A DNA stretch of 31,479 nt from the IMG/VR virus record IMGVR_UViG_3300038678_000280, positions 1 to 31,479 of that record; one strand, given 5' to 3'. The first letter of the stretch is position 1; each line of letters starts with the position of its first letter. Shown in pieces: positions 1-31,479 of this stretch. This stretch comes from a virus. Below the pieces are notes generated by a model, which saw nothing but the letters and a program-made list of their open reading frames with translations, was not told where the DNA came from and did not search any database. Made by a program: the position numbers and the translations under genes.

Positions 1-100
1 TCAAGCTATGACCCTCTTCCTTGATCCAGTTCATGACTTCAACTAGTTTTGCACTCATCTTGTCTGAACATTTTCTTGAACCTGTGATTAAAACTCTCAT
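1..100 (-). CDS. 5' fragment of the SLOG-family gene (duplicate of 31353-31452)
   Basis: The start codon is at 98-100 and the frame runs off the left edge after 33 codons. It is base-for-base the N-terminus of the complete gene at 31108-31452 and exists here only because of the terminal repeat. Count it once in a circular map. Confidence 0.9.
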   Translation of the reverse strand, partial: MRVLITGSRKCSDKMSAKLVEVMNWIKEEGHSL

Positions 101-127
101 AATTAAAACTCCTAAAAGAAAAAAAAA
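1..127. repeat. Left copy of exact 127-bp terminal repeat
   Basis: Bases 1-127 are identical to 31353-31479, including the closing run of nine A. The repeat is not flanked by any recombination or transposon signal. Exact end overlaps of this length are typical of short-read assemblers that close a circular or permuted template with a 127-base k-mer. The simplest reading is therefore one biological copy and a circular genome of 31,352 bp. A true short direct terminal repeat cannot be excluded from sequence alone. Confidence 0.95.
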
Positions 128-180
128 GACAGCCGACAGAAACCATTAACTGATTCCTGCCAGCCAAAGTAAAGAAACAA

Positions 181-393
181 TTAACCCTCTGGATTGATGA
201 CCTTTTTAAGCCAACAACTATCACAGATAAACATTTCCAAGATCTTGTGATAGAAGACATCAACTTCTAATTCTTCTGGTCCTGAATCTGTTTGGTTATG
301 TCTTGCTCCACAAATCTCACAATGTTCAACAACTTTCAGTTCTAAACCTTTTGGTGCAAAAGCATTACTTAAAGTCTCAAATAAATCCATCAT
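181..393 (-). CDS. Small zinc-ribbon protein
   Basis: This gene encodes 70 residues with two zinc-binding knuckles, CEICG (about residues 25-29) and CDSC (about 56-59), separated by an acidic linker, in the layout of a zinc ribbon. A longer open frame extends upstream to 540. The start chosen here is an ATG-ATG pair preceded by GGAG at 7 nt, while the upstream extension has no SD and reads as a Phe-rich tract. It is the first gene after the 1.85-kb structured non-coding region and the last before the SLOG gene. The leader just before its start resembles that of the zinc-ribbon gene at 30771-31022 (TTATTGGAGAACAGA against TATTAGGAGAACAGAG). No specific partner can be named; small phage zinc ribbons often bind nucleic acid or host proteins. 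Confidence 0.75.
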   Translation of the reverse strand: MMDLFETLSNAFAPKGLELKVVEHCEICGARHNQTDSGPEELEVDVFYHKILEMFICDSCWLKKVINPEG

Positions 394-1018
394 TTCTGTT
401 CTCCAATAAAAAAAATAAACAAACAAAATAAAAAAACGGCTGTCAAAGCTAAAAACATGGGAAAAATCATAGTCAAATCTATTTTCAAACAACCAGTATA
501 AAAAATTGAAAGTCTTTTGTTCCGATACTTGTTTTTTCAAATCTATTTTACTTTGATTTAATTCCTATATTCCGTCAGTGCGGAGTCGGGACAAGTAGAA
601 ACAATTATGACAGGATTGTAAAAAATAGACTGTTATGGTTCCTATGTTACAATTCAGGTAGCCGTGTGGCTCACTGCCGAAGTGACCATTTGGGAGGGCC
701 GCCCCTTGGGAAGTCTCCCAATACCAATGATAAAAATAAACAAGCAATGGTATTCAATTAAGGGAAGTAGCGATTGTTTCTGGGTGTGTTAGTAATGAAA
801 TAAGAATCAAGGTTTTGAGCTTGCTACAAAATATCCACCTTGATAGTTACGTGAAACTTTGCCAGAAATATGAGCGGTACGATGCAATGAAGGAAGAGAC
901 AAGCAGGGATTTGTGGTTAAATGAAAAAACTAATTACGTACGCTTAAGGGTATAGATAAAGTGCAGGCTTCAATCTGACCCTTTAAACAAGCAAATTCAA
1001 GCGTTAAAGACAAGAGAA

Positions 1019-1034
1019 TGTTTCACGTGGAACA
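1019..1034. promoter_or_regulatory. parS: parS-type ParB-binding site
   Basis: The minus strand reads TGTTCCACGTGAAACA, a perfect match to the bacterial chromosomal parS consensus TGTTNCACGTGAAACA. The flanking bases extend the palindrome to 20 bp (1017-1036) with only one mismatched pair. ParB is a CTP-dependent clamp that loads at parS and works with ParA and SMC in chromosome segregation. No ParA or ParB gene is seen in the window, so if functional the site would have to recruit host ParB. A 16-base match is very unlikely by chance in 31 kb. The site lies within the large non-coding region. Confidence 0.8.
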
Positions 1035-1203
1035 TTATACTATTACGGTTATCTTGGGTTGAGATGCTACCTTTGATGAGGTTGCGAAGCAATCCACAAC
1101 ATGCGATGCTCCTTTTGGTGATTAAGGGATTATGTATACTTTTGTTAAGGGAACTTTTCTTTTTGGACAGTGCCAGCAAGTAGTAATGTATTTATAGGAG
1201 AGT

Positions 1204-1275
1204 GCCTCTTTACAGATTGAAAGTAGGTGAATCTTTCGTCTTCATCATAAGTTGCTGTTCTTTTTGTAAAGAGGC
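1204..1275 (-). ncRNA. Long hairpin with 11-bp perfect stem
   Basis: GCCTCTTTACA at 1204-1214 is exactly complementary to TGTAAAGAGGC at 1265-1275, enclosing 50 nt that can form an internal GAAAG/CTTTC stem on the minus strand. No U-tract follows on either side that would make a clear terminator. It is the strongest single helix of the non-coding region and a good anchor for structure modelling. Confidence 0.6.
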
Positions 1276-1337
1276 AAAAGAATCTTACCTTATGAATTTA
1301 ATAAATGCAAAATAATTAATTACTGTATTATCTTTTG

Positions 1338-1439
1338 TACCCCTCCCAATGGAGAACATCTTGCTTATCCTGAGTTGACGAATCAGGACGGAAGGTTCCG
1401 TGTATTCTCCTTAAGGAAGTAAATTTAAATCCTTGGGTA
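1338..1439 (-). ncRNA. Nested multi-branch RNA domain
   Basis: An outer stem pairs 1338-1342 with 1435-1439. Inside it sit a hairpin, 1413-1417 with 1430-1434, and a second-level stem, GGAGAA at 1351-1356 with TTCTCC at 1405-1410. The latter encloses two adjacent hairpins (1368-1373 with 1383-1388; 1389-1392 with 1397-1400). Three levels of mutually compatible pairing in about 100 nt are unusual for spacer DNA and argue for a folded RNA. Single-sequence inspection cannot show conservation. Confidence 0.55.
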
Positions 1440-1446
1440 TGCTTTT

Positions 1447-1474
1447 ATTATACATGACTTTCTCATTTTTTCAA
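1447..1474 (-). promoter_or_regulatory. Sigma70-type promoter with overlapping inverted repeat
   Basis: On the minus strand there is TTGAAA (1469-1474), a 16-nt spacer and TATAAT (1447-1452). The -10 box lies inside one arm of a 9-bp inverted repeat, TATACATGA (1449-1457) / TCATGTATA (1489-1497), so a dimeric repressor or an RNA hairpin could control it. Transcription would run through 1440-541 and into the zinc-ribbon, SLOG and early genes across the circle junction. Confidence 0.5.
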
Positions 1475-1560
1475 CTTAGTGTCGTAGTTCATGTATAGGG
1501 TTTCAGTAGTATTTGTCCCTGATTTTGGCTGTAGTGTATTGTTTAAGAGATATACGAATT

Positions 1561-1588
1561 GGAGGTTTACGTCATGTAGTAACCCTCC
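1561..1588 (-). promoter_or_regulatory. Hairpin sequestering an SD with a two-codon minigene
   Basis: GGAGG (minus strand, 1584-1588) pairs with CCTCC (1561-1565), and TTAC/GTAA continues the stem after one mismatch. In the loop, 8 nt after the SD, is ATG ACG TAA (1575-1567). The arrangement looks like an SD-led minigene whose ribosome binding site is hidden by structure. Whether it is ever translated is unknown. Confidence 0.4.
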
Positions 1589-2000
1589 TATATATGATAT
1601 TAAGTATACCGATCCTTAAGTGTAATCATCTTTTTTTACTCTTTTCTGTATAGCACTCCTTTATATTTTTCTTCATATTTTTCGGTATGCTTTTCTTTTA
1701 TTTACTATGTTTTCTTTCTTTTCTTGTGATATTATTTTTATATCTACTCATTCAATAAGTACGCAATATAATTAATAATTGCCTTAATATTACTTAAGAT
1801 AAGCAAGATACTTATTAATGGGTAGGTTTCTATTTAAATAAAAGCTCTTAGCCTTTTATTTTCTATACTTTCATATAGCTTCTAGCTTGTCAATTATTAC
1901 GTATCAGCTTAGTTATCCGTGTTACGTTTTAGGTAGAACTTACGATTAGTTATAATACTATTTAATCCCTTCTCCACCTTTGACATCCCATAACTTAATT

Positions 2001-2128
2001 AAAATCAAATAAGAATACCAATTAAACCTGCACCTTTAAACTATTTAATATCAATAAGTTAAGGCAGAAAACCTTGAAGAGTTACTTCCTATTTAATCTA
2101 TGTTTTTATTTGAAAATCAAATAAGAAT
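2001..2128 (-). repeat. Direct 16-bp repeats and 7-bp closing stem
   Basis: AAAATCAAATAAGAAT occurs at 2001-2016 and again at 2113-2128. The second copy forms one arm of an 8-bp hairpin (2106-2124). A 7-bp stem, 2026-2032 with 2154-2160, encloses the interval. The repeats lie in the 3'-side flank of the charged-protein gene (2240-3157) and belong to the structured region. Confidence 0.5.
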
Positions 2129-2215
2129 TTATGTGTATAAAACTTATTATTATTGCAGGTATTGAAATGATTGGTTCTCGTTTGTTGCGGAACTGAATGT
2201 AAATATGTCGTAAAT

Positions 2216-2233
2216 CTTAAATATATATTTAAG
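2216..2233. terminator. 18-bp AT palindrome after the last structural gene
   Basis: CTTAAATATATATTTAAG is a perfect palindrome beginning 7 bp past the stop codon of the 2240-3157 gene. It could act as a weak terminator or RNA end for the late operon, but it has no GC stem and only a short following T-stretch, so the assignment is tentative. Confidence 0.3.
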
Positions 2234-2239
2234 GTTACT

Positions 2240-3157
2240 TTATACACCTGTTTTTGGCTTTGCTTGTATAAAGTTTCTTTTTTCTTCTGTATCTGATCCA
2301 TTTGCATTTGTAGCTGTAAGTTCTATGTCCCAATCCTCTGTACACCAAGGAGGGATTATTCCTTGATAGAATTTTTTAAGTGTTATAGACATAAAGTATT
2401 GATATGTTCCTATATTTTGAGGAGAAACTACACACCAGTATTCTTTTCTTGGTCTTGCTCCATTCCCTTTAGGTATGTCGCCTGTTGGAGGTTGTTTTAA
2501 CCAGCATGCCACTGCCAAGTCTTTAAATATCTTATTTCTTTCGTCTTTCGTGAATTTTCCTCTTCCACTGCCTCTGGAAGCTATTCCGAAAGGGTCAAGT
2601 ACTCCAGGTTTTATTATTGGTGTAAAGTCTAAAGGTCTTGTAGGGTCTGGATTTGGATTGTCTTGGCTTTCTTCGCTATCGTCTGGTATGTCTCTTTCGA
2701 AACGTTTAGGTCTTGGTGGTTGAGGTGCTAATGGGGGGACGAGGTTTACAGGTTCGTCATCATAAAAAGGTTCTTCTTCTTGTGTAAATTCTTCTATAGG
2801 GTCAACTACTTCTTCTTCGTCGTTATCTGTTTCGTCTTCTGCATTTTTTAAGTTTCTTATACAGATTTCTTTATCTATTATCTTTTCTTCTTTATCTTTA
2901 TCATCTTGATCTTCATCTTCTTCGTCATTATCTGTTTTCTTTTCAGCTTTTTCCTTTTTTCTTTTCTTTTTCTTTTTTTTCTTTAATTTCTTTAATTCTG
3001 AGGATGGTAATTCGTGAATCTCTTTTTCTGTTGTTGGATTTATTATTCTTTTTCTTTCTCTTTTGGATTCTTCATCATCTGTAAATATGGGGTCTTTTAC
3101 GAATCTTGTAGGTTTCCTTTTTATTCTTGTTCTTGCTTTTTTCTTTCTACAAACCAT
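2240..3157 (-). CDS. Charged low-complexity protein, unknown function
   Basis: The product has 305 residues. The N-terminal third is strongly basic with a Lys-rich run (about residues 56-75), followed by alternating Asp/Glu-rich and Pro-rich segments to about residue 190. The C-terminal 110 residues are more normal and globular, with aromatic and Cys/Trp positions (for example CWLKQPP, YWCVV, PPWCTEDWDIEL). It is the last gene of the structural operon and starts a few bases after the previous stop with no good SD, so translational coupling is likely. A disordered N-terminus plus a small C-terminal domain would fit a virion-associated or minor structural protein, but no family is recognised. 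Confidence 0.7.
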   Translation of the reverse strand: MVCRKKKARTRIKRKPTRFVKDPIFTDDEESKRERKRIINPTTEKEIHELPSSELKKLKKKKKKKRKKEKAEKKTDNDEEDEDQDDKDKEEKIIDKEICIRNLKNAEDETDNDEEEVVDPIEEFTQEEEPFYDDEPVNLVPPLAPQPPRPKRFERDIPDDSEESQDNPNPDPTRPLDFTPIIKPGVLDPFGIASRGSGRGKFTKDERNKIFKDLAVACWLKQPPTGDIPKGNGARPRKEYWCVVSPQNIGTYQYFMSITLKKFYQGIIPPWCTEDWDIELTATNANGSDTEEKRNFIQAKPKTGV

Positions 3158-3160
3158 ATT

Positions 3161-3820
3161 TTAAGGTGAATCGGTGTCAAAAAGTTCTAAAGGATTTTCT
3201 AATGTTGAGAATTCAACAAATGCATCTCCTGAACCTGAGACTTTTCTTTTCCAAGACCAAGAAGTGGGGCTTCCAGTTGATGTGTCTGTAAATTGACAAT
3301 TAATTGTTTTTATTCCTGTTCTTGGTGTTCCTGAAAAGTTTGCTACTGGTGGTGTAGGTAATGCAAACGAGTAACCCGTAGGATTGAATGGTCCACTAGG
3401 ATGTGTTGGCGAAATTTCAACTCTATAAATATTTCCGTTGTTAAAAGTTCCTACAGCAAAATCATCTCCGGAGTCTACAAAAGATACTGCTATTGATGCC
3501 CCGTTTGTTGGGTTTGGTGGCATTGGTCGCCATTCTGATCCTGTCCACCCTTGAAGTGCATCCGCTCCTGCTGATCCTACAGCAAAGAATTCTCCACCAG
3601 AGACTAATAGGTATCCCCATCTATAGGTAATTCCTTTTGTTACTGTTACCGAAATAGGCAAATCAAAGGTAGTTTCTGTTTGAGTTATATTTATAACTTT
3701 GTTTGAACCTTGAAACAGAATATTCGCATCTTCATCAAATATTGCTGGTTTTAATGTTCGCGTTGCTTCTGCTCCTGCGGCTGCTCTTATTGTGAATTTG
3801 GTTGTTGTTGTTGTTGCCAT
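3161..3820 (-). CDS. Putative virion protein with C-terminal partial PKD domain
   Basis: The product has 219 residues. The N-terminus is Thr/Ala-rich beta-type sequence. From about residue 165 it reads like the PKD beta-sandwich family (PVANFSGTPRTG, then CQFTDTSTGSPTSWSWK). The domain stops soon after the usual ENP position, before the last strands, so it is truncated compared with typical PKD modules. PKD domains mediate protein or glycan contacts in surface and phage structural proteins. The start is 2 nt after the stop of the connector gene and lacks an SD, so expression is probably coupled. A stabilising or decoration role is inferred from position only. Confidence 0.6.
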   Translation of the reverse strand: MATTTTTKFTIRAAAGAEATRTLKPAIFDEDANILFQGSNKVINITQTETTFDLPISVTVTKGITYRWGYLLVSGGEFFAVGSAGADALQGWTGSEWRPMPPNPTNGASIAVSFVDSGDDFAVGTFNNGNIYRVEISPTHPSGPFNPTGYSFALPTPPVANFSGTPRTGIKTINCQFTDTSTGSPTSWSWKRKVSGSGDAFVEFSTLENPLELFDTDSP

Positions 3821-3822
3821 AA

Positions 3823-4281
3823 TTAGAAGTAATCTAATTTTCTTGGTGCTAAAGTAGGATTTATTCTATCTCCATCTCTATTGAATTTTGCTTTCTTTAC
3901 AGTTGGTTCTACTCCTGCTTTTGTTGTTAATATTTGGTCGAAGTTTGTTGATAAATCTGGACCTGTTCTCATCGCTCTTAAACGAGATACAATTGTTTTT
4001 GCTTCCTGGAAGAATGGCTGGTATGTTGAAAACTCAAAACCTGCAGTAGTTGAATTTGATTTGAGTATTATTCCTACTGCATAATTTGCTTCAGCAAGAA
4101 CAATCATTTTATCTACTGTTCCAGTAAACGGTACGGTGTATCTGTCACGTAACTGAGAATTTAACCATTCATTAGCAAGTTCTCTTTCATCGTCAAAGTC
4201 TGATAAACTTGCTGCATATCCTGGTGTTGTTGCTATCCCATGAAATAGTAATTCTAATTCAGCATCCGTACTATACGCCAT
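3823..4281 (-). CDS. DUF1320 / Mu gp36-like head completion protein
   Basis: The product has 152 residues. The N-terminal stretch (ELELLF, then DDERELANEWLNSQLRDRYTVPF) matches the helical DUF1320 family, to which Mu gp36 belongs. These proteins sit at the head-tail interface of phages with Mu-type heads. The SD AAAGGAG lies 9 nt before the ATG, and the gene overlaps the end of the preceding membrane-protein gene by 11 bp. In relatives it lies close to the capsid gene. Here it is separated from it by the block of exported proteins, an unusual order. The family call is by pattern recognition without a profile search. Confidence 0.65.
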   Translation of the reverse strand: MAYSTDAELELLFHGIATTPGYAASLSDFDDERELANEWLNSQLRDRYTVPFTGTVDKMIVLAEANYAVGIILKSNSTTAGFEFSTYQPFFQEAKTIVSRLRAMRTGPDLSTNFDQILTTKAGVEPTVKKAKFNRDGDRINPTLAPRKLDYF

Positions 4282-4594
4282 CTGATGTTTCTCCTTTCTT
4301 TGTGTCTGTTTCTCTTCTTAAATTTCTTTTAATACTTGCTTCTGATTCTAAATATATAACTCTTTCTGATATCTCTTTTAATTCTTTGGTAAATGTTCTT
4401 TCCATTCTATCTAATGATTCTCTAAAAACCGTTTGTATCTCACTGATCGAATCTGTTATTTTGTCATATCTTTTATCATGTTTTTTGTACTGTAGCATAT
4501 TTGCAAAACAATATGAAATAAGAGCAACTATCACATTTCCTGTGAATATTGTTAAGCCTAATACATATGGATGTTGTAATACACTTTTTGGCAT
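4271..4594 (-). CDS. Membrane-anchored coiled-coil protein, possible lysis function
   Basis: The product has 107 residues with one transmembrane helix near the N-terminus (about residues 10-32), then a charged heptad-like coiled coil (about 38-90, SISEIQTVFRESLDRMERTF and onward). The size resembles XhlA-type haemolysin/holin helpers, though there the coiled coil usually precedes the membrane helix. A spanin-like role is another option. The SD AAGG lies 5-6 nt before the start. It follows the two-helix membrane protein at 4678-4899, so the pair could be the lysis cassette, but no endolysin is recognised nearby. Confidence 0.6.
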   Translation of the reverse strand: MPKSVLQHPYVLGLTIFTGNVIVALISYCFANMLQYKKHDKRYDKITDSISEIQTVFRESLDRMERTFTKELKEISERVIYLESEASIKRNLRRETDTKKGETSDGV

Positions 4595-4607
4595 TTTAAC
4601 CTTTTGT

Positions 4608-4700
4608 TTATAAGATATTAAAAACCCTTAATAAAACTATAATTATTGTTCCAATTGCTGATTGTATTAAAATTTTGTTAAGGTTTAATTTCTTTGTCAT
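4608..4700 (-). CDS. Possible 30-residue membrane peptide overlapping the upstream gene
   Basis: An ATG at 4700 opens a 30-codon frame (MTKKLNLNKIL, then a hydrophobic run through residue 30). It overlaps the last 23 bases of the 4678-4899 gene and fills the gap before the 4271-4594 gene. It reads as a single membrane segment with a basic N-terminus. The SD is poor (AAAAG), so translation is uncertain, but overlapping tiny membrane ORFs are common in phage lysis regions. Confidence 0.35.
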   Translation of the reverse strand: MTKKLNLNKILIQSAIGTIIIVLLRVFNIL

Positions 4701-4899
4701 CTTTTGCTTTGTCATCTTTTATCATATAATTTTCTATTAACTTAGAAACAATAACGCCTGTAGCAAAAGCAAATACTGTCATTGGTTTTATGTCGTCTGT
4801 TTCTTTCCCTGTATATTTACCGACAACATATGCTAATAATCCGCAAAAATATATTAATATCCCAGCCCTTATATAAGATCTTAATTTTTCCCTGTTCAT
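4678..4899 (-). CDS. Two-helix membrane protein, holin candidate
   Basis: The product has 73 residues with two hydrophobic segments (about 12-30 and 43-58) and a charged Lys/Asp C-terminal tail, the layout of small class II holins. Start choice: the ATG at 4899 has AAGGAG at 8 nt and overlaps the preceding stop as TAATG. An ATG 18 bases upstream has no SD. Placement after the exported-protein block and before another membrane protein suits a lysis or anchoring role. There is no sequence motif that proves holin activity. Confidence 0.6.
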   Translation of the reverse strand: MNREKLRSYIRAGILIYFCGLLAYVVGKYTGKETDDIKPMTVFAFATGVIVSKLIENYMIKDDKAKDDKEIKP

Positions 4900-6218
4900 T
4901 AAAATAACTCCTTCCATAATATAGATGCATCAAAGGTTGCACTATTTGCGCTTGTACCTGAAACTGTTAGGGTGTCTCCAGGTACCAACAGTATTTCTAA
5001 TTGTGTTAAATCTCCTGCTGCTGAATCGTTTTTCCCTGCTAATAAACCTCCGAACAGTCTTGATCCTCCTGTGACTGTGGTTCCTGATGTGTCAATCTCT
5101 ATAACTGAATTCGTTGTGTTAATATCTGAATATGATGGTACTCCACCTAATGTCGCATTAAAAATAAAACTTATATTACCTAAATTGTTAGCTGAACTAG
5201 CTTCTATTGCTCCTGCTGTTCTTTCTAACAAAATATCAATAAAATTTACTTTTCCGGCATATGTTGTTTTATTTCTTATTGTGAATATCGCAACTTCTGT
5301 GGTAACTGATGTTTTTTCTATTACACCTGAAGTTTGATGTCCACTCTGAAGCTCTGTTAAACTTGTTTTCCCTTCTGTAAAATAACTATAAGATGAAGAC
5401 TTCATAACTATATCACTAGTAGTTGCTTTGTTACTAGAGCATATAGTGAAATTAAAATTAGGATTAAAAACTGAAGGGATTGTATTTTGATTTGTATAAT
5501 CTATTGTATGAAAAGCAAATAAACGACCAGTTTTATCATCTTCTATTAAATATTCAATAGCTCCTGCTCCTAAATACTGAAATCTTATACCAAAAACATT
5601 TAACTTCGTTTCATCTAATATCATCCCTGACGAACCAGAGCCGTCCAAAGGATCATCAAATATAGATATATTATCTGCTAATGTGTCATTCTGGAATCGT
5701 ACAATACTGAATGTGTCACCGTTGCACCCTAACATATATCCATTATTAAATGTCGTATTTGATCCGACTTCTCCTGCCAATCCTATGTATTGCTCTGTTC
5801 CTGCTGTGCATCCAGTAAATAAAGCTGTGAACCTTGTTAAACCTCCCAGTCCGGCTCTATACTTTGCGTGCTGTTTTGACTTTAGTATTGCTATACTTCC
5901 GGTGGTTGTTCCAGTACTTATAACCGCCATCGCTTGTGACTGTGTTACTGTTCCCGAATTTGTAGCTGTGTTGATTATTAAATCTGTATTTGATACTGTG
6001 TATTCAAAACTTCCTTGGAATACTGGTGATAATTCTATTGTTCTTACATCACCAAATGCTGAAAGTGGAATAGGTGGATTTTGGTTTGTTAATGACGTGG
6101 AAAGTATAGGTGTGTCATATGCATTTAAAAGTTTTTCTACTAACTTTGTTTCTTGTGCATATGATTTAGGTATGAAACTAACTACTAAAATTAAAGCAAA
6201 AAAAAAAGCTTTTTTCAT
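4899..6218 (-). CDS. Exported beta-rich virion-like protein
   Basis: The product has 439 residues. It opens with a textbook Sec signal peptide (KK, hydrophobic core, cleavage after SYA near residue 21). The mature part is Ser/Thr/Asn-rich beta sequence. Residues about 120-175 (GGLTRFTALFTGC, then a GYMLGCNGDTFSIV-like stretch) resemble concanavalin-like jelly-roll domains found in phage head or fibre proteins. It is co-transcribed with four other genes carrying signal peptides and is translationally coupled (TAATG) to the holin-like gene. Export of a structural protein from the infected cell is unexpected for a phage with an HK97-type head. Surface display on the host, or assembly at the envelope, are the alternatives. 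Confidence 0.7.
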   Translation of the reverse strand: MKKAFFFALILVVSFIPKSYAQETKLVEKLLNAYDTPILSTSLTNQNPPIPLSAFGDVRTIELSPVFQGSFEYTVSNTDLIINTATNSGTVTQSQAMAVISTGTTTGSIAILKSKQHAKYRAGLGGLTRFTALFTGCTAGTEQYIGLAGEVGSNTTFNNGYMLGCNGDTFSIVRFQNDTLADNISIFDDPLDGSGSSGMILDETKLNVFGIRFQYLGAGAIEYLIEDDKTGRLFAFHTIDYTNQNTIPSVFNPNFNFTICSSNKATTSDIVMKSSSYSYFTEGKTSLTELQSGHQTSGVIEKTSVTTEVAIFTIRNKTTYAGKVNFIDILLERTAGAIEASSANNLGNISFIFNATLGGVPSYSDINTTNSVIEIDTSGTTVTGGSRLFGGLLAGKNDSAAGDLTQLEILLVPGDTLTVSGTSANSATFDASILWKELF

Positions 6219-6245
6219 ATTATTTAACTCCTGACATTTTTAAAA

Positions 6246-6761
6246 TTAACGTGGAAGAAAACATCTAAAAGTATTTATATCGTTGTCTGCTCCTTTTGAT
6301 ATTGTTGTTATGCTTCCTGCCCCCATAAGGGCAAAATTACCTCCGAAACCTTCATCTATTACATCGTCGGTCCATTCTGCATCATCTGCTTCGTCTGTTA
6401 AAGTAAAGTTGTTCATAGATATATACCATTCATTTACAGATGGTAGCTTCCCACCATATAAAGTAAAACATGAATCTGCTGCCTCAAACCAATTCGCCGT
6501 ACTTTCTTCTGTTGTTTGCATACACCCTAATTTATTACCTGATATTATTATGTCTGTGAATCCACTTGGGCATGTGGGATCTTTTGATTTTGTTGTTTGA
6601 CTAGTGCCATCTGAAAAGTTAATTGTAGAAAAATTACCATCAATATCTATTTGGTTTTCTAATCCTTTCCATACTTTAGTTGTTCCTAATTTAGTTTGTG
6701 AAAAAGTAATGTTACAAATTATTGTACTTATTATTATTGAAGTAAAAAAAATGTATTTCAT
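6246..6761 (-). CDS. Exported protein with C-type-lectin-fold-like domain
   Basis: The product has 171 residues with a signal peptide (MKYIFF, hydrophobic core, cleavage after TFS near residue 21). The next 35 residues share the QTKLGTTK-x-W ... DGT-x-QTT module with the adjacent 528-residue fibre. The C-terminal part (WFEAADSCFTLYGGKLPSV, then NEWYI and a final TFRCFLPR) has the spacing of Cys, Trp and Gly typical of C-type-lectin/sulfatase-modifying-like folds used for receptor binding. It may be the ligand-binding tip associated with the longer fibre. No retroelement is present, so a diversity-generating system is not indicated. Confidence 0.65.
   Translation of the reverse strand: MKYIFFTSIIISTIICNITFSQTKLGTTKVWKGLENQIDIDGNFSTINFSDGTSQTTKSKDPTCPSGFTDIIISGNKLGCMQTTEESTANWFEAADSCFTLYGGKLPSVNEWYISMNNFTLTDEADDAEWTDDVIDEGFGGNFALMGAGSITTISKGADNDINTFRCFLPR
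6674..6698 (-). repeat. 25-bp exact repeat in a shared N-terminal module (copy 1)
   Basis: These 25 bases are identical to 8240-8264. Both copies encode the QTKLGTTK region just after the signal peptide cleavage sites of two neighbouring exported proteins. Identity at the DNA level in otherwise divergent genes points to recent module duplication or recombination. Confidence 0.8.
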
Positions 6762-6767
6762 TCTGTT

Positions 6768-8354
6768 TTAACTCCCATCACAAATACCATCTGTATCTAT
6801 TGTGCATGTTAAAGTTCCATTTAAAGTAAAACATTCAGTCCATCCTGCATTATCTGTATCTCTAAACATTAAACAACCTCCACCTGAAGATGCATTAATT
6901 GTTATTCCTGTATTTGCTCCCCCATTAACATGTAATAAACTACTTGGTGTTGTTGTTCCTAATCCTATGTTGCCAGTACTTCCAATATATAATCTTCCTG
7001 AAATTGTTGTAGTTCCATCTGGAACAGTGCTAAATGTCATACTTGTTGGCATTGAATTATTGCCTACTGTTCCTAATGGATCTATATCCGCACTAAATGA
7101 TGCACCTATAATATTAGTCCCATTTGGGGCTCTACCTCTAAATGAAAACAAACCTAATGTGTCACTATTTGTGACTGAGGTTGGAGATGCAGTAGATCCT
7201 CTTGCTCTAATCAAAGATATATCTGTAGAACTTGAGCTATTATTTCTTTGAAAAAAAACATTAGTATTGTCATGTATAATTGAAAAAGGTATTAGTCCTA
7301 CATTTCCTGGTGGCTTGCCTATTGTTATTCCACTTGTAGTTCCGTCTCCGATCCCTATTGCTAAAGCTGTTTGTGGTGTTGAAGTTCCTATTCCTATATT
7401 TCCTGATGAAATAGTTGTTGCTGTTCCATCTATTCCCGTTCCAAATATAAGATTGCCAATGTTTAATGTATTTGAATCTGTTGCTATTTGGATATCTATT
7501 TCGTGCCCAATCAATATATTATTGTCGCCTGTTGTTAAATTATCTCCAACTTTATAACCTATTCCAATGTTATTATTTGCTGTTGTTGCATTAAAGAAAT
7601 TATCCGTTCCTATCCCTATGTTATTATTCCCTGTATACCCTGCTCCTGAATCTCCAATACTTATGTTGTCATCACCTGTTGAAAAAAATAAACCATTTGA
7701 TCCAAAGTTTATATTTCTATTTCCTGATACATTTGTATTTAATCCGAATTCTCCACTGTTTATATTAAAGCTTCCTGTTGTTATGTTTTCTTGCCCATTT
7801 GAACCTATGTTTATATTTTCATCTCCAGTAGTTAGGTTCTGGAAAAATGTAGCCCCAATTCCAATATTTCCATCTCCATTATTTATTGATGTTGTTCCTA
7901 TATCAATCCCAATGAAGTAGTTATCATCTGATGTTGATAAAGTTGGTTTAATAACTCCTGGTCCTAAAAAAAGTCCTTTATCATCTGTGTCTATATCAAA
8001 GACTGTTTGACTTCCAATTTTATAAACTCCTGTTGTATCAATATCCCCATCAACAGTCAGCATATTCCCTGTCGTAGTCGTTCCAATACTAACTGTATCT
8101 GTTATCTCACTAGGATGTAATGTTTGTCCTGTATCTGTCCATTCTTCGTTTCCTGCTCCTCCTGCTGTTGTTTGTATTGTTCCGTCTGGAAATGTTAAAG
8201 TGCCTTCAACAGAAAACATGTCTTCTAATGCTACCCAAGCTTTAGTTGTTCCTAATTTAGTTTGGGCTAAACAAACCCCGCAAATAACAGATAATAATAT
8301 TAATATTCCTGGGAAAATAATGAAAATTAGTTGGTCTTTTTTGTTGAAATTCAT
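6768..8354 (-). CDS. Exported repeat fibre, YadA-head-like
   Basis: The product has 528 residues. The signal peptide has a hydrophobic core at about residues 9-28 and probable cleavage after CLA. Residues about 150-310 consist of a run of short repeats around NNxIGIG and NLTTGDNNI, the left-handed beta-roll pattern seen in YadA-type trimeric adhesin heads and in some phage fibres. Motifs of the form IGLGTTTPSSLL-x-V-x-G recur at about 330 and 480. The C-terminus is Cys-containing and compact. It is likely a trimeric fibre or adhesin used for host recognition. The signal peptide suggests secretion across the inner membrane instead of cytoplasmic virion assembly. No chaperone domain is seen. 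Confidence 0.7.
   Translation of the reverse strand: MNFNKKDQLIFIIFPGILILLSVICGVCLAQTKLGTTKAWVALEDMFSVEGTLTFPDGTIQTTAGGAGNEEWTDTGQTLHPSEITDTVSIGTTTTGNMLTVDGDIDTTGVYKIGSQTVFDIDTDDKGLFLGPGVIKPTLSTSDDNYFIGIDIGTTSINNGDGNIGIGATFFQNLTTGDENINIGSNGQENITTGSFNINSGEFGLNTNVSGNRNINFGSNGLFFSTGDDNISIGDSGAGYTGNNNIGIGTDNFFNATTANNNIGIGYKVGDNLTTGDNNILIGHEIDIQIATDSNTLNIGNLIFGTGIDGTATTISSGNIGIGTSTPQTALAIGIGDGTTSGITIGKPPGNVGLIPFSIIHDNTNVFFQRNNSSSSTDISLIRARGSTASPTSVTNSDTLGLFSFRGRAPNGTNIIGASFSADIDPLGTVGNNSMPTSMTFSTVPDGTTTISGRLYIGSTGNIGLGTTTPSSLLHVNGGANTGITINASSGGGCLMFRDTDNAGWTECFTLNGTLTCTIDTDGICDGS
8240..8264 (-). repeat. 25-bp exact repeat in a shared N-terminal module (copy 2)
   Basis: This is the partner of 6674-6698, located just downstream of the signal-peptide codons of the 528-residue fibre gene. 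Confidence 0.8.
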
Positions 8355-8363
8355 TTCTTATCC

Positions 8364-8852
8364 TTATTGAAATTTCCCTGAAATGTTTACTAAATCTGTA
8401 CCTGCTGTTCCTGAACCTGATACTCCAACTCTAACAAAATCCGGTGATTCTAATATATTGATTGGCTTTGCTATTGTCATAGTCCCTGTCACTTCAATTG
8501 TTAGTATATCGTTCCATACTGTTGTTGTTCCGATTTCGCTTTCAACTCTAATAACTACAGCATCAGAACCTAATTGTGGTATGTAATATTGAAGATTTCT
8601 AACTAATACTGCATGACGTGTGATTAATGATCCTGAAGTTGTCGAAGTTCCAGAATCATTATTATAAAAAAAAGTGTTTGTTCCTGCGGGATTGAAGTCT
8701 GAGAAGAAAATTACATTTTGGCCTGGATTATTACCAGTAAAGTCTGTGATTGTTAAACCATTTTTGGTTCTTGCCTCTGCTAATGAACTGAATAAGATGA
8801 TAAAACCAATTAATAAAAACCCTATACATAAATGCCTTTTTTTTTTATTCAT
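8364..8852 (-). CDS. Exported beta-rich protein, unknown function
   Basis: The product has 162 residues. The start at 8852 is preferred to one 51 bases upstream because it overlaps the preceding stop (TAATG) and opens directly on a Sec signal peptide (MNKKKRH, long hydrophobic core, cleavage after AEA near residue 27). The mature sequence is beta-rich with many Gly, Ser and Thr. It begins TKNGLTITDFTGNNPG and ends without any recognisable motif. It sits between the other exported genes and probably contributes to the same surface structure. Confidence 0.65.
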   Translation of the reverse strand: MNKKKRHLCIGFLLIGFIILFSSLAEARTKNGLTITDFTGNNPGQNVIFFSDFNPAGTNTFFYNNDSGTSTTSGSLITRHAVLVRNLQYYIPQLGSDAVVIRVESEIGTTTVWNDILTIEVTGTMTIAKPINILESPDFVRVGVSGSGTAGTDLVNISGKFQ

Positions 8853-9352
8853 TATTTTTGTATCCAATTTGAACCATCTGAAATAATATTTAAACCATCC
8901 CACTGAGTCGTAATTGTTCCAGCTAAATCAGAATCAATGGTTTGAGTGCCTGAGGTTATCACAGTTATAGTACCTGCACTTGAATCAATTTTTATGATAT
9001 TTAATTCTCTTCCAACTTGTCCTACTGCGGTTAACAATGAGTAAGCTAATATAGCTGATGTTGTCCCTGTGAACAGCACCACTGAATGTGTTCCTACTTG
9101 AGTAGTATTAGTTCCTAACGATGTGACATTTGTTGCTATAGGCCCTAATACCATCAATGATGACGATGGTGTTGTTGTTCCCAATCCTAAATCTTGCATA
9201 ATGATTACATTTCCGTCATCAATATGCAATTTTCCTTCTACTATTAAAGTATTTCCTCTATGGTAGTTCGGCCATGATTCTGCAAAAGCCGAACTACTTA
9301 AAGAGAAAATGCCAGCAAAAACAATTAACGAAATTAATAATTTTTTACGCAT
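8852..9352 (-). CDS. Exported protein with LGLGTTTP fibre motif
   Basis: The product has 166 residues. The signal peptide is clear (MRKKLLISLIVFAG, cleavage after AFA near residue 24). The motif DLGLGTTTPSSSLMVLG (about 54-70) is the same element found in the 528-residue fibre, linking the two. The C-terminal half (TQVGTHSVVLFTGTTSAI and onward) is beta-type and ends GSNWIQK, a pattern like trimeric fibre tips. It is the first of five genes with signal peptides, directly after the small gene that follows the capsid gene. Confidence 0.7.
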   Translation of the reverse strand: MRKKLLISLIVFAGIFSLSSSAFAESWPNYHRGNTLIVEGKLHIDDGNVIIMQDLGLGTTTPSSSLMVLGPIATNVTSLGTNTTQVGTHSVVLFTGTTSAILAYSLLTAVGQVGRELNIIKIDSSAGTITVITSGTQTIDSDLAGTITTQWDGLNIISDGSNWIQK

Positions 9353-9373
9353 TAATATTTCCTTTCTTTTCCC

Positions 9374-9691
9374 TTAAAGTGCATTAATTAATTTGTCTAA
9401 TGTTGGTAATATTTTTTTTAGACTTTCTTGATCTGTTACATATTTTAAAGCTGCATATCTTAATTTATATAACTGTTTATGTATTACTGCTGCAAGAGCT
9501 AATCTTAGGTAATCCTCTACTGATAAAGACTTGTAATCCTCTTCTGTTTTTAATTCTTCAACAGATACAAAAACTTTTTGTGGCTCTTTGACCTCTTCTT
9601 GTTTTGTCTCTTCTGTAACTACTTCTGTGGCGTCTTCTACTTCTTCCTTTCTTCCTTTTTCCAAATCATTAAATTTTTTTTTATTACGCAT
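9374..9691 (-). CDS. Small acidic/helical protein after the capsid gene
   Basis: The product has 105 residues. A charged N-terminal half (Glu, Lys and Val rich, probably disordered) is followed by a helical C-terminal half (EEDYKSLSVEDYLRLALAA and onward). It lies between the major capsid gene and the exported block, where many phages encode a head-tail adaptor or a small tail assembly protein. No family is recognised. Confidence 0.6.
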   Translation of the reverse strand: MRNKKKFNDLEKGRKEEVEDATEVVTEETKQEEVKEPQKVFVSVEELKTEEDYKSLSVEDYLRLALAAVIHKQLYKLRYAALKYVTDQESLKKILPTLDKLINAL

Positions 9692-9713
9692 ATATTTTCA
9701 CCTTCCTAAATTT

Positions 9714-10673
9714 TTAGCTTATTACATTTTGAAGTAAATAACCTGAACATGCACTTGTTATTTTACTGTCAGAAATGTCAAGTGTTGCATTTACAACTTC
9801 TGATTTATTTGCTCTCTCTTCATATGTTTGTATATCTCTTCCTTTTGCCTGAAAATTATACGCAAATGAAGGGTCTTGCTTTATTGGTTCTGGTTTATCA
9901 TTTACAAATCCGATAAATACATTTTTGCCCCAAAGTCTTGCCAATGTTTCAGTCGATCCAATTAAAGAAGAAACTTGTCTGGAACCTGGCACTACTAATT
10001 TTAAGCCCCATAATGAAGGTGGGATTAATTCATCTGTCAACAAACGTGAATCTTGGTTTTTTATTAAGGCTCTGATTTGCGGACTTTGTCTAATTTTTCT
10101 CCATACCTGTATAGGTATTGATATTTTATTTGGTTCAAAACCTTCCAAAGCTACAAGTTCTCTTGCTATTTCTACGTCTCCCTCTATATCTCCGTTGATG
10201 AAATCATCCCACTGGTTATTAGGTGATGCTGACAAATCTTTAACATGTGTCGCATCGTAATTACCTGATGTTTCTATTAAAGTTGCTGCTCTTTTTTCTT
10301 TCGCTATAAGTAATAACCCTATCAAGTATTCCATTGTTGATTTACCAAGATTCAAAGCTTTATTCTTGTTTTGTTTGAATTCTCTGTTATCAATTGGTAA
10401 TTCTAATGAATGTTCTATACCTGAATAAGACTGTACAGTTGTTGTAAATCTTAATGGGGTATTTGACCTATTAGTCAAAGCTCTTGTGTCATCAATGTTA
10501 CTATTTAAATTTTCTTTGGCGAACAAGAAATAATTTCCTTGTTCGTTATCTTCTCCTACATCAACAATTGGAATTAGTTCGTCTGCTGCAAAACCGTAAT
10601 TTCCAAATTTAATTGATAACTGTTGTAATATTATGTTCGTTTTAGGAACATCACTAATACTAATGAATCCCAT
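9714..10673 (-). CDS. Major capsid protein, HK97 fold, Mu gpT-like
   Basis: The product has 319 residues, the size of Mu-type capsid proteins. The N-terminal IPIVDVGEDNEQGNYFLF, central LELPIDNRE and later WGLKLVVPG, GKNVFIGFV and the closing beta segment follow the order seen in capsid proteins of phages with DUF935 portals. It sits directly downstream of the decoration protein, which follows the protease/scaffold gene, the standard Mu-type order. It forms the icosahedral shell. Assignment is by pattern and context; a structural search would settle it. Confidence 0.75.
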   Translation of the reverse strand: MGFISISDVPKTNIILQQLSIKFGNYGFAADELIPIVDVGEDNEQGNYFLFAKENLNSNIDDTRALTNRSNTPLRFTTTVQSYSGIEHSLELPIDNREFKQNKNKALNLGKSTMEYLIGLLLIAKEKRAATLIETSGNYDATHVKDLSASPNNQWDDFINGDIEGDVEIARELVALEGFEPNKISIPIQVWRKIRQSPQIRALIKNQDSRLLTDELIPPSLWGLKLVVPGSRQVSSLIGSTETLARLWGKNVFIGFVNDKPEPIKQDPSFAYNFQAKGRDIQTYEERANKSEVVNATLDISDSKITSACSGYLLQNVIS

Positions 10674-10715
10674 AATCCTTATCTCTCTTTCTAATAAAAA
10701 TATTAATTAAATTAT

Positions 10716-11141
10716 TTAAGATGGAAATTGTATCAACATCACAAGGACCTTAATATATGCTTGATCTGTTCCCGATTCCAATGCCCTTGCTACAATAAAA
10801 TCACCAGCTGCCGGAGCCCTAACTTCTAATGAACCATTTTCCGCATCTGTTGTTGATCCTGTTTTTGCTTCTAAATAATCGCCTCTTGAAGGTGTACCTT
10901 TTACTCTTGCTATTGCTACTTGTCCGCCCACTGCGACTCTCACTGCATCTGCTGCGTTTGCATCTTCTTGCGCTATTCCTTGTATGACTGTATTTGTTGT
11001 TTCTGTTCCAGCCATAGGTTTTACTTGATTATTTGCTGTTCCGTTTAACACTGGTAATCCTCTTCTTACTTCTCTGCTTCCGTTTACTTCTGCAAGGAAA
11101 GAGCCGTTATCTTGACTTTCTGGTACTGATACTTGTGTCAT
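10716..11141 (-). CDS. DUF2190-like capsid decoration protein
   Basis: The product has 141 residues, Ala/Gly/Thr-rich beta sequence with the features of the DUF2190 head-decoration family: small repeated glycine turns, GLPV near the start, and a GDYLEAKTGSTTDAENGSLEVRA-like hairpin region close to the end. Such proteins bind the outer capsid and stabilise it. Its position between the protease/scaffold and capsid genes supports the role. Confidence 0.65.
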   Translation of the reverse strand: MTQVSVPESQDNGSFLAEVNGSREVRRGLPVLNGTANNQVKPMAGTETTNTVIQGIAQEDANAADAVRVAVGGQVAIARVKGTPSRGDYLEAKTGSTTDAENGSLEVRAPAAGDFIVARALESGTDQAYIKVLVMLIQFPS

Positions 11142-11186
11142 TTTATCCTCTTTGTTTTAATGATTATTAAAATTTATATATTAAAT

Positions 11187-12479
11187 TTATACTTTTAAAT
11201 CTCCTGCTGCTTGTAACAGGTTAAATGCTTCTTCATAGCTTATTTTATTCTTTTCTGAATATGTAAGTATTTTGTTATGTAATTTTGTTACTGGATCACC
11301 ATTAGCTGGTTGTGTTATTTCTGCGTTCATTGTTATATCTTCAGGTGCTTCTAGTGTTCTATCTTTCATTCTCTGCTGTATCATTGTCAATATTTTTAAC
11401 AATATATCATCTTCTGCATAAGTCAAATGTGGCGATACCTCTTCTATGAATGCAGGACTAAATGATTTAGCTAAACTTTTTTCTATCTTCTCTTTGTTCA
11501 TTGATTTTAATGCTGCACTTGCAACTAAAACTTTATTGTTACTTTGTTTTAAATCTTCTGATAGTTTGTCAAATTCTCCTTTACTTGTTTTGAGTTGTTC
11601 TCCAAATAATAATATTTCATCATTTGTTTTTTTCTGACCCTCCTGCAAAGTTTGAATTTCTATTTTTTGTTGTTTAATTATTTCGTCTTTATCCATATTA
11701 CTGTCTTTCTCTATTGAATTTTCTAAAATATAATGTTGTTCTTCTTCTGAATTATAAATTAATGTTAAATCTTTTAATGTTTTTATTTTAGGTATATCAG
11801 CTCCTAAAATTGCTACTGCTCTTAATGCTGGTCCGTGTGATTCTCCTTTTGAATCAATATAATCTACATAAATTTCTGATGATACTCTTTTGTATTGTCC
11901 TCCTTCTATCAAAGTTACAATTTCTTCAGGAACATTTGAAAATTCTGCTATTATTTTTTTTGTGTTATTTAATCTTTTTACATTAATTATTTCGCCAGCG
12001 TTAGGATAACCTTCTTTTTGTATTAAATTTTGTTCTTCTTCATGTCCTAATTTTATTGGTGGTCTTATTTCTTCTCTTAATTTGTAAAAATTATCGACTA
12101 TTTCATCTAAGATTTGTTCGTTTTCATTTTCAAAAACTTCTTGAAATCCTATGTTTTTTCCTTTTGATAAATTTAATTCTGCGAAATATAATGGACATCC
12201 ATATTGGATTGCTGATTCACATTTTTCTGCATATTCTAGATAATTATCTGGTTCATTATCTAATGTTAAACAAACACATGAATCACAAAAATCGCATTTT
12301 GATATTAAATCTAAATTTGTATCTTTTTCTGTTAAATTATCTATTTCAAATGGATATGTAAATTTTTTATTTTCACTATATGGAAAATAAAATATATTAT
12401 TTTTTTTGTTTATTATTTCTGGTTGTTTACTTGTAAATGATGGATATGGAAAAGGATATGTATATTTTTGTTTTGTCAT
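11187..12479 (-). CDS. Prohead protease/scaffold, Mu gpI-like
   Basis: The product has 430 residues in three parts. The N-terminal about 115 residues contain a cysteine cluster (CDFCDSCVC). A protease domain (about 125-235) has PPIKLGHEE, EFSNVPEEI, YKRVSSEIY and GPALRAVAILGADIPKI, the conserved landmarks of the Mu gpI-like family including its likely catalytic His and Ser. A helical Glu/Lys-rich scaffold region fills most of the remainder. In Mu the scaffold is also made separately from an internal start; a candidate here is MDKDEII, though its SD is weak. The Cys-rich N-terminal extension is unusual for the family. Confidence 0.75.
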   Translation of the reverse strand: MTKQKYTYPFPYPSFTSKQPEIINKKNNIFYFPYSENKKFTYPFEIDNLTEKDTNLDLISKCDFCDSCVCLTLDNEPDNYLEYAEKCESAIQYGCPLYFAELNLSKGKNIGFQEVFENENEQILDEIVDNFYKLREEIRPPIKLGHEEEQNLIQKEGYPNAGEIINVKRLNNTKKIIAEFSNVPEEIVTLIEGGQYKRVSSEIYVDYIDSKGESHGPALRAVAILGADIPKIKTLKDLTLIYNSEEEQHYILENSIEKDSNMDKDEIIKQQKIEIQTLQEGQKKTNDEILLFGEQLKTSKGEFDKLSEDLKQSNNKVLVASAALKSMNKEKIEKSLAKSFSPAFIEEVSPHLTYAEDDILLKILTMIQQRMKDRTLEAPEDITMNAEITQPANGDPVTKLHNKILTYSEKNKISYEEAFNLLQAAGDLKV

Positions 12480-12528
12480 AATATTTTGTTAATAACAAAA
12501 AAATGATTAAAAGTCTAATTAAATCTTT

Positions 12529-12909
12529 TTATTCAAACACTTCTTCTACTTCTTTTTCTTTTTCTAATTGTGTTGAAGGTCTGTATGTTTGTATTAATCT
12601 TGAATTATTTGCCATGGATTTTAAATATAAATCTAATAATACTGCCGGTTTTAATTCTTTTAAATTTACTTCATCAACGTATTCTTCTAATTTTTTTGTT
12701 AATTTTTCTATTCTTTTAATTTGTCTTAATGCTATATCTTTTAATGTTTCTTCTTTGTTTTTTACCCAACCATATTTTTTTGCCCAATCTGATATAGTTG
12801 GTAGTCTTTCTATGCCCAAGCTTTCACAAATGTGTTGGTTTTTGTCTCCGTTTAGATACATTATTTCAGCTTGGTCAATTATTTCTGTAGAATAGCCATC
12901 TCTTGCCAT
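12529..12909 (-). CDS. Helix-turn-helix protein, candidate small terminase subunit
   Basis: The product has 126 residues. The N-terminal 50 residues form a helix-turn-helix (AEIMYLNGDKNQHICESLGI, then TISDWAKKYGW), followed by a long helix (LKDIALRQIKRIEKLTKKLEE) that could oligomerise. This architecture matches small terminase subunits, which bind packaging-site DNA. Unusually it follows the portal and HAD genes instead of preceding the large terminase. A regulatory role is the alternative. Confidence 0.55.
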   Translation of the reverse strand: MARDGYSTEIIDQAEIMYLNGDKNQHICESLGIERLPTISDWAKKYGWVKNKEETLKDIALRQIKRIEKLTKKLEEYVDEVNLKELKPAVLLDLYLKSMANNSRLIQTYRPSTQLEKEKEVEEVFE

Positions 12910-12921
12910 TATTTTTTTCCT

Positions 12922-13965
12922 TTATTGGTTTTTCTTTTTCCAAAATAAGTAAGTGTTTCCACTTTCTGATAGTTTCAATTTTTTTAATATATATTTACCA
13001 TTTAAGTTCTTTGATTCCGAAAATTCTAAACTTTTCCCATTTTCTTTTATTTCTTCTTTATATTGTCCCATATCAATTAATATTTTGCTGAAGTTTTTCT
13101 TTTTAGGTTCTTTAATTACTGGATTTTCAGAAAACACCATTGCTCCAGAATTCAATCTTTTGAAGATTATTGTTTTTGCGTTTTTTATGAATTTATCTAA
13201 TTTTTCATGTTCTTTTAAGTTTTTTTGTTTTATTAATAAAGGTTTAGGACAATATTCATCATTCCTTATTAATAAAAATTCATTTTGATTTTCTTTTTTT
13301 AATTCTATTAAAACTTCTGTGTTTTCGTTTTCTTTTACTAGTAATGAAATAGTGAATTTATTACCTTCTTTTTCCTGTTGGTTAACTGTTTGATTAAATG
13401 GCCCTTCTTCATGTTTATGTATTCCTAATCCTTTGTTTTCATGATATCCGTCACTTATTTTACTATCTTCATGTGTATGGCCTGACCCTTCTCTTCCAGG
13501 CTGATGTGAATGTGGTCCTGATGGCCTTGTTAGTCCTGGGTGTAAATGGTTTCCTGCGTTTTGTTCATGTGGATGTTGATGCCTTCCATCAAGCTCTAAT
13601 TCTTGATTCATTTCTATTTCTTTTTGTTTATAGTGTCTGAAATTCTTTAAATCTTTTAATGATTGTTTCCAATCTCCATTAAATTGTATAGCTCTGTCAT
13701 CAAGATATATATTTGCAACTGGTTTATGTTCCGGAATTTTATCTACTTCTATTTCATTTTCTCTTAACCAATTTAAAATTGCTTTTCTTCCTTTTTCTGT
13801 TTTTGTTCTTGATGAAAATATTACTACTTCAAATCCTGCTTTTTTGATTTCTTTTATTGCTTCTTTTGCTCCTTTTACTGGTTCGTCTTCTATAATATCT
13901 ATATCTTTGAATGCTGTTGTCGCAGAGTGGATCACTCCGTCGAAATCTAGTGCAATTTTTATCAT
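12922..13965 (-). CDS. HAD-fold hydrolase fused to a His-rich linker and unknown C-terminal domain
   Basis: The product has 347 residues. Residues 1-115 are a HAD-superfamily domain: motif I DFDG (7-10), motif II Ser in IFSSR (about 51), Lys 81 and the DD of YLDDR (89-90), so the catalytic set looks intact for phosphoryl transfer. Residues 129-185 contain 12 histidines, mostly in HxH pairs among Gly, Pro and Ser, a likely metal-binding or flexible linker. The C-terminal 160 residues are a mixed alpha/beta region of unknown type. The gene overlaps the portal stop by 4 bp and sits inside the head cluster, so it is made with virion proteins. The fusion is not one I recognise. Confidence 0.7.
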   Translation of the reverse strand: MIKIALDFDGVIHSATTAFKDIDIIEDEPVKGAKEAIKEIKKAGFEVVIFSSRTKTEKGRKAILNWLRENEIEVDKIPEHKPVANIYLDDRAIQFNGDWKQSLKDLKNFRHYKQKEIEMNQELELDGRHQHPHEQNAGNHLHPGLTRPSGPHSHQPGREGSGHTHEDSKISDGYHENKGLGIHKHEEGPFNQTVNQQEKEGNKFTISLLVKENENTEVLIELKKENQNEFLLIRNDEYCPKPLLIKQKNLKEHEKLDKFIKNAKTIIFKRLNSGAMVFSENPVIKEPKKKNFSKILIDMGQYKEEIKENGKSLEFSESKNLNGKYILKKLKLSESGNTYLFWKKKNQ

Positions 13966-15323
13966 TCGTTACCCTCCTTTTCTTTTTTTTCTTCTTCTCT
14001 TTCTTTTTTCTTTTCTTCTCGTTCTTCTTTTCTCTCTTTTGTTTTTTCTTCTCTTTCTTCTTTTCGTTCTTGCCGTTTTTCTTCTCTTTCTTCTTCTTTT
14101 TCTTGTCGTTTTTCTTGTCTTTCTATTTCTTTCTCTTGTCGTTTTGTTTCTCTTTCTTCTTCTTCGTCTTTTTCTGGTATAGTAGTTTCTTCTGTTTCTC
14201 TTTGATTTGGGTCTGTTTTTGGTATTACAAATTCAAATATTGGTGGTAAAGGATTAGCAAAATTTAGATTTATTATTCTTTTTATTATCTGATTGTTTAT
14301 TGCTCCTTTTAATAAATCTGCTCCATCACACTTATATTCAAACCTTACGTCTGAGTGTGCTTTAGATAAAGCGTAACTCCCTTTTCTTCCTTCTTCTACT
14401 GATTGTGTTGCTCCTAGTACTAATTTTGACATTTCAGCGTTACAGACATCTATTAAGTCCCTATATGAAATGTCGCCTTGTGCTGTTTTTATGAATTCTA
14501 TACAAAATGTATCTGGCAATGTAATTCCTATTTCATTTTGTAAATCATCAAGTGCTTGTAATGCTTGATTTTGTAAATTTGAATCTGTTTCTCCTGCAGG
14601 GTATTTAATTACTGCTGTTGGAGCTCCATATCTTTCCAGGAATATACCCCAAAATTTTAGTCCTACTTCTTTTTTAAACCAATGATACCAGTAAGCTTTT
14701 TCTAGTAACGGATCACCATATGGATTTCCAAATCCTTCAAAAATCACATGAACTAATTTTTGTGCAGGAATTTCAACTTCTTCCCCTTTTTTCATATCTG
14801 TGAATAGAATTTTAAATCCTGTTTCTGGTTTTGCTTCAAATCTAAATAATTTTTGTTTATGAAAGATCAAATTATAAATGACAGTTTTACCGTCCCATCT
14901 ACCACTTACTTGTGTCTTTGTTATTATTTCATGTATTGAAAATCCTTTTGGTATTGCGTCTAATATGTTCTTAAAATGAACTGGTAAATCTCCTTTCATT
15001 TCCATTAAAACAAACCACATAAAATCTAATTGTTCTTTCGCTTCTGGTGTGTCATTGAAAGGTTTTAATATATACGGAAAGCTACAAGCTCCTATTTTTC
15101 TTGTGTTCATTATTGAATATAAATGAGGGTCTCTTGCTAGGATTTTATCATAATATTCTAGTCCTTCAAATTCCAAGACTTCATCAGGTGATCTAATATC
15201 TAAATTATATTTTGATCTTATTTTTTCATTTGTTAATATGATTTCATTTTTTTCTGTTCCTATTTTTGGTTCTATGTTTTTTGTTATTTTGTTTTTTGGT
15301 ATTGTTTTTGGTTTTGTTTTCAT
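13962..15323 (-). CDS. Portal protein, DUF935 (Mu gp29-like), with long charged helix
   Basis: The product has 453 residues. The core follows the DUF935 pattern: DPHLYSIMNTRK, IPKGFSIHEII, then NPYGDPLLEKAYWYHWFKKE, FLERYGAPTAV and GATQSVEEGRKGSYALSKAH. The portal forms the dodecameric ring for DNA entry and docks the terminase. The last 65-75 residues are almost only Glu, Lys, Arg and Gln in alternating blocks, the signature of a stable single alpha helix. Such a long charged tail is not part of the usual DUF935 portal and would project from the ring. It lies directly downstream of the large terminase. Confidence 0.8.
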   Translation of the reverse strand: MKTKPKTIPKNKITKNIEPKIGTEKNEIILTNEKIRSKYNLDIRSPDEVLEFEGLEYYDKILARDPHLYSIMNTRKIGACSFPYILKPFNDTPEAKEQLDFMWFVLMEMKGDLPVHFKNILDAIPKGFSIHEIITKTQVSGRWDGKTVIYNLIFHKQKLFRFEAKPETGFKILFTDMKKGEEVEIPAQKLVHVIFEGFGNPYGDPLLEKAYWYHWFKKEVGLKFWGIFLERYGAPTAVIKYPAGETDSNLQNQALQALDDLQNEIGITLPDTFCIEFIKTAQGDISYRDLIDVCNAEMSKLVLGATQSVEEGRKGSYALSKAHSDVRFEYKCDGADLLKGAINNQIIKRIINLNFANPLPPIFEFVIPKTDPNQRETEETTIPEKDEEEERETKRQEKEIERQEKRQEKEEEREEKRQERKEEREEKTKERKEEREEKKKEREEEKKEKEGNE

Positions 15324-15337
15324 TTTTAATATTTTTT

Positions 15338-16834
15338 TTAAAATTTATCATAAATAATATGTTTGTTTCTATTTCCTATTTGTCTGTTTTTCCCTATTTT
15401 TATTACCCTTGATTCTTTATTCACAGACAAATTTCTTCCTACGCTTTTCATTGATCTATATGTGAAGTCATAAGTATATGCGTTTTGAGCCGCTCCCAAT
15501 GCTAATGCTATACTATCTACATAATCTTCATGTTCTCCTTTTGGTGCGTTTAATTGTAGTAAACTTCCTCTATAATGTTTTTCTACTTTTAAAAACTGTT
15601 CTGTTAATTTTAGAAATCTTTTTATTCTTGTTATTGGCCTTGTAAGTTGATATTTTTGCACTACTTCAACTAGTTTTGAATGTAATGTATGAATATTGTA
15701 TGCTGTTATTGGTGTTACTTTTCTTCCAAAAACTGCTTGTAAAAAGTCTGTATTTGCATCTCCTACTCCTGTTGATTCTGCCCATATTGCAGTTGGGTCG
15801 TAAATGTTTATAAATTCTGTTATTTGTCTATGCTGTTCAGGATAATTATCTTTTTGTAACTCTAATAAATCAATTATTCTATATTGGTCTGACATTTTTT
15901 CTATGATTGAACATACAGTTGAATCTGTTTTTTTTCCCCAATCTATACCACAAAATAAGTGATTACCTGTTTGTTCTCCTATTTGATGATTGCTTAATAA
16001 TCTTGTATCTTCCCAAATTTCAATAGGAAAAGCATTCCCTGTTGATAAAACCCATATTAAATCAAAATTTAATTGCCATTCTATAGATTCTTCGCCTAAT
16101 CTTCCTTTTTCTTTACTACACCATGTTTTATATGGTTTAGAATATTTTTGTGCAACTTTGTATGTGACCTTTAAATGTAATCCATTTCTTTTATTTGTAT
16201 TATATCTTATCTGTTTTATGAATGGTCCTAAGGACGTATATGCTGAACCATACATTAGTGCGGATCCATTAGTTGATGCTAACATTGGATTGAAGACTTT
16301 GTATATAGCGTACTGACAGAGTTTTTGTGCTTCATCGTATGCTATTAGGTGGAAAGACTCTCCTTCGTTGAATGAGGTGGGGTTGCCGCTCATTGCTTTT
16401 ACTTTTGAGCCGTTTGATGTTTCAAAATTATCTTGATTAGATGAAATTATTTTAATTCTTAATTCTTTTAAAACTTCTTGAAACGATTCACTTTTTGCTA
16501 AATTCTTCATTCTTCTTAATGCGATTCTTGCTATTTCTATTTTTGGGCCAACTATACCAACATGAAATCCTTTTTTGAAATATTTAAGATGTGGATATTG
16601 TTTTAAGTACTTTTTTGTATTTGCTAATGCTGGCAATAATATTATACATGTAGCTATTGTGGCTAAATATGTAGTTGTTTTTCCTGATTGCCTGGCCGCT
16701 TCTCTTGTTAAAATATCCCCTGAACCTTTTATTATGTTTTCAATGCATATTTTAATATCTTTGTCTTGGTAAGGATATAAGTCACAATCAATTATCCTTT
16801 TTTGTAATGATTCAAAGTTTTTAGGTAATATCAT
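15338..16834 (-). CDS. Large terminase subunit (packaging ATPase/nuclease)
   Basis: The product has 498 residues, normal length. ATPase domain: Walker A REAARQSGKTTT (44-55) and Walker B HLIAYDEAQ (162-170). Nuclease domain of RNase H fold: GIDWGKKTDS (296-305), WAESTGVGDANTDFL (about 350-365) and a C-terminal acidic position in EHEDYVDSIALALG. It packages the genome through the portal, cutting concatemers if a headful mechanism is used. The gene begins 2 bp after the exonuclease stop. It is the best functional anchor for the window being a phage. Confidence 0.92.
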   Translation of the reverse strand: MILPKNFESLQKRIIDCDLYPYQDKDIKICIENIIKGSGDILTREAARQSGKTTTYLATIATCIILLPALANTKKYLKQYPHLKYFKKGFHVGIVGPKIEIARIALRRMKNLAKSESFQEVLKELRIKIISSNQDNFETSNGSKVKAMSGNPTSFNEGESFHLIAYDEAQKLCQYAIYKVFNPMLASTNGSALMYGSAYTSLGPFIKQIRYNTNKRNGLHLKVTYKVAQKYSKPYKTWCSKEKGRLGEESIEWQLNFDLIWVLSTGNAFPIEIWEDTRLLSNHQIGEQTGNHLFCGIDWGKKTDSTVCSIIEKMSDQYRIIDLLELQKDNYPEQHRQITEFINIYDPTAIWAESTGVGDANTDFLQAVFGRKVTPITAYNIHTLHSKLVEVVQKYQLTRPITRIKRFLKLTEQFLKVEKHYRGSLLQLNAPKGEHEDYVDSIALALGAAQNAYTYDFTYRSMKSVGRNLSVNKESRVIKIGKNRQIGNRNKHIIYDKF

Positions 16835-16836
16835 GT

Positions 16837-17385
16837 TTATTTCTCTAAATTATTTAAAAAGATCCATAATTGTTTATTCCATTTAGCATCATCTAATGCA
16901 TTATGGTTTTGTGTTTTTACAAAATCTGTCTTAAATCCTTTGTTACTTAAATAGTCTTTCCATTGTTTTAAATCATTGCAATACATTAAATATTGTTTTG
17001 GTAAGTCTATCATTCTTCCAAATAAGCCACAAAATGCAACCCAATCATATGCGGAGTAATATCCCCAAAATTCCGGAATATCATCACATATAAAATCTAC
17101 AATTGTTTCTTTAATTAATGTCGGTGTTCCAAATATTTCTGTTGTTGCTTTTGATGTTAACGCGTTTAGTGTACTTGCATTACAAAACCCTTTTTTTTCA
17201 TTTTCATTCCTATACCATTTTAAATTAGAAATCACATTTTCTTTTATCCATTCATCTGCATCTCTTTCTTCGAAACATGCATTTTCTGCATAATAAGTTT
17301 GTCCTTCTTCTGAAATTATACCTATTGAAATCAAATCTATTTTTCCATATTTTTCTATGAATTCTGTATCTATGAAATATCTCAT
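16837..17385 (-). CDS. DEDDh-type 3'-5' exonuclease-like protein
   Basis: The product has 182 residues. DEDDh catalytic residues are visible: D6 and E8 in FIDTEF, D114 in AYDW, H161 and D166 in HNALDDA. The overall pattern (IDLISIGIISEEGQTYYAE, then FWGYYSAYDWVAF, and HNALDDAKWN) matches the small Rv2179c-like 3'-5' exoribonuclease family found in phages and bacteria. It is predicted to trim single-stranded nucleic acid with two metal ions. It overlaps the MazG-like gene stop by one base, so the two are coupled. Confidence 0.8.
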   Translation of the reverse strand: MRYFIDTEFIEKYGKIDLISIGIISEEGQTYYAENACFEERDADEWIKENVISNLKWYRNENEKKGFCNASTLNALTSKATTEIFGTPTLIKETIVDFICDDIPEFWGYYSAYDWVAFCGLFGRMIDLPKQYLMYCNDLKQWKDYLSNKGFKTDFVKTQNHNALDDAKWNKQLWIFLNNLEK

Positions 17386-17831
17386 TATTTTCCTTTTAAA
17401 AGTTTTTTATTTCTTCTATCTAATGATTCTATAGCCTGTATTGCGACTGCTGCAACATGTATTAATTCTGTTCTGTATTTTTCATATTCGTTTGTTGAAT
17501 TATCTAAAAGTTCAATATTTAAAGCTTCTAGTACTTCCTTATTTGCTTCACCTACCTCTTCACCTAATATAGCTAACCATTTTAATGGTATATGGTTTTG
17601 TATTCCCCATAAACTATCTTGTCTTTTTCTTTCGTTTTTTATTTCTTCTATTATTGGATGTTTTAATTCAAAATACCCACAATCTTTACATATATTATTT
17701 GTTATTTCATCAAATAGATTGTCTAATTCACTGAAGCATTTTGTTGTTGGATAAATATCATATTTATCTGGATTATCTAACATGTCTCCTATAATCCTTG
17801 TTCTTTTTATAATAAAGTCCTCTTTATTCAT
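17385..17831 (-). CDS. MazG-like nucleotide pyrophosphohydrolase with N-terminal extension
   Basis: The product has 148 residues. The C-terminal part (about 62-140) has the all-alpha MazG layout: helix with NERKRQDSLWG, then GEEVGEANKE (90-99) and ELIHVAAVAIQAIESL (122-137), giving metal-binding Glu/Asp positions. It would hydrolyse nucleoside triphosphates to monophosphates. Residues 1-50 resemble a separate phage module (RTRIIGDMLDNPDKYDIYPT) ending in CKDCG. Next to the exonuclease, it suits nucleotide recycling or ppGpp control during infection. Confidence 0.7.
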   Translation of the reverse strand: MNKEDFIIKRTRIIGDMLDNPDKYDIYPTTKCFSELDNLFDEITNNICKDCGYFELKHPIIEEIKNERKRQDSLWGIQNHIPLKWLAILGEEVGEANKEVLEALNIELLDNSTNEYEKYRTELIHVAAVAIQAIESLDRRNKKLLKGK

Positions 17832-17841
17832 TTTGCCTTCC

Positions 17842-18140
17842 TTATTTATATAATTCTGGTTTTAAAAATTTAAATGGTCTTTTTACTTGTTTATGATATG
17901 GTTCACAAGTTAAACAAAACCTATAACAACCCCATTTGTTTTCTTTATTAAAGCCATAGCAATACCTTTCCGGTTTATTCCCACATAACACACAGATATT
18001 CGGGTCTTCTTTTTTCTCTTTTTTTTTATGAATATATCTTTTTTCTTTATTTCTTTTTTATCAAGACAAAAGCATTGGTCTTTGAAATTAAGACATTCAG
18101 CACAATATATTCTTAGTTTTTTCTTTTCTTTAACTTTCAT
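17842..18140 (-). CDS. Double zinc-ribbon protein apparently made by -1 frameshifting
   Basis: The zero-frame product has 76 residues and begins MKVKEKKKLRIYCAEC ... CFC. After a run of nine A (18019-18027) its C-terminus becomes unconvincing. The -1 frame from there encodes CVLCG, CYGF and CYRFCLTCEPYHKQV and ends at 17842, giving a 99-residue protein with a second complete zinc cluster. The -1 frame has no start codon before its first Cys. In the zero frame the codons AAA AAA AAG and, 3 nt later, AGA AAA AAG each contain the slippery heptamer A AAA AAG, as in dnaX. Alternatives are transcriptional slippage on A9, a mutation or an assembly error. The start lacks an SD. It follows the leader/attenuator region and opens the late operon. 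Confidence 0.6.
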
Positions 18141-18157
18141 TGTTTTTAATTTTAATT

Positions 18158-18201
18158 TAAAAATATAGGTAAGCTACTCACAAAGATTGTTTTCACTTAC
18201 C
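18158..18201 (-). terminator. Terminator/attenuator-like hairpin before the late operon
   Basis: On the minus strand GGTAAG (18196-18201) pairs with CTTACC (18168-18173), with an inner ACAA/TTGT stem. It is followed at once by TATATTTTT, a U-tract in RNA. A preceding hairpin, ACATGTAT with ATATATGT (about 18213-18242), overlaps the end of the tiny leader ORF. The arrangement of leader peptide, hairpin and terminator is that of a transcription attenuator. No amino-acid bias is visible in a 5-codon leader. Confidence 0.45.
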
Positions 18202-18233
18202 CAGTTTACTACTACATATATGGTTTATGTTTT

Positions 18234-18251
18234 CTATACATGTCTTTTCAT
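18234..18251 (-). CDS. Five-codon leader ORF with a perfect SD
   Basis: ATG AAA AGA CAT GTA TAG (MKRHV) follows AAAGGAGGTGATGCTA, one of the strongest SD sequences in the genome. An ORF this short with such an SD is more likely regulatory (leader peptide or ribosome loading site) than a source of product. It is in frame with the gene at 18140, separated by three stop codons. Confidence 0.4.
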   Translation of the reverse strand: MKRHV

Positions 18252-18390
18252 TAGCATCACCTCCTTTCTTTTTTTTGCATTTAATTTAATTATCATCAGC
18301 AAAAACAAAATTCATTATAAACCCAATTATTTCACAGCTTAATAGCTTGCTTTCATTGGCGGTTTTGTTTCCTGATCTATTTGTTTATTT

Positions 18391-18534
18391 ATTCCGTTGA
18401 AAAGGTATTGACTAATCTACCTATTGTTAATTTATTGGCCTTATCCTTAGCTTTACCAAATGAGTCGATCAACTATCTCCGCAACTAAGGTCATATACGG
18501 AGTTCCACGTCGGTATTACTTTATTCAACGGAAT
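18391..18534 (-). ncRNA. Candidate structured RNA closed by an 11-bp stem, with pseudoknot
   Basis: ATTCCGTTGAA (18391-18401) and TTCAACGGAAT (18524-18534) are exact complements 122 nt apart. Inside, CTCCG (18477-18481) pairs with CGGAG (18498-18502), extended by AACT/AGTT. The loop sequence CTAAGG (18485-18490) is complementary to CCTTAG (18445-18450), a potential pseudoknot. The 424-bp gap 18141-18564 holds no credible gene. The RNA lies between the replication and late modules. I recognise no riboswitch or ribozyme family. Confidence 0.55.
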
Positions 18535-18564
18535 ATTAAGCATTTCATTCTTTTTTTTATTAAT

Positions 18565-18960
18565 TTATTTTAATTCCTTAATTTTTATTTCTACTCTTGG
18601 ATTATCTTTATCTATATTTCCTGTTCGATAATGTGTTGAATTTATATGCAAATCATTGTCATCTTCTATCATTCCCAATTCAACTAATCCATCACAAAAA
18701 AACTTTTCATGAATTGATAATACATTAGATCTGTCTCCTTTCCTTTTGTCTTTTCTAAACAAAGTAAAATCAATGTCTATTTTTGTGAATTTTCCTATAA
18801 ATTTATATTCTTTAAATATTCCTTTTAATATTTCTTTATATTCTATTTTTAATTTATTATTAACCTGGTAATGCAAGTTTCTATAGTTATTTAAATTAAG
18901 ATGATATTTTTTCTTTTGTTTGACTCCTGATTCGATATATAGAGGCATTTTTATTAACAT
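18565..18960 (-). CDS. RusA-like Holliday-junction resolvase
   Basis: The product has 131 residues, a typical RusA length. Conserved acidic positions: D76 in GDRSN, D90 in CDGL and D100-D101 in IEDDND, followed by the usual final strand (RVEIKI). RusA dimers cut four-way junctions before packaging, consistent with the Sak4/SSB-like recombination genes upstream. The start has GGAGGG at 9 nt and overlaps the loader-like gene stop. Confidence 0.8.
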   Translation of the reverse strand: MLIKMPLYIESGVKQKKKYHLNLNNYRNLHYQVNNKLKIEYKEILKGIFKEYKFIGKFTKIDIDFTLFRKDKRKGDRSNVLSIHEKFFCDGLVELGMIEDDNDLHINSTHYRTGNIDKDNPRVEIKIKELK

Positions 18961-19472
18961 TTGAAGATTCCCTCCAATTCGTTAATTTGTTTTTGTTCTT
19001 TAAAAGTTTTCCACTTCATATCTCTTGATTTGTTTAAAAAATATGCTTGTTTACATATACATGCATAAGCCGTTTCATATCCTATTACCTCCTTCTCTTT
19101 TAATTGTTTCCTTAAATTGTCTGTTAATGGTAATGACATTACAATTCTTGTTTCAGCTTCATTTGAATAGATATTTATTCTTGTTATAGATCCTGTCGAT
19201 TTACAAATACTGCATTTTTCGTCTTTGAATGTTTGCCTATTTAGAATCTTATTTGCTCTATCTGCATGTGCCTTAATTAATGCTATAGTTGGGAAGTATT
19301 TAATGTTCTGATCATTAATAATTTCTTTGATTGCATATTTTAAAATGTCATCATCGTAATTAGATAAAAAACTTTGCCAACTTAAAACTTGATGCTCTAT
19401 GTTTTTGTCATTACACCCTTTTCCGTAATTTATTAATAAAACTTTAATTTCTGGTATTAAGTTTTGAATCAT
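18954..19472 (-). CDS. Helicase-loader candidate (G39P-like N-terminus, zinc knuckle)
   Basis: The product has 172 residues. The first 75 (HQVLSWQSFLSNYDDDILKYA, then YFPTIALIKAHADR) match the helical N-domain of phage helicase loaders such as SPP1 G39P. It then has CSICKSTG (about 87-94) and CICKQ (about 138-142), a split zinc-binding pair flanking a beta segment. It follows the initiator gene directly, as expected for a protein that delivers host DnaB to the origin. The zinc insertion is not in the classical G39P. Confidence 0.6.
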   Translation of the reverse strand: MIQNLIPEIKVLLINYGKGCNDKNIEHQVLSWQSFLSNYDDDILKYAIKEIINDQNIKYFPTIALIKAHADRANKILNRQTFKDEKCSICKSTGSITRINIYSNEAETRIVMSLPLTDNLRKQLKEKEVIGYETAYACICKQAYFLNKSRDMKWKTFKEQKQINELEGIFKC

Positions 19473-19477
19473 TATTT

Positions 19478-20251
19478 TTATCCAAAGTTAATTTTTCCAA
19501 TCCCTGGTTTTATATGGTCGTATTTACCTGCTTTGACTATTTTGTTATCATATTTTCCCTCAAGTACTTTAATTGCATTCTCTTCGTTTTTAATTATCCA
19601 ATCAAATGTAGCTGACCATCCTCTATCATTATCTCCACAACAAAATTCTGAACTGTTTATTTTTCTAAACACTTCGTTCCATTCTTTAAACGGTCTTTCT
19701 TTAAGCCGGGTCTTTATCTTTTGTCTTCTATTGGTTGATAATGATAAAATAGGTTTTATTATTTTATCTTCACATTCTGAATTCCATAAATCTCTAAAAA
19801 CCAAGCAGTCTGTTGTTTCTTCTTTAGTATGATTCTCTTTTAATGATTCTCTTAAATGATTCTCTTTATCTCCCGTACTAGAGTCCGGTTCTTGATTCGT
19901 ATCAAAACCTTGTTCTTGATCCGTATCAGAGTCCGGTTCTTGAACAATGGAATCCATGTACGTATGATATAAAAACCTATAAGTGTTTGGTTTACCTAAT
20001 CCTTGTCTTTTGCTTTCAATTAAGTTGTGATTAATAAGATTTTTTAATGATTTGTTTATAGCATCAACTTTTAACCCTATTTCCTTTGCTAATGTTTCTT
20101 GTTTTGGATAACAATAACCATTTTTACCTGCATATTGAGATAACCTTGCATAAAGTAGTTTTTCAGTTGAAGTGATCTCTTTTCTGTTCATTAACCAATT
20201 AGGAATAAATGATCCTACAAATAATTTATATGGGTTTATATATTTATTCAT
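19478..20251 (-). CDS. Phage replication initiator (winged helix plus DnaD-like C-terminus)
   Basis: The product has 257 residues. A winged-helix domain (about 25-95: STEKLLYARLSQYAGKNG, CYPKQETLAKEIGL, LINHNLIESKRQG) is joined by an Asp/Gln/Glu-rich linker to a C-terminal helical domain ending with GWSATFDWIIKNEENAIKVL, the pattern of phage replisome organisers. The linker DNA contains iteron-like repeats (19880-19943), so the origin probably lies in the gene itself, as in several phages of Firmicutes. It would bind these repeats and recruit the loader encoded next. Confidence 0.75.
   Translation of the reverse strand: MNKYINPYKLFVGSFIPNWLMNRKEITSTEKLLYARLSQYAGKNGYCYPKQETLAKEIGLKVDAINKSLKNLINHNLIESKRQGLGKPNTYRFLYHTYMDSIVQEPDSDTDQEQGFDTNQEPDSSTGDKENHLRESLKENHTKEETTDCLVFRDLWNSECEDKIIKPILSLSTNRRQKIKTRLKERPFKEWNEVFRKINSSEFCCGDNDRGWSATFDWIIKNEENAIKVLEGKYDNKIVKAGKYDHIKPGIGKINFG
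19880..19943. repeat. Iteron-like repeats inside the initiator gene, candidate origin
   Basis: AGAGTCCGGTTCTTGA occurs twice exactly (19880-19895 and 19928-19943). GTTCTTGATTCGTATCA (19888-19904) recurs as GTTCTTGATCCGTATCA (19912-19928). GTTCTTGA is therefore present three times at about 24-bp spacing. Their place in the linker of the initiator gene is typical of a phage replication origin. Confidence 0.55.
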
Positions 20252-20260
20252 TTTTTCAAT

Positions 20261-20554
20261 TTATATAAGTGTGATTATATTTGCTGAAAACTTTCCATTA
20301 ATTCTATTTTCATGTTTTTCTATAATGTTTAATTCTTCTAATATCTTTAATGCTTTATAAATCCAATCTTTTGATAATCCTGAATATTCTTTTATTTGAT
20401 TTATATTACATTCTCCAAAATCATTAGTTATTTCTGTTAATGTTAAATATAAATTTCTGTAATTTCTTAAATTACTCCCTTTAAAGCTTTCCCTAAATGA
20501 CTTTAAAACTTCTTTTGATTGCCAACAGAAAAGATTATTTCTTCCGTTACCCAT
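20261..20554 (-). CDS. Small winged-helix protein
   Basis: The product has 97 residues with a winged helix at about 35-90 (YLTLTEITNDFGECNINQIK, LSKDWIYKALKILEELNIIEK). It sits immediately before the initiator gene and overlaps the previous gene by 8 bp. It could be an accessory replication protein or a regulator of the adjacent promoter at 20730. Confidence 0.65.
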   Translation of the reverse strand: MGNGRNNLFCWQSKEVLKSFRESFKGSNLRNYRNLYLTLTEITNDFGECNINQIKEYSGLSKDWIYKALKILEELNIIEKHENRINGKFSANIITLI

Positions 20555-20723
20555 CTCCTTTCTTCCTTTCTTCAGCTAATTCTTTAATTTTAGATTGTGA
20601 CCAACATCTTATCAGGTGGGCCTCTGCTGATGAGAAGCCCAATTCTTTTGCCAATTTGTAATTCTTTTGCTTCCTATTGTTTATTCTTAATCTGTTCTCT
20701 TCTACTTTTTGTTTTAAATTCAT
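20547..20723 (-). CDS. 58-residue basic helical protein
   Basis: The product is short (58 codons) and charged. The C-terminal half (NYKLAKELGFSSAEAHLIRC and onward) looks like a helix-turn-helix. The start lies 7 nt after the -10 box of the promoter at 20730-20759, so the message would be leaderless or nearly so, and no SD is present. It overlaps the next start by 8 bp. No family is recognised. Confidence 0.55.
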   Translation of the reverse strand: MNLKQKVEENRLRINNRKQKNYKLAKELGFSSAEAHLIRCWSQSKIKELAEERKKGDG

Positions 20724-20729
20724 CTATGT

Positions 20730-20759
20730 ATTATACCCCAACCCGGTTCTTATTATCAA
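20730..20759 (-). promoter_or_regulatory. Sigma70-type promoter upstream of replication genes
   Basis: On the minus strand there is TTGATA (20754-20759), an 18-nt spacer and TATAAT (20730-20735). It lies in the gap between the SSB-like gene and the small basic gene, and would drive the helix-turn-helix, initiator, loader and RusA genes. Transcription would begin almost at the ATG at 20723. Confidence 0.55.
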
Positions 20760-20762
20760 CAA

Positions 20763-21386
20763 TTAAAATGGTACATCACCGTTTTCCATTTCTAACTCAT
20801 TTCCTAATCTATCTGCGAATTCTTCGTCTTCAAACTCTTCTTTTGTTTCATTTTTCTCTATTTCTTTTATTTCTCCTGTTTCTACGAAAATCAAAGCATT
20901 TGTTACTAGTTTCACTGTTGTTTCTTCATCATTTTTAAAAGTTTTAAATGCGTCTCCTGCGGTTAAAACATAACCCACTTTTTCATTTACATAGTTGTTA
21001 TATTTTTCATGTTTTATTTTAACTGCTAATAATTTTCCTACCCAGTTTTCATGAATAATATCTACTTTCCCTTTATATGGTTCCTCTATTGTTTTTAAGA
21101 ACTTTCTTATATAGGACCATCTTATTTCTGTTTTTCCTGGATCTGATTCTCCTTCTTCTTTTGTTGGGAATGTTATGTAATAATAAACTTCTTTTTCTGT
21201 ACAATTTATCATTCCATCTTTAACTATTTGTCCTTTAAATAACATCTTTACTGTATATAATTTACCTCCTGAAGATGCTAATGATTTACCTACCTCTTTT
21301 ATTTGCATTAAATAGAAACCGATTTCTAATGGTTTGAATTCTGTGTTTTCTTTGGGTTCTTCTTCTGGAAAATCGTAATCTGACAT
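20763..21386 (-). CDS. DUF669-like ssDNA-binding protein with SSB-type tip
   Basis: The product has 207 residues. Its beta-rich body (FYLMQIKEVGKSLASSGGKLYTVKM and onward) resembles phage DUF669 / OB-fold proteins found next to Sak-type annealing or RecA-like genes. The C-terminus is acidic and ends GDVPF, like the DDIPF tip by which SSB recruits partners. It probably coats ssDNA and cooperates with the Sak4 ATPase encoded upstream. SD AAAGGA lies about 10 nt before the ATG. Confidence 0.65.
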   Translation of the reverse strand: MSDYDFPEEEPKENTEFKPLEIGFYLMQIKEVGKSLASSGGKLYTVKMLFKGQIVKDGMINCTEKEVYYYITFPTKEEGESDPGKTEIRWSYIRKFLKTIEEPYKGKVDIIHENWVGKLLAVKIKHEKYNNYVNEKVGYVLTAGDAFKTFKNDEETTVKLVTNALIFVETGEIKEIEKNETKEEFEDEEFADRLGNELEMENGDVPF

Positions 21387-21634
21387 GAAATTTTATTCCT
21401 TTTTAAATTGTTTATAAAAAAATTATATTTAAACCTGTCATCTCGTTTAATATTGTATTCTGTTATTATTTCTTGTATTTTTTTTGATTTATTACTTTCT
21501 TTTAAATATTGTTTATATGTATTTATTATGTATTCTGGTAATCTCTTTTTGTAATGATTTAACTCCCATAATTTAATTTGGATTAAAATAGTATTTAACA
21601 TTAATATTCTTTTTGATTTTGATTTCATAATCAT
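21326..21634 (-). CDS. Basic hypothetical protein
   Basis: The product has 102 residues, very Lys/Asn/Ile-rich, with no recognised motif. The start at 21634 is supported by GAG at 7 nt and a tight junction with the Sak4 stop. The zero frame overlaps the next gene by 61 bp, an unusually long overlap here. In the -1 frame after the seven-T run near 21422 the protein would end at a stop just before the next SD, so its true C-terminus is uncertain. Confidence 0.5.
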   Translation of the reverse strand: MIMKSKSKRILMLNTILIQIKLWELNHYKKRLPEYIINTYKQYLKESNKSKKIQEIITEYNIKRDDRFKYNFFINNLKRNKISCQITIFQKKNPKKTQNSNH

Positions 21635-21635
21635 G

Positions 21636-22511
21636 TTATTTCTCAACTTTTTCAAGAAACTTGTTATAAATTTCAGTTAATTTTCCTTTGTCTCCTGTAT
21701 ATTGTTTTAGAGGTGCATATGTTTTTAATAATTTGTCATAGCTTTCTTTTGTCATCTTTTTCTTTAGATTTTTAATTGCTACAACAAAGTTAGCAAATTC
21801 AGTTTCAGTTTTGTTTCCGTTTTCTTCATTTTCTTTACTTGATAACCATTCTTTTATTTGTTCTCCTGTTTTCTTATCTGGCTTGAAAAACTTACCATCA
21901 AATAATGAAGTTCTATCTTTTGTGCTTGTCGCTACATGACTTGGTGTTGTAATGTCAAGGACCACCGTGAACTCATATTCCATTCCCTCCCTTAATATAG
22001 GTGCCATTCCCAATTTCTTTATAACCTGCTTACCTCCTTCTTCTTCTTGTGCATATCCCATCTTGGATCGTGCTGTAGCGATAATATTGATTTTTGATGA
22101 TATTATCTTCTCTACAAGCTTGTTGTGGTCTGGCGTAATCATACGCCATGCAGTCCACCCATTGTTCTTGGTTGTATCTTCAATTCTCCCTTTTTTGTCA
22201 AGCAGTCCACCTTCTCCTGCCCATGCGTGAGTAAGTGAATCTATTATTAAGTTTTCATATCCAAGTTTTTCAGCTAAATCTATAACTTCAATATATTTTG
22301 CACATGTATAATCTGGTTCCATTGTTAAAATATCATAATCAAATTTATCACTGTATAAATCGCCACTACCTCCTTCTGTGTCCAACATTGTTATCTTACC
22401 TCCCAAACCTGTAGCTATTTCCAGTGACGACCATGTCTTGCCACTCCCTGCAGGTCCGTTCAGGCATATTTTTGCGTAACTTAATGATTTCTGTGCTTTT
22501 CTAAATTCCAT
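21636..22511 (-). CDS. Sak4-like RecA-fold ATPase (single-strand annealing/recombination)
   Basis: The product has 291 residues. Walker A GPAGSGKT (19-26), Walker B NLIIDS (87-92) and the ITMLDTEGGSGDLY stretch are typical of phage AAA_24/Sak4 proteins. The C-terminal 80 residues are helical. With the SSB-like neighbour it should promote recombination or strand annealing during genome replication. SD AGAAGGAG lies 6 nt before the ATG. Confidence 0.8.
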   Translation of the reverse strand: MEFRKAQKSLSYAKICLNGPAGSGKTWSSLEIATGLGGKITMLDTEGGSGDLYSDKFDYDILTMEPDYTCAKYIEVIDLAEKLGYENLIIDSLTHAWAGEGGLLDKKGRIEDTTKNNGWTAWRMITPDHNKLVEKIISSKINIIATARSKMGYAQEEEGGKQVIKKLGMAPILREGMEYEFTVVLDITTPSHVATSTKDRTSLFDGKFFKPDKKTGEQIKEWLSSKENEENGNKTETEFANFVVAIKNLKKKMTKESYDKLLKTYAPLKQYTGDKGKLTEIYNKFLEKVEK

Positions 22512-22588
22512 GTCTTTCTCCTTCTAAATGTTCGTCAACTTGTTCTTCGTTTATTTTTTTGTATTTTTATTAAAATGGTTTCTTCCAT
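22501..22588 (-). CDS. Possible tiny gene needing a +1 shift at an A7 run
   Basis: An ATG directly after the 22589-22789 stop, with GGAG at 9 nt, begins MEETILIKIQ and then stops after 17 codons in the zero frame. Removing one A from the run of seven after CA would give MEETILIKIQKKINEEQV and continue to a stop at 22501 (28 residues) that overlaps the Sak4 start. The fused sequence is more protein-like, but the ORF is too short to be sure. Confidence 0.25.
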
Positions 22589-22789
22589 TTAATCATTCTC
22601 CATTTCGACAACTCTGTTAACGAAATCTATAAAACTTTCTGTTGTTTCTTGAATATAATAAATTGATTTCATATCTTCGCTTCTTATTTCCCAAATCCCT
22701 GAATCTTTTAGTAATGGTTTGTTTTCTGGTAACTCATTTATTAAATATTCTAATGTGTCCATTAGGTCTTGTTCATGATCTTCATTCAT
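22589..22789 (-). CDS. Small acidic protein, unknown function
   Basis: The product has 66 residues, acidic and mostly helical (EQDLMDTLEYLINELPENKP, ending VNRVVEMEND). It overlaps the end of the Gp157-like gene by 4 bp and precedes the Sak4 gene, so it belongs to the recombination operon. No family is recognised. Confidence 0.65.
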   Translation of the reverse strand: MNEDHEQDLMDTLEYLINELPENKPLLKDSGIWEIRSEDMKSIYYIQETTESFIDFVNRVVEMEND

Positions 22790-23385
22790 TTCTTTTTTCC
22801 TGGATATGAAAGTGAAAAAGATAAATCCCCTTTTTCTGGTTCTGAAACTTCAGTGTTCGGAGGTAAATCTAATTTTTTGTTTAAATTCTCATTTACAGGT
22901 GTTTTTAATAACGAATATTCTGTCTTTACCATAGCTGGTAAGTGTTCTAATCCCCATTTAACTGTGAAGTTAAACGCTTTTTCATTATCTTTCTTTTCTG
23001 GGAATATTATTTTTGTTCCTTTTTGTCTTAAGGATAATACGATCCCTCCTTCTAGTTTTAATGTTTTAGATTTTGTTTCTTTATAATAAGCTCTCATATA
23101 ATTTTCTGTTTGATATTCGACAAAACTAATTAGATTTTTTAATGTTTCTCTTTCTGCCTCAAAATATTCTTTTGATTTTTCAAATGCCTTCACTTTTATT
23201 GCTAATGCCGATACCATTTTTAAAGAAAGGCTTCTTGATGGTGTTTTATCTCTTGTTAATAGTTCACCTGTTTCAATGTTGAAAAGTTCGTTATGTAATT
23301 TGATGAATGTATTTTTCTCTTTATCATCTGGAAAAGTTTTTGCTATGCCTGTTTCTCTTTGATCTGTCCAATTGTCATCTGTCAT
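22786..23385 (-). CDS. Gp157/Gam-like protein
   Basis: The product has 199 residues with a helical N-terminal half (MVSALAIKVKAFEKSKEYFE and onward), then KSKTLKLEGGIVLSLRQKGTKI and a C-terminal segment mentioning a central Glu/Lys pattern. This is the layout of siphophage Gp157 and Gam-type proteins, which protect phage DNA ends or act with recombination genes. The basis is pattern plus the position before the Sak4 gene. Confidence 0.5.
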   Translation of the reverse strand: MTDDNWTDQRETGIAKTFPDDKEKNTFIKLHNELFNIETGELLTRDKTPSRSLSLKMVSALAIKVKAFEKSKEYFEAERETLKNLISFVEYQTENYMRAYYKETKSKTLKLEGGIVLSLRQKGTKIIFPEKKDNEKAFNFTVKWGLEHLPAMVKTEYSLLKTPVNENLNKKLDLPPNTEVSEPEKGDLSFSLSYPGKKK

Positions 23386-23420
23386 GATTTATTTCCTTTT
23401 TGTAATGTTGTTAGATTTAT

Positions 23421-23597
23421 TTATTCTTCACCTTCATTGCTATATCCATTTTCTTCTGCCCAATCACCTAATGTGTTTTTTTCAAATACATCTTCCGGTT
23501 TCAGGTTTTCTCTTATCCAATCTATTGAATCGTCTAAAAGTGTTTTTGATATTACTTCGTTCAAGAAATTCTCATCTTCCGTTGCTGATGTTCCCAT
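23421..23597 (-). CDS. Small acidic protein (58 residues)
   Basis: This gene encodes MGTSATEDENFLNEVISKTL and onward, with a helical, acidic sequence containing DWIRENLKPEDVFE and a GDWAEENGY turn. Short acidic proteins with a NLKPEDVF-like motif recur in phage recombination operons. The SD is GGGG/AAAAGGGG before the ATG. Confidence 0.65.
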   Translation of the reverse strand: MGTSATEDENFLNEVISKTLLDDSIDWIRENLKPEDVFEKNTLGDWAEENGYSNEGEE

Positions 23598-23609
23598 GAT
23601 TCCCCTTTT

Positions 23610-23840
23610 TTAAGTATTTAATATTGATTTAGCTAATTGTCTGATATGTTTGCAACTTGTACCTCTCATGTTGTGTCTTATTTCAAAATCTTTACATGTA
23701 CATTTTATTGTTCTGTTTTTTATATGAATTTTGTAACTTATTTCTCCTTTTGAAGATTTACATGATATAAATTCATTTATCCGGTCTTCGCTTGGAATGT
23801 AAACACTATATGGTTTATTTTTAAAATCCGTGTTTCCCAT
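23610..23840 (-). CDS. SWIM zinc-finger protein
   Basis: The product has 76 residues. The core C47-x-C49 ... C63-x-H65 (CTCKDFEIR, then SCKHI) is the CxCx(n)CxH SWIM signature. SWIM domains bind DNA or proteins and occur in recombination mediators. It overlaps the DUF3850 gene by 20 bp. Confidence 0.75.
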   Translation of the reverse strand: MGNTDFKNKPYSVYIPSEDRINEFISCKSSKGEISYKIHIKNRTIKCTCKDFEIRHNMRGTSCKHIRQLAKSILNT

Positions 23841-24057
23841 TGTTTTTCTCGTCTATGTAATTCAAAGATAAAACTACATAGTTTCCTTTAAGTCCTAATC
23901 CTGAATGTATGTGACTTATTTCAAATACGAATTTGTTTTTGAATCTTAAGACATCTTTTACTTGATAATCCCTATCGTTTAATCTTATTTCTGATTTCTT
24001 CTTTCCAATAATAAGATTGTTTAAATAGTTATTTTTGATTTTTAAATCATGAATCAT
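23821..24057 (-). CDS. DUF3850/ASCH-like RNA-binding protein
   Basis: The product has 78 residues matching the DUF3850 order: MIHDLKIKNNYLNNLIIGKK (start helix), SEIRLNDRDYQVKDVLRF, then GLGLKGNYVVLSLN. This phage family has the PUA/ASCH fold and probably binds RNA or modified nucleotides. SD AGGGCAGGACA before the ATG. Confidence 0.8.
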   Translation of the reverse strand: MIHDLKIKNNYLNNLIIGKKKSEIRLNDRDYQVKDVLRFKNKFVFEISHIHSGLGLKGNYVVLSLNYIDEKNNGKHGF

Positions 24058-24176
24058 TGTCCTGCCCTTTTCAAAGGTTACATTAGTGGCTCCAGGTCAT
24101 TTTGTTAGAGCGGTGATGGCCTCCAGGTCCCATGTCTGTTCCGCTTTGTTGCTTTTAATTAAACTGTTTATTCTTT

Positions 24177-24350
24177 TTATAATTTGATTAAATTTAATTC
24201 TACTTTAAGTATTGATAATTGGTTTAAAACTATTGCTAATCTGATTTTTGCGTATTCTGGTTCAGGTGCCCATGTTTGAAGTATTGTCTCTAAAGTTGCT
24301 TTTTCTGATGATAATAATGTTATTTTGAGTTTTATCCATTTTTCATACAT
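24177..24350 (-). CDS. Small helical protein (57 residues)
   Basis: The product begins MYEKWIKLKITLLSSEKATL and is followed by EPEYAKIRLAIVLNQL; it is fully helical in pattern. The start has AAGGG just upstream and overlaps the previous stop by 8 bp. The 119-bp gap after it contains two copies of GACCTGGAG close together and no clear gene. Confidence 0.6.
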   Translation of the reverse strand: MYEKWIKLKITLLSSEKATLETILQTWAPEPEYAKIRLAIVLNQLSILKVELNLIKL

Positions 24351-24552
24351 TCTTCTTCCCTTCTATTACTGGTGGGAACTTTCTGTTATCAACTTTACCC
24401 GCTAAATACCTGATGTCACCGAACGAAACAAAGATTGTTAGGTGATTAGGTGCTGACAGTTTCCACTGCTCTCCTACGGAGTCTGGTGATTTTTCATAAA
24501 GGTTGAAAATTATTGCTCTAATTACTAATAGTTTTTTAATGATGTCTCTCAT
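24343..24552 (-). CDS. Hypothetical protein (69 residues)
   Basis: The product starts MRDIIKKLLVIRAIIFNLYE and contains HLTIFVSFGDIRYLAGKVD. SD AAGGGAAG lies 6 nt before the ATG. It is the first gene after the structured region at 24600-25045. No family is recognised. Confidence 0.65.
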   Translation of the reverse strand: MRDIIKKLLVIRAIIFNLYEKSPDSVGEQWKLSAPNHLTIFVSFGDIRYLAGKVDNRKFPPVIEGKKNV

Positions 24553-24599
24553 GTTCTTCCCTTTTTTTTAATAAGTTTTGTCTTTCCTATCTCAGTATC

Positions 24600-25045
24600 T
24601 TCACATTGCCGCTTTGTTTACCTATAACGTTGTTTTAATAACAACTCAGGGTTTACGCCCCCTGTAAATATAGTCACCTCACGGTTATTTGCCGCATAGA
24701 TCTAAAATAACGATCGTCTCTTACTCACGTGGCACCTAGGATTTATTACTTGCTCAAGGCTCTGATAGGATGGCAACTCCGTTCGGAAAGACAAATTTAA
24801 CAATTAAAATGGGGAATTTCACCCCTATGTGGACTCAGCACTCCATAACCTTCTTTGATTGGGCTAATGATCCTCTGACAAGCTTACCATTGTGAAGAAC
24901 CATTTCTGGCCGTTGCTTAAGCTTCTTGCCACTCCGGTTGTCGTTTAACTTCACACCAAGTTGTTTATGTAATATGTCCGACTTACCAAAGGCCGGACAT
25001 GGGTCATTAACCCTACGTTACATTTGATTTTCCTCCTTTCTTTGA
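24600..25045 (-). ncRNA. Candidate structured RNA region between accessory genes
   Basis: About 450 bp without an SD-supported gene and with higher GC than its neighbours. Perfect stems: 24974-24980 with 24994-25000 (ATGTCCG/CGGACAT), 24891-24897 with 24949-24955, 24684-24690 with 24705-24711, 24647-24651 with 24660-24664, 24629-24634 with 24640-24645, 24811-24814 with 24822-24825. At its minus-strand 5' end a strong SD (rc of 25032-25036) is followed by ATG TAA (25023-25018), the shortest possible ORF. A 58-codon open frame continues in that phase but is judged accidental. It could be a regulatory RNA, attenuator or phage ncRNA. Confidence 0.5.
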
Positions 25046-25107
25046 TCGGAGTTTAACGTGTTGTTTATAAAAAAAATAACATAACTAAAAAAAAACACTC
25101 ACCATTC

Positions 25108-25383
25108 CTATCTCGTGTAACTTGTTGCTAACCAGGCACCTAAACGTGTACTTATTGTTCTTTTTGTTCTTTTCCATGTATCATCTTCTTCTGTTTCTCT
25201 TCCAATCGATTCTGGTATTGCATCTAATAGTAAATGCATCTGTTCTATTTCTTTAATTCCTTCTTCGTTTGCTTTTTTGTAAGTTTCTTTATAATCAATA
25301 GCTTCTTTAAGTTCTTTTTTTAACTTTTGGTTTTCTTCTAATGCGTTTTTTAGTTGTGTTGATATTGCTAATTTTCTTGGCAT
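25108..25383 (-). CDS. Coiled-coil protein (91 residues)
   Basis: Residues 8-50 form a strong coiled coil (TQLKNALEENQKLKKELKEA and onward). The C-terminal part is basic (KRTKRTISTRLGAWLATSYTR). SD AGGAG at 8 nt. The role is unknown; it precedes the structured region. Confidence 0.7.
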   Translation of the reverse strand: MPRKLAISTQLKNALEENQKLKKELKEAIDYKETYKKANEEGIKEIEQMHLLLDAIPESIGRETEEDDTWKRTKRTISTRLGAWLATSYTR

Positions 25384-25444
25384 TCTGTTTTCTCCTATTT
25401 GGCTCTTGGTTTTCTTTCGTTTAAATAAAATAAAAATAACATAA

Positions 25445-25603
25445 CTAAAAAAAACACTTATATATTGCGAATAAGATGAAACCTATGAGTGTTACTAACC
25501 CTTGACCATAATAATGTTCTAATTTCTTTTTGTTTCTTTTTTCGTATTTTGATACGCCTATGTAATCTGGTAAATATCTTCCTTTAAATTTGTGTCTTTT
25601 CAT
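25445..25603 (-). CDS. Small membrane protein (52 residues)
   Basis: The basic N-terminus (MKRHKFKGRYLPDYIGVSKY) is followed by a single C-terminal membrane segment (LVTLIGFILFAIYKCFF). The start overlaps the previous stop (ATGA). The last codons lie in a T-rich element shared with 25072-25101. It may be anchored in the host membrane. Confidence 0.65.
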   Translation of the reverse strand: MKRHKFKGRYLPDYIGVSKYEKRNKKKLEHYYGQGLVTLIGFILFAIYKCFF

Positions 25604-25992
25604 TCTTTTATTGTCTCCACTAATCTTCTTTCTAATTCATGGACTTTTTCTAATGATGAATAACAATATGCCCATTTAAAACCATATAACTTGACCATTA
25701 AATTTCTTGCTGTTATTTCTGTTTTTGCTATTACTTTTACATATCCTGGATAATGTTCTTGTCCTACTCCAAATGTAAAAAAGAATTCTTTGTCTTCTTC
25801 TGTTTCTTGTTTCATGTATTCTTGTATCTTTTTAATGTTAACGTTTTTCCATTTTGGCTTTGATGGGAAGAAACAAAAAGTAAGCTCTTCTTTTCTGAGT
25901 TTTTCTATTTTTCTTCTTTCTTCTTTGGATAAGATTACTATTATTGGTTCATCTTCACTATCATATATCTTGTTTTTGATCTTTATTTTCAT
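25600..25992 (-). CDS. Hypothetical protein (130 residues)
   Basis: The product is mixed alpha/beta with a charged middle (KEERRKIEKLRKEE) and an aromatic second half (EFFFTFGVGQEHYPGYVKVI, YGFKWAYCYSSL). SD weak (AAGAAG). It overlaps the short gene 25961-26068. No family is recognised. Confidence 0.65.
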   Translation of the reverse strand: MKIKIKNKIYDSEDEPIIVILSKEERRKIEKLRKEELTFCFFPSKPKWKNVNIKKIQEYMKQETEEDKEFFFTFGVGQEHYPGYVKVIAKTEITARNLMVKLYGFKWAYCYSSLEKVHELERRLVETIKE

Positions 25993-26068
25993 TGTCTTCT
26001 TTTAGTAAATTGTTTAAAAAATCTAATTCTTTTAATGCTTTTATATTTTCCTTTTTATCTTCATTCAC
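25961..26068 (-). CDS. Tiny GTG-initiated protein (35 residues)
   Basis: GTG at 26068 shares four bases with the previous stop (GTGA), and GGAG lies about 9 nt upstream. The sequence (MNEDKKENIKALKELDFLNN and onward) is helical and acidic. The coupling supports translation, the length limits certainty. Confidence 0.45.
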   Translation of the reverse strand: MNEDKKENIKALKELDFLNNLLKEDNENKDQKQDI

Positions 26069-26283
26069 CTATCACCTCTCCTTTCGTCAATTCTTTTCAC
26101 TTCTGTTTCTAAGTTTTTTAATGCTTGTTCCCAAGAATCACTGTTACTTCGTTTATATCCTACTACGAAGACTTCAAACTCTTCTATCCCTTTGCCATTC
26201 CTTTCTGATTCTGTTTGGGTTATAGAATGAAACTTGTCACCTGCTAACTCTTTTAACTTTTTCTTTGCTTTATTGAATGTCAT
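26065..26283 (-). CDS. Tandem paralogue 3 of an MTF-x-A small protein family
   Basis: The product has 72 residues: MTFNKAKKKLKELAGDKFHS, a central FEVFVVGY strand and SWEQALKNLETEV. It shares order and key residues (MTF, A, LA, HSI, W-x-A-x-x-x-L) with the two genes upstream. The fold looks alpha-beta-alpha. Function unknown. Confidence 0.75.
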   Translation of the reverse strand: MTFNKAKKKLKELAGDKFHSITQTESERNGKGIEEFEVFVVGYKRSNSDSWEQALKNLETEVKRIDERRGDR

Positions 26284-26488
26284 GGTTTTTATTTCCTTTC
26301 ATTTGGGTTTCTAAACTTTTAAATGCTCTTTCCCATGTGGGTTCTTCGTGTGCGTCATTTCCTATAATGTAAACTAAACATTTTTTTATGTTTATGTTTT
26401 TATCAGTCCTTGTTATGTTTAGTTGTATTGAATGAAGTTTTCCTTTTGCTAAAAGTCTTATCTTTTTCCTTGCTTGTTTGAATGTCAT
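26270..26488 (-). CDS. Tandem paralogue 2 of an MTF-x-A small protein family
   Basis: The start at 26488 (MTFKQARKKIRLLAKGKLHS) is preferred to one 24 bases upstream because AGGG lies at 7 nt and it aligns with the paralogues. It has 72 residues and includes CLVYIIG and PTWERAFKSLETQM. Confidence 0.75.
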   Translation of the reverse strand: MTFKQARKKIRLLAKGKLHSIQLNITRTDKNINIKKCLVYIIGNDAHEEPTWERAFKSLETQMKGNKNHDIQ

Positions 26489-26498
26489 TGGTTTTCCC

Positions 26499-26726
26499 TT
26501 ATGGCGCTTCATGATTGTCTATGAACCGTATTGGACATATATTTTCTTTCATTTTTGCTAATGCTTGTTTCCATGTTGGTTTACTTATTATTTCTTCTTT
26601 TTCAATATAAATTGAACATTCTGCTTCTTGTGTTCCGTCTATGTGTGTAACTAAACGATATGTTATAGTGTGATAGTTACCTCTCGCTAATTTCTTTAAT
26701 TCTTTTTCCGCCTCATGAAATGTCAT
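26499..26726 (-). CDS. Tandem paralogue 1 of an MTF-x-A small protein family
   Basis: The product has 75 residues: MTFHEAEKELKKLARGNYHT, then CSIYIEKEE and PTWKQALAKMKEN. It is the first of three tandem related genes with near-equal length and spacing, so a local duplication followed by divergence is inferred. Confidence 0.75.
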   Translation of the reverse strand: MTFHEAEKELKKLARGNYHTITYRLVTHIDGTQEAECSIYIEKEEIISKPTWKQALAKMKENICPIRFIDNHEAP

Positions 26727-26955
26727 ATCCGTCCTCTCTTTCTATGACTAATGATAAAACCTTTTCTGGTAACATTAACTTTATCCCTGATACTGTATAT
26801 GAAATATCTCCTTTATGTGAATTTAAGAATAAACATGTTTCTGTTATTATGTGTACTGCAAGTACAACCCCTACGCTTATTACTTTTTGATCTAAATTGA
26901 ATGAAAATTCGTTTTCCCATTTAACTATGTTTCCTATTTTGAATTTATGTTTCAT
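26713..26955 (-). CDS. Hypothetical beta-rich protein (80 residues)
   Basis: The product begins MKHKFKIGNIVKWENEFSFN and has alternating strands (VISVGVVLAVHIITET, ISYTVSGIKLMLPEKVL), reminiscent of small SH3-like or Tudor-like barrels. SD AAAGGA lies 6 nt before the ATG. No family is recognised. Confidence 0.65.
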   Translation of the reverse strand: MKHKFKIGNIVKWENEFSFNLDQKVISVGVVLAVHIITETCLFLNSHKGDISYTVSGIKLMLPEKVLSLVIEREDGYDIS

Positions 26956-27232
26956 GTTTTTCCTTTCTGTTACTTCTTGACAACCTGTTTATGTCTTCTA
27001 TAATTTCTATGTCTATTCCACTTAAGAATTCTAAACATGCACATATTCTTCTTCCATTCTCTTCTGTTAACCATGCTTTACCTGTAGAGCCTACAATTAA
27101 GCCTTGTGTGTCTATTTCACAATAAATTCCTTTGTATTTATCTGCTACTGATCCTTTTTCATAAATTATTGGAGAATGGACGCTCCCTGTGTTATATCCG
27201 TATTTGATTATTTTTCCTTTTCTTGTTTTCAT
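26945..27232 (-). CDS. Hypothetical protein (95 residues)
   Basis: The start at 27232 is chosen because GGAG lies at 7 nt; an ATG 15 bases upstream has none. The product (MKTRKGKIIKYGYNTGSVHS and onward) has GIYCEIDTQGLIVGSTGKAW and a helical C-terminus. It overlaps the zinc-ribbon gene by 41 bp. Unknown function. Confidence 0.65.
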   Translation of the reverse strand: MKTRKGKIIKYGYNTGSVHSPIIYEKGSVADKYKGIYCEIDTQGLIVGSTGKAWLTEENGRRICACLEFLSGIDIEIIEDINRLSRSNRKEKHET

Positions 27233-27467
27233 TTGTTTTCTCCACATGAGTTATTAATTTTCTTCTATATGAATCTAATTTTCTGTCTATCCATGGTTCT
27301 TGTGTCTCTTTGTATTTGTAACATTTGTTTCCATATACGTATCTTGCTCCATAATGAACAAATTCACATTTAGGGCAACCACCATATTCTGGATGTTCAT
27401 CTTTTATATCAAAGATCCATTCACAGGATGCGCATACTCTTAATTTTGCTATTTTTTTAGTAGTCAT
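27192..27467 (-). CDS. Zinc-ribbon protein (91 residues)
   Basis: CASC (12-15) and CPKC (31-34) separated by an aromatic/acidic loop form a zinc ribbon, followed by an aromatic GARYVYGNKCYKYKE stretch and a basic C-terminus. It starts immediately after the previous stop (TAA ATG). It probably binds nucleic acid. Confidence 0.75.
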   Translation of the reverse strand: MTTKKIAKLRVCASCEWIFDIKDEHPEYGGCPKCEFVHYGARYVYGNKCYKYKETQEPWIDRKLDSYRRKLITHVEKTNENKKRKNNQIRI

Positions 27468-27665
27468 TTAATTCTTCTTTTCAAGTCTTTGTATAAGTTC
27501 TTTTGCTAACATATAAGCTTGTTCTTTGTTTAAAAATAAATCGTTGATACCTTCTTTTCCTTTTTCAGTAAATGAAATCATAATATGAGCTTTGTTGTTT
27601 TTACATCCTATACAATCTTTGCCGTAAACTCTTATTGCTGTGTCTTTCTCTGCTATTATTTCCAT
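27468..27665 (-). CDS. Small protein with CxxC pair (65 residues)
   Basis: The product starts MEIIAEKDTAIRVYGKDCIG with one CIGC, then AHIMISFTEKGKEGINDLFL and a helical C-terminus. One CxxC alone may be structural or half of a dimeric zinc site. Unknown function. Confidence 0.65.
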   Translation of the reverse strand: MEIIAEKDTAIRVYGKDCIGCKNNKAHIMISFTEKGKEGINDLFLNKEQAYMLAKELIQRLEKKN

Positions 27666-27698
27666 GATTATTCTTTCATAAAAAAATTAATATTAAAT

Positions 27699-27989
27699 TT
27701 ATAATGATCTTGCAAACTTTATTGCTAAATCCCATCTGTTAGGTTTGAAACTTGCTATATGTGAATCACTTGAATTTTCAAAATGTGTGCTTATATAATA
27801 TCTTTGATAATATGTACCCATGAATACGAATATCTTTGTTCTTTCAAACCCGAAACAATTTTCATATATAATTGCTAATATATACGAGTTTTTGAATTCT
27901 GCTTTCTTTATTAATCTGAATTTTGTTGGGTCTGATCCTGATTCGTTTTGTTTTTGGTCTTTTCTGTTACTTGGTGATAAAAGTCCCAT
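27699..27989 (-). CDS. Hypothetical protein (96 residues)
   Basis: The product begins MGLLSPSNRKDQKQNESGSD and continues as mixed alpha/beta with aromatic strands (YILAIIYENCFGFERTKIFV, YYQRYYISTHF). SD AAGGA lies upstream. No family is recognised. Confidence 0.65.
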   Translation of the reverse strand: MGLLSPSNRKDQKQNESGSDPTKFRLIKKAEFKNSYILAIIYENCFGFERTKIFVFMGTYYQRYYISTHFENSSDSHIASFKPNRWDLAIKFARSL

Positions 27990-28004
27990 TCCTTATTCCT
28001 TTCT

Positions 28005-28254
28005 TTAAAATTCTTGTAACTTCTTTAATAAATAATTAGCTAATTCTTTTAAGTCTTTAATCTCTTTTTTGTATCTTTCTTCTTGGTTGTCGTATTTATG
28101 TGGAATACTAAAGAAAAATATATATCCTCCTTCGTCTCTGATTCCATATGGGGTTTGATCTTTGTAAGTTATTTCTAATTTTTTTTGGTCTTTTTTCTGT
28201 TTGTTCTTTTTGCTTTTTCTTAAGACTGTGACTGATGTAATGTCTTGTGTCCAT
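28005..28254 (-). pseudogene. Frameshifted or recoded small gene (about 83 codons)
   Basis: An excellent SD (GGAGG, 7-8 nt) precedes ATG at 28254, but the ATG frame closes after 48 codons. The +1 frame is open from the start to 28005 and encodes TQDITSVTVLRKSKKNKQKK, GGYIFFFSIPHKYDNQEERY and a C-terminal coiled coil. The +1 frame has no start codon of its own. Skipping one G after ATG gives MTQDITSVTV. Either a one-base insertion has disabled the gene or the shift is programmed. A poly-A stretch of eight further in offers a second possible slip site. Confidence 0.55.
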
Positions 28255-28275
28255 GCCTATTTCCTCCTTTCATGA

Positions 28276-28788
28276 TTAATCCTCGTTACTCACTAACTTT
28301 TTAATTGTTTCATCTTTTAAGAATCCTGCCTTACCTAATTTATCGACAATCTTAGCTGCAAATATTAGGTCATACTTTTTCGTTAAGTCTTCTATAAACT
28401 TGTTTGCCATATTTTCTGTTTTTTCTTCTAGGAATTTATAAGCTTCTGTTCTCCAATTACTATTTTCTTTAAAAAGATTTTCAATGTGATCTGTTATTTT
28501 TATAGACATAGGGAATCCAGGAAGCTTTATCTCTCCTTCTTTCATTAACTGTCTGACTTTTCTCTTTACTTTTATGTCCAGATGTAACAACACTTTCTCT
28601 TTTACTGCTTCTGATATAGACCTTTTTAAATCTTCACCTATATCTTCCTTTATCTTTTTTACTATGGCATAGGTTACCTGGTCTTTAATTACTTCTGACA
28701 CGGATTCAAAACTACAATCATTTTCTGAATTGCAATTATCTACTTCTGGATAAATATCTTCTAAATTCACTTCTATTTTCATTTTCAT
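28276..28788 (-). CDS. Helical hypothetical protein (170 residues)
   Basis: The product is acidic/basic and nearly all helical (VIKDQVTYAIVKKIKEDIGE and onward). The start overlaps the previous stop by one base (TAATG). It may be a structural or regulatory helical bundle. No family is recognised. Confidence 0.7.
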   Translation of the reverse strand: MKMKIEVNLEDIYPEVDNCNSENDCSFESVSEVIKDQVTYAIVKKIKEDIGEDLKRSISEAVKEKVLLHLDIKVKRKVRQLMKEGEIKLPGFPMSIKITDHIENLFKENSNWRTEAYKFLEEKTENMANKFIEDLTKKYDLIFAAKIVDKLGKAGFLKDETIKKLVSNED

Positions 28789-29021
28789 TATTTTTCCTCT
28801 TTAATTTTCGGTAATGGCCCTAACCATCCTTCTATTTTAAATTTAATCTTTTGATCTGAACCTGGTCTGAACCATTTACCTATCCAAATTAAAACTTCTC
28901 TCTTTAAATGTCTCCAAGGTAATCCTTCTTTGTAGTAAACTAAATATGTTCCTTTTTCCGTTGGGTTTTTGTTGAATTGTAATAATGCAAGTATTTGTGA
29001 TTCTGTGTCTTCTTCTTTCAT
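28788..29021 (-). CDS. Small aromatic protein (77 residues)
   Basis: The product begins MKEEDTESQILALLQFNKNP and contains VYYKEGLPWRHLKREVLIWI and GKWFRPGSDQKI, rich in Trp/Tyr. It overlaps the zinc-ribbon start/stop of the upstream 48-residue gene by four bases (ATGA). It resembles small DUF551-type phage proteins in length and Trp pattern, but this is weak. Confidence 0.6.
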   Translation of the reverse strand: MKEEDTESQILALLQFNKNPTEKGTYLVYYKEGLPWRHLKREVLIWIGKWFRPGSDQKIKFKIEGWLGPLPKIKEEK

Positions 29022-29164
29022 GATTTTCTATTCCTTTTATTACAAATAAAACATTTAAATACTTCTGGTGCGTCACCTCTGCATCGCGGACATGATCCGT
29101 GTAATAAACGCCATCGTCCGAATATTCTATGGATTCTTTTCTTTGGGTTTAATATTACTGTCAT
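29018..29164 (-). CDS. Short zinc-ribbon protein (48 residues)
   Basis: The product begins MTVILNPKKRIHRIFGRWRL, then CPRC (25-28) and CFIC (38-41): a compact zinc ribbon with a basic N-terminus. SD AAAGGAA lies before the ATG, and it ends with an ATGA overlap with the following gene. Too short for default gene callers, but the motif and coupling are persuasive. Confidence 0.7.
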   Translation of the reverse strand: MTVILNPKKRIHRIFGRWRLLHGSCPRCRGDAPEVFKCFICNKRNRKS

Positions 29165-29190
29165 AAATGTTTCCTTTCTGATGATTAAAT

Positions 29191-29403
29191 TTACGTAATT
29201 TGCTTATCTATCGGCTCTATCCATGTCTTACGTTTTCTTATCCAGCAGTCATACTGGCCTCTATCTACATTTGGAACTGTATTTGAAAAGACAAAACCTG
29301 CTTTATACATATTTCCTATTAAGTCCCATTCTTTTATAGCTTTACGCATTTGTCTTAAAAGCTTTTTGTCGTTTAATATCTGGTCTATTCTACTGTTATA
29401 CAT
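29191..29403 (-). CDS. Small hypothetical protein (70 residues)
   Basis: The product starts MYNSRIDQILNDKKLLRQMR and is helical, with a GQYDCWIRKRKTWIEP C-terminal patch. SD AAGGAAA. No family is recognised. Confidence 0.6.
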   Translation of the reverse strand: MYNSRIDQILNDKKLLRQMRKAIKEWDLIGNMYKAGFVFSNTVPNVDRGQYDCWIRKRKTWIEPIDKQIT

Positions 29404-29464
29404 TTTTAATATTTTCCTTTTTTACGGTTAGATTAAATTACGGAATTTGCGGAATTGTATTAAG

Positions 29465-29740
29465 TTAGAGGTCTATGTCTTTAGCTTTGATCACCACTTC
29501 CTTTAGCTTTTCTGCTGTTTCTTTGAAATTTTCTAATTTTAAGTATATTTGCGTAAAATCATAATCCTCTGATAAAGTTTTTATTTTTGTTATTGTTGCT
29601 GCATAATCTATAGCTGGTAATTTCTGTCCAATCCCTATCTTTTCAGGAACTTTTCCTATTACTGCTGAAATTATATTTTTTACTTCTTGATTTGTTGCTT
29701 GTATTAAAAATCCGTTTTCAGTCTTCCCTATTATTTCCAT
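29465..29740 (-). CDS. Hypothetical protein (91 residues)
   Basis: The product begins MEIIGKTENGFLIQATNQEV and has ISAVIGKVPEKIGIGQKLPA and a helical C-terminus (LENFKETAEKLKEVV). SD AGAGGA about 10 nt upstream. It could bind a small ligand or DNA but no motif proves it. Confidence 0.65.
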   Translation of the reverse strand: MEIIGKTENGFLIQATNQEVKNIISAVIGKVPEKIGIGQKLPAIDYAATITKIKTLSEDYDFTQIYLKLENFKETAEKLKEVVIKAKDIDL

Positions 29741-30121
29741 GATTACTTTTCCTCTTATTTTTATGTTATGTTTACGATTTTGTAAAATTACGTTATTTCA
29801 CTAGTTGGGTAAATTGAACATATATTGATTCCTGAAATTTTAAACTCACCTGGTCAACTTTTATTTTCCACAAAACTGTTTAATGTCTATTCAGTCTTCT
29901 TGGCTCTGCCCTGCTCTGCCTGGCGTGATTCTTCTCTCTTCTTGTCTGATCTTCACGAAATAGGAAAAGAGAAAGTATGTTCCATTCTCTGGAATTCCTT
30001 CTCTGGAAATAAATAGTATTTCTCCCCATAGAACTGACTTGTGGATATGAAATAAAATAAATTATCTCAAGCCAGCCCCGGGAGAGACTCTCTTTTTTCT
30101 TTTTGCCTCTTTTTCTTTGTT
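29741..30121 (-). other. 381-bp intergenic leader with tandem hairpins
   Basis: No gene is well supported. A 49-codon ATG frame (30029-29880, basic) has no SD. On the minus strand TTCCAGAGAAGGAA and TTCCAGAGAATGGAA lie side by side (about 29980-30009), each able to form a small hairpin, and GGCAGAGC is repeated nearby (about 29905-29925). A GAGAG/CTCTC element sits just after the 30122 stop. These could be an operator, leader or terminator set for the operon starting at 29740. I see no clear promoter hexamers. Confidence 0.4.
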
Positions 30122-30778
30122 CTACATGTTCAGATAGTCAGCAGCCTCTCTTTCTCTTGGGAAATGCTTGGGGTTTGCCTTGATAACCTTCTCGTGGTAT
30201 TCATTCACGATGTTTCCGAACAAAAACAGACAAAAGTATTTAGCTTGCTTTGGTTTCTCTATCCATTCAGGAACTTCTATCCAAACCTGAAGATAATTGA
30301 CCAATCTTTTCTTCTTGAGACCTACTATCTTGTCCCAAAGCCTTTCCTCTACTATGTTAGTGCAAAATTTATATATATCTGCGTTATACTCTTTGTCCTC
30401 CTTCTTGAATGGTGATGGTGTCTTGATCCACTTGTGTTTTTCAGTTGCAAATGATATTGAAGTGCCAATTGTGTAATGTTGTTCTCTTTGATATGTTTCT
30501 CCATCATATCCCTTGTTTATGAGGTCGTCAGCTGCTCTATCCTGGTGTTCAAGTCTTGTTTTCATCTGGTCAGAGCATGTCTGCGGTGTTTCGTCCCTGA
30601 TCAGGCATTCTTCGAACTCTAATGATGAAGCAAAGAATTCATATTCTTCTTTTTCTTTATCGGAAGGATATCCGAACCTCATCATATCTTTTAGTTCTCT
30701 AAACCTGAGTCTGGTTGCTGATTCTTCCTTTTGCGAGGTTATGACTGAGGTGTTTTCTATTTGGTTTTGGTTAATCAT
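30122..30778 (-). CDS. Hypothetical protein of higher GC (218 residues)
   Basis: The start at 30778 is chosen because AAGGAG lies 7 nt upstream; in-frame ATGs further upstream are not better. The protein is charged with no known motif (MINQNQIENTSVITSQKEES, then FRELKDMMRFGYPSDKEKEE, and YLQVWIEVPEWIEKPKQAKY). Its base composition is visibly richer in G and C than the downstream small genes, like its neighbours up to the SLOG gene. It may be an acquired accessory gene. Confidence 0.7.
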   Translation of the reverse strand: MINQNQIENTSVITSQKEESATRLRFRELKDMMRFGYPSDKEKEEYEFFASSLEFEECLIRDETPQTCSDQMKTRLEHQDRAADDLINKGYDGETYQREQHYTIGTSISFATEKHKWIKTPSPFKKEDKEYNADIYKFCTNIVEERLWDKIVGLKKKRLVNYLQVWIEVPEWIEKPKQAKYFCLFLFGNIVNEYHEKVIKANPKHFPREREAADYLNM

Positions 30779-31022
30779 CTCCATGCTCCTTGTTAAAGTA
30801 GTAGTGATTAATATTCTCTTCCTTTTCTTCTTCTCGTTCTTGTTGCAAGTCGTACTCACATATATCACAAACATAAACTAAAAGTTCTTGATCCCATTCC
30901 AGATTTACTGTTGATTCACATCCTTCACAAACCGTTGTAGGGGGTATTGTTTCTTGTCTACAATGTTGAATAAAAATAACTAAAGAAATAAAAAATAAAA
31001 ATATAGTTAAGTGTTTAACCAT
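30771..31022 (-). CDS. Membrane or exported zinc-ribbon protein
   Basis: The start at 31022 has AGGAG at 7 nt. The product (83 residues) begins with a hydrophobic segment (MVKHLTIFLFFISLVIFIQH, ending HC), which may be a signal or anchor, then CEGC and CDIC (a zinc ribbon) and a Glu-rich tail. A relaxed lipobox (IQHC) is conceivable but not canonical. It overlaps the next start by 8 bp and shares a leader with 181-393. Confidence 0.6.
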   Translation of the reverse strand: MVKHLTIFLFFISLVIFIQHCRQETIPPTTVCEGCESTVNLEWDQELLVYVCDICEYDLQQEREEEKEENINHYYFNKEHGDD

Positions 31023-31107
31023 CTCTGTTCTCCTAATAAAAAATAAAAATAACATAAAAATAAAAAACATTCTTGCTAACAGTGTTGAAAGATCAAAGAT
31101 TCATAAA

Positions 31108-31452
31108 TCAAATGAAAGTTCTAAGAATGACCTTTTTGCCTTGTGATCTTGCGAAGTTAAATGTGTAAAGTGTTCCTCTTGATTCACCATTCCAGATTGC
31201 AACACACACATCACATTTCAGGACCATGACTCTGTCCCTTGCCAGGAACGATTTGTAATCAAGACCTCTAAACATTGAAACCTTGTCCCAAATTCCAAGC
31301 TGGTGAGCCAAACCCAAAGCTTTCTGGTCAATTCCTCTTGCATCTCCCACAATCAAGCTATGACCCTCTTCCTTGATCCAGTTCATGACTTCAACTAGTT
31401 TTGCACTCATCTTGTCTGAACATTTTCTTGAACCTGTGATTAAAACTCTCAT
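31108..31452 (-). CDS. SLOG-family nucleotide-binding protein (DprA/YspA-like fold)
   Basis: The product has 114 residues. Rossmann-like motif 1 MRVLITGSR (1-9) and motif GDARGID (36-42) are the signature of the SLOG superfamily (DprA, YspA, DUF2493). Members bind nucleotides or nucleotide-derived signals and occur in phages and anti-phage systems. SD AGGAG at 8 nt. On the circle it directly follows the zinc-ribbon gene 181-393. Its GC content is higher than that of the genes further downstream. Confidence 0.8.
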   Translation of the reverse strand: MRVLITGSRKCSDKMSAKLVEVMNWIKEEGHSLIVGDARGIDQKALGLAHQLGIWDKVSMFRGLDYKSFLARDRVMVLKCDVCVAIWNGESRGTLYTFNFARSQGKKVILRTFI

Positions 31453-31479
31453 AATTAAAACTCCTAAAAGAAAAAAAAA
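31353..31479. repeat. Right copy of exact 127-bp terminal repeat
   Basis: This is the second copy of bases 1-127. It contains the start codon, the SD sequence (AGGAG, 8 nt before the ATG) and the first 33 codons of the SLOG-family gene. When the ends are joined, that gene lies directly downstream of the zinc-ribbon gene at 181-393. Confidence 0.95.

Follow-up and report, generated by a model that had tools for sequence, protein, structure and literature searches.

Predicted export signals on a block of fibre-type proteins in a circular phage genome suggest virion building across the cytoplasmic membrane

The window, by which we mean the whole 31,479-nt stretch of IMG/VR record IMGVR_UViG_3300038678_000280 that was analysed, has an exact direct repeat of 127 nt at its ends (positions 1–127 are identical to 31353–31479), and thus represents a circular, probably complete genome of 31.35 kb. 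Nearly all genes, including every one given with coordinates below, lie on the minus strand. The gene order starts with small early genes, including those for a replication initiator, an SSB-like protein and RusA, followed by genes for an RNase H-like protein, the large terminase subunit (TerL; 15338–16834; PF17289, 9e-8), a Mu-type portal protein (13962–15323; PF06074, 225 bits), a HAD-domain protein, a small terminase-like protein, the head maturation protease (11187–12479; phrog_976, 5e-18), a decoration protein, the major capsid protein (MCP; 9714–10673; phrog_1005, 5e-47) and a 105-aa protein. No signal peptide (SP) was predicted for the portal protein, the protease or the MCP. Next comes the block that is the subject of this work, five consecutive genes running from position 9352 to 4899, and the order ends with two small transmembrane (TM) proteins, proteins of 152, 219 and 305 aa, and about 1.7 kb nearly free of ORFs. 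The 152-aa product (3823–4281) has no SP and no HMM match, and by eye we take it to resemble the Mu gp36-type head-tail connector. The TerL, portal and MCP matches place the genome among HK97-type dsDNA phages (Caudoviricetes).

Profile scans did not identify a tape measure, tube, nozzle or endolysin among the window proteins; the lack of a tape-measure or tail-tube match among the proteins scanned does not fit a long-tailed phage, and the longest ORF of the circular genome encodes 528 aa. The SU10_adaptor family (PF24175) was not matched by the scanned structural-region proteins, nor was a Zot-like assembly ATPase found among the window proteins scanned. Scans of viral contigs with the MCP, TerL and the 528-aa protein returned no relatives, and plasmid and Rfam searches gave no match. 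A circular 31-kb genome with terminase, portal, protease and MCP, and with the tail and lysis components listed above unrecognised, could belong to a capsid-forming satellite that borrows the tails of a helper, its exported products then being its own lysogenic-conversion surface proteins. We regard this as the least probable of the readings weighed here, given that the genome has its own replication initiator, SSB-like protein, RusA and a large early region, as full phages do, and that the proteins of a short tail may be unrecognisable.

Each product of the five-gene block begins with a predicted cleavable Sec signal peptide. Cleavage is predicted after residue 24 in the 166-aa protein (8852–9352; between MRKKLLISLIVFAGIFSLSSSAFA and ES), after residue 27 in the 162-aa protein (8364–8852; between MNKKKRHLCIGFLLIGFIILFSSLAEA and RT), after residue 30 in the 528-aa protein (6768–8354; between MNFNKKDQLIFIIFPGILILLSVICGVCLA and QT), and after residue 21 in both the 171-aa protein (6246–6761; between MKYIFFTSIIISTIICNITFS and QT) and the 439-aa protein (4899–6218; between MKKAFFFALILVVSFIPKSYA and QE). 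All five ORFs are open at these coordinates, and every N-terminus consists of a charged n-region, an unbroken hydrophobic core and a small-residue cleavage motif. The calls were made with a self-written heuristic scorer of n-, h- and c-regions, which also gives scores to some plain TM segments; it accepted OmpA, MBP and Lpp and rejected the MCP and decoration protein of the window. Among the 39 window ORFs of at least 80 aa, only these five have an SP, and they adjoin each other (chance of adjacency 6e-5), in agreement with the preliminary description, which had reported clear Sec signal peptides on all five. The lowest score, 11.1, belongs to the 171-aa protein and lies below the cut-off of 12.3 used for the neighbour-gene count given later. 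According to the same scorer, all five have the Sec/SPI pattern with small residues at positions -3 and -1, and none of the five N-termini contains the lipobox Cys of an SPII lipoprotein. The cleavage motif present in each of them differs from the pattern of uncleaved SAR signals.

A purine-rich, Shine–Dalgarno (SD)-like stretch precedes four of the five starts, with a weak one at 8364–8852, which makes wrongly assigned start codons unlikely. Almost no in-frame, SD-preceded start is located downstream of the signal peptides, the one exception being a TTG at codon 42 of the 166-aa protein gene. Contamination with host genes was rejected, since the genome is that of a circular phage whose structural operon encloses the block, and the pattern recurs in relatives.

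The fibre or lectin character attributed to the block in the preliminary description was upheld by profile matches for two of the proteins. The 528-aa protein matches the tail fibre family phrog_9942 (1.2e-12) as well as cyanophage virion proteins, and residues 41–412 of the 439-aa protein align to positions 40–405 of the 440-position profile of the virion-structural family phrog_1645 (1.7e-28). For two more the attribution was made by eye: the 171-aa protein, without a family match, has a C-type-lectin-like C-terminus with four Cys, and the 166-aa protein ends in a fibre-tip-like domain, where residues 119–164 weakly match a protein of Halorubrum tailed virus 4 (E 8e-3). For the 162-aa protein no evidence of this kind was obtained, as it had no family match, no phage match and no relatives in the searches. 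The structure prediction that had been called for was performed for the 439-aa protein; the AF2 model, based on 14 sequences and of medium-low confidence (pLDDT 68), is an all-beta, lectin-like beta-sandwich, with Foldseek matches in the PDB that include the receptor-binding domain of phage TM4 gp23, L-type lectin domains and a Bacteroides glycan-binding surface protein.

The 528- and 171-aa proteins have a common N-terminal domain, with 47% identity over the N-terminal part. Their signal peptides differ, while a close match (QTKLGTTK.W..LE) extends from the predicted cleavage site onward, so that the predicted site coincides with the boundary of conservation; the mature 528-aa protein is predicted to start with QTKLGTTKAW. 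The common domain may serve for docking. One could alternatively propose that the signal peptides stay uncleaved and act as inner-membrane anchors, akin to signal-arrest sequences, forming a platform on which tail parts are assembled. Two more TM proteins encoded directly after the block would suit such a platform, one small, with two TM segments and holin-like by look (4678–4899; no family, SD-preceded ATG at 4899), the other of 107 aa with one TM segment followed by a coiled coil (4271–4594; phrog_404 'minor tail protein', 4e-4). The same can be said of a phrog_7759-domain protein in a related phage (record G001), the hydrophobic N-terminus of which is TM-like rather than a clear SP. Nevertheless, permanent anchoring appears improbable in view of the good small-residue cleavage motifs, the Gln at position +1 in three of the five proteins, and the onset of sequence conservation at the predicted cleavage site.

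A family-alignment scan with the 439-aa protein yielded 16 viral loci and two genome loci, one of the latter being the L014 contig again. An SP precedes the family protein in four relatives, L004 (record G001), L010 (record G002), L018 and L035, as in the window, versus 16 relatives without one; it is absent from L003, L011–L017, L019–L022, and the cyanophage, phiGT1 and huge-phage homologues. Locus L023 is recoded (UGA=Gly), and only part of its N-terminus was read. In the G002 protein, what follows the SP (TYQPFKDRPLTAFGDL) aligns with the N-terminus of the L017 protein, which has no SP (M-TYKPFIDRPLTAFGDL); judged by this alignment, the SP is a clean addition to an SP-less form. An AU test of a single against multiple origins of the family protein's SP gave p = 0.22.

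The preliminary description had also proposed a search for the same block in related phages, and what this search recovered is a variable set of exported proteins. Fibre-gene neighbours with signal peptides, as in the window, are present in two of the four SP-bearing relatives (G001 and G002), whereas at the 16 loci with an SP-less homologue only 3 of 199 genes of at least 80 aa scored (Fisher p=1e-4; p=0.0075 for loci), all three of them holin-like and no longer than 102 aa. In G001, the other predicted exports are a glycine-rich fibre domain (phrog_2295) and the phrog_7759 domain, while the proteins in the adaptor and nozzle positions have no SP. L018 and L035 are intermediate, representing the case of a long-tailed phage whose family protein has an SP: in both, the family protein alone is predicted to be exported, and L018, which has a PhageMin_Tail match, contains in addition one lipoprotein-like small gene.

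The portal of phage SU10 is bound directly by the adaptor ring, to which the fibres and the nozzle are attached (PMC9509320). The G002 adaptor matches Pfam SU10_adaptor over residues 24–225 (E 5.7e-21), directly behind an SP ending at residue 22; its single-sequence AF2 model has a pLDDT of 32. The 841-aa protein that follows, in the nozzle position, and seven genes on the fibre side also have an SP, while the MCP, the portal and three large internal-type proteins have none. Scans of viral contigs with the nozzle and the adaptor returned G002 itself or nothing. In 132 genomes of the phylum Zixiibacteriota, SU10_adaptor was matched ten times, and three of the ten had a clear SP, compared to none of 30 SU10 adaptors from Pseudomonadota genomes (p=0.012). 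In contig G013:C48, no SP was predicted for SU10_portal, the MCP and proteins of 666, 413 and 1272 aa, while the adaptor, a 967-aa nozzle-like protein, a beta-helix tailspike-like protein of 697 aa and others have one. The scorer flagged an SP on the adaptor of G088:C42, where the N-terminus of an 816-aa nozzle-like protein is an SP by eye; SP-bearing genes encode the adaptor, nozzle-like and 120-aa proteins in G009:C81, and the adaptor-position gene has an SP in G043:C198. The nozzle assignments were made from position and weak PHROG matches. On the predicted signals, the division into inside and outside proteins is the same in G013:C48, G088:C42 and G009:C81 as in G002. Exceptions exist: G013, G009 and G077:C977 each have an SP-bearing gene of unassigned role close behind the portal, and no SP was detected in the 20 kb read of G077:C591, from the same phylum. 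All these contigs come from MAGs and could be mis-binned, so 'Zixiibacteriota phage' is to be taken as a lead, not as a fact. The presence of SU10_adaptor in the expected gene order in G002 and the Zixiibacteriota-binned contigs, in one case together with SU10_portal, resembles the SU10-type short tail (PMC9509320), the difference being the Sec signal peptides on the adaptor and nozzle-like proteins; the window phage, for its part, differs from SU10 in its Mu-type portal and in having no SU10 adaptor.

Export of the five window proteins is strongly indicated by their predicted signal peptides. It is based on the contiguity of the fibre-type block and on the finding of similar blocks in further tailed phages, some of which have signal peptides on the neck adaptor and the nozzle-like protein while their head and internal proteins have none. 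We give about an even chance to the explanation that the five are outer-virion proteins of the fibre or receptor-binding type, exported through Sec, in a phage that completes its virion late. They would pass through Sec, be cut by signal peptidase I and fold outside the cytoplasm, while the capsid, portal, terminase, protease and ejection-type proteins would stay in the cytoplasm, where the DNA would be packaged; in some phages the adaptor and nozzle would be exported along with the fibres. The exported proteins would then be part of the virion. DNA-filled heads would meet the exported parts only once the cytoplasmic membrane opens at lysis, which we infer to be the moment of joining, or across that membrane; with exported parts outside and heads inside, the virion would necessarily be completed late. 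G001 encodes an SP-less amidase and an XhlA-like partner, and so ordinary lysis would unite both halves in this phage.

A less probable alternative, though one with a sizeable chance, is that the five proteins are exported without being virion parts: infected cells or lysogens would display or release them, for use in adhesion, as receptor decoys or in superinfection exclusion. The lectin-like fold of the 439-aa protein indeed matches surface adhesins and glycan-binding proteins, and no recognised tail exists in the window genome to carry fibres. However, elsewhere the 439-aa protein belongs to a virion-structural family, the five genes sit within the head operon, two of the proteins have a common N-terminal domain, as in co-docking fibres, and related strategies export adaptor and nozzle-like proteins. 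The preliminary description had left three options open: that the proteins are displayed by the infected cell, that they are assembled at the membrane, or that they act as secreted adhesins. Assembly at or beyond the membrane is favoured among them, because other phages export a portal-binding adaptor and a nozzle-like protein, for which a role as free adhesins would be hard to understand. The five window proteins themselves may yet be displayed or secreted as adhesins or decoys and never enter a virion, because no recognised neck protein is exported by this phage. The window phage likewise exports no recognised tail-tube protein, and it is therefore tied to the adaptor-exporting phages by analogy.

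More tentatively, late completion of the virion could be a property of a whole unrecognised class of tailed phages, which would divide virion construction between the two faces of the cytoplasmic membrane: the head, portal and ejection proteins would stay inside, Sec would bring the adaptor, nozzle and fibres outside, and infection would end with the union of the two halves at the membrane or through it. The window phage would be an extreme member of this class: a head plus exported surface proteins, and no tail that can be recognised.

Export could also be needed primarily for oxidative folding, if disulfide-bonded receptor-binding domains require the periplasm, virion assembly being secondary. 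The mature 528- and 171-aa proteins contain four Cys each, and Cys counts are even in all 11 exported G002 proteins. But many exported proteins, including the G002 adaptor, contain no Cys, so oxidative folding cannot explain their export; counts are mixed in G001, G013 and G009, and SP-bearing members of the 439-aa protein family are no richer in Cys than SP-less ones. Export may bring some benefit through oxidative folding, but this is very unlikely to be its main reason.

In filamentous phages (inoviruses), which have ssDNA and are extruded without lysis, virion proteins enter the membrane via Sec/YidC and are assembled there. The phages described here differ in having HK97-type heads with a terminase and, in G001, a cytoplasmic amidase. 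The known phrog_1645 members, from cyanophages S-T4, S-B43 and S-CAM9 and Sulfitobacter phage phiGT1, are homologues of the 439-aa protein across most of its mature length and, like the window gene, are located in the head/neck gene region, but their N-termini are cytoplasmic, whereas the window protein has a Sec signal peptide before the conserved domain. SAR endolysins and spanins of tailed phages, such as JG068, use Sec signals (PMC3765740); these are lysis proteins, and SAR signals are uncleaved, in contrast to the virion-type proteins with cleavage motifs found here. The lectin-type receptor-binding targets of phage DGRs are reported to lack signal peptides (PMC6199706), unlike the lectin-like protein of the window, and a few unspecified signal peptides were counted in two Bacteroides phages (PMC5723332). 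Among the open-licence papers searched, none was found to describe a tailed phage whose neck or tail structural proteins have signal peptides, in line with the earlier view that it is unusual for a whole block of putative virion surface proteins to be routed to the envelope, as these are predicted to be.

The accepted view is that tailed phages assemble in the cytoplasm, and a Sec signal on a portal-binding neck protein breaks this rule. While Sec-inserted virion proteins of filamentous phages and Sec-dependent lysis proteins of tailed phages were known before, export signals on neck and tail proteins were found in none of the open-licence papers searched; they suggest an unrecognised way of building a virus particle across a membrane, and the chance that this amounts to a new mode of assembly is real. 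Questions arise as to when heads and tails meet, how the packaged DNA stays held meanwhile, whether a block of Sec stops virion completion, and whether exported receptor-binding proteins coat the infected cell. Further phages of this kind could be found by a simple sequence criterion, an SP combined with a tail domain.

As regards the host, signal peptidase I substrates of Bacteroidetes follow a +1 Gln rule, with a species mean of 71% (PMC5837995). The +1 Gln found in three of the five predicted window signal peptides suggests a Bacteroidetes-like signal peptidase. At the same time, SD sequences are used by 29 of 52 window genes, compared to a mean of 10 after shuffling, and strong SD use is an argument against a typical member of the Bacteroidota.

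The head module of the window, a circular genome of 31 kb, is of the Mu type, but no tail or lysis genes are recognisable, so that this may be a tail-less or helper-dependent element. A gene at 12922-13965, flanked by the portal and small terminase-like genes, encodes a HAD-superfamily domain protein (phrog_1238; PF13344 and PF18143 matches were below the cut-off).

The clues to the host point in different directions. Gln occupies position +1 in three of the five predicted signal peptides, as in Bacteroidetes, while strong Shine-Dalgarno sequences precede 29 of the 52 genes, a level of use unusual for Bacteroidota.

Two consecutive genes at 2240-3820 encode proteins of 219 and 305 aa. A PKD-like domain is broken off midway at the end of the former, and the C-terminus of the latter, which has a long K/E-rich N-terminal part, resembles its missing remainder. 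Judging from the sequence, the domain appears to be split between the two proteins, perhaps by a frameshift or insertion. The adjacent stretch of about 1.7 kb (540-2240), with the late genes ending on one side and the early genes beginning on the other, contains only short ORFs on both strands and had no match in an Rfam search. A small protein encoded at 30771-31070 carries two CxxC motifs after a hydrophobic, possibly lipoprotein-type, N-terminus.

Among relatives, the homologue of the virion structural family phrog_1645 in IMGVR_UViG_3300040985_001430 (L023:10001-11170) contains 29 in-frame TGA codons. These mostly occur where the family has glycine, which marks the phage as recoded with UGA=Gly, as in genetic code 25. 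Phage record G001 carries, between the MCP gene and the exported fibre block, four successive genes (27723-30167, L025) that are probably paralogues: their products, 192-216 aa long, resemble one another at the N-terminus (ILGSG..W..CPF...). At locus L018, a lipoprotein-like or TM-anchored 127-aa protein (9850-10272), possibly a spanin, is encoded close to the exported phrog_1645 family protein.

Follow-up and report, generated by a model that had tools for sequence, protein, structure and literature searches.

A phage gene split between two reading frames at a run of nine A: slippage in the run as the favoured explanation

At one locus of a phage genome, a reading frame that begins with an ATG seems to lose its sense at a run of nine A (A9), and a Cys-rich frame shifted by -1 seems to take over at the same run. 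The locus raises the question of whether the two frames encode one protein and, if they do, whether the change of frame is an evolved switch or an ordinary slip in the length of the run. An earlier note, made from the sequence alone, had read the locus as a double zinc-ribbon protein encoded across a dnaX-type -1 frameshift at A AAA AAG, with slippage at A9 as the alternative.

The window, that is, the whole stretch of DNA analysed here, is a 31,479-base virus record. Its first and last 127 nt are identical (1-127 and 31353-31479). This direct terminal repeat probably marks a circular contig, so that the actual genome length would be about 31,352 bp, and we take the repeat length to reflect a short-read assembly with k=127. 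A terminase gene is present, and nearly all likely genes lie on the minus strand. The positions of the split gene, its parts and its neighbours are shown in Table 1. The 148-aa protein encoded downstream has seven phage hits, one of which is annotated as MazG-like, and its gene is followed by an RNase H-like gene and the terminase gene.

Table 1. Features of the split gene and its two neighbours.
Feature	Position	Strand	Basis
RusA-like resolvase gene, upstream neighbour	18960-18565	-	family match
N-terminal half, frame 0, 37 codons up to A9	18030..18140	-	ORF from ATG 18140 and coding score
Zero-frame ORF, 76 aa, tail past A9 lacking coding signal	17910..18140	-	ORF and score of -0.47 after A9
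A9 run, point of coding-frame change	18019..18027	-	sequence and codon-bias switch
In-phase A AAA AAG heptamer 1, end of A9 run	18018..18024	-	motif position and phase
In-phase A AAA AAG heptamer 2	18009..18015	-	motif position and phase
C-terminal half, -1 frame, 61 codons and stop	17842..18027	-	open frame, coding score, chance controls
148-aa protein gene, downstream neighbour	17831-17385	-	PHROGs of unknown function

Between the RusA-like gene and the leader of the split gene lie about 150 nt (18385-18550, minus strand) that are closed by a long inverted repeat, ATTCCGTTGAA/TTCAACGGAAT. Its folding is better than that of its shuffles (z -2.59), 2 of 200 of which did as well. CCTTAG and CTAAGG may pair in a pseudoknot, and the segment is possibly a structured RNA. 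The leader itself (18168-18269, minus strand) contains AGAAAGGAGGTGAT at 18269-18256, the sole copy in the window and presumably complementary to the typical 3' end of 16S rRNA. It is followed by a five-codon ORF, MKRHV (18251-18234), and by a hairpin at 18201-18168 (-9.2 kcal/mol) and then TATATTTTT; the hairpin and the SD region compete for the same CTTACC. Judged from these elements, the leader looks like an attenuator. A known RNA element was ruled out, since Rfam gave no match in the window at gathering scores and only subthreshold matches in the leader. Elsewhere on the minus strand, three consecutive small ORFs (26065-26726) encode related proteins that start with MTFxxAxKxL and are 26-32% identical to the first; by their sequences, they form a tandem gene family without known function.

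The split gene runs from 18140 to 17842 on the minus strand, and its two reading frames meet at the A9 run. Frame 0 reaches its stop about 100 nt past the slippery site. The -1 frame is open over 71 codons, from 18057 to its stop, and neither half contains a further stop. Translation across the two frames confirmed the joined product of 99 residues. The Cys residues of the N half follow the pattern C-x2-C-x6-C-x-C (CAEC and CFC), and the C half has six Cys, with two CxxC pairs, in the order CVLC, two single Cys and a C-x3-C-x2-C cluster that includes CLTC. No SD was found upstream of the gene's own ATG (18140). The -1 frame had been described as encoding a full second zinc cluster with no start codon of its own. 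The Cys residues for such a cluster are indeed there, and no ATG, GTG or TTG occurs upstream of the first Cys of this half; a GTG is nevertheless present at 17991, inside CVLC. The rarer start candidates further upstream are only ATT at 18033 and ATC at 17997. The C half ends 10 nt before the ATG of the next gene.

In order to see which frames look coding, we scored them with a codon-bias model trained on 21 of the window's ORFs. The scores were +0.05 for the N half in frame 0 and +0.08 for the C half in the -1 frame, and the score of frame 0 after A9 was -0.47. The remaining frames scored from -0.75 to -1.05, the other two frames of the N half giving -0.75 and -0.83. When the training genes were scored in windows of 61 codons, in-frame scores had their 1st percentile at +0.12 and out-of-frame scores their 99th percentile at -0.44. 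At A9 the codon bias thus passes from frame 0 to the -1 frame, in agreement with the statement of the earlier note that the zero frame loses sense there. Both halves look coding, more weakly than the typical genes of this window since both fall below the in-frame 1st percentile, and the frame-0 tail does not look coding.

The chance of an open and Cys-rich -1 frame was examined in two controls, which were chosen post hoc, when the sequence had already been seen. The comparison set consisted of 54 other ORFs, hand-picked from a mechanical ORF list and including small unproved ORFs; 21 of them had served to train the codon model. Among 11,216 out-of-frame 61-codon windows of these ORFs, 58 were open and 28 had at least six Cys, and none had both properties. 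When the C half was shuffled with its dinucleotides preserved, 35 of 20,000 shuffles were open and 13 had two CxxC, again with none combining the two.

The codon bias, the missing start codon and the end of the C half so close to the next ATG support the view, already put forward in the earlier note, that both halves are one protein written in two frames, and this is the simplest reading. We therefore think that the split gene is best read as encoding a Lys-rich protein of 99 residues with two Cys clusters. The paired Cys in both halves (CVLC and CLTC; CAEC and CFC) are spaced like zinc-ribbon ligands, and the protein probably binds zinc; it may serve, for example, as a small nucleic-acid-binding or adaptor protein. 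The label of double zinc ribbon is based only on Cys spacing. Pfam and PHROG profiles gave no match with either half at E up to 1. The matches below cutoff were the NCBIfam Sui1 model with the frame-0 ORF (E 0.017), Pfam DUF3079 (E 1) and PDB entries (E 0.64 and worse). A single-sequence AF2 model of the C half had a pLDDT of 54.5, which is too poor for use. In six IMG/VR loci, a zinc-ribbon protein is 36-38% identical to the C half over 39-40 residues, and the alignment includes both CxxC pairs (E between 0.001 and 0.011 in this small set); these loci were selected by a Cys-motif pattern, so the identity arises partly by construction. Their protein extends more than 100 residues further, and the N half is unmatched there.

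The earlier note had proposed aligning homologues, and the searches were carried out; none was found. Protein patterns from the C half gave no relatives in viral contigs (55 stretches) or genome contigs (43 stretches). Single-protein searches with the terminase (6 stretches) and with the neighbouring MazG-like gene (11 stretches) gave none either. By tblastn, the C half and the joined protein had no match in 50,697 phage records, and the C half had none in 72,556 plasmid records. A Cys-motif DNA pattern found 28 loci in viral contigs, none of them a full relative; further patterns of this kind found 4 loci there, none of them relatives by translation, and another found 0 loci. A distant terminase alignment yielded 47 loci (29 in viral contigs and 18 in genome contigs), in which neither half had a match at E 0.05, and an alignment of the RNase H kept 80 of 420 relatives. 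Across the 47 terminase loci, the 4 pattern loci and the 80 RNase H loci, no convincing match to either half turned up, and only two of these loci have a second gene in common with the window. Thus, the pattern- and alignment-based searches gave no homologue in IMG/VR or GTDB genomes, and by its sequence the split gene appears to be an orphan. Since pattern scans detect close relatives only and the collections may omit near-identical records, the missing homologues are weak evidence of absence.

We then considered the heptamers. The two in-phase copies of A AAA AAG (18024-18018 and 18015-18009) are real and in the right phase, as had been claimed, but they lie 2 nt apart and not 3. Two more copies of AAAAAAG, at 18059 and 18044, are out of phase. 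In the 54 other ORFs, the in-phase motif occurs 5 times in 26,550 nt, a count close to that of synonymous shuffles (7.3, sd 2.5). The motif is thus not rare in the window's ORFs, nor is it under any particular avoidance there. None of these 5 sites ends its ORF early. With the motif set of PMC4066793, no SD-like stimulator was found 6-17 nt upstream of either heptamer. Downstream, 24 windows folded like their shuffles (z -1.04 to +1.27), as did a 141-nt fold (z 0.01), where nested structures only were considered.

At the dnaX site, the shift leads to a stop near the site and to a shorter protein, whereas a shift in the split gene would lengthen the product. The E. coli dnaX site has the same heptamer in the same phase, as described in PMC5009743 and PMC4066793, and according to the latter few heptamers shift as readily in E. 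coli as A AAA AAG does in the presence of stimulators. In contrast to E. coli dnaX, the split gene has neither an SD-like stimulator nor downstream structure. In annotated phage frameshift genes, the frame-0 stop is on average 26 nt away, as reported in PMC10885494, which also reports that 2476 of the 3679 SEA-PHAGES genomes have a joined gene, namely 2397 tail assembly chaperones and 79 hypothetical genes. We did not give the split gene the dnaX-type label of the earlier note, since stimulator and structure are lacking, the frame-0 stop is distant and there is no homologue in which to see conservation.

To evaluate A runs across the genome, synonymous codons were shuffled within each of the 54 ORFs, which lie on the minus strand. 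Sense runs of at least 6 A numbered 69 (91.3 expected), those of at least 7 numbered 21 (41.5), those of at least 8 numbered 10 (19.0), and those of at least 9 numbered 2 (10.9); in each length class, 0 of 1000 shuffles was as low as observed. T runs were not depleted (at least 7, 8 against 6.2 expected; at least 8, 5 against 2.1). The depletion of A stayed when two poly-Lys genes were left out (at least 9, 2 against 8.0; 0 of 400 shuffles). AAA-AAA pairs were below expectation (38 against 58.1), and mixed AAA/AAG pairs were commoner. T runs are slippage-prone too, and replication slippage should affect both kinds of run alike; the depletion of A and not of T therefore suggests that A runs carry a cost at expression. 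This depletion agrees with published avoidance and is not specific to the split gene. Consecutive AAA codons are known to be under-represented, as reported in PMC4363877, and according to PMC1088944 nine-base runs of A or T are avoided in many bacteria. Slippage at the A9 of the split gene is plausible, but ribosomes slid only slightly on A9 or A10 in vitro (PMC4363877), and such runs are not avoided by some AT-rich bacteria (PMC1088944).

The best precedent for leaky expression is tssM1 of Citrobacter rodentium, as described in PMC4256274. In both cases a gene is interrupted and its C-terminal domain lies out of frame past a poly-A run, no SD or structural stimulator is present, and the halves would be joined if the transcript gained an A. 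The run of tssM1 is A11, against A9 here, and its stop lies 28 nt after the run, against about 100 nt. In addition, slippage has been demonstrated for tssM1, in which the run gains A's in the mRNA (20-25%) and leaks full-length product, whereas for the split gene it is only proposed.

With these results, the explanations of the split can be compared. That the -1 frame is a chance opening in AT-rich sequence and encodes no protein seems the most improbable of all: the gene is an orphan without a convincing profile or database match and both halves score below nearly all in-frame gene windows, but neither control produced a comparable frame and both scores are well above the out-of-frame 99th percentile. 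It is quite unlikely that the halves are two separate genes, with GTG 17991 or the rare ATT or ATC as the start of the second. The frame does hold these three candidates, but a start at the GTG would lose the first Cys of CVLC, and inspection of the 24 nt upstream by eye revealed no SD. In addition, the stop of the N half lies 80 nt downstream of this GTG, which makes termination-reinitiation coupling unlikely. An assembly or sequencing error would fit a homopolymer, where such errors occur, and a record of one contig only. However, the identical 127-nt ends point to short-read assembly, none of the three other ORF-internal runs of at least 9 A or T interrupts its ORF, and the family matches of the RNase H, RusA and AAA genes cover most of each gene. 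A miscounted run is therefore unlikely.

If the frame change is instead an evolved switch, the A9 run and the two heptamers would set the share of copies that carry the second zinc cluster in a phage gene other than a tail chaperone, and perhaps the upstream leader, with its strong SD, five-codon ORF and hairpin, takes part too. Such a switch is on the whole rather doubtful. Programmed -1 ribosomal frameshifting in the dnaX style at one or both heptamers would draw on the two in-phase copies and on the shift-prone nature of the motif in E. coli given stimulators (PMC4066793). We regard it as very unlikely, because no SD-like motif or downstream structure accompanies the heptamers, the zero-frame stop is distant, the annotated frameshift genes of phages in the survey of PMC10885494 are, with few exceptions, tail chaperones, and the in-phase sites in the other ORFs cut none of them short. 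The alternative of slippage at A9, which the earlier note had mentioned, fits better than this, but from one sequence it can be proved no more than a plain indel can. In its programmed form, selection would keep the A9 and RNA polymerase would add an A in a fraction of transcripts, which would set a ratio of 76-aa to 99-aa product, as in tssM1 or IS elements. In favour of this are the position of the A9 exactly at the frame change, the avoidance of A runs otherwise in this genome, the appearance of such avoidance at length nine in many bacterial genomes (PMC1088944), and the example of tssM1, in which SD and structure are not required (PMC4256274). It nevertheless seems fairly unlikely: there is no relative in which the run is conserved, A9 is not avoided by some AT-rich bacteria (PMC1088944), of which the host may be one, and T runs show no avoidance in this genome.

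Slips of this kind usually occur in A runs, and contraction of a run is a common type of mutation. We lean, with somewhat better than even confidence, to the explanation that the gene is out of register through slippage in the A run, with leaky full-length expression possible. Most likely the length of the run slipped, probably by contraction, as an ordinary homopolymer indel in the genome or the population and not as an evolved switch. The ribosomes would then mostly yield the 76-aa frame-0 product with a meaningless tail, and some 99-residue protein may arise from transcripts in which RNA polymerase has put an extra A into the run, or from ribosomes that slip back on A AAA AAG. The switch of codon bias at the run, a -1 half that is open and Cys-rich beyond chance with no usual start before its first Cys, the lack of SD-like stimulator and downstream structure, and the failure to find a homologue, so that there is no sign of a conserved switch, are all consistent with this. 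On the other hand, neither half has acquired a further stop, so any indel would be recent, and since runs of at least 9 A are depleted and T runs are not, an A run at the frame change may be no accident. Singleton frameshifted genes were held to be mostly indels or errors in PMC3711429, but orphan genes were exempted; as the split gene is an orphan, this rule applies to it only loosely.

If the split is an indel, it calls for caution, because not every A AAA AAG in a Lys-rich, AT-rich genome would be a switch. If the site is programmed, a non-structural phage gene would join a list dominated by tail chaperones. If the full-length protein is made, gene callers lose a phage protein at a homopolymer, and other AT-rich phages may be affected in the same way.
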